A DNA stretch of 64,000 bases, from positions 62,001 to 126,000 of the forward strand of contig NZ_CADIJV010000008.1 in NCBI RefSeq assembly GCF_902859765.1, given 5' to 3'. A program made the translations under genes and the position numbers. Under the pieces are notes generated by a model. That model saw nothing but the letters and a program-made list of their open reading frames with translations, searched no databases and was not told where the DNA came from. The stretch is from Achromobacter pulmonis. Lineage in GTDB: Bacteria > Pseudomonadota > Gammaproteobacteria > Burkholderiales > Burkholderiaceae_B. This document shows, piece after piece, positions 1 to 64,000 of the stretch. Within the stretch, counting starts at the first letter, position 1. Each line of letters begins with the position of its first letter.

Positions 1-1
1 C

Positions 2-586
2 TGGATCCACCTGGGTTCGATGCATGAGCGCTTGGCCGGCGAGGACCGGCTCGGCAACACCGGTGTCACCTTCGCGCCGGACGGCGCCATCGCCGCCACC
101 TACCGCAAGGTGCATCTGTACGACGCGGTGGTCGATGGCACGCCCTACCGCGAGTCCGCCGACTTCGCGCCCGGCGCGCACCTGCAAACGGTCGACGCGG
201 CCGGACTGACGCTGGGCCTGAGCATCTGCTACGACCTGCGCTTTGCCGAGCTCTACCGCGCCCTGCGCGCGCGCGGCGCCAATGTGCTGGTGGTGCCGGC
301 AGCCTTCAACCTGCACACCGGCCGCGACCATTGGGAACCGCTGCTGCGCGCCCGCGCCATCGAGAACCAGTGCTACGTGATCGCCGCCGCGCAGATCGGT
401 GGCGACGGACCGGGCCTGCCGTGCCTGGGCCGCAGCATGATCATCGACCCCTGGGGCACAGTGCTGGCCTGCATGCCGGACCGCGCCGGCCACATCACGG
501 CCGACCTCGATCCGCAGCGGGTGGCCACGCTGCGCGCCGCCCTGCCGGCCTGGGAACACCGGCGCATGGATCTCTACCCCGGTTGA
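2..586 (+). CDS. Carbon-nitrogen hydrolase (nitrilase superfamily), 5' end outside window
   Basis: The reading frame is open from base 2, so the protein begins before the window; about 194 residues are visible. The nitrilase fold is recognisable from YRKVHLYD, which carries the catalytic lysine, and from SICYDLRF, which carries the nucleophilic cysteine. The C-terminal part ([16 protein letters not shown], then [12 protein letters not shown]) is typical of the Nit1/YafV-like amidase branch. The catalytic glutamate would lie in the missing N-terminal part. Nit1-like members hydrolyse deaminated glutathione and related omega-amides; which substrate applies here cannot be read from the sequence. 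It ends 62 bp before the convergent methyltransferase gene. Confidence 0.85.
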
Positions 587-648
587 TTCGACGCCGGCCG
601 CCGCGCCCGCGCGCGGCGCGTCCGCTCGACGGACCGCTGGCCCCCCCG

Positions 649-1266
649 TCAGCCAACCTTGCGGCAAAAGCAATAGATATGCCGGAAAGGGTCGTCCACC
701 ATATGGCGCGACGCGTGCACCCCCTCGATGTCGGGCACGAACTCCTCGAACCCGCCATCCACCACCACCGGAAAGGGCGTGCGCTCGGGTAGATCGTTGT
801 AGCCCAGCAGCAGCACGCCGCCGGGCTTGAGCACCGTATGGCATTGCGCCAGCAGGCGGCGTAGGCCCGCCTCGCCGTCAATGCCCGCGCCCAGCACACC
901 GTTGGCGATCACCACGTCGAAGCGTTCCGCGCCGTAGTGCGCCGCCATCTCCAGCGCATCGCCGACCCAATGCCGCCCAGGGCGCCCGTAGACGGCGTTG
1001 CGCGGCAGGATGTCGAGCGAATGGAAGTTCGCGCGCAGCAGCCGCGGGTAGTGCCAGTTGTGCTTGTCCAGGCCGAGGAACAGCAGGTCCTGTGATCCGC
1101 CCGCGCCTTCGGCCAACCGGTTCAGGTAGCCGAAGATGCGCTGTTCCAGAAATACCCGGTTGGGCGCATCCAGCCGGAAGTCGACCCCGCAGCGTTCGGC
1201 CAGCGCGGGCGACAGTCTGAACAGTCCCCGCTTGCCGATGTACTTCACCTTGCGTATGCCTTTCAT
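649..1266 (-). CDS. Class I SAM-dependent methyltransferase-like protein
   Basis: A 205-residue protein. The ATG at 1266 is chosen over upstream starts because a strong GGGGGAA ribosome-binding site lies 4 bases before it. The fold is seen as LLFLGLD (strand 1 region, not the usual GxGxG), then GDALEMA, ERFDVVIANGVLG and LKPGGVLLLGYND, the usual order of a Rossmann methyltransferase. The glycine-rich motif I is poorly conserved, so SAM binding is inferred from the later motifs. The substrate is unknown. It is transcribed away from the adhesin operon and shares the 537-bp gap upstream with it. Confidence 0.7.
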   Translation of the reverse strand: MKGIRKVKYIGKRGLFRLSPALAERCGVDFRLDAPNRVFLEQRIFGYLNRLAEGAGGSQDLLFLGLDKHNWHYPRLLRANFHSLDILPRNAVYGRPGRHWVGDALEMAAHYGAERFDVVIANGVLGAGIDGEAGLRRLLAQCHTVLKPGGVLLLGYNDLPERTPFPVVVDGGFEEFVPDIEGVHASRHMVDDPFRHIYCFCRKVG

Positions 1267-1803
1267 TGCGTTCCCCCATTGATTCTCAACAGACGTGGGG
1301 GACCATGTTTGCCGACCCGGCGCGGCGAAATCAATATGTTTGACAACAATGCGCCCGACATTCCCGCTCACTCCGTCCGACATAACGCAAGCGTGCAATA
1401 CGCAGCAAAAAGTGCGGCTGAAAGTTTCAATAGAGCCCGCTGCTATGGGTTCGCATCAAGATCGATTCAGTATCGGACTGATCTGCGGATTTTCCGTGCA
1501 TTAATGAGCATAGACTCACTTCTGCCGAAAAATCCTGGCCGTTCTTCAGCAACGTTGAACGCGCCCGGCCATCGGCGCCAATTGCCGTTCGGCGACCTCG
1601 CCAGACAAAAACCACTTCAATGGCTGAGCGGCAAATGTCCAACCGTGGATGATCAAATCCACCCAACCAAAAAAGATCACTTTGTCCGTCAGAAGGTGGA
1701 CCGGCACATGCATCAAGCCAATAGAAAAATACCTGGATGCAACCAGGAAAAAAAAGCGGTCCCATATCGGCGTCGTGATGATGTCTCGCGCTCTGAGTCC
1801 CTG
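1267..1803. promoter_or_regulatory. 537-bp A/T-richer gap upstream of adhesin operon
   Basis: No gene is supported here. The open frame that runs through it into the outer-membrane channel gene has no ribosome-binding site, and its translation (many Arg, His, Gln) does not look like a folded protein or signal peptide. The DNA is clearly richer in A and T than both flanks and has several A tracts, for example near 1,673 and 1,748. It lies between divergent genes, so it probably holds the promoter and control sites of the adhesin operon. I could not fix a clear -35/-10 pair. Confidence 0.4.
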
Positions 1804-3174
1804 ATGGATCACGCGCCGCGCCCCGCCCGGCCCCGCCGGCCTGGCGACCGGCTGTGCAAGTGGGCGTGCTGCGCGCGCATTCTGGCGGCGCTGTCCGCGT
1901 CGGCCGGCGCGTGCGCCGTCCACGCCACGCAACCGGCGCCCGCGGCCCACGCCGCGACAGCCACGGCATCCAAGCCCGCCGTTACCTTGCAGGCCCTGGT
2001 CAACGCCGCCGTCACCGGCCATCCGCTGGCGCGCGCCGCCGCGCAGGAAGTGGCGGCCGCCAACGTCGATGTGGATGCCGCCCGGCGCCACTGGTGGCCA
2101 GCGGCCTCCGTGGTCATGGAATCGCACTCCACCTCGCCTAATTCCCCCGCCGCGCGTGGACTCCAGCTCGAACAGACCCTGTGGGACGGCGGCCAGCTCA
2201 ACGCCAACATCGACCGCGCGCTGGCCGACGCCAGCAAGAGCGAAGCGCGCATCTTGTGGCAGCGTCAGCAACTGGCGCTGCAGGTGATCGGCGCCTGGCA
2301 GGCCCTGATCAGCGCCCGCGACAAGGTCGCGGTGGCGCGCGAAACCATCGCCCTGCTGCATGGCTACGAAGCACAGATCCGCCGCCGTGTCGCGGCCGAC
2401 GCATCGCCTGCCGTGGACGTCGAACTGGCCTTGTCGCGCCTGCGGCAGACGGAAGTCGACCTGGCGGCCGCGCGCTCCAGCTTGCGCCTGGCCGCGCAAC
2501 GCCTGGAACAATTGACCGGCTTGCCGGCACTGGACGAAGACGCCGACGCCTTGCCCCACTGGCCCGACCCGGCCACGGTCAAGGCGGTCGCGGCGCGCCT
2601 GCATGCCCAAGACCTCGCCACCCTGGCGCGTGACAGCGCCGCCGTGCAGATGGCGCGCAGCGACGTGGCGGCGATGCAGGCCCAGCTCGAAGCCAAACAC
2701 GCGCAGCGCTGGCCCACCGCCTACCTGCGCGTCAACAAGCCCTTGGGCGATTCCTACCCCGGCGCCGGCACCGATCGCGGCACCTCGGTATTCGTGGGCA
2801 TCCGCTATACACCCGGCGCGGGCTTCGCAACCGGCATCGAGGCCGATGCGATCAACGAACGCGTGGCCGCGGCCGGCCAGTCGGTCGAGGCGGCCTGGCT
2901 GGAGCAGCGCGAGGCCATGTACGGCGACGTCGACCAATACCTGTCAGCGCAACGCCAGCTGACGGCGCTGCAAAGCGCGGTCGCGGGCTCGCGCCACGTG
3001 CTGGACTCCTATTCCCGGCAATTCACCGCCGGCCGCAAATCCTGGATCGACCTGCTCAATGCCGTGCGCGAGCTGGCGCAGAACCAGTACGCCGCGGCCG
3101 ACTCCCAGGCTGCGCTTGCCGCCTCGATCTATCGCCTGCAGGTGCGCCTGGGCGAAACGGAGTTGCAGCCTTGA
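1804..3174 (+). CDS. TolC-like outer-membrane efflux protein of a type I secretion system
   Basis: A 456-residue outer-membrane channel subunit. From the ATG at 1804 it has a basic N-terminus and an Ala-rich segment resembling a signal peptide (ILAALSASAGACAVHA), then the two long helical repeats of the TolC/OEP family, with repeated Ala/Gln/Leu helices and the LEQTLWDGG and YLSAQRQLTALQ segments. Its job is to form the trimeric outer-membrane duct through which the giant adhesin leaves the cell. It is first in an operon whose next gene overlaps its stop by 4 bp. The start is uncertain because the frame is open further upstream and the ribosome-binding site is weak. Confidence 0.85.
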   Translation: MDHAPRPARPRRPGDRLCKWACCARILAALSASAGACAVHATQPAPAAHAATATASKPAVTLQALVNAAVTGHPLARAAAQEVAAANVDVDAARRHWWPAASVVMESHSTSPNSPAARGLQLEQTLWDGGQLNANIDRALADASKSEARILWQRQQLALQVIGAWQALISARDKVAVARETIALLHGYEAQIRRRVAADASPAVDVELALSRLRQTEVDLAAARSSLRLAAQRLEQLTGLPALDEDADALPHWPDPATVKAVAARLHAQDLATLARDSAAVQMARSDVAAMQAQLEAKHAQRWPTAYLRVNKPLGDSYPGAGTDRGTSVFVGIRYTPGAGFATGIEADAINERVAAAGQSVEAAWLEQREAMYGDVDQYLSAQRQLTALQSAVAGSRHVLDSYSRQFTAGRKSWIDLLNAVRELAQNQYAAADSQAALAASIYRLQVRLGETELQP

Positions 3175-5351
3175 GCCGACCCGCGCAGGTAAAAACCGCC
3201 CTCGACTCGCTCGCCTGGGCCTTGAGCCGGCTGGCCGCAATGCAGGGCACGGCGCTCGATCCCATGCGGCTGCGATCCGGCCTGCGGCTGTGCGAGGCCG
3301 CGCCGCTGGCGATCGGCCAGCTTGAACTGCTGTGCCGGCATCTCGGCGTGGACGCGCCGCAGCTGCTGGCCGCGCCCGATCCGGCGCACCTGCCGCTGCT
3401 GTGCCACCTGCAGGACGACCGCTGGGGCATCGTGACGGAACTGGCGCCCGGCGGCGATTGGACCGTCGATTGCGGCACGGGCGCCGTGATGGTCGCGGGC
3501 CCGGCCCTGGCCGACCGCTGCATGCGGCTGCGGCTGGCCGAAGCGCCGTCCGGCGCCGAGGCCGCAGGCGTGCATGCCGGCCCCGCCGGCAACGCGTCGG
3601 CGGCCTCCTTCGGCGCGCGCCGCAACGCGGCCATCCGGCCGCATCGCGGCGCGCTGATCGAGGCCTGCGCGGGGTCGGTCATGATCGGCCTGCTGGCGCT
3701 GGCTACCTCCATGTTCTCGATGCAGGTCTACGACCGGGTCATCCCCACGCGCGGCGAATACACGCTGTTCGTGCTGGCCTGCGGCGTGCTGGTCAGCGTG
3801 CTCATCGAACTGGCCGTCAAGATCGCCCGCGCCCGGGTCATGGACCACGTGGTTGTCGGCGTCGATGGCATGCTGTCGCGCGACATCTTCCATCGCCTGA
3901 TGCAGGTGCGCATCGACCAGATGCCGGCCTCGGTGGGGTCGTTGGCCGCGCAGATCCGCGGCTATGAACAGGTGCGCGCCTTCTACACGGCGTCCTCGCT
4001 GTTCGCGCTGGTGGACCTGCCCATGGCGCTGGTGTTCATCGCCATCGTGATGGCGCTGGCCACGCCGCTGGTGGGCCTGGTGCTGCTGGCCTTCGCGCTG
4101 GCCGCGCTGTTCATCGGCCTGTCGTCGCAGCGCCGCGTGGCGCGCCAGGCCAAGGAAGGCGCCGGCTATGCCAACCTCAAGACCGGGCTGCTGGTGGAAG
4201 CGGTCGAAGGCGCCGAGACCATCAAGGCCGGCGCCGGCGGCTGGCGCTTCCTGTCGCGCTGGCTCGAAGTCAGCGCGCAGACCATCGTCAACGATCTCAA
4301 GCTGCGCCATCTCAGCGAAAACGTCGGCTACCTCGGCGCATCGGTGCAGCAGCTCAGCTACGCCTGCCTGATCGTCGCGGGCGCCCTGGCCGTCATGCAT
4401 GGCGAGATGACCACCGGCGCGCTGATCGCCTGCTCCATTCTCAGCGGCCGCATCCTGACCCCGATCCTGCAGGTGCCCGGCCTGTTGGTGCAACGCGCCC
4501 ACGCGCTGGCCGCCGAAGAGGGGCTGGAACGCCTCTATCAATTGCAGACCGACAACCACGGCGTGCGGCGGCCGCTGGTGCCCGAGCGGCTCGAAGGCCG
4601 CTTCCTGCTCGAGGACGTATCGTTTGCCTATGGCGACAATCCGCCCGCGCTGCGCGTGCCGCGCCTGCTCATCACGCCCGGCGAGCGCATCGCCGTGATC
4701 GGCCCCATCGGCTCGGGCAAATCGACACTGCTGCGCCTGCTGACCGGCATGTACGTGCCGCAATCGGGCCGGGTGCTGCTGGACGATCTCGACCTGTCGC
4801 ACATCAGCCGCCAGGTGCTGAGCCGCCGGATCGGCTACCTGCAACAGGATCATCGCCTGTTCCAGGGCTCGCTGCGCGAGAACCTGTTGATCGGCCTGCC
4901 CGATCCGGGCGACGAGGAAATCCTGCGCGCCATGCGCCGCACCGGTATGGATCGCATCGTCGCGGCCCACCCCAAGGGCCTGGAGCGGCCCATCGTCGAA
5001 GGCGGCCGCGGCCTGAGCGGCGGGCAGCGCCAGTTGGTCGCGTTCACCCGCCTGCTGCTGTGCAAGCCCGGCATCATCCTGCTGGACGAACCGACCGCCT
5101 CCATGGATGACGACCAGGAGCGCCGTTGCCTGGGCGTGCTGGCCGAAGAGGCGCAGGCCGGCGCCACGCTGGTGATGGTGACGCACAAACCCACCGTGCT
5201 GTCGCTGGCCGACCGCATCGTGGTCATGGTCGGCCACGGCATCGTCAAGGACGGGCCGCGCGACGCGGTGCTGGCGGGCCTGGGCGTCAGGCGCCAGGGC
5301 GAGCCGCGCGTGACCGCTGTCGCGCCCGGCATCGCGGGAGCATCGTCATGA
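3171..5351 (+). CDS. Type I secretion ABC transporter, permease-ATPase fusion with a C39-like N-terminus
   Basis: A 726-residue inner-membrane exporter of the LapB/HlyB/SiiF type. Residues 1-130 resemble a C39-like domain but lack the catalytic Cys, so they probably bind the substrate and do not cut it. Membrane segments follow (starting near SVMIGLLALATSMFSMQVYD). The ATPase shows Walker A GPIGSGKST, signature LSGGQRQ, Walker B IILLDEPT and H-loop THKPT. The start is TTG, overlapping the previous stop (TTGA), with CGGAG 8 bases upstream. It energises adhesin export with the channel before it and the adaptor after it. Confidence 0.93.
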   Translation: MSRPAQVKTALDSLAWALSRLAAMQGTALDPMRLRSGLRLCEAAPLAIGQLELLCRHLGVDAPQLLAAPDPAHLPLLCHLQDDRWGIVTELAPGGDWTVDCGTGAVMVAGPALADRCMRLRLAEAPSGAEAAGVHAGPAGNASAASFGARRNAAIRPHRGALIEACAGSVMIGLLALATSMFSMQVYDRVIPTRGEYTLFVLACGVLVSVLIELAVKIARARVMDHVVVGVDGMLSRDIFHRLMQVRIDQMPASVGSLAAQIRGYEQVRAFYTASSLFALVDLPMALVFIAIVMALATPLVGLVLLAFALAALFIGLSSQRRVARQAKEGAGYANLKTGLLVEAVEGAETIKAGAGGWRFLSRWLEVSAQTIVNDLKLRHLSENVGYLGASVQQLSYACLIVAGALAVMHGEMTTGALIACSILSGRILTPILQVPGLLVQRAHALAAEEGLERLYQLQTDNHGVRRPLVPERLEGRFLLEDVSFAYGDNPPALRVPRLLITPGERIAVIGPIGSGKSTLLRLLTGMYVPQSGRVLLDDLDLSHISRQVLSRRIGYLQQDHRLFQGSLRENLLIGLPDPGDEEILRAMRRTGMDRIVAAHPKGLERPIVEGGRGLSGGQRQLVAFTRLLLCKPGIILLDEPTASMDDDQERRCLGVLAEEAQAGATLVMVTHKPTVLSLADRIVVMVGHGIVKDGPRDAVLAGLGVRRQGEPRVTAVAPGIAGASS

Positions 5352-6580
5352 AGCGCGCAGCCATGGTGCCGTCCCGGCCCAAAGCCGGCGGCACGCCGGT
5401 GATCGTGGGCGAAGTCTGGCAGGCGCTGTCGCTGCTGCCGCCGCGGCAGCGCGCGCGCTGGTGCCTGCGCGCCATGTTCGCCGGGCTGTGCGTGCTGGTG
5501 GCCTGGGCCGCGGTGGGCAAGATCGACCAGGTCACGCGCGCGCCGGCGCAGATCATCGCGGCGGCGCGCACCCAGGTCATCCAGTCGCCCGACGGCGGCA
5601 TCGTGACCGAGCTGCATGTGCACGAGGGCGACACCGTGCGCGCCGGCGACGTGCTGGTGACCTTGCAGGAAGCGCGCGCCCGCGCCGCGGTGTCCGACAG
5701 CAACGCCAAGGTGGCGGCGCTGCGCATCACCCTGGCGCGCCTGCACGCCGAGGTCTACGGCAAGCCGCTGGTGTTTCCCGACGACCTGCGCGGCTACGAC
5801 GACTACATCCGCAACCAGCGCGATCTCTACAAGAAGCGCCGCACCGCGATCGAAGGCGACCTGGCCGCGCTGGGCAACATGCTGAAGCTGTCGCGCCAGG
5901 AACTGGCCATCAACCGCAAGCTGGTGGCCACCGGCGACGTCAGCCAGGCCGAGATCCTGCGGCTGCAGCGGGCCGTGGCCGACATCCAGGCGCAGATGAC
6001 CAACCGCCGCAACAAGTACTTCCAGGATGCCCAGGCCGAAATGACCAAAGCGCAGGAAGACCTGACCACCCAGACCGAGCAGTTGCGCGACCGCAGCCAG
6101 GTGCTGGAGCAGACGCGCCTGACCGCCACCGCCGACGGCATCGTCAACAACATCCGCGTCAACACCATCGGCGGCGTGGTGCGCCCCGGCGAGACGGTCA
6201 TGGAAATCCTGCCGACCCGCGGCGACCTGCTGGCCGAAGCGCGCGTCAGCCCGGCCGACATCGCCTTCGTCAAGGTGGGCCAGCGCGCCAACGTCCGCAT
6301 CGACGCTTACGACGCCTCCATCTTCGGGGCCATGCAGGGCGAGGTCAGCTACATCAGCCCCGACGTGCTCCAGGAAGAAACCCGCCAGGGGCCGGCGCAT
6401 TACTACCGCGTGCGCATCCTGATCCGCGAGGCGGAATTCAAACACCATTCGGCCGAGCAGATCCTGCTACGCCCGGGCATGACCGCCAGCGTCGACATCA
6501 AGGCGCGCGAACGCACGGTGCTGCAGTACCTCGCCAAACCCATCACCAAGGGATTGCAGCAGTCGCTGGGCGAACGCTGA
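5348..6580 (+). CDS. HlyD-family periplasmic adaptor of the type I secretion system
   Basis: A 410-residue membrane-fusion protein. It has one N-terminal membrane segment (AMFAGLCVLVAWAAVG), a biotinyl-lipoyl-like half motif (QSPDGGIVTELHVHEGDTV), a long coiled-coil hairpin (roughly residues 110-255), the second lipoyl half (GIVNNIRVNTIGGVVRPGE) and a beta-barrel C-terminus. It bridges the ABC exporter and the outer-membrane channel. The ATG overlaps the ABC gene stop (ATGA), indicating translational coupling. Its length and layout are normal for HlyD/LapC/SiiD proteins. Confidence 0.92.
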   Translation: MKRAAMVPSRPKAGGTPVIVGEVWQALSLLPPRQRARWCLRAMFAGLCVLVAWAAVGKIDQVTRAPAQIIAAARTQVIQSPDGGIVTELHVHEGDTVRAGDVLVTLQEARARAAVSDSNAKVAALRITLARLHAEVYGKPLVFPDDLRGYDDYIRNQRDLYKKRRTAIEGDLAALGNMLKLSRQELAINRKLVATGDVSQAEILRLQRAVADIQAQMTNRRNKYFQDAQAEMTKAQEDLTTQTEQLRDRSQVLEQTRLTATADGIVNNIRVNTIGGVVRPGETVMEILPTRGDLLAEARVSPADIAFVKVGQRANVRIDAYDASIFGAMQGEVSYISPDVLQEETRQGPAHYYRVRILIREAEFKHHSAEQILLRPGMTASVDIKARERTVLQYLAKPITKGLQQSLGER

Positions 6581-6640
6581 TTCCTACATACCGGGGCCGC
6601 CGTGCCTCGGGGCCATTCTTCAACCTGCCGAGACTTCTCA

Positions 6641-9600
6641 ATGAAAAACGCGCTCAGGACCATACCCGTCACCATCAAGAACGGAACCATCTCGTTGAAT
6701 CTAAAGCTGGCCGATGTCCAGAGCATGGCGATCGTCGGCGTCGACCTGGTCGCCCTGATGCGGGACGGCACCCGGTTGCTGTTGCCGGGGCTGGCCGTCA
6801 GGATTCTCGAACGGCCGTCGCCCACGTTGCAGTTCCTGGACCAGCAACTGTCCGGCGCCGACCTGTTCACCAAGGTCGATATCGACAGCACCGCGCTCAA
6901 GGACGCCACCGAGGCCTTGCAGGTGCCGGTGTCCGAGCCGACCTCATCCGATAACGTCGGCAACGCGCACGGCGCGACGGAAGAAGACGGCAAGGCCGGC
7001 GACGCGGCGGCCGGAGAAGGCACGGGCGACCTGTCGGCCGGCGCCGTGGACGGCCTGGATACCGGCGACGCATCCAAGGGCGAAAGCGACAAGAGCGGCG
7101 ACGAACCACAGGCCTGGTACCAGGAATATGGCTGGATCCTGGGCCTGGTGGGCCTGGCCGGACTGGCGCTGGGCCTGTCCAGCAGCAAGAAAAAAAACAA
7201 GGACGAAGACAAACCGGCCGAAGCGGCGCGGCCGGACGCGCCCGCGGGCGACACCCCCGCCGCGCCCGACGACAGCAATACGCCGCCCACGCCGCCCGAG
7301 GCCGAGGGCGAAAAGCCCGCAGTGACCGTCACCGGCGGCATCGCCGCCGGCGTCTTCAACCACGCCGAAACGCTCTCCGTGACGCTGTACGGCGCCCAGG
7401 GCCAGGAACTGGCGCGCGGCGAACTGGTGGTCGGCCCGAACGGGCAGGTGCTGTCCTACCGCGCCGAACTGCCGGCCGACTATGTCGGGCCGGTGCGGGT
7501 CGTGGTCACCGACGGCGCGCGCGACGGCCTCGGCTTCATCGATGAATACCGTCAGGCCATGGCCCTCGGGCAGGGCATGACGGCGGAGCAGGCTGAACGC
7601 TTCGCCAGCGCCGACTTCGCGCCCCTGAGCGCCATCGCCTGGCGGGCGGAAGGCCAAATGGACATGCGCGTCTCGGTGACGCCGCTGACCGAACTGGCGG
7701 CACGGCTGCTGCAAGCGCCGGCCGACCCCACGCAAGCACTCGATGGCGTGACGGCCGAGCAGGTGGCCGCGATGGCCGCCGCCGTCGCCGATTTCGCCAA
7801 GACATTCACCGGCGATACGCAGATCAACGATATCCTCGGCCCGGTCATCGCCATCAACGCCGACAACTTCGGCGCCGGCGCCGCCGACGCGCAAGCCTAT
7901 GGCCGGGCGCTGGCGGGCATGGCCGGCCTGGACGCGGTATCGGGCGCGCTGGAACAGACCCTGCGGCTGTTGACGCGCGGCCTGGAGCGCGCCGACGACG
8001 GCACGCTGCGGGTGGCGCAGTCGGTCGAGGGCGCGATCCTGCTGAGCGCGATGCAACAGGCCAATACGCTGTTGGCCGGGCTGGACGACCACTCGCTGTT
8101 CGACGCCTTCGTCTTGCCCGAGGTGCCGTGGAGCACGGTCACGGCCACCTTCGCCGATGCCGCCCCGTCCGAGGTCAGCGGCATCGACGCGCTGGGCTCG
8201 GCGACGCAGCCGTCGGTCACGGTATCGTGGGATGCCGACGGCGGCGCCCGCCTCGCCGCCGGGCAGACGGTGGCGCTGTACCTGCTCGACGGCCGCCAGG
8301 TCGCGGCGCACACGCTGTCGGACGAAGACATCGCCGCCGGCCACCTGACGCTGAACGCGCCCGATTACGGCGAACAGGCTCTGGGCGCCGATGGCGTCAA
8401 GCGGTTGTTCGTCACCGTGGCCGACGACGCCGGCCTGCTGATAGCGCGTTCCGAACTGCATACCTACGGCCTGGTCAGCGCCGAGGTTGACGCCATCACT
8501 GGCCTGAGCGCGGACACCGGCCTGTCGAACTCCGATTTCATCACCAATCAACCGGTGCAGGCGGTGTCCGGCACCTATCGCGGCACGCTGGGCGAGAACA
8601 CCCACATCGAAGTGTCGGCCGACGGCGGCCGCACCTGGGTCGCCACCCGCGTCACTGCCGGCGCGGACGGCGCCGGCGGCACCTGGGTGTCGGAGTCGCT
8701 GCGCCTGGACGCCACCGCACAAGACGAGGACGCGCGCCTGCTGACGCGCGTGAGCGTGTCTGGCGGCGATGGCGAGCAGGCCTTGACGCTGGCCGGCGCC
8801 TCGCACGACTTCGTGCTGGACGTGACGCCGCCGGAAGCGGTGGTGGCGTCCATCGACAGCATCAGCGCGCCCCTGCCGGGCGCCCTCGACGGCTTCCTGT
8901 TCTCGCAGGCCTCGCAGACCATCCGCGGCACGGTCGACGGCACGCTGGCGGCCGATGAGCGGGTGGTGGTGTCGATCGACGGCGGCAACACGTGGATCGC
9001 CGGCGAAGCGGATGGCGCCAATTGGCAGGTCACGGTCGGCTTCTCCAAGCACGGGCCGGGCGAGATCCTGGCGCGCGTCAGCGACATGGCCGGCAATGTC
9101 ACGGCCGCGCAGACACACCCCTATCAATTCACCGAGGCCTCGCTGGAGGGCGTGATACCGACCCAGGCGGTGGACGTGCAGGCCGTCACCGACCACATCG
9201 GCGACTCGCAAGCCGACCCCTACGATTTCATGGGCGAACTGCGTCCCGGCATGAGCACGGATGACCGCCGCCCCACCTTCACCGGCACGGTCAGCGCCGA
9301 CCTGCAGGGCGACCAGGTGCTGGTGCTGGTCGACAGCATCAATGGCGGCCCCGAACGCCTGCTGGGCTACGCCAACGTAGCGCCCGGCGAGGACGGGCAA
9401 CTGCCGCAATGGTCGTTCACGCCGGTGGCGGACATGGCGGTGGGGCGCCACCAGGTGTTGGTCAAAGTGTTCTCGCCCAGCCAGAACGCGTGGTCGGCGC
9501 CCTATCCCGAAGGCGTCGACGCAAACACCCCCGACGCTAAGTCCAACTGGGGCGCCTGGGACGTGAACGTGCAGTCCATCACGTTCGATGGCGTCATCAT

Positions 9601-12600
9601 CCCCGGCGTGGATCCGCTGAACCTGTTGACCGCGCCGAGCCTGGTCACCGAAAGCACCCAGCCGATCCTGACCGGCATGCTGGGCAGCTTGCTCGGACCG
9701 GACGAGAGCGTGATGATCTACGACACGGCCGACAACGGCCGGACCATGCTGTTGGGCGCCGCCGACATCCTGCCGGAACAGAACGGCGCCGGCGCGCGCT
9801 GGCGCTTCGAGTTCCGCGACGATGCCCAACTGCGGGATGGCGCCCACACGCTGCGCGCCGTGATCCAGCAGCCGGATGACGACAACGGCGTGCCGCGTTC
9901 CCTGCTGAGCGCCGGCACGCCCCCCGTCATCGTCAGCACCGAGCTGCCCGAGCAGGAGGTAACCATCGCCCGCGTCATGGACGACGTCGGCATCTACACC
10001 GGCGAAATCACCAGCGGCACGTCCACCGACGACACCACCCCTTCGTTGACGGGCACGGTTTCCGCGGCCCTGCGGCCGGGGCAGACGCTGCAGGTGCGCG
10101 TCACCGACGTCACCGACCCTGAACAGGTATTTACCTACGAACCCGAGCTTGACCAGGACAGCCTGAACTGGTCGCTGGCGGTGAGCCCCGCGCTGCCGGT
10201 AGGCCACTACCACCTGGCCGCGGGCGTGGTCAATGGCGGCGGCGCAATGGGCGCGCGCAGCGCGCACTTCGATCTGCTGATCAATAGCCTGACCTTCACC
10301 AACCTGGACGATGCGGCCGGCCCCATCGTCGGCAACGTGTTCGCCAACGGCGAGCCGTTCGTCACCGATGACCGCGCGCCGGTGTTCGGCGGCCAGCTCG
10401 GCGTGGCGCTGGCCGATGGCGAAGTGGTGCAGGTCGTGGCGCGCCACGACGACAAGGAAACCGTGCTGGGCAACGCCATCATCAGCGCCGACGACGAGGG
10501 CGGCCTGACCTGGTACCTGGCGTTGGACAGCAGCCAGGGCCTGCAACTGGAGGATGGCCAGTCGACCTTGTCGGCGCGCATCGTCAACGTCGACAGCGAT
10601 GAAGTGCGCCTGGCGGTCGACCGCGAAATCGTCGTCGATACCGCCATCCCCGATACCGCTGTCGCTATCACCGAGGTGCGCGACCAGGTAGCCGGCAGCA
10701 ACGGTTTCGTCGGCCCGCTGGCCGCTGGCCAGAGCACCGACGACACGCGCCCGCTGATCTCGGGCATGCTGCTTGGAGCCACCACGATGCCGCTCTCGCG
10801 CGCGGTGCAGATCATCGACCGCATGACCTCGCCCTCCGGCGCCGTGACCGAGCAGGTGCTCGGCCTGGCGACCATGGACGAAGGCGAGGACGGCACATGG
10901 ACGTTCACGCCGCCGGAGAACCTGGCGATTGGCTCGCACGCCTTCTCCGCCCGCGTCATCAATATTGCCAACGGCGAGCTGGGACCGGAAAGCGCCAGCA
11001 TCGCCGTGCGCGAAAACCGCTTGTCGTTCGCTTCCGTCCTGGACCATGTCGGCGCGTTGCAGGGCAACCTGCTCGACGCCCGCATCTTCGCCCAGCCGGT
11101 CTCCACCGACGATAGCCGGCCCAGCATGTCCGGCGAACTGGGCGTGGGGCTGGGGCCGGACGAGCGCGTGGCGATCTACGATTCCCTCGCCGGCGGGCCT
11201 GCGACCCGGCTGGGCGTGGCCACGGTGACGGGTACCTCTTGGGTATTCACCCCTGAAAGCGTACTGAGCGACGGCGTCCACACCTTCCAGGCGCGGCTCG
11301 AACGTACCCAGCCGGGCAGCGCGCCGCAGGTCTTGCTGTCGGCCTCGACACCCTCGATCACCATCGACGGCACCGCCGTGCCGGTCACGCAGACCATGTT
11401 GGAGCTGCGGGTCAGCGACAACAACGGGGCCAATGGTTCGCAGACCGGCATCGTGACGTTCCGCGGCAGTACCGACGATGCCCGGCCGGTCGTCAGCGGC
11501 AGGCTCAGCGCGCCGCTCACGGCGGGGCTGCAGGTGCAGGTGTTCGCATCGTCCGCCGGCAACGCCGAGCGCCTGCTCGGCACGGCGGACATGAACGGCG
11601 TCAACTGGACCTATCGGGTCGGGCAGAATCTGCCGTTCGGGCCGTCCACGATCCTGGCGCGGGTGGTGGCCGCCAATTCAGGCCTGACCAGCAACACGCT
11701 GTTCACCACCGTCAACATCAATGGCATCACGCTGACGGAAATCGCCGAGACCTCCACCGGCCTGAATGTGCTGGACCGCGACGGCCATGGCACGGGCCTG
11801 AACGACGTGACCCTGCGCGGCCGGCTGTCTGCCCCGCTGCTGGTATCGACCGAGCGCGTGGCCGTCTACGCCAAGGATGGCGACGCCACCTTGTTCTCGC
11901 CGATCGGGCTTGCGACCGTCGCCAGCAATGGGATCGATTGGACTTTCCGTCTGCCTGAACGCCAGGGCACGGCGCAAACCTGGCGTGAAGGGCGCCATGA
12001 ACTCTCGGTGCGCATCGAAGACACGGCCTCGCGTGTCGCGTACGCGCTGGCCATCACCGACTTCACGGTGGACTCCCAGCCGCCGACCCAGACCGCGTCG
12101 ATCACCGGCTACGTGGATGGCGTAGGCACATCGCAAGGCGTGCTGACCGAAGGGGTCAGCACCGACGAGACCCGGGGGGTGGTCCAGGGCACGCTCAGCG
12201 CGCCGATCGACACCCATACCCGCCGCGTGATGGTGTACGCCCGTGCCGCCGATGGCGGCCTGGTGCTGCTGGGCGAAGCCGGGGTCACGGACACCGACTG
12301 GAAGTTTCAGGCCGTGCAGCACTTTGTGCCGGGCCTGCACACACTGGTGGCGCGGGTCGAGAATATCGCGACAGGCGGCGTGGGCGCCTCATCCGAGCCA
12401 TTCGACGTGCGCGTGCAGCAGGTGAGCGTGGCGTCCATCACAGACTCGGCCGCGCCGGATGTCAACATCCTCGCGCCGGCATTCAACGGCGCCGCCAAGC
12501 ACGGCGCTCTGGTGGTCGGCGGCCGCCTGGGCGCGGCGCTGGCCCCGGGCGAGGAAGTCAGGATCTTCATCGATGGCGAGGAACAGGCAGGCACGGCCAC

Positions 12601-15600
12601 GGTGACCGAAAGCCTGGACTGGTCGTTCACGCTGCCGGCGGACACCCCGCTGGCCCAGGGCAGCCACACCATCGTCGCGCAGGTGGTTGGCGCCGAAGGC
12701 GCCGAGATACGGGTGGGCTCGACCGCCCGCACCGTCTATATCGACGACAGCGCGCCCGTCGAAACGGTGATCATCAGCTCCGCGCGAGACAACCAGGGCG
12801 CCGGCGGGCTGTCGTTCACCGGCGAAAATGTGTCGGGCGTTGCGTCCGACGACCCGCTGCCGCGCTTGCAAGGGACCGTCTCCGCGCCGCTTTCCGGCGG
12901 CGCGGCCGTGGCGGTGTACGGCCAGATGCCGGGGCAGGACGCGCCCGTGTTCCTGGGCTTCGCCACCGTGGCGGCGGACGCGACCTGGACCTTCCAGGTG
13001 GACCGCGAACTGCCCTTCGGCGACACGGTGTTCACCGCCAGGGCGGTCAACCGGGCCGATCCGCAGCATCTGCAGGGCGCCAGCTCGCCAGAGTTCGTCG
13101 TGCACGAGCAGGCGGTGAGCATCACCGCGCTGGTCGACCACCACGGCGCCGTGACCGGGGACCTGTTCCAGGCCCAGGCGCATGCGCCCGGCCGCGGCAT
13201 CGCCCTGCTGAACACCGATGACCTGCGTCCGACGCTGTACGGCCGCGTGGCGGTGGCGCTCAAGGCAGGCGAGGTGCTGTCGCTGTTCCGCGGCAACGCC
13301 AAGCTGGGCGAGGCCGTGTTCGATTCGGACGGCCTGTCGTGGTCGTTCACGCCGCCCGCGGATGTGGCGCAGGGCACGGCGCCCTTCAGCGCGGCGCTGT
13401 TCGACTTTGCCGGCCGCTCGCTGATATCGGCGCGAACCCCGGACGTCACCATCGCCAGGCTGGGCGCCGACCACACCATCACGATCACGGCCGTGCAGGA
13501 CGCCAACAACCGGCCGGTCATGGTCGACAAGGTAATCAGTACGGCGCCGGTCAATGTGCTGGCCGATGGCGTGCTCGATGACTCCCGCCCGATCCTGTCG
13601 GGTACGCTGGACCGGCCCTTGGCCACGACCGAGACGGTCCATGTCTATGCCATCGACAGTCAGGGCGGCAAGCATGACCTCGGTGCCGCAACGACGACGG
13701 GAAGCAACTGGTCGCTGACCCCGGCGATTTCCCTGCCGGCCGGCATGAACACGTTGCAGGCCGCGATCGAGAACAGCACCGACCGCAACGACGCCGTGCT
13801 GTCGGCGCCGGTCAAGGTCAACGTGGTGTCCCCCTCCGGCATCGAGCTGGACGATATGTCGGCGTGGGGCGCGGTGCCGTCGGGGCGCCCGACGATGCAC
13901 GGTTCGGTGAACACCGATGCCATCGAGAACCTGTCGGTGCGCATCCTCATCGACGGGGTGGACGCCGGCACGGCCACGGTGGAGGCCGGCGGGAGCTGGA
14001 CCTTCCAACCGGTCTTTCCGCTGACGGCGGGCACGCACCAGGTCGAATATGTGCTGCTGAACAACGGCACGCCGGTCGACGCGGTACAGACCGAGGCGCC
14101 CCGCGTCTTCACGGTAAGCAGCGCCGAAGCGCCGTCGTTCTCGGTGACCCTGGCCGGCGACGGCCAGCCGATCCTGACCGACCAGGGCCTGGTCGTGCTG
14201 TCCGGCACGGCCTCCGCGCCGGTGCCCGCGGGCATGGGCATCATGATTTCGGTCGATAACAAGGATGTCGGCCTGGCGGGCGTGGATGCCAGCGGCGAGA
14301 ACTGGTCATACACCTTGTGGGCGCAGTCGCCGGGACAGCACGCCGTTGCCGCGCGACCGATCAACCTCGGCACGCTCGTTGCTTTCGAGGACGGCGTCGC
14401 GCATACCTCCATCTTCCAGAACCAGCTGACCATCGACACGCCGGCCGGGGCGCTGGCCTTGTCCGGCGGGATTTTGGCGATGTTGGCCGACAGCGACAAG
14501 GATGTGGCGCTTGCGGGCCGATTAACCAACGCGCTGCCGACGGGCTATTGGCTGCAAGTGCGGCGCGATGACGTCGTGCTCGGGAAGGCCGAAATCACCG
14601 AAGACGGCAATTGGCACTACGCCATCAAGCCGGATCAGCAGGCTATCGGCCTGCATCGATACAGCGTCCTGGCCTTGCCGTCCGATGTCGACGTCTCCGA
14701 TGCACAAGCCGTGTCCTTCATGCGGGCCCAGGCGCGGCTGAACTTTACCGATATGCACAGCGGGCCGGACGCCCAACTTTACGTGGCGCTCACCAGCCTG
14801 ACCGACGACCAGGGCGTGAACGTCCCAGCTACCAACGCGACGATCCACAATCCCTTGCCGGCGCTGCGCGGCACCATCAGCCAGGCCCTCGATCCGCTGG
14901 ATCAGATCGTGGTGTATGGCCGCGGCCGCGACGGTCAGCAGACCCGGCTCGGCGAGGCCCGGATGCTGACCGCCACCACCTGGGAATTCCAGGTCAAAAC
15001 CCCCTTGCCGCAAGGCGGCTATACCCTGATCGCCAAGCCCGAGAATCGCCTGACGCACGTGGCCAACGAGATCGGCAGCGCCGCCACGGATATCCAGCTT
15101 CAGGATGTGACGATCGTATCGCTGACCGACGCGGTCGGCACGCAGCGTGGCAATGTGCTCGACACCCCCGGGCATCTGACCGATGACGGCCTGCCCACCA
15201 TCAGCGGCAGGCTCAGCGCGCCGGTGCGCGAAGGCGAGCAGTACCTGCGCGTGTCCGACACGGTGGGCGGAGTGACCACGGTGCTGGGCCGCGCCGAGAT
15301 CGCCGACCCGCGCAATCCCCTGGCATGGCGCTTCCAGCCGACGGCGCCGCTGGCCAACGGCAGCCATACGATCTCGGTCGAGATGGTTGGCACCAATAAC
15401 GACAGGGTGCAGGCCGGCGCCAGCGTGTCCATCATGATGGACGGCAGCACGCCGGGGCACACGGTGCAGATCACGCGGGTGCGTGACGATGACGGCCCGG
15501 TGGTGGGCAATGTGGCCGCCAACGGCGCAATCGCGTACCAGCGGCCGCTGGTGTCCGGCACGGTCAGCGCGGCGCTGTCCAATGCGCAGGTCGTGCGCAT

Positions 15601-18600
15601 CTGGGGTGACGACGGCGCCGGAAACGTGGCTTATCTGGGCCAGGCCACGGTTAATGGCACCAATTGGACGTGGCGCAGCGATACCGACATGGACTTTGGT
15701 TCGGTCCGGCTGTTTGCCACGGTCGACAACGCCGCCAAGAGTGGCGTGGTCTATAACGAGGAAGGCGTTATCCATGGCCGACCGTCGGCGCCATTCAGTT
15801 TCCGCCTGCAGGACATCCAAGACGTCCAAGCGCTCGGCGCCGACGGCAAGGAGGTGGACGCGAGCACCAGTTCGCGCCAGTTCACGCTGAGCGGCAAGCT
15901 GGCCACGCCCCTGGTCAAAGGCGAATACATCGAAATCCGGGACGGCACCTCGATCTTGGGACGCGCCACCGTCGACGCGGACTTGAACTGGCACTTCCCC
16001 ATCGGCGAATCGCTGACCAACGGCCAGCACGTCTTCAAGATCTCGATCCTGGGCAACGGCAACCCCGCCAATGTGCCACTGGTGTTCCAATTTGTTTCGA
16101 TCAACGTCTACGAAGCGGCGTCCGATCCGTTGCAGGCGGGCCTGATCGAGGCCGTGATCGCCCTGCCGGGAACCCAAGTGCTGCTCGGCAACAGTCCCTT
16201 CGATACCTGGGCTGGCAATAGTGTCCGGCCCGGCCAGAGCGTGGACGGCGCACGGATCGGCATCTTCGGCTCGCTGGCCGTGGCGCCGCGCGCCGGAGAC
16301 CAGGTGCAGGTCTATGACAACGACACATTGCTGGGCACCGCCAGCGTGTCGGGGCTGCGCTGGTGGTACAACGCTGACAAGCCCTTGTCTGCTGGCGAAC
16401 ATCGCCTCACTCTGACCATCAACGGGATGCCGGTGCCGCCCCCCGATTCGGTCCACGACGCCGTCTACCCGATCGAGGTGTTCGACGCCGACGCGATCCG
16501 GATTGACGCCCTCACCAGCCAGACCGACCGGACCCAGGCCTTGAGCGGCTCGTTGCAGCATGCCCTGGGGCGAGACGAGGTGCTGGGCGTGTATCGCACC
16601 CTGAACGGCGAGAAGGTCCGCCTGGGCGACGCCACGGTGCAACAGGCCGCGGATGCCGAAGGGCGCATCGGCTGGTCGTTCACGCCCACCGCCGGGCTCG
16701 GCCTGGGCCTGGGCGAACAGACGCTGACGCTGCAAGTCGAAGGCGCGACGCACACTCGCGTCGCGGCCTCGCAATCGGCCACCGTATCCCTGGACAAGGA
16801 CGCCATCGACGCGGTCACGGCGATCCTGTCGGTGGCCACGCCGCGCGCCGACGGCCTGGCGGGCGTCGAACCCGGCGCGTCGGTGAGCAACGCGGCAGTG
16901 GTGGTGAGCGGCACGCTCGATCGCGACCTGGTCGGCAGCGAGCGGGTGGCGCTGTATGACGGCGACCTCCGTGTCGGCTACGCCACGCTGGGCGCTTCGG
17001 GCCGCAACTGGACCTACGTTTTCACCGGCATGAACAATGGTGCCCATAACCTGACGGCCGTGGTCGAGAACAACGCTGGCCGCAGCGGGACGCATTCCGG
17101 GGCGTTCGCGCTGAATATGGCGGCACAGTCGCCCGGCCAGCTCGTCACATTGACCAGCGGCATCGAGGAAGGCACGCCTCTGGGCAGCGCCGTGGGCGTG
17201 GATACCCACGGATTCTCGGCGTTCGCGTGGAACACCACCCGCGTGTATTGGGACATCAACCAATTGCGCAATACGGCGGACATGGTGCCCACCGGGAGCG
17301 GACAGGTGCCGGCGCTCAATTTCGCCAACTACAACAGCGCGTTCATTCCCGGCGTTCCCTACCAGGTCATCGCCAACTACCTGGGCGGCGGCTGGTTCCA
17401 CGTCGATGCGCAGCAGGCGGGCATGTGGTCCTTCCGCACGCCGGTCTCCGACGATTTCGCCACGCTCAGTGTCGATGGCCAGGAAGTGTTTACCGCCGCC
17501 GGCTTCTATGCCAATGGCCGCGGCGGCAGCACCGAGCTGGCGCCAGGCTGGCACTATCTGCGCATGGAGGTCGGCAATACCGGGGCGTCAGGCTACTGGC
17601 GGCTGCAGTGGCGCCGCCCGGGGGAAACGGACTACACCGTGGCCCGCGAGGTTTACACCGGCCCCACCGAACACGCGCTGGCACTGGGCCCGACGGACAA
17701 GTCGCATCATGTCAAGCTGAACTTCGCGCTGAGCGCGCCGCTGGGCAAGGACGAGCAGTTGCAGGTGATCGACCTGACCGCGCACCGCGTCGGCGACGGC
17801 CTGCGGCTGCAGTTCTGGAACCTGCCGGCCGATGCCAACCGCAGCTTCGACGCCGCCCTGGCGTTGATGGCGCAGACCCCGGCCGCCGTGTCGCGCATGG
17901 CCGACAGCCTGCTGTACGACAGACAGCATCCGTTCGACACCGGCGTAATCACGTCGGCGGCGTCGATGCTGGGGCATGCCTCGGGCTGGTTCCACGTGGC
18001 GCAGAATCAGGCCGGCACTTGGCTGTTCCGCACCACCTTGTCCAGCTCCCAGGTGCAGCTCAAGATCGACGGCCATACCCTGCAAGCGCCGGGCGAAGCA
18101 TTGGCGCACGCGCAGTACGCCACCACTCACCTGGAAGCCGGTTGGCATCACCTGGATTCCATCCTGTTCCAGGGTTCCGATACCGCCATCGATTGGCGAA
18201 TCAGCGTGCTGCGGCCAGGCGACAACGCATATGGGCTGCTGACCGACTTCGCCCAGTTCGAGGCCGGCGTGCTGGGGAATGCTTCCCTTGCCGATGCGGC
18301 GCAGCCGACTGCCTACTCCTTCGACGCCACGGTGGACGACGGCGGCAGCCATACCCTGGTGGCCGTGGTCGACAACAACGGCGCCCACGTGGCCCCGGAA
18401 GACGCGAGCGAAAGCAGGGTGTTCCTGGCCAACGGCGCGTTCGGCATCGTCGACAAGGCGGTCGCGGTCACCGGAGACGGGCAGACCGTGGACTTCGCGG
18501 CGGTGCATGGCGCCATCAACCGGATCGACCTGGATGCCGACCATGCCACCCATACGCAGGGCAACACCCTCGTCATCGGTGCCAATGACGTGCGCCAGGC

Positions 18601-18874
18601 CGATATCGGCGCGGCCGCCGATATGCACAGCGATCTGCTCAATGCCGCGTTCCACCAGTTGATCGTGCAGGGCGGCCAGCACGATGTGCTGCGGCTCGCG
18701 GATGCCGCCAACGCCACGGCGTGGCAGGAAAGCGGCACGATCGCGGCGTCGACGGACACGCCCGCGTACACGGTATTCACCGCGCCCGACCAGGCCTTGC
18801 AGTTGATTGTCCAGACCGACATCGCGCTCGACCTGAACGGCGTGCTGCGTTCGACGGCCCATCCGGTTATCTGA
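6641..18874 (+). CDS. Giant Ig-repeat adhesin (BapA/SiiE-like), type I secreted
   Basis: A 4,077-residue surface adhesin, far longer than any neighbour. The start is the ATG at 6641 (MKNALRTIP); the frame is open to 6602. Layout: N-terminal prefix (about 1-90), acidic linker, a Gly/Leu-rich hydrophobic stretch at about 164-181 followed by SSSKKKNK, a mixed domain to about residue 480, then about 25 Ig-like domains of 95-125 residues. Typical repeat words are STDDTRP, SGTLSAPL and ATV..W.F. Two PA14-like domains follow (about 3500-3680 and 3710-3880). The last 130 residues (INRIDLD, NTLVIGANDV, YTVF, DIALDLNG) resemble the C-terminal export region of BapA-type adhesins. No RTX nonapeptides were seen. 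The role in adhesion or biofilm is inferred from family and operon. Which ligand it binds is unknown. Confidence 0.93.
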   Translation: MKNALRTIPVTIKNGTISLNLKLADVQSMAIVGVDLVALMRDGTRLLLPGLAVRILERPSPTLQFLDQQLSGADLFTKVDIDSTALKDATEALQVPVSEPTSSDNVGNAHGATEEDGKAGDAAAGEGTGDLSAGAVDGLDTGDASKGESDKSGDEPQAWYQEYGWILGLVGLAGLALGLSSSKKKNKDEDKPAEAARPDAPAGDTPAAPDDSNTPPTPPEAEGEKPAVTVTGGIAAGVFNHAETLSVTLYGAQGQELARGELVVGPNGQVLSYRAELPADYVGPVRVVVTDGARDGLGFIDEYRQAMALGQGMTAEQAERFASADFAPLSAIAWRAEGQMDMRVSVTPLTELAARLLQAPADPTQALDGVTAEQVAAMAAAVADFAKTFTGDTQINDILGPVIAINADNFGAGAADAQAYGRALAGMAGLDAVSGALEQTLRLLTRGLERADDGTLRVAQSVEGAILLSAMQQANTLLAGLDDHSLFDAFVLPEVPWSTVTATFADAAPSEVSGIDALGSATQPSVTVSWDADGGARLAAGQTVALYLLDGRQVAAHTLSDEDIAAGHLTLNAPDYGEQALGADGVKRLFVTVADDAGLLIARSELHTYGLVSAEVDAITGLSADTGLSNSDFITNQPVQAVSGTYRGTLGENTHIEVSADGGRTWVATRVTAGADGAGGTWVSESLRLDATAQDEDARLLTRVSVSGGDGEQALTLAGASHDFVLDVTPPEAVVASIDSISAPLPGALDGFLFSQASQTIRGTVDGTLAADERVVVSIDGGNTWIAGEADGANWQVTVGFSKHGPGEILARVSDMAGNVTAAQTHPYQFTEASLEGVIPTQAVDVQAVTDHIGDSQADPYDFMGELRPGMSTDDRRPTFTGTVSADLQGDQVLVLVDSINGGPERLLGYANVAPGEDGQLPQWSFTPVADMAVGRHQVLVKVFSPSQNAWSAPYPEGVDANTPDAKSNWGAWDVNVQSITFDGVIIPGVDPLNLLTAPSLVTESTQPILTGMLGSLLGPDESVMIYDTADNGRTMLLGAADILPEQNGAGARWRFEFRDDAQLRDGAHTLRAVIQQPDDDNGVPRSLLSAGTPPVIVSTELPEQEVTIARVMDDVGIYTGEITSGTSTDDTTPSLTGTVSAALRPGQTLQVRVTDVTDPEQVFTYEPELDQDSLNWSLAVSPALPVGHYHLAAGVVNGGGAMGARSAHFDLLINSLTFTNLDDAAGPIVGNVFANGEPFVTDDRAPVFGGQLGVALADGEVVQVVARHDDKETVLGNAIISADDEGGLTWYLALDSSQGLQLEDGQSTLSARIVNVDSDEVRLAVDREIVVDTAIPDTAVAITEVRDQVAGSNGFVGPLAAGQSTDDTRPLISGMLLGATTMPLSRAVQIIDRMTSPSGAVTEQVLGLATMDEGEDGTWTFTPPENLAIGSHAFSARVINIANGELGPESASIAVRENRLSFASVLDHVGALQGNLLDARIFAQPVSTDDSRPSMSGELGVGLGPDERVAIYDSLAGGPATRLGVATVTGTSWVFTPESVLSDGVHTFQARLERTQPGSAPQVLLSASTPSITIDGTAVPVTQTMLELRVSDNNGANGSQTGIVTFRGSTDDARPVVSGRLSAPLTAGLQVQVFASSAGNAERLLGTADMNGVNWTYRVGQNLPFGPSTILARVVAANSGLTSNTLFTTVNINGITLTEIAETSTGLNVLDRDGHGTGLNDVTLRGRLSAPLLVSTERVAVYAKDGDATLFSPIGLATVASNGIDWTFRLPERQGTAQTWREGRHELSVRIEDTASRVAYALAITDFTVDSQPPTQTASITGYVDGVGTSQGVLTEGVSTDETRGVVQGTLSAPIDTHTRRVMVYARAADGGLVLLGEAGVTDTDWKFQAVQHFVPGLHTLVARVENIATGGVGASSEPFDVRVQQVSVASITDSAAPDVNILAPAFNGAAKHGALVVGGRLGAALAPGEEVRIFIDGEEQAGTATVTESLDWSFTLPADTPLAQGSHTIVAQVVGAEGAEIRVGSTARTVYIDDSAPVETVIISSARDNQGAGGLSFTGENVSGVASDDPLPRLQGTVSAPLSGGAAVAVYGQMPGQDAPVFLGFATVAADATWTFQVDRELPFGDTVFTARAVNRADPQHLQGASSPEFVVHEQAVSITALVDHHGAVTGDLFQAQAHAPGRGIALLNTDDLRPTLYGRVAVALKAGEVLSLFRGNAKLGEAVFDSDGLSWSFTPPADVAQGTAPFSAALFDFAGRSLISARTPDVTIARLGADHTITITAVQDANNRPVMVDKVISTAPVNVLADGVLDDSRPILSGTLDRPLATTETVHVYAIDSQGGKHDLGAATTTGSNWSLTPAISLPAGMNTLQAAIENSTDRNDAVLSAPVKVNVVSPSGIELDDMSAWGAVPSGRPTMHGSVNTDAIENLSVRILIDGVDAGTATVEAGGSWTFQPVFPLTAGTHQVEYVLLNNGTPVDAVQTEAPRVFTVSSAEAPSFSVTLAGDGQPILTDQGLVVLSGTASAPVPAGMGIMISVDNKDVGLAGVDASGENWSYTLWAQSPGQHAVAARPINLGTLVAFEDGVAHTSIFQNQLTIDTPAGALALSGGILAMLADSDKDVALAGRLTNALPTGYWLQVRRDDVVLGKAEITEDGNWHYAIKPDQQAIGLHRYSVLALPSDVDVSDAQAVSFMRAQARLNFTDMHSGPDAQLYVALTSLTDDQGVNVPATNATIHNPLPALRGTISQALDPLDQIVVYGRGRDGQQTRLGEARMLTATTWEFQVKTPLPQGGYTLIAKPENRLTHVANEIGSAATDIQLQDVTIVSLTDAVGTQRGNVLDTPGHLTDDGLPTISGRLSAPVREGEQYLRVSDTVGGVTTVLGRAEIADPRNPLAWRFQPTAPLANGSHTISVEMVGTNNDRVQAGASVSIMMDGSTPGHTVQITRVRDDDGPVVGNVAANGAIAYQRPLVSGTVSAALSNAQVVRIWGDDGAGNVAYLGQATVNGTNWTWRSDTDMDFGSVRLFATVDNAAKSGVVYNEEGVIHGRPSAPFSFRLQDIQDVQALGADGKEVDASTSSRQFTLSGKLATPLVKGEYIEIRDGTSILGRATVDADLNWHFPIGESLTNGQHVFKISILGNGNPANVPLVFQFVSINVYEAASDPLQAGLIEAVIALPGTQVLLGNSPFDTWAGNSVRPGQSVDGARIGIFGSLAVAPRAGDQVQVYDNDTLLGTASVSGLRWWYNADKPLSAGEHRLTLTINGMPVPPPDSVHDAVYPIEVFDADAIRIDALTSQTDRTQALSGSLQHALGRDEVLGVYRTLNGEKVRLGDATVQQAADAEGRIGWSFTPTAGLGLGLGEQTLTLQVEGATHTRVAASQSATVSLDKDAIDAVTAILSVATPRADGLAGVEPGASVSNAAVVVSGTLDRDLVGSERVALYDGDLRVGYATLGASGRNWTYVFTGMNNGAHNLTAVVENNAGRSGTHSGAFALNMAAQSPGQLVTLTSGIEEGTPLGSAVGVDTHGFSAFAWNTTRVYWDINQLRNTADMVPTGSGQVPALNFANYNSAFIPGVPYQVIANYLGGGWFHVDAQQAGMWSFRTPVSDDFATLSVDGQEVFTAAGFYANGRGGSTELAPGWHYLRMEVGNTGASGYWRLQWRRPGETDYTVAREVYTGPTEHALALGPTDKSHHVKLNFALSAPLGKDEQLQVIDLTAHRVGDGLRLQFWNLPADANRSFDAALALMAQTPAAVSRMADSLLYDRQHPFDTGVITSAASMLGHASGWFHVAQNQAGTWLFRTTLSSSQVQLKIDGHTLQAPGEALAHAQYATTHLEAGWHHLDSILFQGSDTAIDWRISVLRPGDNAYGLLTDFAQFEAGVLGNASLADAAQPTAYSFDATVDDGGSHTLVAVVDNNGAHVAPEDASESRVFLANGAFGIVDKAVAVTGDGQTVDFAAVHGAINRIDLDADHATHTQGNTLVIGANDVRQADIGAAADMHSDLLNAAFHQLIVQGGQHDVLRLADAANATAWQESGTIAASTDTPAYTVFTAPDQALQLIVQTDIALDLNGVLRSTAHPVI
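9160..17130 (+). repeat. Tandem Ig-like domain array in the adhesin gene
   Basis: About 23 diverged tandem copies of an Ig-like domain, each about 300-380 bp. Copies start near 9170, 9570, 9955, 10280, 10660, 11010, 11390, 11710, 12080, 12410, 12755, 13105, 13470, 13830, 14130, 14420, 14770, 15100, 15455, 15805, 16135, 16485 and 16805. Recurring words are (I/V)D..G, STDD.RP, (S/G)G.LSAPL, V.VY, LG.ATV, W.FTP and H...ARV. Two more, less regular copies precede the array. The copies differ at DNA level, so the array is old and not a recent amplification. Confidence 0.85.
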
Positions 18875-18884
18875 GGAAACACGC

Positions 18885-19778
18885 ATGGACAATTCTTCGG
18901 GAAAAATCAACTACTGGCCGGGCTTCGTGGATGCCTTCTCCAACCTGGTGCTGGCGCTGGTGTTCGTGATCGTTATCCTGGCCATGTCGCTGGGTATGTT
19001 CAGCGGCCTGATGGCCAAGATGGCGATTCAACGCGCCCTGGTCGAGCAACGCCTCAAGGAGTCGCAGGCGACGCCGGCCGCCGCGGCCGGAACGCCCGAC
19101 CCGGCGGACGCGGTCGATCAGGACGACGCGGACGAGGCCGGCCAGGCCGGCGCGGACCCGACGCAGGACCTTGCCGTCACGCAGGACAGCGCCCCCGTGC
19201 CGCGCCACGACACGGCCACCGCCATGGCGCCGCCCGCGGAACCGGACGACGCCTGGACACCGGCGCCAGATGCGACGCATGCGGCCGCCGCGCCGGCCGC
19301 GCCCAAGGCGCCGGACCTGGCGGTCCAGGCCGAACTGCGCAAGGAAAACGACGCCTTGCGGCAGGAACTGGCGGCCCTGCGCCGCAAGCAGGCCACCCCG
19401 TCGCCGTCGCCCGCGGCGGAGGCCGGCTCGAAAATCGACAGCGCCACCGTGCCGCCGGACGCGCCCCGGCCGCAGGACCCGTTCGGGCCGATGATGCCCG
19501 GCGGCGATCCGAAGCTGCAGCGGCACATCGACGCCGACCTGCAGCGCGTGCTCAAGGAGCTCGACGCCCTGCACGACAGCGCCGCCATGATCCACGTGGC
19601 GATCCATGTTCCCAACTACGCGCTGACCGAGAACAAGCGCACCGCATTGTTCTACCTGATCTCAATCAAGGACTATCTGATGAAGAAAAACGTGTCTCCC
19701 GAACGCATCCAGATGCACATGGACCCGGCGCCCGCCGGGCAGAACGACATGACGGTCTCCATGTCCGTCGAGCGCTGA
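18885..19778 (+). CDS. MotB/TolR/SiiA-like single-span membrane protein
   Basis: A 297-residue protein with one N-terminal membrane helix (about residues 16-42, NLVLALVFVIVILAMSLG). An aspartate (D16, in GFVDAFSN) sits at the membrane entry, the position of the proton-carrying Asp of MotB, TolR and Salmonella SiiA. A long Ala/Pro/Asp-rich linker follows, then a short coiled-coil region (LRKENDALRQELAALRRK) and a C-terminal domain (VAIHVPNYAL..RIQMHMDP) that only distantly recalls OmpA-like domains. GAGGAAA precedes the ATG, 10 bp after the adhesin stop. It probably forms an ion channel with the next gene product that affects adhesin release or exposure; this is inferred from the Sii system. 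Confidence 0.75.
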   Translation: MDNSSGKINYWPGFVDAFSNLVLALVFVIVILAMSLGMFSGLMAKMAIQRALVEQRLKESQATPAAAAGTPDPADAVDQDDADEAGQAGADPTQDLAVTQDSAPVPRHDTATAMAPPAEPDDAWTPAPDATHAAAAPAAPKAPDLAVQAELRKENDALRQELAALRRKQATPSPSPAAEAGSKIDSATVPPDAPRPQDPFGPMMPGGDPKLQRHIDADLQRVLKELDALHDSAAMIHVAIHVPNYALTENKRTALFYLISIKDYLMKKNVSPERIQMHMDPAPAGQNDMTVSMSVER

Positions 19779-19787
19779 GGAACTGCC

Positions 19788-21116
19788 ATGACGTTATTTC
19801 GATCCGTGCGCTGGAACGTTCTGAAAGTCGTTTCTCCCCTGATCGCGGCGGCCGCCGCGGTGGTCCTCTGGCCGGGCTTCTTCAAGCTGGCGCTCGGCTC
19901 CGGCCATGCGATCTCCTTCGTGATCCTGGTTGGCCTGGGCGTCGGCTCCGCGCTCATCATCTGGCAAAGCCTGCGCGTCAACTCGCGCTGGGAGGCGCTG
20001 GCCGCCTTCATCGCCGAAGCCAACGTCGAGGGGCGCGATTGGCGCTCGCTGGGCTACGTGCGAACCACCCTGGGCCAGATGATGCTGCGCCAGGAGTCGC
20101 TGGGCCTGAGCCAGGAGGCCATCGAGCGCGATGTGGAAAACCTGCGTATCCGGGTCTACCAGCAGCAGATCCTGCCGGAATTCCTGGTCGGCCTGATGGT
20201 GGCCCTGGGGCTGGTCGGCACCTTCGTCGGCCTGATCTACACACTGGGCGACGTCGGCACGATGCTGTCGCAACTGAACTCCGGCTCCGTCGATGGGGCC
20301 GAGGTCGAGCAGGTGTTCGGCCGGCTGGTGGCCCAGTTGCAGAGCCCGCTCACCGCCATGGGCACCGCCTTCGCGGCCTCGCTGTTCGGCTTGGTGGGAT
20401 CGATCCTGCTGGGCCTGATGATGGTGTTGCTGCGCAACCAGGTCGAGGACTACATGCGCACCGTGCGCAAGTTCATGCTGCAGCGCCTGGATGTGCGCAA
20501 TAACCGGCTCAGCCTGACGGCCTCGGAAAGCGTGAACGAAGACATGCTGGCGCGCCAGGTGCACCACCTGGGCGAACTGGTCGAGCGGCTGGGCGAACGC
20601 CAGGCCGATTCGATCCGCGCGCACGACGCGCTGCGGCAGCAGCTTGCCCAGGCGAGCGAACAGGAAGCGCGCAACCGCGCCCAGCTTGACGCGCGCTTCG
20701 AGCAGATCGGCGACTGGCAGGACGCCACCATCGCGCAGGTCCAGGACGCCAAGGAACGCGCGGCGTCGATGCAGAACACGCTGATGGCCTTGTTCGAGCG
20801 CGGCGACGCCGCCATCCAGGCCATGCAGGTGCTGACGGACTCCTCGGCCACCAGCGTGACCACGCTGCAGCAAACGTCCGGCCTGCTGGCCAACCTGTGC
20901 GAGACGCAGGGTACGCAGCGCGAGGCGCTCGACCGCTGCGTGCAGGGGCTGGCCCAGGCGCCGGCGATCCTGGAGACATTGCAGGCGTGGAACCAGGCCG
21001 TGGATGCGCACCAGGACGCGCGCCTGCAGGCCCTGGAAACCCAGCTGAAGATGATCCGGCTGCTGCTCGAACGCAACCCCGGCATCGCCGCCCGCGAAGT
21101 CGCCGCGACGGCCTGA
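19788..21116 (+). CDS. MotA/TolQ/ExbB/SiiB-like proton-channel protein
   Basis: A 442-residue protein. Two N-terminal membrane helices (near residues 12-30 and 41-60) are followed by the MotA/TolQ/ExbB core: ILPEFLVGLMVALGLVGTFVGLIYTLG and SPLTAMGTAFAASLFGLVGSILLGLMMVLL, the two channel helices with their conserved Gly, Thr and Ala. A C-terminal cytoplasmic part of about 200 residues is predicted coiled coil (HDALRQQLAQASEQEARNR). The ribosome-binding site AGGAA overlaps the upstream stop. It is the natural partner of the MotB-like protein before it and closes the operon, followed at once by a strong terminator. Confidence 0.85.
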   Translation: MTLFRSVRWNVLKVVSPLIAAAAAVVLWPGFFKLALGSGHAISFVILVGLGVGSALIIWQSLRVNSRWEALAAFIAEANVEGRDWRSLGYVRTTLGQMMLRQESLGLSQEAIERDVENLRIRVYQQQILPEFLVGLMVALGLVGTFVGLIYTLGDVGTMLSQLNSGSVDGAEVEQVFGRLVAQLQSPLTAMGTAFAASLFGLVGSILLGLMMVLLRNQVEDYMRTVRKFMLQRLDVRNNRLSLTASESVNEDMLARQVHHLGELVERLGERQADSIRAHDALRQQLAQASEQEARNRAQLDARFEQIGDWQDATIAQVQDAKERAASMQNTLMALFERGDAAIQAMQVLTDSSATSVTTLQQTSGLLANLCETQGTQREALDRCVQGLAQAPAILETLQAWNQAVDAHQDARLQALETQLKMIRLLLERNPGIAAREVAATA

Positions 21117-21133
21117 CGCACTATCGCCCGAAG

Positions 21134-21168
21134 GCGCGGACATGCTTGTCATGTCCGCGCTTTTTTTT
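21134..21168 (+). terminator. Rho-independent terminator of the adhesin operon
   Basis: An 11-bp perfect stem (GCGCGGACATG with CATGTCCGCGC, 21134-21144 and 21150-21160), a 5-base loop and eight T residues. It starts 18 bp after the MotA-like stop codon. Confidence 0.93.
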
Positions 21169-21190
21169 GCGCGAAGCCGCGCATGCAAAG

Positions 21191-21286
21191 AATCCAGACC
21201 CAAAGCAATCCAGACTCAAAGCGTACAGACTTCAACGCGTGCAGACCTCAAAGCGTACGGGCCTCCAGGCGTACAGACGCAAAAAA
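21191..21286. repeat. Six tandem copies of a 16-bp repeat
   Basis: Six consecutive 16-bp units begin at 21191, 21207, 21223, 21239, 21255 and 21271. The common form is close to GTACAGACTCAAAGC with one variable base. The first two units are nearly identical; units 5 and 6 are the most diverged. The unit is not a multiple of 3 and lies between two terminators, so it is non-coding. There are no spacers, so it is not CRISPR. Confidence 0.85.
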
Positions 21287-21315
21287 GCCGGCAGCGCTTG
21301 CGCGATACCGGCTTT
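21281..21315 (-). terminator. Terminator downstream of tRNA-Pro
   Basis: Read on the minus strand: stem AAAGCCGG / CCGGCTTT (21308-21315 and 21284-21291) ending in a run of T (21281-21286). It lies about 50 bp after the tRNA 3' end and overlaps the last 16-bp repeat. Confidence 0.8.
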
Positions 21316-21362
21316 CAGCCAAAGGTGTCGGGAAACACCTTCAAGAATTCGACCACAGATAA

Positions 21363-21440
<78 letters not shown>

Positions 21441-21457
21441 AGTCTGGACATGGGGGG

Positions 21458-21488
21458 TTTATAGCTTGCGCGACCCCACGCCCTACAA
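21458..21488 (-). promoter_or_regulatory. Possible tRNA-Pro promoter
   Basis: On the minus strand a TATAAA -10 (21458-21463) lies about 18 bases before the tRNA 5' end, with TTGTAG (21483-21488) upstream. The spacing is 19, which is long, so the -35 is doubtful. The rest of 21441-21624 holds nothing else I can support. Confidence 0.4.
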
Positions 21489-21624
21489 CTGCTGACTTCG
21501 TTGCGCTCAGTGCAACCAAATCATCTTTCCGCTTCGGCCTGAAGGGTTTGACCTTGAAGGTCTGACCTGCCTGCCTGGTGAACTTCAACGCTGCTGCGAT
21601 ACCGTTTTCAAGCACCGTTTTCAG

Positions 21625-22590
21625 CTAGCGATCTCTATTCACCGCGAAAGCGCAGAATTCTAACAGAGAATTTAGAAAAGGGGAAATGGGATAAGCAGAA
21701 AGCGCTTCGCGCGCCCGATCCGCCTCGGCCACGGCGGCCAGCCGGGCGTGTTCCAGTGCGTCCGTCGCCTGGATGGCGGCGGCCACGGCGGCGAAGTCGG
21801 CGTCGCCCGTCTTGATGGCGTCGCGGATCAATTGCTGCTGCTGCGGCGTGCCCACTTCCATCACGCGGATCAGCGGCAGCGTGGGCTTGCCCTCGCGCAG
21901 GTCGTCGCCCACGTTCTTGCCCAGCGCGGCGGCATCGCCGCTGTAGTCGAGCACGTCGTCCACCAACTGGAAGGCCGTGCCCACATGGCGGCCATAGGCA
22001 GCCGCCGCGGCTTCCTGCTCGGGCGTGGCGCCGGCCAGCACCGCCCCCACCTGGGCGGCGGCCTCGAACAGCTTGGCGGTCTTGTAGCGCACCACCTGCA
22101 GGTAGCGTTCCTGCGAGACATCCGGATCGTGCACGTTCAGCAGCTGCAGCACCTCGCCTTCGGCGATCACGGTGGTGGCCTCGGACAGGATGCTCATGAT
22201 GCGCATCGAGTCGGCCTCGACCATCATCTCGAACGAACGCGAATACAGGTAGTCGCCCACCAGCACGCTGGCGGCGTTGCCGAACACCGCGTTGGCGGTC
22301 TCGCGGCCGCGGCGCAGGTCGGACTCGTCGACCACGTCGTCATGCAGCAGCGTCGCGGTGTGGATGAACTCCACCACGGCGGCCAGCAGTTGGTGATGCG
22401 TCCCTTGATAGCCAAGCGCGCGCGCCACCATCAGCACCATCGCCGGGCGCATGCGCTTGCCGCCCGCGCCAATGATGTAGTCGCCGATCGTACGGATCAG
22501 CACCACATCGGAATTCAGCCGCTCGCGGATAACCGCATCGACGGCCTTCATATCGTCAACTATGGGAGCAATGAGCGCGGGGAGATTCAA
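21625..22590 (-). CDS. ispB: Octaprenyl diphosphate synthase
   Basis: A 321-residue trans-polyprenyl synthase that extends farnesyl diphosphate with isopentenyl diphosphate to make the ubiquinone side chain. Both Asp-rich motifs are present: DDVVDES (first, with preceding HTATLLH) and FQLVDDVLDY (second). GGKRMRP is the conserved substrate-binding segment near residue 44. Length fits IspB (about 320). It is divergent from rplU, the usual arrangement in proteobacteria. Confidence 0.93.
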   Translation of the reverse strand: MNLPALIAPIVDDMKAVDAVIRERLNSDVVLIRTIGDYIIGAGGKRMRPAMVLMVARALGYQGTHHQLLAAVVEFIHTATLLHDDVVDESDLRRGRETANAVFGNAASVLVGDYLYSRSFEMMVEADSMRIMSILSEATTVIAEGEVLQLLNVHDPDVSQERYLQVVRYKTAKLFEAAAQVGAVLAGATPEQEAAAAAYGRHVGTAFQLVDDVLDYSGDAAALGKNVGDDLREGKPTLPLIRVMEVGTPQQQQLIRDAIKTGDADFAAVAAAIQATDALEHARLAAVAEADRAREALSAYPISPFLNSLLEFCAFAVNRDR

Positions 22591-22791
22591 GACGTATCCG
22601 GAGTGTGAAACGAGCCATTCGTGACGGCTCTTACCGCTGGGCCGCCGGCAGGGCGGAGGGATTCGACCAGCGATTATACGGGCTGTCAGGAACGAAAGCC
22701 GGGCGCGGTGGCGCCCGGGACCCGGACACGCCGCCCGGCGGTCCGGCGCGCCCCCCAGGCGACAGCTAAGCCCTTAAACCGCAAGCGCTTT

Positions 22792-22820
22792 TTGACTTTT
22801 CCCCAACCCCGGGCTAATAT
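22792..22820 (+). promoter_or_regulatory. Sigma-70 promoter of rplU-rpmA
   Basis: TTGACT (22792-22797), 17-base spacer, TAATAT (22815-22820). It predicts a transcript starting near 22827 and a leader of about 245 bases before the rplU ATG at 23074. The leader contains several GC-rich potential hairpins and could hold a control element, but I recognise no known ribosomal leader motif. No gene is supported in 22591-23073. Confidence 0.8.
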
Positions 22821-23073
22821 CCCGGATTCGGTCAGTGATGGCCGAATTACGTCGGTGAATTACGCACTACGCGCCTTGCGCAACCGATGTGGCGGCAACC
22901 GCTATGGGCACCCGGGTTCCGGGGCAATTCCCGTAGGGCGCGCCAGCCCACATGCGACGCGGCCCCGAACATCCAGGGCCGTTGTCCGGCAGGTTTCCAA
23001 CGCCAGGCAAGTACCGCCAGCCCCGCAGGGCTGGCAAGCGAATGAACCCATTTACCCATTTAAGGAATACCCC

Positions 23074-23385
23074 ATGTACGCGGTCGTAAAAACCGGTGGC
23101 AAGCAGTACCGTGTTGCCATTGGCGAAAAACTCAAGGTAGAACAGATACCGGCTGACATTGGGCAAGAAATCACCCTGGATCAAGTGCTGTCCGTGGGCG
23201 AAGGCGACCAACTGAAAGTTGGTACGCCCCTCGTCGCCGGCGCCGTGATCAAGGCAACGGTTCTTGCGCAAGGCCGCCACGACAAGGTCAAGATCTTCAA
23301 GATGCGCCGTCGCAAGCACTATCAGAAGCATCAGGGCCACCGTCAGAACTACACCGAAATCCGCATCGAAGCCATCACGGCTTGA
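23074..23385 (+). CDS. rplU: 50S ribosomal protein L21
   Basis: A 103-residue protein, the standard L21 length, starting [14 protein letters not shown]. The C-terminal [23 protein letters not shown] is the conserved rRNA-binding end. AAGGAA lies 7 bases before the ATG. The frame stays open far upstream, but the L21 start is unambiguous by family. It is co-transcribed with rpmA 35 bp downstream. Confidence 0.97.
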
Positions 23386-23420
23386 GACGCGACTCGGCAC
23401 CACATTAGCAGGAGCTAAAA

Positions 23421-25086
<1,666 letters not shown>

Positions 25087-25144
25087 GCCATAATCGCAGT
25101 CTCGTTCGATTACGCCTTTTCTCGCGCCGCAGCCCGCCGCCATC

Positions 25145-26281
25145 ATGTCTGCCGAATCACCCGCCGTTTCCGTTGTCGCCAACGCCCAGCGCCTCGTCGC
25201 CAAAGTCGGCTCGTCGCTGGTCACCAATGAAGGCCGCGGCCTGGATCGCGCCGCCGTGGCGCATTGGGCTGCCCAGATCGCCGCGCTGCACAAGCAGGGC
25301 AAGCAGGTGGTGCTGGTATCGAGCGGCGCCATCGCCGAAGGCATGGCCCGCCTGGGCTGGCGCAAGCGCCCGTCGGTCATGCACGAACTGCAGGCCGCCG
25401 CCGCGGTGGGCCAGATGGGCCTGTGCCAGGCCTACGAGGCGGCATTCGCCGAATACGGCCTGCGCACCGCGCAGATCCTGCTGACCCACGAAGACCTGGC
25501 CGACCGCCACCGCTACCTGAACGCGCGCAGCACGCTGTTCGCGCTGCTGCGCCTGGGCGTAGTGCCCATCGTGAACGAAAACGACACCGTGGTCACCGAC
25601 GAGATCCGGCTGGGCGACAACGACACGCTGGGTGCGCTGGTCACCAACCTGATCGAAGCCGACACGCTCATCATCCTGACCGACCAGCGCGGCCTGTACG
25701 ATGCCGACCCGCGTAAGAATCCCGGCGCCAGGTTCATGGCGCACGCCCAGGCCGGCGACCCGGCGCTGGAAGCGATGGCCGGCGGCGCCGGCAGCGGCAT
25801 CGGCACCGGCGGCATGCTGACCAAGGTGCTGGCTGCCAAGCGCGCCGCGCGCAGCGGCGCGCACACCGTCATCGCGTCTGGCCGCGAACGCGACGTACTG
25901 ACGCGCCTGGCGCAGGGCGAATGCATCGGCAGCGAGTTGCAGGCCACCCTGCCGGTGTGGTCGGCGCGCAAGCAATGGCTGGCCGACCACCTGCGCCTGC
26001 GCGGCCGCGTCGTGCTGGACGACGGCGCCGTGCAGGCGCTGCTGCGCGAAGGCAAGAGCCTGCTGCCGATCGGCGTGATCGAGGTGGAAGGCGAATTCGG
26101 CCGCGGCGACGTGGTTGCCTGCGTCGACGGCCAGGGCCGCGAATGCGCGCGCGGCCTGATCAATTATTCATCGGCGGATACCCGCCGCATCCTGCGCCAG
26201 CCGTCTTCGCAAATCGCGCGCATCCTGGGCAGCATGACCGACCCCGAGCTGATGCACCGCGACAACCTGGTCGTGCTCTGA
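25145..26281 (+). CDS. proB: Glutamate 5-kinase
   Basis: A 378-residue enzyme for the first step of proline synthesis, making gamma-glutamyl phosphate from glutamate and ATP. The amino-acid kinase domain is seen in [36 protein letters not shown] and the [10 protein letters not shown] loop. Residues from about 285 form the PUA domain ([25 protein letters not shown]). The obgE-proB order is common in beta-proteobacteria. Confidence 0.95.
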
Positions 26282-26293
26282 CGCAGACCGGCT

Positions 26294-26995
26294 TCAGTCC
26301 GCCCCGGCCGCGTCCAGGCCGGCGCCATCCTGCGGCATCAACATATAGCCCCACCCGCGCACCGCCAGCACCGGCAGGTCGATGTTGAGCCTGCGCGCCT
26401 TGGAGCGCAGGCGCGAGACCAGCACGTCGACGCGCCGCGCGCTGTCCATCGGGTCGCGCATGGCATCGGGGAAGAAGCCTTCGCGCGGCAGGCATTGATG
26501 CGGCGCGTTCAACAGGCTGACGAAAAAGGCGCGCTCGGTGTTGGTGAGAGGCATGCGCTCGCCCGAAGGCCCGGCCAGCATGCGCGCGCGGCCATCCACG
26601 CGCCAGCGCGGCAGGTTGTCGGTGGTGGGATGCTGGCAGCGGATCAGGTTGCGCAGCACGGCATCCCATTCGGGAATGCTGGCCAGCGGCGGCACGCACA
26701 CATGGGCGCCGGCATCCAGCGCTGCGATGCGCGCCTGCGGCGAGTCGTCGAGCGATTGCCAGACCACCGAGCACCCCGGCGCGGTGCGGCGCAGCGCGGC
26801 GATCAGGTCGGGCAGCCCGTCATCCGAGCCGCGCAGCACGACCACATCGGCGGGCTCGTTGCGCAGCCGCGCCAGCACGCCATCCGGCGACCGGCACAAG
26901 CCGACTTCCCACTGGAATTGGCGTAAGGTGTGCACGAATTTATTGCACGCCATTCCACCAAGTTGCACAACCAGGACGTAACCTCTTTCCTGCAT
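26294..26995 (-). CDS. OmpR-type winged-helix regulator with a degenerate receiver
   Basis: A 233-residue protein. The N-terminal half has the size of a receiver domain (GYVLVVQLG, then ADVVVLRGSDDGLPDLIAALR), but the phospho-acceptor Asp position is occupied by Arg in VVVLRG and the acidic pair near the N-terminus is missing. Phosphorylation is therefore unlikely. The C-terminal half is a winged helix (LTNTERAFFVSLLNAPHQCLPRE, SRRLRSKARRL-like helix, RGWGYML). It is divergent from an XRE regulator 79 bp away and may share its control region. Confidence 0.7.
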   Translation of the reverse strand: MQERGYVLVVQLGGMACNKFVHTLRQFQWEVGLCRSPDGVLARLRNEPADVVVLRGSDDGLPDLIAALRRTAPGCSVVWQSLDDSPQARIAALDAGAHVCVPPLASIPEWDAVLRNLIRCQHPTTDNLPRWRVDGRARMLAGPSGERMPLTNTERAFFVSLLNAPHQCLPREGFFPDAMRDPMDSARRVDVLVSRLRSKARRLNIDLPVLAVRGWGYMLMPQDGAGLDAAGAD

Positions 26996-27014
26996 GGGAT
27001 AGCCTTTCTGAAGT

Positions 27015-27032
27015 TATCACTTAAGTAATATT
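27015..27032. promoter_or_regulatory. Imperfect inverted repeat between two divergent regulators
   Basis: TTATCACTT followed directly by AAGTAATAT, a 9+9 inverted repeat with 7 matching pairs centred on ACTTAAGT. It lies in an A/T-rich patch between the winged-helix gene and the XRE gene. It could be an operator for either; no direct proof. Confidence 0.4.
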
Positions 27033-27074
27033 TATATCCACCAAAGTGCCTAAGGCGCAAGCTTCAATCGACGC

Positions 27075-27524
27075 GTGAAAACTTTTTCAGACCGACTGAA
27101 GCACGCCCGTCTTCTGCGTGGCTACACGCAGAAAACGCTCGCGCGCATGGCCCGCCTATCGCAAAGCGCGATCGGCAGCTATGAGAGCGGACTGCGCCAT
27201 TCGAGCCGTTCACTGCGCAAGCTGGCGCAGGTGCTGAAGGTGGAACTCGAATGGCTGGAGACCGGCAAGGGCCCCATGGAATTGCCCATGGAAAGCTACG
27301 ACCTGAGCGATACGCTGCCGGCCACGGGCGTGGCCGAGCCGCCGCCCCGCACGATGACGCGGCGTTCGCGCCCACTGGCGCCATGGCCCTTTCCCAATAT
27401 CTCGCCCGCGCAGTTCGACACGCTCACCGCCGACGACCGGGTGACGCTGGAAGCCCTGGCCCTGACCTTTATTGAATCGGCGCTGGCGCGCCGCGGCATC
27501 AAGCCGCGGGGCCGCAAATCCTGA
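27075..27524 (+). CDS. XRE-family helix-turn-helix regulator
   Basis: A 149-residue protein starting with GTG. Residues 4-62 are a Cro/C1-type HTH (FSDRLKHARLLRGYTQKTLA, then SQSAIGSYESGLRHSS, then LEWLETGKGP). The C-terminal part is Pro-rich and ends in a short helical region. The ribosome-binding site is weak. No phage genes lie around it, so it looks like a chromosomal regulator and not a prophage repressor. Confidence 0.8.
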   Translation: MKTFSDRLKHARLLRGYTQKTLARMARLSQSAIGSYESGLRHSSRSLRKLAQVLKVELEWLETGKGPMELPMESYDLSDTLPATGVAEPPPRTMTRRSRPLAPWPFPNISPAQFDTLTADDRVTLEALALTFIESALARRGIKPRGRKS

Positions 27525-27550
27525 TACCGGCGCGCCCGCGATAGAGATAA

Positions 27551-27576
27551 AAAAAGCCCGGCATGCCGGGCTTTTT
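27551..27576. terminator. Bidirectional terminator between convergent genes
   Basis: A perfect 26-base palindrome: AAAAAGCCCGGC followed by GCCGGGCTTTTT around a central AT. It serves the XRE gene on the plus strand and the SecD-like lipoprotein gene on the minus strand. Confidence 0.92.
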
Positions 27577-27593
27577 GCTGTTGCCTGCGCCGC

Positions 27594-28160
27594 TCAGGGC
27601 TTGGCCGGCGCCGGAGCCGGCGTGGCGCCGGCGGCCGGGGCGCTGTCACCGCGGATCTTGGCGGCGATGTCCGAGGCGGCCTTCGCCGAGGGCACTCCGA
27701 AGGCCAGCACGCCGCGATTGAGCGGCTCGCCGATGCGCGGCGCGGCGATCAGTTCACGATCGATGACCAGCGCCAGCATGTTGCCGACGTTCTTGCTGCT
27801 GATTTCGTTCAGCTTGCGCGCGCCGGCTTCGGAAAAGCGCAGGCCGACGAAGTTGGCGCCCTGGCGATCCACCAGCGCGGCGGCCTCGGTCAGGTCGGCG
27901 CGCGTCAGCACCGGCTGCTGCTGCATGTAGATCTTGCCGTCGGGCAGGCTGACTTCCACCAGGCCGGGGCCAGCCTGGGTCTGGGCCACGTAGAACTCGA
28001 CCACCGACGCGGTGGCCGGCTGTTGGCTGGACGGCTGCTGCTGACCGCTGGCGTCGGGCGTGGCAGCGGCGCCGGACTTGGTCGGGGCGGTCTTGCAACC
28101 CGCGAGCGCAAGGGTCATGACAACCAGGGCGGGCGCCAATTTGCGTAGGGTCAGTTGCAT
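27594..28160 (-). CDS. Lipoprotein with a SecD-like P1 head domain
   Basis: A 188-residue predicted lipoprotein. The signal peptide ends in the lipobox LALAGC (Cys about residue 22). After a Gln/Ala-rich linker comes a domain like the periplasmic head of SecD/SecDF: VEFYVAQTQAGPGLVEV, LTRADLTEAAALVDRQG, FVGLRFSEAGARKLNEISSK, LALVIDRELIAAPRIGEPL. The C-terminus is Ala/Pro-rich. It lacks the SecD membrane part, so it is a stand-alone homologue of unknown function and not the translocase subunit. Confidence 0.75.
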   Translation of the reverse strand: MQLTLRKLAPALVVMTLALAGCKTAPTKSGAAATPDASGQQQPSSQQPATASVVEFYVAQTQAGPGLVEVSLPDGKIYMQQQPVLTRADLTEAAALVDRQGANFVGLRFSEAGARKLNEISSKNVGNMLALVIDRELIAAPRIGEPLNRGVLAFGVPSAKAASDIAAKIRGDSAPAAGATPAPAPAKP

Positions 28161-28270
28161 ACACGTTTCCTTCTTGAGTGGACTGGGGCCGGCGGGCTGA
28201 CCGCAGGCTGACGTGAAAAAGTGTACAGAACCTGTATGGCAGTGTCTCCCCAGACTGATTCCAAATGTAA

Positions 28271-30454
<2,184 letters not shown>

Positions 30455-30526
30455 TCTTCCGAACCGATTGCCCGGACGCCGGGCCGCCGCGCATGGCGGC
30501 GCTCCGGCGAATCGGCGGTAACAGAC

Positions 30527-30558
30527 AAGGCCTGGAGCGACCGCTCCAGGCCTTTTTC
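30527..30558 (+). terminator. Terminator after thiC
   Basis: Stem GGCCTGGAGCG / CGCTCCAGGCC (30529-30539 and 30542-30552), extended by AA/TT, then a T-rich tail. Confidence 0.9.
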
Positions 30559-30626
30559 CTTATCTGCTTTTTTTTTTGCAGAGTTAGTCCGATCTTGTAT
30601 CGCGGGCTTGGGGGGCGGGACGCGGC

Positions 30627-32039
30627 CTACAGCAGCTTGCCTGGATTCATGATCCCCTTGGGGTCCACCACCCGCTTGATCTCCCGCATCAATCGCAGTT
30701 CGAGCGGGTCCTTGCTGTGCAGGAAATGGTCGCGCTTGAGCTGCCCGATGCCATGTTCGGCGCTGATGCTGCCGCCGTAGCGGTTGACCTCGTCCAGCAC
30801 CGCGTCCGTGATCGCGGCGCCGTGCTCGGCCACCCAGCCGCGCTCGGCGCTGGCGGGACGCGACAGGTTGTAGTGCAGGTTGCCGTCGCCGAAGTGGCCG
30901 AAGATGAAGGGGCGGATGTCCGGATACAGCGCGCGCACGCGCGCTTCGGCCGAGACCATGAAGTCGGGAATGCGCTCGATCGGCAGCGACACGTCATGCT
31001 TGAGATGCGGGCCGTCGGCGCGCTGGGCCTCGGAAATCTCCTCGCGCAGTTTCCACAGCGCCTGCAACTGCGCCAGCGATGCGGACACGACGGCGTCCAG
31101 GCACAGGCCGCGCTCCAGCGCAGTGCCGATCACGTTTTCCAGCAACGCGTTCAAGGCGGCTTCGTCGGCGGTGTCGGCCAGCTCGACCAGCACGTAGGCG
31201 GGATAGCGCTGCCCGAACGGCTCCTGCACGCCGGCGGCATGAGCCAGGACCAGGTCGAGGCAATCGCCGGAGAAGTACTCGAAGGCCTGCAGGCGCGCGC
31301 CGCATTGTTCGAACAGAATCTCGAACAGTTGCAGGGCCTGGGCCGGCGATTCGACGGCGGCCAGCACCACCGAGCGCACGTCGGTGCGCGGAAACAGGCG
31401 CAGCGCCACGGCGGTGATGACGCCGAGGGTGCCTTCCGAACCGATCAGCAATTGCTTGAGATCGTAGCCGGTGTTGTCCTTGCGCAGCGTGCGCAGGCCG
31501 TTGAAGACTTCGCCGCTGGGCAGCACCGCTTCCAGACCCAGCACCAGTTCGCGCGCCATGCCGTAGCGCACCACATTGACGCCCCCGGCGTTGGTGGCGA
31601 CGTTGCCACCGATCTGGCTGGAGTCTTCCGCCGCCAGGCTCAGCGGCAGCAGGCGGCCGGCGTCCTGGGCGGCGCGGCGCAGATTGCCGAGGATGCAGCC
31701 GGCTTCCGCGACCAGGGTGTTGGCAACCGTGTCGATGGCGCGCACCGCGTTCATGCGGTCCAGGCTGAGCACGACGTTGGCGGCGGCGGCGTCAGGCGTT
31801 GCGCCCCCGCACAGGCCGGTATTGCCGCCACGCGGCACCACCGGCACGCCGGCGTCGTTGCACAGCGCCAGGCAGGCGGCCACGTCGGCGGTGGTGCGCG
31901 GGCGGACCACCGCCTGCGCGTGGCCGTTGTACAGGCCGCGCCAATCGGACAGCCAGGGGGCGATGTCCTCGTGGCCGGTGAAAACGGTATCCGGACCCAG
32001 GGCCTGGACCAGGCGCTGGGCGATGTCGGTTGTGCTCAT
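30627..32039 (-). CDS. FAD-binding oxidoreductase (D-2-hydroxyglutarate/D-lactate dehydrogenase type)
   Basis: A 470-residue flavoenzyme of the GlcD/D2HGDH family that oxidises a D-2-hydroxy acid. The FAD-binding domain shows VVPRGGNTGLCGGATP, SQIGGNVATNAGGVNVVRYG and LLIGSEGTLGVIT. The C-terminal cap has FGHFGDGNLHYN (metal/substrate histidines) and SISAEHGIGQLKR. Its stop overlaps nothing, but its start overlaps the GntR gene by 4 bp, so the pair forms one operon with its likely regulator. The exact substrate cannot be told. Confidence 0.88.
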   Translation of the reverse strand: MSTTDIAQRLVQALGPDTVFTGHEDIAPWLSDWRGLYNGHAQAVVRPRTTADVAACLALCNDAGVPVVPRGGNTGLCGGATPDAAAANVVLSLDRMNAVRAIDTVANTLVAEAGCILGNLRRAAQDAGRLLPLSLAAEDSSQIGGNVATNAGGVNVVRYGMARELVLGLEAVLPSGEVFNGLRTLRKDNTGYDLKQLLIGSEGTLGVITAVALRLFPRTDVRSVVLAAVESPAQALQLFEILFEQCGARLQAFEYFSGDCLDLVLAHAAGVQEPFGQRYPAYVLVELADTADEAALNALLENVIGTALERGLCLDAVVSASLAQLQALWKLREEISEAQRADGPHLKHDVSLPIERIPDFMVSAEARVRALYPDIRPFIFGHFGDGNLHYNLSRPASAERGWVAEHGAAITDAVLDEVNRYGGSISAEHGIGQLKRDHFLHSKDPLELRLMREIKRVVDPKGIMNPGKLL

Positions 32040-32755
32040 GATGTCTGCCTGGAAGCGGGAAAAAGGGAATCGAGGCGCAGGCGATTGGCCGCCTGCCGCA
32101 GATGGCCTTCGGCCATGCGCCGCGCGCGGGTCGCATCGCGGTCGCGGATGGCGTCGAACACGGCAACGTGCTCGTGGTGTACGGCGTCCGTCATGCCGGC
32201 CAACTGGCGGCTGTGGGCGCGCGCGGTGGTGACGGCCAGGCGCAATTGCAGGTTCAGGTATTGCAGCAGGTCCTGGTAGAACGGATTGTGGGTCGCGGCC
32301 GCCACCGCCAGGTGAAAGGCGATGTCGTGCTCGACGCCCTGTTCCGGATGATGCTGGTGGCGCTCCAGGTCGGCCAGCGCGCGCGCCATGGCGTCCAGGT
32401 CGGCGGCGCTGCGGCGCTCGGCCGCCAGCGCCGCAGCGCCGCCCTCCAGCTCCATGCGCAGTTCGTAGACGTTGGCCAGCTGCTCGCGGCTGACGGCGAT
32501 ATCGGCGGGCACCTGAAAGCCCTGCGCGCCGGTGCGCGCCAGCACCACGCTGCCCGACCCCTGGCGGCTCTGGATCAGCCCCTGGGCGCGCAGGCGCTCG
32601 GTCACTTCGCGGATGACCGCGGCACTGACGCCATACTGGTCAGCCAGAATGCGGCCGGACGGCAACTTGGCGCCCACGGGGTAGACGCCATGGGCGATGT
32701 CGCCCGCGATCTGGCGGGCGACCTGTTCGGTCAGGGTCAGGCTCTTGGTCAGCAT
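32036..32755 (-). CDS. GntR-family (FadR/FCD type) regulator
   Basis: A 239-residue regulator. The N-terminal winged helix (LPSGRILADQYGVSAAVIREVTERLRAQGLI) is followed by an FCD ligand domain with Asp and His metal ligands (MELEGGAAALAAERR, HDIAFHLAVAAATHNPFY, HEHVAVFDAI). ATG at 32755 is preferred to a TTG three codons upstream. It overlaps the oxidase gene by 4 bp and probably responds to a hydroxy acid used by that enzyme. Confidence 0.88.
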   Translation of the reverse strand: MLTKSLTLTEQVARQIAGDIAHGVYPVGAKLPSGRILADQYGVSAAVIREVTERLRAQGLIQSRQGSGSVVLARTGAQGFQVPADIAVSREQLANVYELRMELEGGAAALAAERRSAADLDAMARALADLERHQHHPEQGVEHDIAFHLAVAAATHNPFYQDLLQYLNLQLRLAVTTARAHSRQLAGMTDAVHHEHVAVFDAIRDRDATRARRMAEGHLRQAANRLRLDSLFPASRQTS

Positions 32756-32784
32756 AGCGGCCAAGTATAGCCGAAACCTTTCAG

Positions 32785-32797
32785 GTTATCTGATAAC
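32785..32797. promoter_or_regulatory. Palindrome in the GntR promoter
   Basis: GTTATC-T-GATAAC, a perfect 6-bp inverted repeat around one base, 30 bp upstream of the GntR start. Size and position suit an autoregulatory operator of a FadR-type protein. Confidence 0.6.
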
Positions 32798-32843
32798 TTT
32801 GAGCAAGGAACCCCGCGCAGGCGCTGTCGCCCCCCCCCGCCGC

Positions 32844-34061
32844 TCAGGCCGCCGCTTCGGCGTCGCCGGTCGTGCGCGCGCCCTCGCCGTCCGGCATGCC
32901 GGCAACGGAGCAGCAGCGCCCGCCACGCGCCTTGGCGCGGTACAACGCGGCATCGGCTGAATCCAAGATGGCCTGGGCCTTGCGGTTGGCGCCGGAAATG
33001 ATGGCGATGCCGATCGACAGCCCGACGCTGACGCGCGAGCCATCGGTCAGCACGATCGGCTGGCCGACATCGCGCAACAGATGGTTGCCCAGGCGCAGCG
33101 CGGCCGTGGCGTCGATGCCGGTGGCCAGCACGATGAACTCATCGCCGCCGATACGGGCGGCGACATCATCGACCCGCAACATGCCGCGCATGCGCTGCGC
33201 GATCGTCTTCAGGACATGATCGCCGGCCGCGTGGCCGTGGGTGTCATTGATGATCTTGAAGTCATCCATGTCGATGTAGAACAGCGCGGCGGCGCTGTCA
33301 TGCGCGCGGGCGCCCGTGCAAATGCGATCGAGCGCCGCTTCCAGCCCGGCGCGGTTGGCCAGGCCGGTCAGCACGTCCAGGCTGGCGCGGCGCTCGTTCT
33401 CGCGTTCGGCCAGCATGGTGGACACCAGGATGCGCCGCAGCCGTTGCGACGCGATGCTCATGCTGACCAGGTAGAACGGAATCTGGATGAACACGATGGC
33501 GGTGACGTATTCCCCGGAGAACAGCGCGCCCAGGCCCATCGGCCCCAGGCTCAGGAAGATCATGGCGGCCACCAGCCGCGGCGCGCCGTAGTTGCGAAAG
33601 CAGATGCCGCCCGCCATGGCGCCGCAGGACACGCCCGCCAGCGTGGCGGCCAGCCAGTCCTGGTTGAGGAAGGTGACGAGCACGCCGTAGCCGACGCTGC
33701 AGGCCCACAGCAGGGCCAGCACGATGTAGATGTCGGTATGGGTCTTGGCGCCGCGCGCGGCGTTGCGCAAGGCCGACCGCAGAACCATGACGCGCACGAC
33801 GGCCAGCAGGATCTCAAGGAGCAGCCAGGATATGTAGAGCGGCTCGGGACGGCGCCAGGCCACGACGCCCGCGATCATCAGGGTATTGATGACGCCGCCG
33901 GCAAAAATCGGCAGGGTGCCGAACAGACTGGCGATCAATGCGGCGCGGATATCCGCCGGCGTATCCTGCCCGGAATCCGTCAACCAGCGGGTCAGCCGCC
34001 ATGTCGGCAGGCTGAATCTCAGTCCTCTATCCACTCCGTCCCATCCAAAGCTGCCCGCCAT
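32844..34061 (-). CDS. Membrane-bound diguanylate cyclase (GGDEF)
   Basis: A 405-residue protein. Residues about 40-215 hold roughly six membrane helices (LIASLFGTLPIFAGGVINTL, TAIVFIQIPFYLVSMSIA). The C-terminal GGDEF domain is complete: DVLTGLANRAGLE, DMDDFKIINDTHGHAAGD and the active site RIGGDEFIVL. It should make cyclic di-GMP. No RxxD inhibitory site is seen just before the active site. It stands alone between a regulator and moeB. Confidence 0.9.
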   Translation of the reverse strand: MAGSFGWDGVDRGLRFSLPTWRLTRWLTDSGQDTPADIRAALIASLFGTLPIFAGGVINTLMIAGVVAWRRPEPLYISWLLLEILLAVVRVMVLRSALRNAARGAKTHTDIYIVLALLWACSVGYGVLVTFLNQDWLAATLAGVSCGAMAGGICFRNYGAPRLVAAMIFLSLGPMGLGALFSGEYVTAIVFIQIPFYLVSMSIASQRLRRILVSTMLAERENERRASLDVLTGLANRAGLEAALDRICTGARAHDSAAALFYIDMDDFKIINDTHGHAAGDHVLKTIAQRMRGMLRVDDVAARIGGDEFIVLATGIDATAALRLGNHLLRDVGQPIVLTDGSRVSVGLSIGIAIISGANRKAQAILDSADAALYRAKARGGRCCSVAGMPDGEGARTTGDAEAAA

Positions 34062-34161
34062 GGCGCGGCCGACTGGCTGGCGTTATAGCAGGTATTTCAG
34101 GCCTTTAATATTGTCCGCGAGGGCAATAACCGGCGATTTTTCAGGGACGGGATAGCGTGAC

Positions 34162-34913
34162 TCAGCGGTCACGCGCGCCGCATACGGCGCATTCGGGGTC
34201 GCGCTGCACGTTGACGCTGCGCCATTGCATGGTGCGCACGTCCAGCCACAAGAGCCGGCCCGACAGGCTTTCGCCCACACCGGACAACAGCTTGAGAGCC
34301 TCGGCGGCCTGCATGCTGCCAATGATGCCGACCACCGGCGCAAACACGCCCATGGTGGCGCAATTGGCCTCTTCAACGTCGTCCGCCTCGGGAAACAGGC
34401 AGTGATAGCACGGCGCGTCCGGGTCGCGCAGGTCGTAGACGCTGACCTGGCCGTCAAAGCGGATGGCCGCGCCCGACACCAGCGGCTTGCGGTGCTGCAC
34501 GCAGGCGCGGTTGATGGCGTGACGCGTGGCGAAGTTGTCGGTGCAGTCCAGCACCAGGTCGGCTTGCGCCACGGCGTCGGACAGGGCCTGGCCCTGCAAC
34601 CGTTCGACGCGGGCATGCACGCGGGTCTGGGGATTGAAGGCGGCCAGCATGTCGCGGCCGGACTCGGCCTTGGGCCGGCCGACGCTGGCGGTGGTATGCA
34701 GGATCTGGCGTTGCAGGTTGCTCAGCTCGACGACGTCGTCATCGGCCAGCGTGATGTCGCCGACGCCGGCGGTGGCCAGGTAGAGCGCGGCGGGCGAACC
34801 CAGTCCACCCGCCCCCACGACAAGCACACGCGCCGCCAGCAGCCTTTCCTGCCCTTCGATGCCCAGCTCGTCGAGCAGGATATGGCGGGCGTAGCGCAGC
34901 AGTTGCTCGTCGT

Positions 34914-34917
<4 letters not shown>
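34162..34917 (-). CDS. moeB: HesA/MoeB/ThiF-family adenylyltransferase
   Basis: A 251-residue E1-like enzyme that adenylates the C-terminus of a small sulfur carrier (MoaD or ThiS). GAGGLGSPAALYLA binds ATP; the zinc cysteines are CYHC and CAVC; ANCATMG contains a conserved Cys. No rhodanese domain is fused. Its start overlaps the ctpA stop (ATGA), so it is the last gene of the gpmA-envC-ctpA-moeB operon. ThiF versus MoeB cannot be settled from sequence alone. Confidence 0.88.
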
Positions 34918-36359
<1,442 letters not shown>

Positions 36360-36401
36360 GCACACTTCCCGAATGGTTTTCGCCCTTGAGGGTTTTTGGC
36401 T

Positions 36402-37982
36402 TTACTGGGCCAGCCACTGGGCTGGGTCCACAGGAGCGCCGCGATGGCGAATTTCAAAGTATAGGCCGGATTCCACTTGGCCGCCGGTTGCGCCTACGGT
36501 GGCAATAGTATCCCCCGCCGCGACGGAATCGCCCACCCGTTTGAGCAGACTTTGGTTGTAAGCATAGACGGTCAGGTATTGCTGGCCATGATCCACAATG
36601 ATGAGATTGCCAAAACCCCTCAGCCAATCGGCATAGACCACTGTGCCGGGGGCCACCACTTTCACGGGCGTGCCTTCGGGGGCGCGCAGCACCACGCCCC
36701 GCCAGACACCGCCATCCGGGCGGTCCACGCCGAAACGGCCCTGCACCGGCCCGCGCACCGGCGCGGCCAAACCATGGCGCAAGCCATTGCCACCGCCGAC
36801 CGGCACCGGACGCTGGGCCGATGCCGTACGGGTTGGAGTGGTTCCCTGGTCGTCGGGTTCCGCCTTTTTTGGGGCGTCCGCGGGTTTTACCGGGGGCGGC
36901 GTCTCGGCCGGCCCGGTCAGACGGGGATGGCGGCTGTCGGCCGGGCGCAGGCCAGCGGCGTCGGGATCGGCCACCACCACCGGTCCGCGGCCCTGGCGCG
37001 AAGCGGCTTCAACCTGTTCGCGCGCCGCGGCGGCCTCGCGCGCCTCGCGGTCGCGGCGGGCCGAATCGGCCACGGCCTTATCGGCGGCCTTGCGCTCGGC
37101 CTCGGCCTGGCGGCGGGCCGCTTCGGCGCGGCGGTCGGCCTCGGCCTGCTTGCGCGCCGCTTCGGCGCGCCGGGCTTCCTCGGCGCGGCGCGCTTCCTCG
37201 GCGCGGCGGCGCGCTTCTTCGGCCTTGCGGGCTTCTTCGACCTGTTTGGCGATGGCCGCGTCCAGGTCGGTGATCAGGCGCGACAGGCGCTGGTCGTCGC
37301 GCCCCAGCTTGCTGGCTTCGGCGCGCTGGGCGGCGATCTGCCCTTCCAGGCGCGCCAGCAGCGTCGCGCGTTCCTTCTGCTGGGCCACCAGCGCGGCCTT
37401 CTGTTCGGAGGTCTCGGCCACCAGCTTTTCAAGCTCGGCGCGGCGGGCATCGGCACGCCCCTGCAGCGCCGCCAGGCGATCGATATCGGCCCGCAGCGCC
37501 TCGACGGCGCGGGCGCGGGCCTGGGAGACATAATCCAGGTAGCCGAGGTTGCGGCCCAGCACCTGGGGATCGTCGCCGGACAGCAGCGCGGTCCAGGGCG
37601 ACAGCCCGCTGGTGTACTGGGTACGCAGCTGGTCGGCCAATTCGATCCGGCGCTTGGCCAGCACCGCCTGCTGCGCCGTGATCTGCTTTTCCAGGCCCGC
37701 CAGGTCGGCGCTTGCCTGGCGGTTGGCCTCGGCCAGTTCCTTCAGGCGCAGGTTGATCCGGGAAATCGCCGATTCCGACTGCTTCAGGGCGTCGGCGGCC
37801 TCCTTGCGGGCCGCTTCGCGCGTATCGATGTCTTTTTGCAGATTCTCGATACGGTCGCGCAGCTGGGCCTGCTGCCTTTCGGCCTCGGACTGGCGGTCGG
37901 CGAGATTGTTGGGCGCGGCGCCCGCCGGCAGCGCTCCGCCAGCCAGCACCACCGCCACCAACCATCCCGCCATGCGCGCCAT
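36402..37982 (-). CDS. envC: Murein hydrolase activator EnvC
   Basis: A 526-residue periplasmic protein with a signal peptide (WLVAVVLAGGALPAGAA), two long coiled-coil stretches (about residues 25-250, then an Ala/Glu/Arg-rich segment to about 310), a Pro-rich linker and a C-terminal LytM/M23 domain. The LytM zinc ligands are lost (WRGVVLRAPEG, YAYNQS and YFEIRH in place of the usual H..D, HxH and H), as in true EnvC, so it activates amidases at the division site and does not cut murein itself. It lies 3 bp after gpmA. Confidence 0.92.
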   Translation of the reverse strand: MARMAGWLVAVVLAGGALPAGAAPNNLADRQSEAERQQAQLRDRIENLQKDIDTREAARKEAADALKQSESAISRINLRLKELAEANRQASADLAGLEKQITAQQAVLAKRRIELADQLRTQYTSGLSPWTALLSGDDPQVLGRNLGYLDYVSQARARAVEALRADIDRLAALQGRADARRAELEKLVAETSEQKAALVAQQKERATLLARLEGQIAAQRAEASKLGRDDQRLSRLITDLDAAIAKQVEEARKAEEARRRAEEARRAEEARRAEAARKQAEADRRAEAARRQAEAERKAADKAVADSARRDREAREAAAAREQVEAASRQGRGPVVVADPDAAGLRPADSRHPRLTGPAETPPPVKPADAPKKAEPDDQGTTPTRTASAQRPVPVGGGNGLRHGLAAPVRGPVQGRFGVDRPDGGVWRGVVLRAPEGTPVKVVAPGTVVYADWLRGFGNLIIVDHGQQYLTVYAYNQSLLKRVGDSVAAGDTIATVGATGGQVESGLYFEIRHRGAPVDPAQWLAQ

Positions 37983-37985
37983 GTA

Positions 37986-38738
37986 TCAGTCCTTCTTTGC
38001 CTTGCCTTGGGCCGCGACCGCGGCCATGGCCGCCTCAATCTCGGCGGCATCGCCCAGATAATAGTGGCGGATGGGACGCAGGTCATCATCCAGTTCATAC
38101 ACCAGCGGCTGGCCGGTGGGGATGTTCAGGTTGACGATGTCGTCGTCCGAGACGTTGTCCAGGTGCTTGATCAGGGCGCGCAGGCTGTTGCCGTGGGCGG
38201 CGATGAGCACCTTGCGGCCGGCGCGGATGGCCGGGGCGATCGACTCGTTCCAGAACGGCAGCACGCGCGCCACGGTGTCCTTCAGGCACTCGGTGGCCGG
38301 CAACTGGTCGGCCGGGATCTTGGCATAGCGGCTATCGAAACGCGGGTGGCGCTCGTCGTCCAGCGACAGGGGCTCGGGCGCGATGGCGTAGGCGCGGCGC
38401 CAGATCAGGACCTGCTCGTCGCCGTACTTGGCGGCGGTCTCGGCCTTGTTCAGGCCCTGCAGGGCGCCGTAGTGGCGCTCGTTCAGGCGCCAGTTCACGC
38501 CCACCGGGGTGTACATGGCGTCCATGGCGTCCAGCGCGATCCACAGGGTGCGGATGGCGCGCTTGAGCACCGACGTGTAGGCCAGGTCGAAGGTATAGCC
38601 TTCTTTCTTGAGCAGTTCGCCCGCCTTGCGGGCCTGTTCACGGCCGGTTTCGGTCAGGTCGACGTCAGTCCAGCCGGTGAAACGGTTTTCCAGATTCCAC
38701 TGGCTTTCGCCGTGGCGCATCAGAACGAGTTTGTGCAT
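37986..38738 (-). CDS. gpmA: 2,3-bisphosphoglycerate-dependent phosphoglycerate mutase
   Basis: A 250-residue glycolytic enzyme interconverting 3- and 2-phosphoglycerate. The phosphohistidine motif [12 protein letters not shown] is at the N-terminus; [18 protein letters not shown] and [16 protein letters not shown] hold the other active-site residues. Length fits dPGM. It is the first gene of a four-gene minus-strand operon. Confidence 0.95.
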
Positions 38739-38778
38739 GGTTTGGCAGGCGTGTAACGCGGGTTAAAGTTGCGGAATG

Positions 38779-38799
38779 CGCTCATTTTATAATTGAGCG
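38779..38799. promoter_or_regulatory. Inverted repeat around a TATAAT in the gpmA/rhodanese divergent region
   Basis: CGCTCA and TGAGCG flank TTTTATAAT. TATAAT (38788-38793) could be the -10 of the plus-strand rhodanese-grxC-secB operon, though the -35 (near 38763-38768) is poor. The symmetric arms may be an operator. Confidence 0.4.
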
Positions 38800-38899
38800 A
38801 TTTTGCCCTTGATTTTGCCCCGGCGCACCCGTCGATTTCCCGGCGTGGCGCTTGAGGCTTCGCCGTTACCAGGCTAGACGCCGCTCTTCAGGATGCCCC

Positions 38900-39322
38900 G
38901 TGGACCTTCTGCAATTCTTGCTCGATAAGAACAACATCTTCATTGTCGCCGTAACCATCGTTTCCGGGGTCATGCTGGCGATTCCGGCCCTGCGCAAGGG
39001 CCGCACCGGCTCGGCCGTCAGCACCGGCGAGGCCATCCAAATGGTCAACCAGCGCCAGGCCGTATGGATCGACGTGCGGCCCGCCGAGCAGTTCCAGGCC
39101 GGCCACATCGCCCAGGCGCGCAGCGTGCCCGCCGCCGACCTGGAACAAAAAGCCGCTTCGCTGCCCAAGAACAAGCCGCTGGTCGTGGTTTGCGACAATG
39201 GCCGCGAATCCGCCCGCGCCGCCGCCAAGCTGCGCGCGCAGGGGTTTGCCGACGCCGTGCCGCTCGAAGGCGGCATGCGCGCCTGGCTGGCCGCCAGCCT
39301 GCCGGTCACCCAGAAGGGTTGA
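38900..39322 (+). CDS. Membrane-anchored rhodanese-like protein
   Basis: A 140-residue protein. GTG at 38900 follows AGGA by 6 bases. One N-terminal membrane helix (IFIVAVTIVSGVMLAIPAL), then a rhodanese domain (AVWIDVRPAEQFQAGHIAQARSVP) with the active Cys in VVVCDNGRESA. It is first in the rhodanese-grxC-secB-gpsA row common in beta- and gamma-proteobacteria (YibN type). Sulfur-transfer activity is inferred. Confidence 0.9.
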   Translation: MDLLQFLLDKNNIFIVAVTIVSGVMLAIPALRKGRTGSAVSTGEAIQMVNQRQAVWIDVRPAEQFQAGHIAQARSVPAADLEQKAASLPKNKPLVVVCDNGRESARAAAKLRAQGFADAVPLEGGMRAWLAASLPVTQKG

Positions 39323-39371
39323 AGCGGCGCGGCGCGCCCCCACCTACCCATAGAATCCGCCTGGAGCGCCT

Positions 39372-39629
39372 ATGAACAAAGTTGTCATGTACAGCAAGGA
39401 CTATTGTCCTTATTGCGCCCGCGCCAAGGCGCTGCTCGAGCAGCGTGGCGTGACCGACCTGGAAATCATCCAGATTGACCGCGAACCCGGCCAGCGCGAC
39501 CGCATGATCGAGCGTACCGGCCGTCGCACGGTACCGCAGATCTTCATCGGCGAGACCCACGTCGGCGGTTGCGACGACCTGATGGCGCTGGACCGCTCCG
39601 GCGGCCTGACGCCCCTGCTCAACGGCTGA
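39372..39629 (+). CDS. grxC: Glutaredoxin 3
   Basis: An 85-residue glutaredoxin with the CPYC active site (YCPYCARAKALL) and the glutathione-binding TVPQIFIGETHVGGCDDL segment. It reduces disulfides and glutathione adducts. Spacing to secB is 61 bp. Confidence 0.96.
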   Translation: MNKVVMYSKDYCPYCARAKALLEQRGVTDLEIIQIDREPGQRDRMIERTGRRTVPQIFIGETHVGGCDDLMALDRSGGLTPLLNG

Positions 39630-39690
39630 AATCCCGGCATGATGCCTGGCCGACCGCCCCTTTTTGCCCCTCCCACCAACGGAAACACTC

Positions 39691-40224
39691 ATGGCTGATC
39701 AAGACCAAAACACCCAGCAAGAAGGCGGCAACGACGCGCCCTCGTTCAATCTGCAGCGCGTCTACCTGAAAGACCTTTCGCTGGAAATGCCGAACGCGCC
39801 CCACATCTTCCTGGAGCAAGAAGCGCCCCAGGTTGAAGTGAGCATCACCGTGGGCGGCCAGCGGCTGGCCGAAACCGTGTTCGAAACCACCGTCACCGTC
39901 ACCGTCACCACCCGCGTCAACGACAAGGTCGTGTACCTGGTCGAAGGCACCCAGGCCGGCATCTTCGAAGCCGCCAACATCCCCGAAGAACAGCTCGACC
40001 CGCTGCTGGGCATCGTCTGCCCGACGATGCTGTACCCGTACCTGCGCGCCAACATCGCCGATGCCATCACCCGCACCTCGATGCCGCCGCTGCACCTGAC
40101 CGAAGTCAACTTCCAGGCCCTGTACGAGCAACGCCTGGCCGAACTGCAACAACAGCAAGGCAACGCCAACGGCAATGGCGGCGATTCGGGCATCATCCTG
40201 CCCGCCAGCGCCACCCGCCAGTAA
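39691..40224 (+). CDS. secB: Protein-export chaperone SecB
   Basis: A 177-residue cytoplasmic chaperone that keeps precursors unfolded and hands them to SecA. Conserved segments: [34 protein letters not shown] and [27 protein letters not shown] at 39691 follows GGAAA. The C-terminus is Gln/Gly-rich and slightly longer than in E. coli. Confidence 0.97.
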
Positions 40225-40242
40225 GGCAGACCGCGACGCCCC

Positions 40243-41292
40243 ATGAACCAGCCCATTCCGCCCGGCCTGCGCATCGCCGTCCTGGGCGCGGGCAGCTGGG
40301 GCACCGCGTTGGCGGCGGCCGCGAGCCGCCGCCACCCCACCGTCCTCTGGGCGCGCGATCCGGCGCAGGCCGCCGACATGGCCGCCCGCCACGAAAACAC
40401 GCGCTACCTGCCCGGCATCGCCTTGCCGCAGGCCCTGACCCTTTCCGCCGATCTGGACGCAACGCTGCGCAGCCTCAAGCAGGATGGCGCGAGCAGCCTG
40501 ATCATCCTGGGCGTACCCGTGGCCGGCCTGGCCGCCACCTGTGCCGAACTCGCCCGCCGCCTGCCCGCCCTGGGCCTGCAGGACACCCCCATCGTCTGGA
40601 CTTGCAAGGGCTTTGAAGCCGATACCGCGCGGCTGCCGCATGAAATCGTGCGCCAGGCCTTTCCCGGCGCCATCGGCGGCGTGCTGTCCGGCCCCTCTTT
40701 CGCCCGCGAAGTCGCGCAGGGCCTGCCGGTGGCGCTGACCGTCGCCAGCGACCATGCCGGCTTGCGCTCGGCCACCACCCAGGCCCTGCACGGCGCCGCG
40801 CTGCGCGTCTACGCCAGCGACGACCTGACGGGCGTCGAAGTCGGTGGCGCCCTCAAGAATGTCATCGCCGTGGCCTGCGGCATCGGCGATGGCCTGGCGC
40901 TGGGCACCAATGCCCGCGCCGCGCTCATCACTCGCGGCCTGGCCGAGATGACCCGTTTCGGCGTCGCGCTCGGGGCGCGGGCCGAGACCTTCGCCGGCCT
41001 GACCGGCCTGGGCGACCTGGTGCTGACCGCGACCGGCGAACTGTCGCGCAATCGCCGCGTCGGCCTGGAAATCGGCGCCGGCCGCAAGCTGGCCGACATC
41101 CTGGCCAGCGGCATCACCGCCGAAGGCGTGCGTTGCGCCCGCGCCGCGCGCGACCGCGCCCGCGCCCTCAACGTCGAGCTGCCCATCACCGAGGCCGTGT
41201 GCGCCGTGCTGTTCGAAGGCGTGGCGCCCATGACGGCCGTGTCCGCGCTGCTGGCGCGCAACGCCCGCGACGAACACGCCAGCGACGGCTGA
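40243..41292 (+). CDS. gpsA: Glycerol-3-phosphate dehydrogenase [NAD(P)+]
   Basis: A 349-residue enzyme that makes sn-glycerol 3-phosphate for phospholipids. The NAD-binding motif is [12 protein letters not shown]; the catalytic region has [21 protein letters not shown] and [21 protein letters not shown]. It follows secB by 18 bp and closes the operon. Confidence 0.95.
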
Positions 41293-41368
41293 AGCCCGGC
41301 GCGCCAGCGAATCCACTTCTTTCCCTCCCCATAACAACACCACGCCCGACATCCAGGAGACATCCTTC

Positions 41369-42364
41369 ATGACGCATACCCGCAAGTTCCGGGTCGGCCG
41401 CCTGCTGCGCGGCCTGTGCCTGAGCCTGGCCGCCATCCTGCCCGCCGCCGCCCACGCCGACTGGCCCGACCGGCCCATTCACCTGGTGGTGCCGTTCCCG
41501 CCCGGCTCCTCGCCCGACATCCTGGCGCGCACCATCTCGGAACCGCTGTCGCAGGCGCTGGGCCAGCCCATCGTCGTCGACAACAAGCCGGGCGCCGGCG
41601 GCAATATCGGCACCCGCATCGTGGCCCAGGCCAAGCCCGATGGCTACACCCTGCTCTACACGATCAACGGCCCGCTGGTCACCGCCCCCACGCTCTACAA
41701 GAAGACGCTGGGCTACGACCCGCTGCAAGACCTGGCGCCGGTCACGCTGGTGGGCACCAGCCCCAACGTGCTGACCGTACCCGGCAACCTGAAGAACGTG
41801 AACTCGGTGCAGGACTTCGTCCGCATGGTGAAGGAACACGGCAGCTCGCTGAACTACGGCTCGGTCGGCCCGGGCAGCTCGGCCCACCTGGCCATGGAAA
41901 TGTTCAAGGAACGCGCCGGCATCGACATGGCGCACATCCCCTATGCCGGCTTCCCGCAGGTCATCAGCGCCATCATTGGCGGCGACATCCAGGCCGGCTT
42001 CATGGTCCCGGCCATCGCCATGCCCCAGACGCGCGACGGCAAGGTCAAGGTGCTGGCCGTGACCAGCCTGCAACCGAGCGACACCCTGCCCGGCATCCCC
42101 ACCATGGCCTCGCAGGGTTATCCGGGCTTCGAAGCCATCTCCTGGAACGCCATCCTGGCTCCCGCCGAGACACCGATGCCCATCATCGAGCGCCTGAACA
42201 GCGAGCTGACCCGCATCATCACCAGCGACGCGGTGCGCAAGCAGATGGCGCTGCAGTACTTCACCCCCGCGCCCTCCACCCCCGAAGCCCTGACCGTCCG
42301 CATCCAGGACGAAAAAGCACGCTGGGACCAGGTCATCCAGAAGCTCAACCTGTCACTCGACTGA
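41369..42364 (+). CDS. Bug-family tripartite tricarboxylate transporter receptor
   Basis: A 331-residue periplasmic binding protein with a Tat-neutral signal peptide (LRGLCLSLAAILPAAAHA). Family words: WPDRPIHLVVPFPPGSSPDILAR, QPIVVDNKPGAGGNIGT, YTLLYTINGPL and IDMAHIPYAGFPQ. Such receptors capture carboxylates and are very numerous in Bordetella and relatives. No TctA/TctB membrane genes are next to it, so it is an orphan receptor of unknown ligand. Confidence 0.92.
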   Translation: MTHTRKFRVGRLLRGLCLSLAAILPAAAHADWPDRPIHLVVPFPPGSSPDILARTISEPLSQALGQPIVVDNKPGAGGNIGTRIVAQAKPDGYTLLYTINGPLVTAPTLYKKTLGYDPLQDLAPVTLVGTSPNVLTVPGNLKNVNSVQDFVRMVKEHGSSLNYGSVGPGSSAHLAMEMFKERAGIDMAHIPYAGFPQVISAIIGGDIQAGFMVPAIAMPQTRDGKVKVLAVTSLQPSDTLPGIPTMASQGYPGFEAISWNAILAPAETPMPIIERLNSELTRIITSDAVRKQMALQYFTPAPSTPEALTVRIQDEKARWDQVIQKLNLSLD

Positions 42365-42437
42365 TGCCGCAAGCGGCGCGGGCGGGCCTCGGCCGGCCCC
42401 GCGCCGCGCGGTCCGTCAAGCTGGCAGCGCCCGGGGC

Positions 42438-42908
42438 TTAGACGCCGCCTTCATACCCAAGCTGGCGCCAGGCCTCGAAGACCGTGACCGCCACGGCATT
42501 GGACAAATTCAAGCTGCGCTGCCCCGCGCGCATTGGCAGCCGCAGCCGCTGTTGGGGCGCGAACATCGCATGATGCTCGTCCGAAAGCCCGGCGCTCTCG
42601 CGTCCGAACACGAACACATCCCCCGCCTCGAAGCGCACATCTCCCACGCTGCGCTGCGCGTGCGTCGTCAGTGCATAGATATGCGATGGCGCCGCGCCCG
42701 TATCCGCCAGCGCCTGCGGCAGGGAATCGTGCACCCGCACCGGCTGCCACTCGTGGTAGTCCAGCCCCGCCCGCCGCATGCGCGCATCGTCCAGTTCGAA
42801 CCCCAGCGGGCGCACCAGATGCAATTGCGCGCCGGTGTTGGCGCAAAGGCGGATCGCATTGCCCGTGTTGGGCGGAATCTCGGGGCAGACGAGGATGACG
42901 TGGAACAT
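42438..42908 (-). CDS. trmL: tRNA (cytidine(34)-2'-O)-methyltransferase TrmL
   Basis: A 156-residue SPOUT methyltransferase that modifies the wobble base of leucine tRNAs. Signatures: [35 protein letters not shown] and [22 protein letters not shown], forming the trefoil-knot SAM site. The ATG at 42908 is chosen by family length; the frame runs 30 codons further upstream without family similarity. Confidence 0.93.
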
Positions 42909-43017
42909 GGCGCGGGCTGCAAGACGTTGAAGGGCGGGCGGCCGGGAACGGCCGCGCAGCAGCGATTGTCGCCGATTTGGCCGGCCGGTCCGGCGCACGG
43001 GGAGCCGGCGCCATGGC

Positions 43018-43794
43018 TCACGCGGCAGGCGGCGTGCGCGCCGCCACCAGCACCGTCACGCTCGCCGCGCCCGCTGCCAGCAGGGCGCGCGCCGCGGCAT
43101 CCGCCGTACTGGCCGTGGTCATGACATCATCGACCAGGCCGACATGGCGGCCCGACAGATCCGCGCGGCAATGGAATACCCCTTGCGCGCCCTGTTGCCG
43201 CGCCCGGCGTCCCAGGGTGGTCTGCCGGGGCGTTTCGCGCCGCCGCCGCAAGGCCCCGCGCAGCAGCGGCCAATCCAGGAGCGCCGCCAGGCTGCGGGCG
43301 ATCTCGGCCGCCGGATTCAGGCCCCGCCGGCGCAACGAGGCGCGACTGGCCGGCACCGGCACCAGCAGCAGCCTGGCCTGCGGCAGCGGCTCGCTCCACA
43401 CCGCATGCGCCAGCAGGCGCGCCAATACGGGCGCCGCGCTCAGCCGCAACTGGGTCTTGAGCTGACGGATCAGCGTATCGGCGGGTGCTTCGTAATCGAA
43501 GGCGGCGACAGTGCGCGCGAAGGCCGGCGGCCGTGCCAGGCAACTGGCGCAGTACGGGGCGTCCGGCGACAACCGCACGGCACACCGCGGGCAGCGCGGC
43601 TCTCGCGGCGCCTGCGACGCGGCGGCAAGATCGACCTCGCAGCCCTCGCACAACCTGGCCCCGCCGACGCGGGCGCCGCATAGCGGGCAATCGCAAGGGA
43701 CACGGGCCAGCAGCCACCGCCCCATCGCCTGTAGGGACAATCGGCGCCCCCGGCCGGGATCGGCAATAATGTGGGTCATCCCCCATGAAATCAT
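43018..43794 (-). CDS. comF: ComF-family phosphoribosyltransferase-like protein
   Basis: A protein of about 258 residues (or 253 if it starts at 43779). Four CxxC-type pairs form an N-terminal zinc region (CPLC, CEGC, CPRC, CASC). The C-terminal part is a type I phosphoribosyltransferase fold ending with the PRPP loop [19 protein letters not shown]. ComF proteins support DNA uptake in competent bacteria; the role here is not proven. Its 5' end meets or overlaps the divergent methyltransferase gene. Confidence 0.85.
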
Positions 43795-44762
43795 GTTCCG
43801 CCCGCGGCACCGGCCCGGGCGCGACCGAAATGTCCCTGCCCGCACCCGCCAGCCCCCCCTCGCTTCCGCTCGTCGCCGCCGACGTGCCCCGCCAATTCGC
43901 CCGGCGCGGCGATCTGGCGCAAGCCCAGTTCCTGTATGGCGAAGTCGCCCGCCGCATGCTTGGCCGGCTGCAGTACATCCGCCTGCAGCCGCAGGCCATG
44001 CTGGATGCCGGCTGTGGCGCCGGCGACAACCTGGCCCTGCTGCGCGAGCGCTATGCCGAAGCCGGTTATATCGGCCTGGACAACTGCGAAAGCCTGCTCG
44101 ACATCGCGCGCAAGCGCCATGCGCCCGCCGGCCTTGGCGCCTGGATCGGCAAGCTGACGCGGCGCGGCGCGGCCAACCGCTACGTCAACGCCGACCTGGC
44201 CGCCACCGGCCTGGACCCCGAATCGCTGGAACTGGTGTGGTCCAACCTGGCCTTGCACTGGCACCGCGAGCCGCACGCCGTGCTGGCCGAATGGCGCCGC
44301 ATCCTCAAGGTCGGCGGCCTGGCGATGTTCTCCTGTCTGGGGCCGGCCACGCTGCGCGAGCTGCGCCAGGCGCTCGACGATGCCGGCCTGCGCACCGCCA
44401 CGCCGGCCTTCGTCGACATGCACGACTTCGGCGACCTGCTGGTGGAAAACGGCTTCGCCGATCCGGTCATGGATCAGGAAATCCTCACCCTGACCTATCG
44501 CACCCCGGAAAAACTGCTGCAGGACGTGCGCGCGCTGGGCGGCAACCCCGCGGCAGGCCGCCGTGGCGGCCTGGTGGGACGCGACTGGCGGGCTCGGCTG
44601 TGCGCGGCGCTGGAGGCCCAGCGCCGTCCCGATGGCGTCATCGCCCTGAGCATCGAAGTGGCCTATGGCCATGCCTGGCGCGCCGCCACGCATCGCGGCA
44701 GCGCCGGGGAAACCCGCCTGTCGGTCAGCGCCATCGGCGGCCGCCAGCGCGGCACGCCCTGA
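43785..44762 (+). CDS. BioC-like SAM methyltransferase
   Basis: A protein of up to 325 residues; a second ATG at 43830 would remove 15 residues and avoid overlap with comF. Family words: ARRMLGRLQYIRLQPQAMLDAGCGAGDNLALL (motif I), LDNCESLL, LELVWSNLALHWHREP and LKVGGLAMFSCLGPATLRELR, all as in BioC/NDUFAF5-type proteins. True BioC methylates malonyl-ACP to start biotin synthesis. No other bio gene is nearby, so the precise role is left open. Confidence 0.8.
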   Translation: MKSCSARGTGPGATEMSLPAPASPPSLPLVAADVPRQFARRGDLAQAQFLYGEVARRMLGRLQYIRLQPQAMLDAGCGAGDNLALLRERYAEAGYIGLDNCESLLDIARKRHAPAGLGAWIGKLTRRGAANRYVNADLAATGLDPESLELVWSNLALHWHREPHAVLAEWRRILKVGGLAMFSCLGPATLRELRQALDDAGLRTATPAFVDMHDFGDLLVENGFADPVMDQEILTLTYRTPEKLLQDVRALGGNPAAGRRGGLVGRDWRARLCAALEAQRRPDGVIALSIEVAYGHAWRAATHRGSAGETRLSVSAIGGRQRGTP

Positions 44763-44828
44763 ACAACAACCGCGCCCCGGCCGGCGGCCCGCCTGCGCGG
44801 AACGCCCGGCCGGGGCGCGGGGCCGCGA

Positions 44829-46073
44829 TCAGTGCAGGCGTTCGGGCAACGCCGGCGTCACGCCCGGTTCCGCCGCCGACAAGGGCTGCATGGGCTCGGA
44901 CGTGGCGCGGATACGCCGCCGCAGCACCGCGGTCGGCTCGGCCGGCGCGGCCACCTGGGGCGCTTCGCCGCGCCAGGCATGCGCCATCGATTCCACCACC
45001 AGCGGCAGGTCGCGCAGGCGATGGAACTGGTTGCGCAGCCAGCGCGCGTCGTTGCCGCTGCGCATGGCGTCGTCGCGCAGCGTGGCGATCATGTCGCCCG
45101 TGCCGAGCTCCTCGGCCACCGGCATCAGGCGCTGGAACAGCGCGCGCAGGTGGTCCATCAGGCGCAGGCGCTGGCCATCCGGCGTGACATAGCTGCCCTG
45201 CAGGCCGAAACGGCAGGCCTGGAAGTGGTTGCTGCGATAGGACAGCCAGGCCTTGTCGCTGGGATCGTCCTCGCGCATCAGCAGCACCGACAGCGCCTGG
45301 GCGAACGCGGCAATCTGGCACGCCCGCTCCACGGTCAGGGGGGTATCGCAGACGCGGATCTCGACCGTGCCGAATTCCGGCTTGGGGCGGATATCCCAAT
45401 ACAGATCCTTGATGCTCTCGGCCAGACCATAGGCGCGCAACTGCGCCAGGTGCGCCTCGAACTGGTACCAGTCCTTGACCTCGGCCGGCATGTGGCCGGC
45501 CAGCGGAAAGCTGTTGACCGCGTTCAGGCGCGAGCACGAGAACAGGGTATCGACCCCCTCGCAGTACGGCGAGGAGGCCGACAACGCGATGAAGTGCGGC
45601 ACATAGGGCGACAGCCGGCGCAACAGTTTGATGGATTCGTCGCCGCTTCTCACGCCCAGGTGGATGTGCTGGCCGAACACCGTAAATTGACGCGCCAGGT
45701 ATCCATACATTTCGGCGAGGTACTGGAAGCGCGGCGTATCCGAGATGGAGCGCTCCTGCCAGCGCATGAACGGGTGGGCGCCGCCGCCCGCCACCGAGAC
45801 GCCGACGGCATCGGCCGCCTCGACCAGCGCGTCGCGCATCTCGCGCATCTCGGCCAGCAGGCCCATCGGGTGCTCGTGCACCGAGGAATTCAGTTCAATC
45901 ATGGACCGCGTGATTTCCGGTTTGACGCGGTCGGCGATGGGGTGGTTGGCCATTTGGGCCAGCAGCTCGTCAGAGGCTGCGGTCAGGTCGAAACTGCGGG
46001 GGTCGATCAGTTGCAGCTCGAGTTCGATGCCCAGGGTGTTGGGGGCCGACGAAATGAACGGGATCTGTTCCAT
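44829..46073 (-). CDS. YbdK-type carboxylate-amine ligase (weak glutamate-cysteine ligase family)
   Basis: A 414-residue GCS2-family protein. Conserved segments: [68 protein letters not shown] and [14 protein letters not shown] at 46073 has GGAG 8 bases upstream; the longer upstream frame is not supported. Such enzymes join glutamate-like acids to amines with ATP; the natural product here is unknown. Confidence 0.87.
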
Positions 46074-46460
46074 CTCGGACTCCTTTGGATATTTTGATGA
46101 GGGGGTGCGCCGTTCGACCTTGAAGCCCGGCAACTTCCCGGGGGGCGCTAGACGGCGGCTTGTGAACGCATAATAGCCGCATGTTTGTGGCAAAACGATT
46201 GAAAATCGTGACATTTGTGCGCAACATTCCGACGCAATCCGTTTTACCCGATGGCACAAGGTGAGCGAGCACTCACAACGCAGGAACGGCGCGGCCTGGC
46301 GGCCCGCGAAGGGCGCAAGAACAGGCTGGACAAGGCTTGCGACGAGGGACGGGAAAACCCTGATCCGGGTTTTCCCCAGGGCGGATGACCCGCTGCCGAA
46401 GGCGGCCCGCGCCGGGCGCCGCGGCCCCCGACACGGTGGCCGGCGGGCCGGCCGTGGCGC
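46074..46460. other. 387-bp gap with a stable 10-bp hairpin
   Basis: No gene supported. A perfect inverted repeat GGGAAAACCC / GGGTTTTCCC (46351-46360 and 46367-46376) with a 6-base loop is the only clear structure; there is no T run on either side. The first 200 bp are A/T-richer and probably carry the YbdK gene promoter. Confidence 0.5.
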
Positions 46461-47930
46461 CTATTTGCGCCAGAAAGCGGGCGTGAACAGCACCAGCACC
46501 GTCAGCAATTCGAGACGGCCAATGAGCATGGCAAAGGTGCACACCCAGATCTGGAAGTCCGACAACACCGCGAAGTTGCCCATGGGGCCGACCGGCCCCA
46601 AACCGGGCCCGGTGTTGTTGATGCTGGCGAACACGGCGGAAAAAGCAGTAATGGGGTCCAGCCCCGACAACAGCAGCAGGCTGGTGAAGACCGCGATGGA
46701 CAGCCCATAGATCAGCATGAACGCCAGCACCGAGGACATGGTCCGCGCCTCGACCGCGCGGCCGCCGATGCGCACCGGGCTGACCGCATGCGGATGCAAC
46801 ATTGTTACCAGCTCGTTGCGCGCCTGCTTGACCAGCAGAATGGCGCGGATCATCTTGATCCCGCCGCCCGTGGAGCCGGCCGACGTGGCGAACCCGGACA
46901 GCAGCAGCATGGTCAACGGCGCGAACAAGGGCCATTGGGCGAAGTCGGTGTTCGCGTAACCGGTGGTGGTGCCCATGGAGATGGTGTTGAACATGCCATA
47001 CCGCAACGCCTGCAGCGGGTCCGGGTACACGCCCTTGACGTACAGGAAGCCCGAAATCACCAGCCCCACACCCACCACGATCACCAGATAGGGAATGGCC
47101 TGCGGGCATTGCAGGTAGGCGCGCACGCTGCGCAGGCGCAGCGCATTGAAATGGGTCGCGAAGTTGATGCCGGCGATCAGCATGAACACCATGGCCACCA
47201 TTTCGACCGCCACCGAATCGAAGTGCGCGAAGCCGTCGTCCCAGGTCGAAAAGCCGCCCAGGCCCATGGTGGTGGCCATGTGGCACCATGCCTCGAACCA
47301 CGACAGGCCGACCGCGCGGTACGCCAGGAAGCACAGGATCGAAAAGGCGAAATACACCGCGTAGAGCGCCTTGGCGGTACTGGCGATGCGCGGCGTCAGG
47401 CGTTCGTCCTTCATGGGGCCGGGCGTCTCGGCCCGCACCACCTGGTGGCCGCCCACGCCCAGCAGCGGCAGAATGGCCACTGCCAGCACCAGGATGCCCA
47501 TGCCGCCGACCCACACCAGGGTGGCGCGCCACAGGTTGATCGAGGGGGGCAGCGCGTCCAGGTTGGCCAGCACGGTGGCGCCCGTGGTCGTCAGCCCCGA
47601 CATCGCTTCGAAGTAGGCCGCGGTGAACGACAGCGGCAGGCCGGCGCGGTGGAAGTAGATCAGCAGGGGAATCGCCGCCAGCAGGGGCAGGCCGGCCCAC
47701 ACCGCCGACACCAGCACGAAACCGTCGCGCGCGCGCAATTCGCTGCGGGCACGCCGGGTCAGCGCCGCCAGGGCAACGCCTATGCCGATGGACAGCAGGA
47801 AGCCGTGCAGGAACGCGCCGCGCGCGGCGTCGGCCCCGACATAGGCCACCCCCAGCGGGATCAGCATGGTGAGGGCGAACATCACCATGGTCAGGCCCAG
47901 GATGTGCAGGGTCGCCAGGACGCGCCTCAT
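46461..47930 (-). CDS. trkH: Trk potassium uptake membrane subunit TrkH
   Basis: A 489-residue inner-membrane potassium translocator with about ten membrane helices. Selectivity-filter-like loops: EAMSGLTTTGATVL, TTMGLGGFSTWD, TISMGTTTGYANTDF and SINNTGPGLGPVGP. TSAGSTGGGIKM is the conserved region after the third loop. It is the partner of TrkA, whose broken gene lies just upstream in the same operon. Confidence 0.94.
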   Translation of the reverse strand: MRRVLATLHILGLTMVMFALTMLIPLGVAYVGADAARGAFLHGFLLSIGIGVALAALTRRARSELRARDGFVLVSAVWAGLPLLAAIPLLIYFHRAGLPLSFTAAYFEAMSGLTTTGATVLANLDALPPSINLWRATLVWVGGMGILVLAVAILPLLGVGGHQVVRAETPGPMKDERLTPRIASTAKALYAVYFAFSILCFLAYRAVGLSWFEAWCHMATTMGLGGFSTWDDGFAHFDSVAVEMVAMVFMLIAGINFATHFNALRLRSVRAYLQCPQAIPYLVIVVGVGLVISGFLYVKGVYPDPLQALRYGMFNTISMGTTTGYANTDFAQWPLFAPLTMLLLSGFATSAGSTGGGIKMIRAILLVKQARNELVTMLHPHAVSPVRIGGRAVEARTMSSVLAFMLIYGLSIAVFTSLLLLSGLDPITAFSAVFASINNTGPGLGPVGPMGNFAVLSDFQIWVCTFAMLIGRLELLTVLVLFTPAFWRK

Positions 47931-47982
47931 GCGGCCTCCCCGGCCGCCGCCGGTCCGTCGGGATGCGGGAAGCGCGGGCTCA

Positions 47983-49360
47983 TCAGAAGAACGACGCCGA
48001 CACTTGGAACAGTTTTTCCACGCGCGGCATCTGCTTGCGCGAGGGCACGAAGACGATGACGTGGTCGTCGGTCTCGATCACGGTATCGGCATCCGGCAGG
48101 ATGATCTCGTCCTCGCGCACCAGCGCGCCGATGCTGGCGCCCTTGGGCAGGCTGATCTCGCCCACCTTGCGGCCCACCACCTTGGAAGTGGAGCGATCGC
48201 CATGGGCGATGGCCTCCAGGGCCTCGGCCACGCCCTGGCGCAGCCGGTGCACCGCCGCCACGTCGCCGCGCCGCACGTGGCGCAGCAGTTCGCTCATGGT
48301 GGCCTGCGACGGCGACACCGCGATGTCGATATGGCTGCCCTGCATCAGTTCGCCATAGGCCTGGCGATTGATCAGCGCGATCACCTTGCGCGCGCCCAGC
48401 CGCTTGGCCAGCAGCGACGACATGATGTTGTCCTCGTCGTCGCTGGTCAGGGCCAGCCAGGTGTCCATGTCTTCGATGTTCTCGCGTTCCAGCAGGGCCT
48501 CGTCGGTGCCGCTGCCGTGCAGCACCAGCACGCTGTCGGGCAATTGCGTGGCCAGGTACTCGCAGCGCTTGAGGTCGCGCTCGATGATGCGCACGCTGTA
48601 GTTTTCCTCGGCCAGCGCGCGCCAGCCGCAGGCCGATGTTGCCGCCGCCGGCGATCATCACGCGGCGCACGGCCTTTTCGGCTTCGCGCAACTGCCGCAC
48701 GGCGCGGCGCGCGTGGCGCGTGTCCACCACCAGCACCGCCTCGTCGCCCGGCGCGAGCACGGTGCCGGCCCCGGCCCGCAGCGGCCGGCCGCCACGCAGC
48801 ACGTCGATCACGCGGGCGGTGACGTCAGGCCAGACCTCGCGCAGCTTGTCGACGGGATGGTGCGCCATGGGGCTGCCATGCCCCACCCGCACGGTCACCA
48901 CGCTGACCCTGCCCTCGGCGAATTCGACCACCTGCAGCGCCTCTGGGAATTCGATCAGGCTCTGCAGGTAGGTGGTGACGCTGCGCTCGGGACTGATGAT
49001 GGCGTCGATGCAGAAGCCTTCTTCGCTCATCAGTTCCGGGTATTCGGAGAACTCGCCCGAGCGGATGCGCGCGATGCGGCGCGGGATGTTGAACAGCTGG
49101 CGGGCGATCTTGCAGGCCACCATGTTGGCGGCGTCGGACGCGGCGCAGGCGATCAGCAGGTCGGTGTCGGCCGCGCCGGCGCCTTCCAGCACCGACACCT
49201 GCGAACCGTCGCCATGGACGACGCGCAGGTCGAAGTGTTCTTGCAGGTATTGGAGCTGGGAGGGATCGGAATCGATCACCGTGATGTCGTTCTGCTCGGA
49301 CACCAGGTTTTCAGCCACGCTGGTGCCGACACGACCAGCGCCGATGATCAGGATCTTCAT
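47983..49360 (-). pseudogene. trkA: trkA with a frameshift in a GC dinucleotide run
   Basis: TrkA is the cytoplasmic NAD-binding regulator of Trk, with two RCK domains. The first half reads normally from ATG at 49360 (MKILIIGAGRVGTSVAENLV, then about 230 residues). The second half (RIIERDLKRCEYLATQLPDS to VEKLFQVSASFF) is in another frame. The break falls in (GC)4 at 48615-48622, in the GGGNIGLRLAR motif that opens RCK domain 2. Adding one GC pair restores a full TrkA of about 459 residues. Left unrepaired, the frame runs on with Arg/Ala-rich nonsense to 47927. It is either a true mutation, a slippage variant or a sequencing error. Confidence 0.88.
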
Positions 49361-50046
49361 GCGCCTCGCTTGCGCGCGGACTCGATGCCCAATTGCTTGA
49401 GCTTGCGATAGAGATGGGTGCGCTCGAGGCCGGTGCGTTCGGATACCCGGGTCATGCTATGGCTTTCGCGGACCAGGTGATATTCGAAATAGATGCGCTC
49501 GAACTCGTCACGCGCCTCACGCAGCGGCTGGTCCAGCGAGATGCTGCCCAACTGGCCATTGGCGGTGACGGGGATCTCGTTGACGGGCGCGGCCGACAGC
49601 GTCGGCGGGTCGAGCTCGTCTTCGAGCGCCACGGCGGCGCTGGCCGTCGCCGGCGCCGCCACGGGCACCGGATGCGGCACCCGGCCGCGGGCCAGGCCGG
49701 CGGCCACGGTCTTGAGCAGGCGTTGCAGCGTGATCGGCTTTTCGAGGAAATCCATGGCGCCGATGCGGGTGGCCTCGACCGCCGTGTCGATGGTGGCGTG
49801 GCCGCTCATCATGATGACGGGCATGTCCAGCAGCCCCTGCGAGCCCCATTCCTTGAGCAGGCTGACGCCATCCGTGTCCGGCATCCAGATGTCCAGCAGC
49901 ACCAGATCGGGACGCATGCGAAGGCGCGCGGCGCGCGCCTGCGCCGCGTTTTCGGCCAATTCGACCGTGTGTCCTTCGTCGTAAAGGATTTCCGACAAAA
50001 GCTCGCGAATACCGACTTCGTCGTCAACCACCAGAATTCTGGCCAT
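49357..50046 (-). CDS. NtrX-like response regulator without AAA+ domain
   Basis: A 229-residue regulator. Receiver domain residues 1-120 with acidic pair VVDDE, phospho-acceptor Asp in LVLLDIWMP and Lys in FLEKPI. An Ala/Pro-rich linker follows, then a Fis-type HTH (SMTRVSERTGLERTHLYRKLKQLGI). The sigma-54 AAA+ domain found in alpha-proteobacterial NtrX is absent, so it cannot drive sigma-54 promoters in the usual way. It overlaps trkA by 4 bp and follows the ntrY-type kinase. Confidence 0.9.
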   Translation of the reverse strand: MARILVVDDEVGIRELLSEILYDEGHTVELAENAAQARAARLRMRPDLVLLDIWMPDTDGVSLLKEWGSQGLLDMPVIMMSGHATIDTAVEATRIGAMDFLEKPITLQRLLKTVAAGLARGRVPHPVPVAAPATASAAVALEDELDPPTLSAAPVNEIPVTANGQLGSISLDQPLREARDEFERIYFEYHLVRESHSMTRVSERTGLERTHLYRKLKQLGIESARKRGA

Positions 50047-50057
50047 AAAGCATCCAC

Positions 50058-52379
50058 CTATTGCGTAGCCGCATTATCCTTTTCTTGCGCGGTCGCGCCC
50101 ATAGTATCGGCCCCGGGCGCAAGCCGGGTCAACAAGATGGAAATCCGCGCGCCTCCTTCCTTGCGATTGGCAAGGTCGATCCGACCGCCGTGCTCTTCCA
50201 CTATCTTGCGCACGATTGCCAATCCTAACCCAGTCCCGTGGGACTTGGTGGTGACGTAGGGCTCGAAGGCGCGCTGCATGACCTGCGGCGGGAAGCCCGG
50301 GCCCGTATCGGCAACCGTGAAACGCAGGGCCTGCTGGTCGGCGCGGTCGGGCTGCTCGCTGCGCATCAGCTGGGTCGTGACGCTGACCCCGCCCTTGCCG
50401 CCCTGCTCGGCGATCGCATCGCGGGCATTGGACAACAGGTTGTGGATCACCTGCCGCAACTGGGTCGGGTCGCCTTCGATGGCCGGCAGCCCCGCGCCCA
50501 GATTGACGTCCAGGTTCAGCGCCTGGCCGGGCGCCGATCGCACCGAGGTGCCGCCATCCGGCTCCCACCCATACAGCGACAGCACGTCGGCCACCAGCGC
50601 GTTGAAGTCGATGCGCTGCATCACCGCGGGCGGCGTGCGGGCGTATTCGCGGAAATCGTCCACCATCTGCTTGAGCGAGGCCACCTGGTTGACGATGGTG
50701 TTGGTGGAACGCTCGACGATCTGCGCCTCGGCCGGCGGCAGCTTGCCTTCCAGCTTCATCGCCAGGCGCTCGGCGGACAGCTGGATCGGCGTCAGCGGGT
50801 TCTTGATTTCATGGGCCAGGCGGCGCGCCACCTCGCCCCAGGCTACCGTGCGGTTGGCCGAAATGACTTCGGTGATGTCGTCGAACACCACCAGGTAGCC
50901 GTTGCCGCGGCCGTCCACCCGCAGGTGGGTGCCGCGCGCCAGCAGCGTGAGCGCCTGCGGTCCGTTGGGCGTGTCGCCCTGCTTGGGCGCGATCTCGAAC
51001 TGCTGCTGCCAGTGCTGGCGCTCGGAGCCCACCGCCGCGTGGGTGGAAAACGCCTGCCGCACGATGTTGGCGAATTCGAGCATGCCGTCCACGGTCTCCA
51101 GCGGCCGCCCGATCACCGAGCGCAGGTCGGCCTGCAGGATGGTCTGCGCGCCCTGGTTGACGGTGGTGACGCGGAACGCCTCGTCAAACACCAGCACCCC
51201 GGAGGACAGGTTCGACAGCACGCTCTCCAGATAGACGTTGGAGCGTTCGAGTTGCTGGCGGTTGCTCTCGACCATGCGGCGGGCCTCGTCGAGCTGGCGC
51301 GTCATGGCATTGAAGGAGCGGGTCAGCTGGCCGACTTCGTCGCGCTCCGGCGGCTCGGGCAGCGGCCGGTAGTCGCCCACGCCCACGGCCTGGGTGCCGC
51401 CGGCCAGGCTGAGCAGCGGCCGCACCAGCCGCTTGGACAACGACAACGCCACGGCGATGGCGCCGAACGCGGCCAGCAGCAGCGCCAGCGTCAGCGTGAT
51501 GCCATAGAGCTTGCGCAGGCCCAGCCGCGACAGCGCCAGCTCCTGGTAGTCGCGAAAGCCCTGCTGCACCAGATTGGCGTTGTGCGCGATCTGCTCCGGC
51601 ACCGGCTGCAGCAGTTGCAGCCAGCGCGGCTCGGAAGCCGCGCCCAGCAGGTTGTCATAGCGGTCCGGGCCGGTCAGCGGAATCACCACGCGCAGATGCA
51701 GCCCGCCGTCCATCCCGGGCTTGACCGGATCGTCGGCCTCGGCCGCCGAGTAGCCGCGCGACAGCCGCAGCTGGTTCATTACGGTGGACGGCGGCATGGC
51801 CGGCAGCAACTGGCCGTACTGGCTGGTGGAAAACGCCACCATGCGGCCGCTGCCGGTGAAGACCATGGCTTCCTGCACGCCGTTGGCCTCGCGCAGGCGG
51901 GTCAGCGCCAGCGTTACGCCGGTATCGGAGTTGCGGTTCAGCTCCGCGGCCATCGAGCGCGCCCGCGCGTCCAGGTCGGCCAGTTGCGAATCGAGCGCGG
52001 CCCGGCCCAGGTTCAGGCCGGCCTCCAGCGCGCTGTCGACCCGCACGTTGAACCAGGATTCGATCGAGCGCGACATGAACTGCACCGAGACGATGTAGAT
52101 CAAGGCGCCAGGCACCACGCCGATCAGGGCGAACGCCAGCGAAAACCTGGCGGTGAGCCGGGCGCCGAATTGCCGGCGGCGGATCTGCCGCGCCAGCCGC
52201 ACCGTCAGCGCCACCACCCAGACGAACAGCGCCAGGGCGAAGATGCCGTTGAGAATCAGCAATATGTCGTAGTAGCGCGCAAAGCGCGAGGCATTGCCGG
52301 TGGACCACGCCAGCAAGCCCAGCAACGCCAGGCCGCTCACGGCGCCAACCATCAAGGCCAGCCGAAGCAACAGCCTCAT
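50058..52379 (-). CDS. ntrY: NtrY-like sensor histidine kinase
   Basis: A 773-residue membrane kinase. Several N-terminal membrane helices (LMVGAVSGLALLGLLAW, LLILNGIFALALFVWVVAL) plus a periplasmic part, a HAMP region (SKRLVRPLLSLAGGTQAVG), a PAS domain (LESVLSNLSSGVLVFDEAF), the H box LAHEIKNPLTPIQLSAERL, N box LLSNARDAI and G boxes ADTGPGFP and GTGLGLAIV. It should phosphorylate the NtrX-like regulator encoded 11 bp downstream. Its start overlaps the DUF4390 gene. Confidence 0.92.
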   Translation of the reverse strand: MRLLLRLALMVGAVSGLALLGLLAWSTGNASRFARYYDILLILNGIFALALFVWVVALTVRLARQIRRRQFGARLTARFSLAFALIGVVPGALIYIVSVQFMSRSIESWFNVRVDSALEAGLNLGRAALDSQLADLDARARSMAAELNRNSDTGVTLALTRLREANGVQEAMVFTGSGRMVAFSTSQYGQLLPAMPPSTVMNQLRLSRGYSAAEADDPVKPGMDGGLHLRVVIPLTGPDRYDNLLGAASEPRWLQLLQPVPEQIAHNANLVQQGFRDYQELALSRLGLRKLYGITLTLALLLAAFGAIAVALSLSKRLVRPLLSLAGGTQAVGVGDYRPLPEPPERDEVGQLTRSFNAMTRQLDEARRMVESNRQQLERSNVYLESVLSNLSSGVLVFDEAFRVTTVNQGAQTILQADLRSVIGRPLETVDGMLEFANIVRQAFSTHAAVGSERQHWQQQFEIAPKQGDTPNGPQALTLLARGTHLRVDGRGNGYLVVFDDITEVISANRTVAWGEVARRLAHEIKNPLTPIQLSAERLAMKLEGKLPPAEAQIVERSTNTIVNQVASLKQMVDDFREYARTPPAVMQRIDFNALVADVLSLYGWEPDGGTSVRSAPGQALNLDVNLGAGLPAIEGDPTQLRQVIHNLLSNARDAIAEQGGKGGVSVTTQLMRSEQPDRADQQALRFTVADTGPGFPPQVMQRAFEPYVTTKSHGTGLGLAIVRKIVEEHGGRIDLANRKEGGARISILLTRLAPGADTMGATAQEKDNAATQ

Positions 52380-52966
52380 GAGGGGTCTTTCTCCTTGTCA
52401 CCCAGCGTGAACGAGAAATCGGTCCAGGGAGTGCCCTGGATCCACGAGCTGCTGTTCAGGGCGTTGACCTGGAATGGGCGCGGCAGCAACGACGTATCCA
52501 GCCGCAGCCGGAACTGGCCGCCATACACCACGCCCTCGTCGAAATCATCGGCATCCGCCACCTGCCAGTTGCGGACATGGCGGATGACGCTCATGGCGTC
52601 GTCCAGTGACGCCACCGGGAACGTCAACTCGCCGACGCCGGCGCGCCACTGGCGGGTCAGCGCGTTGTAGATCACCCGCCAGGTGCGGGAAGTGTCCACC
52701 AGCGACTTGTCGAACCACCACCAGCGTTCGCGCGTGATGGTCAGGTCGGCGGTGAAATACAGCGGCACGCCGCGTTGGGCGGCATCGCGCAATTGCTGAT
52801 TCAGTTCGAATTCGATGTCGGCGTCGATTTCAAGCTTTTCGCCACGCACGACGGGTTCGACACGCACCACCTTCGGTTCGGCCCCGTGTGCCTGACCGGC
52901 CGGCGCCAAAGACAGCGCGGCGGATGCGAACAATAACCCCAGAAATAAGCGTGAAATGATGGACAT
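52376..52966 (-). CDS. DUF4390-type exported protein
   Basis: A 196-residue protein with a signal peptide (LFLGLLFASAALSLAPAGQA). Mature segments such as GEKLEIDADIEFELNQQLRDAAQRGVPLYFTADL and WWWFDKSL are typical of the conserved exported family found between rsmB and ntrY in beta-proteobacteria. The function is unknown; tight coupling to the kinase gene (4-bp overlap) suggests a role with NtrYX. Confidence 0.8.
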   Translation of the reverse strand: MSIISRLFLGLLFASAALSLAPAGQAHGAEPKVVRVEPVVRGEKLEIDADIEFELNQQLRDAAQRGVPLYFTADLTITRERWWWFDKSLVDTSRTWRVIYNALTRQWRAGVGELTFPVASLDDAMSVIRHVRNWQVADADDFDEGVVYGGQFRLRLDTSLLPRPFQVNALNSSSWIQGTPWTDFSFTLGDKEKDPS

Positions 52967-53005
52967 ACGACACCGAAACCCTGTCTTGCCCCTATTCTTG
53001 GCGAT

Positions 53006-54343
53006 TCAGGACTGCTTGGCAAACAAGGCGTAGAAAAAGCCGTCGTGCTGTGCCGCGGGTGTTGCATCGACCGCAACTGGCAGCAGTTGGCCCGGCGCTT
53101 CCAGCCGCGTGGCGTCGGGATGGCGCTGCAGGAACTCAAGCGCCTGGCGCGTGCCTTCGATCGGGAATACCGAGCAGGTGACATACAGCAGGCGGCCGCC
53201 CGGCGCCACGGTGCGCCAGAGCGCATCCAGGATGCGGGCCTGCACCGTCGCGGTGCGGCGCAGGTCGTTCTCGCGGCGCAGCCAGCGGATGTCGGGGTGG
53301 CGCCGCACGATGCCCGAGGCGGTGCACGGCACGTCCGCCAGCACCGCGTCGAACGGTTGGCCGTCCCACCAGGCGTCCAGGTCGGCGGCGTCGGCGGCGC
53401 GCAGGCGCACCCGCTCGCCGGCCAGGCCGAGCCGGTCCAGGTTCTGGCCGACGCGGGCCAGGCGGTCGGCGTCGGCATCCAGCGCCAGCAGGTCGATGTC
53501 GGCCAATTCCAGCAGGTGGGCGGTCTTGCCGCCGGGCGCGGCGCAGGCGTCCAGCACCCGCATGCCGTCCTGGGGCGCCAGCAGCTCGGCGGCCAACTGG
53601 GCGCCGGCGTCCTGCACCGACCACCAGCCCTCGGCAAAGCCCGGCAACTGGGTCACCGGACGCGGCGTGGCCAGCACCAGGCCGGCCGCGCCCACCGCTT
53701 CGGCCGCCAGGCCGGCGTCCTGGAACGCCGCCAGCACCTGCTCGCGGCTGGCGCGGCGGCGATTGACGCGCAGCGTCAGCGGCGCCGGCAAATTGGCCGC
53801 CCGCAGGACGTCCTGCCATTGCTGCGGATAGGCCACGCGCAAGAGCTTGACCCACCAGCCGGGGTGGTTCCATTCGGCCTCGGGGCTGTCGGCCACCGCG
53901 GCGTCAAGGGCCGTCCGCTCGCGCAGGAAGCGGCGCAGGCAGGCATTGAGCAGCCCCTTGAACGCCGCCAGGCTGCGGTGCTTGGCCGTCGCCGTGACGG
54001 CCTGGTCCACCACTGTGTGCGGGGCGTATACCGGCATGCCCGGCAACGCCGCGGCGGCCTCGCCCTCGGCCTTGAGCAGAGTCAGCGACACCAGCAGCAG
54101 CGATTCGAACAGCACATTCGGATAACGCTGCACCAGCTCGCGCCCGACGGCATCGGCCCAACCCAGGTAGCGCATGGCGTGAAACGATACGGCCTGCGTG
54201 GCGGGACGCAGCCCGCCGTCGACGTCGGCCAGCGCCTCGGTCAGCGAGCGGCCGTCCAGGACGTCCTGCACCACCTGCGCGCTGGAAAGCAGGATGGCGG
54301 ACAGCGGCGGGGCCAGATGAGGGGGGTCGGAACGCGTGGACAT
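53006..54343 (-). CDS. rsmB: 16S rRNA (cytosine(967)-C5)-methyltransferase RsmB
   Basis: A 445-residue enzyme. An N-terminal NusB-like RNA-binding domain (about residues 15-160, LSAILLSSAQVVQDVLDG, AFKGLLNACLRRFLRER) is followed by the Rossmann methyltransferase: VLDACAAPGGKTAHLLEL (motif I), FDAVLADVPCTASGIVRRHPD (motif IV, with Pro-Cys) and LLYVTCSVFPIEG (motif VI with catalytic Cys). It opens the rsmB-DUF4390-ntrY-ntrX-trkA-trkH operon. Confidence 0.93.
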   Translation of the reverse strand: MSTRSDPPHLAPPLSAILLSSAQVVQDVLDGRSLTEALADVDGGLRPATQAVSFHAMRYLGWADAVGRELVQRYPNVLFESLLLVSLTLLKAEGEAAAALPGMPVYAPHTVVDQAVTATAKHRSLAAFKGLLNACLRRFLRERTALDAAVADSPEAEWNHPGWWVKLLRVAYPQQWQDVLRAANLPAPLTLRVNRRRASREQVLAAFQDAGLAAEAVGAAGLVLATPRPVTQLPGFAEGWWSVQDAGAQLAAELLAPQDGMRVLDACAAPGGKTAHLLELADIDLLALDADADRLARVGQNLDRLGLAGERVRLRAADAADLDAWWDGQPFDAVLADVPCTASGIVRRHPDIRWLRRENDLRRTATVQARILDALWRTVAPGGRLLYVTCSVFPIEGTRQALEFLQRHPDATRLEAPGQLLPVAVDATPAAQHDGFFYALFAKQS

Positions 54344-54472
54344 GGCAGCAAATAAGAGGATAAGACCGCTATGGTAGCCCGGCGCGGCCCGCCGGCCCTG
54401 GCGCCACCCGCGTCCGACGCTGGACGAACCGGACCGGGCGCGTCACACTGGCCGCTTGCCACGGAGCCCGCC

Positions 54473-55105
54473 ATGTCCACCACTACGCTGCTGTTGTTCA
54501 TCCTGGCCTCGGCCGTCGCCATCGTGACGCCCGGCCCCACCGTGCTGCTCGCCATGAGCAATGGCTCGCGCCATGGCGTGCGCGCCGCCTGCTGGGGCAT
54601 GGGCGGCGCGGTGCTGGCCGACTTCATCCTGGTGGGCGCGGTGGCCTCCGGCCTGGGCGTGGTGCTGGCCGCTTCCGAGGTGGCCTTCCATGTCATCAAG
54701 TGGGCGGGCGCCGCCTATCTGGCCTACCTGGGCTGGAAGATGCTGCGCTCGAACGCCGCGCTGGTGCTACCGGCCGCCGACCCCGGCGCCGCCCGGCCGA
54801 AGGGCCTCAAACTGTGCCTGCGCAGCTTCGTGGTGGCGCTGACCAACCCGAAATTGCTGCTGTTCATGTCCGCCTTCCTGCCCCAGTTCATCAACACCCA
54901 GGCGCCCCTGCTGCCGCAATACGCCACCGCGGCCGCCGTGCTGGCGCTGATGAACATCGCCACCATGCTGGCCTACGCCACCCTGGGGGCGCAACTGGTG
55001 CGAGCCTTTCGCGGCTCGGGCCTGCGCTGGCTGAACCGGGCCTGCGGTTCGGTCATGATCGGACTGGCCGGCACCCTGGCGCTGTACCGCCGCAGCGGCC
55101 CCTGA
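54473..55105 (+). CDS. LysE/RhtB-family amino-acid exporter
   Basis: A 210-residue inner-membrane protein with about six helices. Family words: AIVTPGPTVLLAMSNGSRHG near the N-terminus, AGAAYLAYLGWKMLRS and ALTNPKLLLFMSAFLPQFI. ATG at 54473 follows GGAG by 8 bases. It exports amino acids or related compounds; the substrate is unknown. It is the last core gene before the rimO-integrated island. Confidence 0.9.
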   Translation: MSTTTLLLFILASAVAIVTPGPTVLLAMSNGSRHGVRAACWGMGGAVLADFILVGAVASGLGVVLAASEVAFHVIKWAGAAYLAYLGWKMLRSNAALVLPAADPGAARPKGLKLCLRSFVVALTNPKLLLFMSAFLPQFINTQAPLLPQYATAAAVLALMNIATMLAYATLGAQLVRAFRGSGLRWLNRACGSVMIGLAGTLALYRRSGP

Positions 55106-55278
55106 GCGCACGGCCTGCGCGCCGGACGGCACGCCGGACGGCACGGGAAGTATTGGGGACACACAACGTCCGGCGGTTTGCCCCGGCGACCCGCTAAAAT
55201 AACGGCCCCCCGCCCTGCCGCGCTAAAATTGCGCAGTATTTGATCATTGGCGCCGGCTCGCGCCCACCGAGGTATTCC

Positions 55279-55318
55279 ATTTCTTCCCCCAAAGTCGGCT
55301 TTGTCAGCCTGGGCTGAC
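55279..55318 (+). pseudogene. 5' remnant of the original rimO
   Basis: Thirteen codons reading ISSPKVGFVSLG and then TGA, matching the start of RimO (…[11 protein letters not shown]…) codon for codon in this genome's usual GC-rich usage. GAGG lies 6 bases before an ATT at 55279, so the old gene may have started with ATT, or lost an ATG. The match to rimO stops at 55316, where island DNA begins and creates the stop. The stretch 55106-55278 is the old rimO promoter region, and 55319-55550 is non-coding island DNA in which I see no gene. Confidence 0.85.
55288..55316 (+). repeat. Left copy of imperfect direct repeat flanking the island (attL side)
   Basis: 29 bases matching 62086-62114 at 23 positions. 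Of the six differences, five are third codon positions and one gives Val/Ile. Both copies encode the same RimO N-terminal segment. The last five bases, GGCTG, are identical in both and mark the likely crossover. Confidence 0.85.
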
Positions 55319-55550
55319 CGTAGGCTAGCGAAAATATACTCATGGATATGGAGCGCAGTGGTCCGGGTTCGTCACGATCCTATGGGCAACGCGCCAGGAG
55401 CATCCTTCCGACGCTAGAAGCGGCACCCTTTGTTTAGTGTGGAAAACGGTACGCGCGTTTCGCAAATAGCCGGGAAGGATTCCCATCCCTATCATTCCTG
55501 TCGAGAGTTCGGACAAGAATGGCTTGTCTGCTCGAAACCAGGGAGAAATC

Positions 55551-55952
55551 GTGTCCTTTTTAGATCTAGTTGGCGATTTTGTAGAAACGACGTTCGAAGG
55601 TATCGGTACCGCGGTCGCTGGGGCGGCGGATGCTGTGATGCAAAATCCCGTTAAATCCATCGCTATCGGCGCTGTGACCGTGGCCAGCGGCGGGGCCGCC
55701 TTGGTCTTCGCCGGCCCTATCGCTGCGGCGGTGGGCACGACGGGCCTGTTGGGCGCGGCAAGCACGGGCACAAGCATCGCTACGCTGTCTGGCGCAGCGC
55801 TTACCAAAGCGTCGCTGGCGGCGTTGGGTGGCGGAGCCTTGGCTGCGGGAGGTGGCGGCGTGGCGGCAGGCTCCGCGGCGGTGGCTGTGGCTGGCGCCGC
55901 CCTTGGTGCGGGCGTTTCGGGTGGGGTCGCCGCGGTCACGCCTCAGGCTTGA
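55551..55952 (+). CDS. Glycine/alanine-rich hydrophobic protein, unknown
   Basis: A 133-residue protein. GTG at 55551 follows GGGAGA by 6 bases and is preferred to TTG at 55524. The N-terminal 30 residues are amphipathic (SFLDLVGDFVETTFEGIGTAVAGAA). The rest is almost only Gly, Ala, Val, Ser and Thr with many GxxxG/AxxxG steps and two or three possible membrane spans (GGAALVFAGPIAAAVGTTG; ALAAGGGGVAAG). It resembles glycine-zipper membrane proteins in composition. It may be a membrane-active effector or scaffold; no function is known. Its stop overlaps a possible TTG start of the next frame. Confidence 0.65.
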   Translation: MSFLDLVGDFVETTFEGIGTAVAGAADAVMQNPVKSIAIGAVTVASGGAALVFAGPIAAAVGTTGLLGAASTGTSIATLSGAALTKASLAALGGGALAAGGGGVAAGSAAVAVAGAALGAGVSGGVAAVTPQA

Positions 55953-56011
55953 ACACGGCTGGCGAAATCGAACCGGGCTGCCTTTCGGGCGCCCGCTTTT
56001 CTGGAATAAAT

Positions 56012-57244
56012 ATGGCCCGCGTTTCCTCAGCCCAGGTCGCTGGGCTAGACCTCATCGACAAGCTGTTCTTCAATCAGGCGCTGGTGTTCTGCTTGTTCAC
56101 GGAAGAACTCTGCTGGCTAATGGATCTTCGCGAAGACCTTGATCGCGAATTGACGAACCGACGCATACACGGCGTCCAGCGACAGGTGGTCAGGCACGGC
56201 GTCCTATGCATGATGGAAGCAGCACTGTCCGAGGACCTGCAGCTTGTTGAACAGGCGTTCCCACACCTTTCGGAAATTCCTCGTCCATTCACGGACGAAG
56301 TGCACGAAAGAGTGCGACAGTTCAATTTGGATTTTTTCGAAGGCGCAGTACTTGCCGCGCTGCACGTTCTTTACGATTGCGACAAGGAAGTGGTTATCGA
56401 AATCGCCAACACGCTCTTGAAAGGATACGAGAGCGCGCCAGTTATGGTGCGCTATCGCTTGGTGGAGCGCATGTTCTCCTTCGAATTTCTCATGTCGCCC
56501 ATAGACTGCTTTACCTGGCTGGCGAAGATGGGCGTGCTGCGTAGCGCCAAACATCCGGGGATTGCGCTAGAGGCCCGCTATCGCACCGAGTTTCTGCAGC
56601 GCCTTGCGCTCCTCTGCGTGTTGGACATGCAACGCGATAACATCTATCGCTTGATGCGACTAAGCCCATACGAAAGCTCGGGGCTAGTCGACAAAATAAA
56701 AGGTCTCACGCCTACCACAATCAAACTGCTACTTGAGCAAGAGTTCAAGGCCATGTCGGTCAATTGCCTGCCCGATCTCAAAGGAAGCTTTCCCTTCATA
56801 AGCCTGGATGATCTCGAAGACCCGAGGAAGGTCCAACGATTCTTCAGCAGCATGAACAAATATTCGACGAGGTTTCGGGTGTTTCGCGGTCCGTTGGCAA
56901 GTTGGGTGGGGCTGCTTTGCGGCGGGTGTGTGGAGGTTATGTACCGAGCACAGGAAACAAAGCCCTTGATCTATGCTGATGCGTTCAATGAAGGCAGCCT
57001 CACTCAAACGATTTCAGATGGGATGCGCGCTCGCGGATTTGAGATTTCGGCGCGGACCGTCTATGAACGTCATCGGGACTTCAAGGAGACAATTCTCTGG
57101 ATCGTGTCGACCTATTACGCATTGGCCGTACGCGTCAACGTTGCGACCCCCCCTTACCTCGCGGACATCACGTATGAGGGGTTAGCGTGCGGCTTCGATC
57201 ACGTTAAGCCGAGAGCGCGGCGCAGTGCAGAAGACCGTGCATGA
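56012..57244 (+). CDS. Unknown 410-residue island protein
   Basis: I do not recognise this protein. ATG at 56012 (MARVSSAQVAG) is chosen; the frame is open to TTG 55949. It is mainly helical, rich in Leu, Glu and Arg, with no signal peptide or clear membrane span (one short hydrophobic patch, WVGLLCGGCVEVMY). No Walker, HTH, nuclease or tyrosine-recombinase R-H-R-Y pattern is evident. Codon use is A/T-richer than in core genes. It directly follows the glycine-rich protein, so the two may act together. Confidence 0.7.
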   Translation: MARVSSAQVAGLDLIDKLFFNQALVFCLFTEELCWLMDLREDLDRELTNRRIHGVQRQVVRHGVLCMMEAALSEDLQLVEQAFPHLSEIPRPFTDEVHERVRQFNLDFFEGAVLAALHVLYDCDKEVVIEIANTLLKGYESAPVMVRYRLVERMFSFEFLMSPIDCFTWLAKMGVLRSAKHPGIALEARYRTEFLQRLALLCVLDMQRDNIYRLMRLSPYESSGLVDKIKGLTPTTIKLLLEQEFKAMSVNCLPDLKGSFPFISLDDLEDPRKVQRFFSSMNKYSTRFRVFRGPLASWVGLLCGGCVEVMYRAQETKPLIYADAFNEGSLTQTISDGMRARGFEISARTVYERHRDFKETILWIVSTYYALAVRVNVATPPYLADITYEGLACGFDHVKPRARRSAEDRA

Positions 57245-57431
57245 GCTATCGAGCGCAGATGGAGAAGAATGCAAGTGGTCCCACGTAAATCTGACCCAAA
57301 CTCGGAATCCGCTTTGGCAACCTGCATGATTTTTAACAAACCGTGTGCAGACGCCTCGCGCGAGACTGCCCGATAGTCGATAATGTGCGCTTCGGAAAAT
57401 CAGTTTAATTGCGGTATCCATTGGAGACAGC

Positions 57432-59381
57432 ATGGCCGGCTTCAACCGATCTAAGCTAGTCCGCATCATGGTGCGGAATATTGGTTGTATTGGCAACGAA
57501 GGGGTTGAGATCGAGCTCGACAACGTGGTCTGCTTGGTTGGAAAAAATAATGCGGGCAAATCCACCATCCTTCGTGCATATGAGTTAGCCAAGGGCTCCG
57601 CCAGCTTCGATATTGCCAAAGATCGCTGTCAGTACGCCCCGAAGGATCAACCGTCTGAAGTGCTCCTTGAGGTGCACATCCCTGACGGGATCGGCAACGT
57701 GGATGCCAAGTGGAAAATGTCGAAGGACGGTCACCTGATCGTCAAGAGCCGGTGGCAGTGGGCTGCCCCAAGTTTCCTGAAGGTGCGGACTACCTGGGAT
57801 CCAACGGGAGGGACTGATGGCGCGGGAGCGTGGGCAGACGACGGCAAAGCCGCGGGTGCCGATCCAGTTTTCAACTCTAGGTTACCCCGCCCGCTGCGCA
57901 TTGGATCACTTGATGACGCGGCAAAAACTGAGGACATGCTGCTCACTTTGGCGCTGGGGCCATTGCTAGCGGGATTAGAGAAAGAGCGCATTGATCCTCA
58001 GTCCGATCTCTGCAAAGCGATTGCAGGCATATCCGAACACTTGAACATTCTTAGCGGTGTTCACGAAGATCACTTCAATGTAATTGCCAGCCGTGTTGCA
58101 GCTGGCTTCAAGGGCGTTTTCCCCCGGCTGGACGTAAAGCTCACAGTAAGTGCCGCTCCGCTGGTCCCAAAGCTCGGCGAACTGATTAAAGGCGGCTCGA
58201 GCCTGACTGTCCGGGATGGAGCCGCCGAAACGGCGCTTGTTCAGCAGGGAACAGGCGCGCGGCGAGCGCTTTTTTGGTCCATGCTACAAGTTCACAACGA
58301 GCTATCACGCGATAGGGAAGTTCGACAGGAATATCGTAAACGACTGGAAAAGGACCTATCTGACGCCCAGAAGAAGGTCCCGAAAGCCAAGGAAGCAGAA
58401 AAGCAGGCTCTAGCAGACACTATTGCGTCGCTCAACGCTCAGCTTGAGGCGCATGACGAAGGGGCAGCCATTCCGGACAGTCCGGAAGACCCCGCTTTTC
58501 CTGGCTATCTGCTATTGATTGACGAACCGGAAAACGCGCTGCACCCAATGGCGGCGCGTGCGGCGCAGCGTCACTTGTACCAACTGGCAGAAAGTCCAGA
58601 TTGGCAAGTAATCATGACTACCCATTCGCCTCATTTCGTCAATCCCTTTGAGGATCACACAACCATCGTGCGACTTGAGCGGGCAGCAGACGGCGACGCA
58701 CCTCCCGTGGCCCCAAAGACTTATCGTTCTGATTGCATCCAGTTTGATGGCGACGACAAAGATCGCCTCCAAGCACTGCAGCACATTGATCCGAGCTTTT
58801 CCGAAGTGTTTTTTGGCTCGTACCCGATTCTGGTCGAAGGGGACACAGAGCATGCTGCGTTCATGTCGTCCATTCTTGAACGCCAGCATGACCTGATAGA
58901 CCGCGTTACGATCATCCGGGCGCGTGGCAAGGCGATTTTGGTACCTCTCATCAAAGTGCTGACGCACTTCAAAATTGATTTTGGGGTAGTCCACGACTCT
59001 GATTCCCCGTTTAAAAAGAACGGCCATAAGAATGGGATGTGGACTGAAAACGAGAAAATTCGCAATGCGATCGTCAACGCGCGGGGAGCAGGCCTGGCCG
59101 CTCGACATAGGATCAGCATTCCTGATTTCGAGCGCTTCTTAGGTGGGGAAGAGGAAGTCAAGGATAAGCCTCTGAACACGTACCTCGTCGTCTCAAAAGA
59201 CGACGCCATCGCTCAACAGGTGCAGAAGTTGATAGAAGAGCTTCAGTCTTCGACGCAGCATGAGCCATTCATTGAAAGCGAGCTCGGGACTGATGGCTAT
59301 TTGTCTTGGCTCGGTAGCATCGTTCAGCACTGGGCTGCGCAGAACGGACTATCGGACGATGTGAGGTTCAGGGGGGCTTGA
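57432..59381 (+). CDS. OLD-family ATP-dependent nuclease (AAA ATPase plus TOPRIM)
   Basis: A 649-residue protein. Walker A GKNNAGKST (37-45), a short helical insertion with coiled-coil character (about 300-345, RKRLEKDLSDAQKKVPKAKE), Walker B LLLIDEPE (D364, E365) and TTHSPH (H398). The C-terminal TOPRIM domain has ILVEGDTE (E469) and VVHDSDSP (D522, D524), the metal-binding residues of OLD nucleases. GGAGA precedes the ATG. OLD proteins act in phage interference (P2 Old; GajA of Gabija). No UvrD-like helicase follows, so it is not a Gabija pair. Confidence 0.92.
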   Translation: MAGFNRSKLVRIMVRNIGCIGNEGVEIELDNVVCLVGKNNAGKSTILRAYELAKGSASFDIAKDRCQYAPKDQPSEVLLEVHIPDGIGNVDAKWKMSKDGHLIVKSRWQWAAPSFLKVRTTWDPTGGTDGAGAWADDGKAAGADPVFNSRLPRPLRIGSLDDAAKTEDMLLTLALGPLLAGLEKERIDPQSDLCKAIAGISEHLNILSGVHEDHFNVIASRVAAGFKGVFPRLDVKLTVSAAPLVPKLGELIKGGSSLTVRDGAAETALVQQGTGARRALFWSMLQVHNELSRDREVRQEYRKRLEKDLSDAQKKVPKAKEAEKQALADTIASLNAQLEAHDEGAAIPDSPEDPAFPGYLLLIDEPENALHPMAARAAQRHLYQLAESPDWQVIMTTHSPHFVNPFEDHTTIVRLERAADGDAPPVAPKTYRSDCIQFDGDDKDRLQALQHIDPSFSEVFFGSYPILVEGDTEHAAFMSSILERQHDLIDRVTIIRARGKAILVPLIKVLTHFKIDFGVVHDSDSPFKKNGHKNGMWTENEKIRNAIVNARGAGLAARHRISIPDFERFLGGEEEVKDKPLNTYLVVSKDDAIAQQVQKLIEELQSSTQHEPFIESELGTDGYLSWLGSIVQHWAAQNGLSDDVRFRGA

Positions 59382-59587
59382 AAGCATGAACGGGACCAAC
59401 AGCTCACCCTCCTGTCGAAACTAGTGAAGTTGATCTTGTCTGCCGAACTATCGAACGCCGATAGCGCAGTGTCGCGCCCGTCGCGTGTTGCGCCTTTCAG
59501 CCGCCCCGGGTCAGACTCAGAGTGGCCCGCTCCAGTGGGCCTTTCCCCGGGGATATGCGAAAATTCGCTATAGATTCAGAGGGCTTT

Positions 59588-60637
59588 ATGGCAAGAAATA
59601 CCAAGATCCGTATCGCACGGCCGGATGACCGGACACTTCGGCTTGGCTCCGTATCGCTGTTTCATGGCGATGCGCTTGAGGCATACGACGAGTGGCTGGC
59701 GCCGACGGTCATCATCGCAGACGGCCCGTATGGACTGGGAAAATTTCCCGGTGAGCCTGTGACGCCCGACGGGCTGGCCGAATGGTACGCGCCTCATGCC
59801 GCTGCTTGGGCTAAGTGCGCGCAGCCATTCACGACGTTGTGGTTTTGGAATAGCGAAATAGGATGGGCAAAGGCGCATCCCGCCCTAGAGCTCAACGGTT
59901 GGCAATACGAAGAAACCGTAATCTGGGACAAGGGGATCGCCCACATTGCCGGAAACGTGAATTCCCGCACGATCCGAGGCTTACCGGTGGTCACTGAGGT
60001 CGCGGTCCGATATACGCGAAAAGCGACCTTGCCGACCCTGACGGGGCATCAACTTCCTTTCAAGGAATGGCTCCGCTATGAGTGGCAGCGCTCAGGGCTT
60101 CCACTATCGCAAAGCAACGAGGCCTGCGGTGTGAAGAACGCCGCGACGCGTAAGTACCTCACACAGTGCCATCTCTGGTACTTCCCGCCAGGGGAGGCCG
60201 TGGTGGCCATGGCCAATTGGTGCACTCGTTACGGTTCCAAGACCACAAGGCCCTATTTTTCAATCGACGGGATACATCCGCCGACGGCCGAAGCGTGGGA
60301 TAAGATGCGTGCAAAATGGACGCATGTGCACGCGCTTACAAACGTTTGGCATGACCCACCAGTGCACGGCGCAGAACGTGTGAAGAAGCCGCATGGAACT
60401 GGCTATCTTCATGCGAACCAAAAACCGATCGCTCTAATGGAGCGTCAAATAATCGCCTCTAGTGATCCTAACGATGTGGTGTGGGAGCCGTTTGGAGGAT
60501 TGATGTCGGCATCGGTAGCGGCTTTACGGTTGGGTCGGCGGGCACACGCCGCCGAGTTCAACGAGGAGTTTTTCGAAGCTGCACGTCTTCGCATCGAGGG
60601 CGAGCTCCTGCAACCAAAGTTGCAGGTGGCCGCGTGA
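59588..60637 (+). CDS. Beta-class amino-methyltransferase (DNA N4-C/N6-A)
   Basis: A 349-residue protein from ATG 59588, chosen because AGAGGG lies 4 bases upstream; in-frame ATG 59555 and GTG 59522 are weaker. The catalytic motif IV comes first (IIADGPYGLG, D45-G49) and the SAM-binding motif I comes last (VWEPFGGLMSAS, E300-G304), the order of the beta class. Both motifs are non-standard: DGPYG for DPPY and EPFGG for DPFxGSG. Between them lie a large target region and ANQKPIALMERQI (motif X-like). Its stop overlaps the start of the endonuclease gene, so it should protect the host against that enzyme. Confidence 0.87.
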   Translation: MARNTKIRIARPDDRTLRLGSVSLFHGDALEAYDEWLAPTVIIADGPYGLGKFPGEPVTPDGLAEWYAPHAAAWAKCAQPFTTLWFWNSEIGWAKAHPALELNGWQYEETVIWDKGIAHIAGNVNSRTIRGLPVVTEVAVRYTRKATLPTLTGHQLPFKEWLRYEWQRSGLPLSQSNEACGVKNAATRKYLTQCHLWYFPPGEAVVAMANWCTRYGSKTTRPYFSIDGIHPPTAEAWDKMRAKWTHVHALTNVWHDPPVHGAERVKKPHGTGYLHANQKPIALMERQIIASSDPNDVVWEPFGGLMSASVAALRLGRRAHAAEFNEEFFEAARLRIEGELLQPKLQVAA

Positions 60638-61554
60638 CAATTTCTCCCCAGCGTACCCGAGGTCCCGATCCGTCGTGGAAACATAGGGACCTATATGACA
60701 GGGTGGTTGACGCCCTTCATGCCCTTCCGGCCCGTTTTAGGACATCGCTCCGCATAGCGGGAATCAGTGCGACCGATCTATTCACGCTGAACACGCCATT
60801 AGGCGCGGCGATTGAGTCGTCCGTGGTCGAGAATCTCAACGACCTCAGGGAACTTTGGGACCCGGGGAACGAATACGACGTTTATTCGTTTGTTCGCCAA
60901 GCGCAGGTCTTTCCCGACGTTCGACTTCAGTCGAGCGCACCGGGTGTGCCAGAAGATGAACGCGTCTTGATGGGCATTGAACTCAAGGGCTGGTTCATTC
61001 TGTCCAAGGAAGGAGAGCCCTCGTTTCGATACAAGGCATCGCCGATGGTTTGCATGCCGCAGGACCTTTTGGTCGTTTATCCATGGGGGCTTGATGAGGT
61101 GATTTCGGGCGCTCCGAAGTTGCTTCGACCTTTTATCGAGGAGGCGCGGTACGCAGCGGAACATCGGAATCATTATTGGCAAGTGGTCCGAGGTCAAACC
61201 GGACCAGATGCCGAGGTTGCGCTGGCTACCGAACTGGCTCCTTACCCTGCGAAAGGTCAAAAGTTCAACGACGAGGCGGTAAAAGACAAGGGAAAGAACT
61301 TTGGTCGGGTTGCCCGCGGAGGCCTAATGACTGCCTTTATCGCAGAGCTGATGCAACAACAAATTTCCGGAATTCCGGCCATTCATTGGCAGAACTTTTT
61401 GAGAATTTTTTCCGAGGGCGCCGAGGCCAACGCTATAGAACGCAAGTTGGCCACGATGCGAACGGATGCTGAGGCAGCCGGCCTGACAGCAAATGGGTTG
61501 GAAGCGTTCGATCGGATTCAGGACGGATTACGAGACCTTCTTTCTAAGCTCTAG
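60634..61554 (+). CDS. Putative restriction endonuclease (PD-(D/E)xK type)
   Basis: A 306-residue protein starting with GTG inside the methyltransferase stop (GTGA, 4-bp overlap). A PD-(D/E)xK core is visible: FPDVRL (P94, D95), then 20 residues on GIELKGWF (E116, K118). The C-terminal half is helical and ends in DRIQDGLRDLLSKL. Gene overlap with a methyltransferase and this motif make a type II restriction enzyme the best reading. The recognition sequence is unknown, and the whole-protein family is not one I recognise. Confidence 0.75.
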   Translation: MTISPQRTRGPDPSWKHRDLYDRVVDALHALPARFRTSLRIAGISATDLFTLNTPLGAAIESSVVENLNDLRELWDPGNEYDVYSFVRQAQVFPDVRLQSSAPGVPEDERVLMGIELKGWFILSKEGEPSFRYKASPMVCMPQDLLVVYPWGLDEVISGAPKLLRPFIEEARYAAEHRNHYWQVVRGQTGPDAEVALATELAPYPAKGQKFNDEAVKDKGKNFGRVARGGLMTAFIAELMQQQISGIPAIHWQNFLRIFSEGAEANAIERKLATMRTDAEAAGLTANGLEAFDRIQDGLRDLLSKL

Positions 61555-61698
61555 CTTCGGGTTGCACCGAATACCAAATTTTCGGACGGGATATTGATCG
61601 GCTCCCTGACTATAGGAGCGCACATTAGCGTATGTAGCTCGAGCCCCCGGGCTCAGCCCGATTACTAACGGCACTCCTTTTCGCTGGTCATTTTCAAC

Positions 61699-61938
61699 AT
61701 GAACAAGCACTTAAAGAAGGGCATTAGCCAACGCGTTCGAGAGTGGTACCTAGGCAACTACGTGCCTCCACCTCCGAATGATCCAGACAGTCATGTGGTC
61801 TTCGTTAGCCCAGGGCATTACGAGCAGCCGCCGCTTGCAAAGGCAGTTAAGCTGCTCGGTGCCTTTTGGCTGAAGCACTGGCAGTGGATCACCGGCACTA
61901 TCTTGGCTGTGATCGGCATCGTTGTATCCATGAAGTGA
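61699..61938 (+). CDS. Small protein with C-terminal membrane helix
   Basis: A 79-residue protein, MNKHLKKGISQRVREWYLG at the basic N-terminus, a Pro-rich middle (VPPPPNDPDS) and a single C-terminal membrane helix (WITGTILAVIGIVVSM). Tail-anchored layout. It is separated from the endonuclease gene by 144 bp that hold only a weak hairpin. Function unknown; it could be a membrane effector or accessory protein of the island. Confidence 0.55.
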   Translation: MNKHLKKGISQRVREWYLGNYVPPPPNDPDSHVVFVSPGHYEQPPLAKAVKLLGAFWLKHWQWITGTILAVIGIVVSMK

Positions 61939-62064
61939 GGCAGGCAAGCGCGAGGGCCGCTCGTGGAGAACCGATCGAATTTTGCAGTCTATGTGTGGCG
62001 TAGGGCGGAGGTTGCCCCATCGAAGCCCGGCGCCAAACCCCTCGGATAAAATTCAGTTATTTCA

Positions 62065-63393
62065 ATGACATACAAAGTTAAACCACCGAAAGTGGGATTT
62101 ATCAGTCTTGGCTGTCCCAAAGCCCTGGTCGACTCCGAACGCATCCTGACCCAACTGCGCACCGAAGGGTATCAAGTCACGCCCGAGTACAACGACGCCG
62201 ACGTCGTGGTGGTGAACACCTGTGGTTTCATCGACAGCGCCAAGGCCGAGTCGCTGGAAGCCATCGGCGAGGCGCTGGCCGAGAATGGCAAGGTCATCGT
62301 CACCGGCTGCATGGGCGTCGAGGAATCGGTGATCCGCAACGTGCACCCCAGCGTGCTGGCCGTGACCGGCCCGCAGCAGTACGAGGAAGTGGTGCGCGCC
62401 GTGCACAATGCCGCCCCGCCCAAGAAGGACCACAACCCCTACCTGGACCTGGTGCCGCCGCAGGGCATCAAGCTGACCCCGCGCCACTACGCCTACCTGA
62501 AGATCTCGGAAGGCTGCAATCATCGCTGCAGCTTCTGCATCATCCCATCGATGCGCGGCGACCTGGTCAGCCGCCCGGTGGGCGACGTGCTGAGCGAGGC
62601 CGAACGCCTGGTCAAGGCCGGCGTCAAGGAACTGCTGGTGATCTCGCAGGACACCAGCGCCTACGGCGTGGACGTCAAGTACCGCAGCGGCTTCTGGAAC
62701 GGCCGCCCGGTGCGCACCCGCATGACCGAGCTCTGTACGGCCTTGTCCGAAATGGGCGTCTGGACGCGCCTGCACTACGTCTACCCGTACCCGCACGTGG
62801 ACGAAGTGATTCCGCTGATGGCCGAGGGCAAGATCCTGCCCTACCTGGACATCCCGTTCCAGCATGCCAGCCCGCGCATCCTCAAGGCCATGAAGCGCCC
62901 GGCGTTCGAGGACAAGACGCTGGCGCGCATCAAGAAATGGCGCGAGATCTGCCCCGACCTGACCATCCGCTCGACCTTCATCGTCGGCTTCCCCGGCGAG
63001 ACCGAGGAAGACTTCCAGTACCTGCTGGACTGGATGCAGGAAGCCCAGCTCGACCGCGTCGGCTGCTTCCAGTATTCGCCGGTGGAAGGCGCGCCCGCCA
63101 ACCTGCTCGACAACCCGGTGCCGGACGAGGTCAAGCAGGAACGCTGGGAACGCTTCATGGAAATGCAGCAGTCGATTTCGACCGCCCGCCTGGCGCGGAA
63201 AGTCGGCCGCGACATCGACGTGCTGATCGACGAAGTGGATGAAGACGGCGCCGTCGGCCGCAGCAGCGGCGATGCGCCGGAAATCGACGGCTGCGTCTAC
63301 GTCAGCTCGGAGCGCCCGCTCAAGGCCGGCGACCTGGTGCGCGCCCGCGTCACCGACGCCGACGAATACGACCTCTGGGCCGAAACGGTCTGA
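62065..63393 (+). CDS. rimO: Ribosomal protein S12 methylthiotransferase RimO (hybrid 5' end)
   Basis: A 442-residue radical-SAM enzyme that adds a methylthio group to Asp88 of ribosomal protein S12. N-terminal UPF0004 domain cysteines (ISLGCPK, VNTCGF, VTGCMG), radical-SAM cluster CNHRCSFC, and a C-terminal TRAM domain ([17 protein letters not shown]). The first 17 codons ([17 protein letters not shown]) are supplied by the island and use A/T-rich codons; from 62115 on the codons are GC-rich like the core genome. The ribosome-binding site is weak, so expression may differ from the original gene. Confidence 0.96.
62086..62114 (+). repeat. Right copy of imperfect direct repeat flanking the island (attR side)
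   Basis: The partner of 55288-55316. It encodes [10 protein letters not shown] in a different set of synonymous codons, showing that it came from a foreign rimO and was not copied from this one. Confidence 0.85.
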
Positions 63394-63431
63394 GCGTCAT
63401 GCAGGCCGGCGGCGCCCGCCGCCGGCTGCCC

Positions 63432-63749
63432 TCACGCTTCCAGCAATTTCAAACCGGCCACGCCGCCCACGATCAGCGCGATGCACGCCAGCCGCGCGAC
63501 CGACGGCGAATCGCCGAACAGCACGATCCCCAGCACCGCGATGCCCACCGAACCGATGCCGGTCCACACCGCGTAGGCGGTGCCGGCGGGCAGGTGCCGC
63601 ATCGCCAGCGTCAGCAGGAAGATGCTGCCCAGGGCCGCGGCGATGCCGATGATGCTGGGCCAGAACCGCGTCCAGCCGTCGGCGTACTTCAACGCCAGCG
63701 CCATCACGATTTCCACCGCGCTCGCGGCCAGCAGGATCCACCAGGCCAT
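63432..63749 (-). CDS. SugE/Gdx-type small multidrug resistance exporter
   Basis: A 105-residue protein with four membrane helices. WWILLAASAVEIVMALALKY carries the essential membrane Glu (residue 13), followed by LPAGTAYAVWTGIGSVGIAVLG and ARLACIALIVGGVAGLKL, the pattern of the SugE/Gdx branch (guanidinium and quaternary ammonium export). AGGGAGG precedes the ATG. No guanidine riboswitch is seen in the 95-bp leader; control by the divergent HxlR protein is more likely. Confidence 0.9.
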   Translation of the reverse strand: MAWWILLAASAVEIVMALALKYADGWTRFWPSIIGIAAALGSIFLLTLAMRHLPAGTAYAVWTGIGSVGIAVLGIVLFGDSPSVARLACIALIVGGVAGLKLLEA

Positions 63750-63792
63750 CGTGGCCTCCCTTCGATATTGGAATGCGGCCAGCTTAGGGCCT

Positions 63793-63832
63793 ATAGTTAC
63801 CAAGGCACAAGTACGCACCTTTTGGTAACTAT
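63793..63832. promoter_or_regulatory. HxlR operator between the SMR exporter and its regulator
   Basis: A perfect 11-bp inverted repeat, ATAGTTACCAA (63793-63803) and TTGGTAACTAT (63822-63832), separated by 18 bp. It sits 44 bp before the exporter and 13 bp before the HxlR ATG, so a bound dimer could block both promoters. Confidence 0.78.
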
Positions 63833-63844
63833 GAAAGGCTCACC

Positions 63845-64000
63845 ATGGCTGTCTCTTCCGCTTCCCCGGCCGACGTCTTCGACGCCGCCTGCCCGTCGCG
63901 CCGCGCGCTCGAAGTGATCTCCGGCAAATGGGTGCCGCTGGTGCTGCCGGCGTTGGCCCAGGGGCCGCTGCGCAACAACGAACTGCTGCGCAGGCTCGAC
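63845..64000 (+). CDS. HxlR-family regulator, 3' end outside window
   Basis: The first 52 codons of an HxlR-type winged-helix regulator: CPSRRALEVISGKWVPLVLPAL and GPLRNNELLRRLD match the family's N-terminal helices (usual length 110-130). AAAGG lies 6 bases before the ATG. It is divergent from the SMR exporter and probably controls it through the inverted repeat between them. The Cys in DAACPSRR is at the position used for redox or ligand sensing in some members. Confidence 0.88.
   Translation, partial: MAVSSASPADVFDAACPSRRALEVISGKWVPLVLPALAQGPLRNNELLRRLD

Follow-up and report, generated by a model that had tools for sequence, protein, structure and literature searches.

A recombinase-less island at a split rimO start in Achromobacter pulmonis, and its possible carriage by rimO-specific serine-integrase phages

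In a 64,000-nt stretch of Achromobacter pulmonis DNA (the window), the start of rimO occurs twice, with 6.8 kb between the two copies. Which copy belongs to the chromosome, and how did the intervening DNA enter a conserved gene that is still read in frame? The original prediction was that an island had integrated inside the 5′ end of rimO, leaving the old start upstream and replacing it with one brought from elsewhere.

The split start and its empty counterparts

The rimO-start motif is present in exactly two copies in the window, at 55291-55316 and 62089-62114 (up to one mismatch), and the maximum count in 100 shuffles was 0. The left copy translates as ISSPKVGFVSLG with a stop at its end, and rimO currently starts at 62065, within the island. 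The last 29 bases of the two copies show 6 differences. Codons read directly give five silent changes and one V to I, in agreement with the prediction that nearly all would be silent.

An uninterrupted class A rimO site (...ATGtcttcccccAAAGTCGGC..CTGGGCTG running directly into tcc) is found in 17 of 43 genomes of the same genus; start classes A to E were assigned by eye and not from a tree. For the empty-site comparison, the flanks 55217-55316 and 62115-62314 were joined and aligned with 9 of the 17 class A genomes. Identities range from 275 to 295 of 300 bases. On the left of the junction all nine relatives match the window over 10 bases; on the right, seven match over 10 bases and the other two have one change each. 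All nine have a continuous rimO that joins 55316 to 62115, and this uninterrupted gene confirms both the placement of the island inside the rimO 5′ end and the old start 6.8 kb upstream. The insert spans 55317-62114 (6,798 bp) and has a G+C content of 0.556, versus 0.677 in the left flank (45000-55278) and 0.663 in the right (62115-64000). Split rimO starts with different cargo were also found in other genomes, and together with the empty sites they support replacement of the rimO start by integration.

Within the rimO 5′ end, the crossover point is the TG belonging to the first cysteine codon, and the island-borne start keeps the reading frame. It is better to regard the right copy as a replacement start supplied by the element than as a duplicated repeat; with the left copy it has a short core in common. 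The split start is probably a landing scar of the serine-integrase type. An ordinary tRNA- or tmRNA-linked element is ruled out, as ARAGORN found neither in 48000-64000.

Cargo of the island and the search for a recombinase

Coordinates of the island features are in Table 1. The cargo probably consists of anti-phage defence genes, and we infer a defence role for it.

Table 1. Features of the island and adjoining rimO sequences (window coordinates)
Feature	Position	Strand	Remarks
Old rimO start of class A, orphaned, with ATT in place of ATG	55279..55316	+	Core TG 55315-55316, then TGA/TAG stops
Island left end, serine-integrase attP-type half-site ACCGTAGGC...TATAC	55317..55340	+	TATAC 55335-55339, core offset +19..+23
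Small glycine-rich protein	55551..55952	+	PADLOC candidate-defence model PDC-M09A, part of length; start codon by eye
Protein up to 431 aa	55949..57244	+	Unmatched in Pfam, NCBIfam, PADLOC and PHROGs at thresholds used
Probable defence protein of 649 aa, an OLD-type ATPase-TOPRIM nuclease	57432..59381	+	
DNA methyltransferase (N6_N4_Mtase)	59588..60637	+	
Probable restriction endonuclease, overlaps methyltransferase stop	60634..61554	+	Start by eye
Small hydrophobic-tailed protein, 79 aa	61699..61938	+	
Conserved right-end region of class E islands	61930..62064	+	Box GTCTATGTGTGGCGTAGGG at 61987-62005
Island-borne replacement rimO start	62065..62114	+	16 residues; core TG 62113-62114
Native rimO body	62115..63393	+	

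The probable restriction endonuclease has no Pfam or NCBIfam match, and its REase_II PADLOC match is weak (E 5e-5) and is to a longer ORF, 60481-61554. A comparison of the 431-aa protein with the PDB gave a chance-level match only (E 0.8). A structured RNA at the right end of the island was considered and rejected, with no Rfam match to E 1 and a covariation term near zero for the consensus fold. A simple scan of 61500-62200 revealed no sigma-70-like promoter.

Six phage recombinases were compared with the inserts of the window and of genomes G019, G086, G095, G024 and G030, with no match at E<=0.05. Pfam detected no recombinase domain in the six window island proteins nor, in G019, G086 and G095, among the larger ORFs. 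PF07508 was not detected in the whole genome assembly that has the window island (G000), nor in G086, G095 and G024; G019 has one, on a contig other than that of its island. An own large serine recombinase, as in phages of the JC1 type, was not found in the window island. A search of the six window proteins against PHROGs showed no phage structural or packaging families, most matches being to families of unknown function, and four further island proteins gave no structural family.

No integrase domain of the tyrosine type, as in dusA or SXT elements, was found in the window island proteins. SXT in prfC, which the original prediction offered as a parallel, is an element of the tyrosine-integrase type and has its integrase. 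The parallel holds for entry at the 5′ end with the start restored, but not for the machinery, which is most likely of the large-serine-recombinase kind, with TG as its core. A tyrosine-integrase island with direct repeats is rejected on two grounds: the searches found no integrase of that type, and the two starts share a short core and are not copies.

Attachment half-sites and related loci

The original prediction knew of no well-described element that uses rimO. However, Burkholderia phage JC1 is already described there: it enters the rimO 5′ end by means of a serine recombinase and the frame is kept (PMC9144972). A table row in PMC9658991 also lists a Variovorax prophage at rimO with a serine recombinase. 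Thus rimO is a documented integration site and is not new in itself. PMC10872708 was set aside as a rimO source, 12 of the 22 places where the term matched concerning the Rimov reservoir or other matters. Related recombinase genes directly adjoin, and are divergent to, a rimO-like start in the G275 prophage, G094, JC1, Rb1 and L136; in LPPA36 one gene lies between. A close relative of the recombinase is present in 1 of 268 genomes of the family, a count in which only some first-look candidates were scored, and helper recombinases look rare.

The JC1-type phages (LPPA36, Rb1, prophages G273-G275 and L136) have the same kind of rimO site, shown experimentally for JC1 only, and share with the island the core, an element-borne in-frame start and the left half-site, except that Rb1 has CAAAC instead of TAWAC. 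JC1, a complete temperate phage of 61 kb, has a serine recombinase of its own and an attP that is palindromic; the island has neither of these two.

The motif TAWAC stands at +19..+23 past the core in 12 of 17 junctions or attPs and in 4 of 4 class E islands; a scan of 4,910 bases gave a single occurrence at any other offset. All 7 recombinase-bearing right arms have the mirror half-site GTDTA, which occurs in 0 of 9 recombinase-less islands and in 0 of 28 native starts. It should be noted that both motifs were chosen after the arms had been viewed. The window island has the left attP half-site (TATAC) and a right end without the mirror motif, i.e., it has the phage-type arrangement at one end and is attB-like at the other. 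By position scores, the right arms of the nine recombinase-less islands divide into five that are native, a tie (G095), one slightly toward the phage set (L083) and two that are clearly phage-like (G024 and Comamonas); the 28 native starts are exact-pattern fits that leave out class B and D starts, a choice that may have lowered the native score of G024 unduly. All four class E right ends lack the mirror motif; three resemble a regenerated attB, and that of G095 ties by position score. Reconstructed class E junctions have 5-7 of 24 arm matches, which is chance level, versus 12-16 in five recombinase-bearing cases. The junctions are not palindromic, and therefore class E island ends alone do not form a normal attP.

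The class E islands are those of the window, G019, G086 and G095, all in one bacterial family. Their left remnants are of class A (window), B (G019, G086) and D (G095), so that four islands stand behind three kinds of host start. With blastn, and with blastp of ORFs of at least 100 aa, the four islands showed no gene in common; what they share is the right end, not the cargo. Inside the G095 insert lies a second class E right end, now decayed, within 992 bp that are 94% identical to G086; this possible tandem trace is absent in the window. The G024 locus is a mosaic in which a class A remnant and an element left end are combined with a start region of class B that is common in the genus. G030 combines pieces like the G024 left end with others like the right part of the window island, and over 61825-61947 the window DNA shares 89% identity with part of the G030 island.

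Carriage of class E ends by plasmids, phages or viral contigs was considered, and no example was found in those searched; nor was an element with a class E start seen in viral contigs. One left-end pattern had no match in viral contigs. A second matched six: four known, L137 (a chance match by sequence) and L136, which has a phage-like attP with a recombinase.

Possible routes of movement

The explanation we tentatively favor, with a probability a little short of even, is that the island is a cis-mobilizable (CIME-type) passenger of rimO-specific serine-integrase phages, moved by accretion. It brings together these observations: the insertion is exact, site and core are shared, a substitute start is present, the ends are asymmetric, domain and similarity searches detected no integrase, and one kind of right end goes with target starts of three kinds. 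The rimO codons for KVGFVSLG-C would be what the integrase family recognises, and the TG in the cysteine codon the point of crossover. As recombination separates rimO from its own start, the element brings a substitute that keeps the gene in frame. The left end keeps a phage-type half-site, and the right end, an attB-like rimO start, would regenerate a complete attB beside the island. A serine-integrase phage could integrate there, and excision between the outer left end of the island and the right end of the phage would carry both to a new rimO, from which the phage might later depart, leaving the island. We infer movement by accretion; excision, a circle or transfer of the island was not seen.

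In-place decay should also be considered, though it is less likely. Autonomous serine-integrase elements would have entered rimO and lost the recombinase and most genes by deletion, while selection for a good RimO turned the start toward native. Stages of such decay may be present in G027, of the same genus, which keeps a phage-type start beside only a 39-codon recombinase stretch and a weak 15-codon one, in P. antibiotica, where recombinase matches are in two reading frames, and in G093 and G097, whose starts are phage-like by position score and whose inserts have no recombinase match. However, the same class E right end behind three start kinds means that decay would need several independent losses, and the four class E inserts yielded no trace of a recombinase at E<=0.05, nor the ten island proteins scanned against PHROGs a phage structural family. 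It is quite improbable that homologous recombination in the conserved rimO body spread the class E right end to loci that different serine-integrase elements had split before. The mosaic loci of G024 and G030 would fit it, but a second crossover in non-homologous cargo is needed each time, and the first 200 bp of the window rimO past the core are 97.5-98% identical to G011, G012, G020 and G040, so that no foreign tract is evident there. Integration by some other recombinase, host-encoded or island-encoded, has very little probability. The 431-aa protein, without family assignment, is a candidate, but its gene is absent from the three other class E islands, a gene shared by the four was not found, and left ends bear a serine-integrase half-site.

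If the passenger explanation is correct, the outer phage half-site and inner rebuilt attB would let islands be repeatedly picked up and left behind, each landing giving rimO a new upstream region and N-terminus. Anti-phage genes would be using the phage's own doorway, which they could block or compete for, a possible route for defence genes without a recombinase to move. That a family of small recombinase-free defence and metal-resistance islands travels between bacteria on such phages is somewhat less likely than not. The loci suggest repeated exchange, by mobile DNA, of the N-terminus and upstream region of a conserved gene for ribosomal modification, which is relevant to start-site annotation and to finding natural serine-integrase sites.

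Several known systems have features in common with the island. CIMEs, as among the relatives of ICESt1, have att-type ends and cargo and undergo tandem accretion. The window island likewise has att-type ends (left half-site with core, attB-like right end), cargo and no recognised integration or transfer genes; G095 has the possible tandem trace and G030 the mosaic. It differs from CIMEs in its serine-integrase site, its asymmetric ends and the new start given to a protein gene, and its mobilization is predicted only. Pseudo-SCC elements at staphylococcal rlmH are recombinase-less members of a serine-recombinase island site and form tandem composites, but with a different gene and the Ccr system.

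In the passages of PMC3146451 that bear on this subject, 15 Dehalococcoides ssrA islands without an integration module are called possible cis-mobilizable elements. Like the window island they occupy a serine-recombinase site, module-less alongside related module-bearing islands; they differ in the gene used, in a recombinase called a CcrB homolog and in ssrA direct repeats (PMC3146451). The dusA islands and prophages, as far as the passages of PMC4482086 describe them, have a dedicated integrase family at dusA, none of which was found in the window island; like the window island, they replace the 5′ end of a conserved modification gene and possibly restore its function.

The split rimO start in the window

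The motif KVGF(V/I)SLG-TG is found twice in the whole window, with no third copy. The left copy runs into a stop and has its ATG replaced by ATT; the right copy begins a complete rimO gene (442 aa, TIGR01125 RimO). Starts were sorted by eye into classes A to E, and 17 of the 43 genomes of the genus have a class A start continuous with rimO. In a comparison with 9 of these 17, the joined window flanks match at 275-295 of 300 bases, and the core, i.e., the TG of the first cysteine codon and presumed crossover point, lies at the identical place in all nine. Thus the split start of the original prediction, with an uninterrupted rimO in island-free relatives, is borne out.

The other genus genomes show class B (18, G024 included), D (3) and C (1) starts, and class E, the island-borne kind of the window, in two (the window and G019). 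One other start type is present in G023, and that of G033, which is incomplete, was not seen. The interval from the last matching upstream base to rimO varies from 655 bp to more than 15 kb at loci showing both. Proteins in the upstream intervals of class B, C and D loci (10 scanned) are mostly ordinary: kinase, amidase, transporters and regulators. Upstream of a recombinase remnant and phage-type start in genome G027 are genes for an amidase and an MFS transporter. The G030 assembly has two equal-scoring rimO copies on separate contigs (C3 and C42), either a duplication or an assembly mix.

The window insert encodes two nucleases, one of OLD type and one only probable, and a DNA methyltransferase; its other products are a small protein resembling PDC-M09A, another small one with a hydrophobic tail, and an unknown of 431 aa. 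A search of the insert for a recombinase found none, and PF07508 had no match in the window genome.

Positions of features at rimO loci
Feature	Locus	Position
Left motif copy	window	55291-55316
Insert (6,798 bp)	window	55317-62114
19-base box	window	61987-62005
Right motif copy	window	62089-62114
11.8-kb island	G030 (L054)	6999-18815, oriented
884-bp insert	G024 (L062)	9929-10813
Recombinase remnant	G027 (L061)	7269-7385
Compact attP-like stretch	L136 (IMG/VR contig)	~2519-2553

rimO as a phage integration site

The rimO site and the replacement of its start are already known. Phage JC1 is reported to form stable lysogens in the rimO 5′ end, where the overlap is 18 bp and the RimO frame is preserved by an ATG lying upstream (PMC9144972); rimO is given as the site of a Variovorax prophage, which has a serine recombinase (PMC9658991); and Polaromonas CJ2 rimO is named as a mobile-element target (PMC4482086). 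The earlier view that no well-described element class uses rimO therefore does not hold.

Sequences in which a rimO start meets a stop at the fourth codon counted from the glycine (GGN TGN CNN TAR) were sought in a genome collection said to represent 84,980 species by one genome apiece. Eight stretches matched: Achromobacter pulmonis (same sequence as G019), Achromobacter sp. Root83 (G024), Bordetella genomosp. 1 (G086), Comamonas koreensis, Lampropedia aestuarii, Paraburkholderia antibiotica, P. domus and a Caballeronia. The P. antibiotica recombinase beside its phage-type start matches in two reading frames and looks broken. Viral contigs gave four matches, the Lampropedia contig among them. 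The far ends of three (G273, G274 and G275) were read, and each carries a large serine recombinase gene, two of the products having PF00239 and PF07508. In G275 the recombinase start is divergent to the phage-borne rimO start, which joins the host gene at TG.

A tblastn search with the G274 recombinase detected LPPA36, Bcep176, JC1 and Rb1 (49-67% identity, 97-98% query coverage), and 13 further, more distant records. Three of these phages, JC1, LPPA36 and Rb1, carry a rimO-like start that closes with SLG-TG. In JC1 and Rb1 it adjoins the recombinase; in LPPA36 one gene and 1.4 kb separate the two. The same scan found no such start in Bcep176. Site and junction are very probably of the serine-integrase kind. 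The attP-like stretch of L136 encodes a rimO start that runs into a stop, MNVAVRAPRIGIVSLGCP*, and has a serine recombinase in divergent orientation to it.

Other islands without a recombinase

Split starts with different cargo, sought elsewhere as originally proposed, were found. Three further islands end in the class E start MTY....PKVGFISLG. That of G019 (5.3 kb) carries a chromate set (two ChrB-type proteins, a rhodanese-like protein and a chromate transporter) and NicO; that of G086 (5.4 kb), PDC-M28A/B/C and Abi_C; and that of G095 (6.2 kb), a ParA-like protein, Abi_C and a NERD-helicase. The left remnant belongs to class A in the window, to class B in G019 and G086, and to class D in G095. 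What all four inserts have in common is the right end alone, of about 160-180 bp and 74-78% identical to that of the window; G019 and G095 share a longer right end, and G086 and G095 a 992-bp stretch (94% identity). A 19-base box written from these right ends matches exactly five times among 268 genomes of the family, in four of them and solely at class E right ends; with one mismatch there are 10 matches in 9 other genomes, a number similar to the 9 control matches (reversed pattern, hand count). Every class E right end has the box conserved, a decayed one in G095 among them.

A related island, that of G030 at rimO, has Lamassu genes (LmuA/B/C), a PDC-S64 protein and a large STAND-like protein, with no recombinase match. 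Pieces of it resemble the window island and the G024 left end. The G024 insert is bordered by a class A start, intact-looking, on one side and a class B start on the other, and has HTH-like reading frames; its later part is common to many genus members, its first ~240-310 bases mostly not.

Recombinase-less islands at serine-recombinase sites are already known, given the 15 Dehalococcoides ssrA islands without an integration module, which resemble the rimO islands in this respect and were suggested to be possibly cis-mobilizable (PMC3146451). For such islands at rimO, no paper was found in searches of open-licence PubMed Central. The window insert differs from known rimO phages in having nuclease and methyltransferase cargo and no recombinase match.

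Island ends and their origin

Of 17 left junctions or phage attPs, among which L088 and L090 are near copies of each other, 12 have TAWAC at offset 19-23 after the core TG. Each of the four class E islands is among the 12; the five without it are G024, Comamonas, Caballeronia, P. domus and Rb1. The scan past the 17 cores, 4,910 bases in all, has one TAWAC at another offset, in LPPA36. The mirror motif GTDTA, picked like TAWAC after inspection of the arms, is on the other arm of 7/7 recombinase-bearing elements, 0/9 islands that lack a recombinase and whose left junction is known, 1/3 class C loci and 0/28 native starts. Around TG, five recombinase-bearing cases show a palindrome (12-16 of 24 arm positions). 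The class E junctions, at 5-7 of 24, are at chance level and not palindromic; G030 and Comamonas, at 9 of 24 each, are not palindromic either. By position scores, right arms are clearly native-like in the window (27.7), G019 (21.6) and G086 (27.7) versus 1.8-2.6 for phage. Those of G030 and P. domus also score as native, and G095 is a tie. Slightly nearer to phage is Caballeronia, and clearly nearer are G024 and Comamonas.

The left end of the window island indicates a junction that a serine integrase of the rimO-phage family would have made. On the right, the island seems, at least in the window, to end in an attB that has been rebuilt. Two such unlike ends are consistent with an accretion cycle as in cis-mobilizable elements, which we tentatively put forward, at somewhat short of even confidence, from these sequence comparisons. 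A phage would integrate into the rebuilt attB beside the island, and excision at the outer ends would take both together. Entry at a new rimO would create a new left remnant; the phage would then leave by inner excision, and the island would stay, its start now joined to rimO of the new host. The simplest rival, decay in place by repeated recombinase loss, appears less likely than accretion; such loss is seen in G027, where a 39-codon serine recombinase remnant is divergent to a phage-type rimO start. With regard to the accretion cycle, the G095 insert holds internally a second, decayed class E right end, which fits a past tandem.
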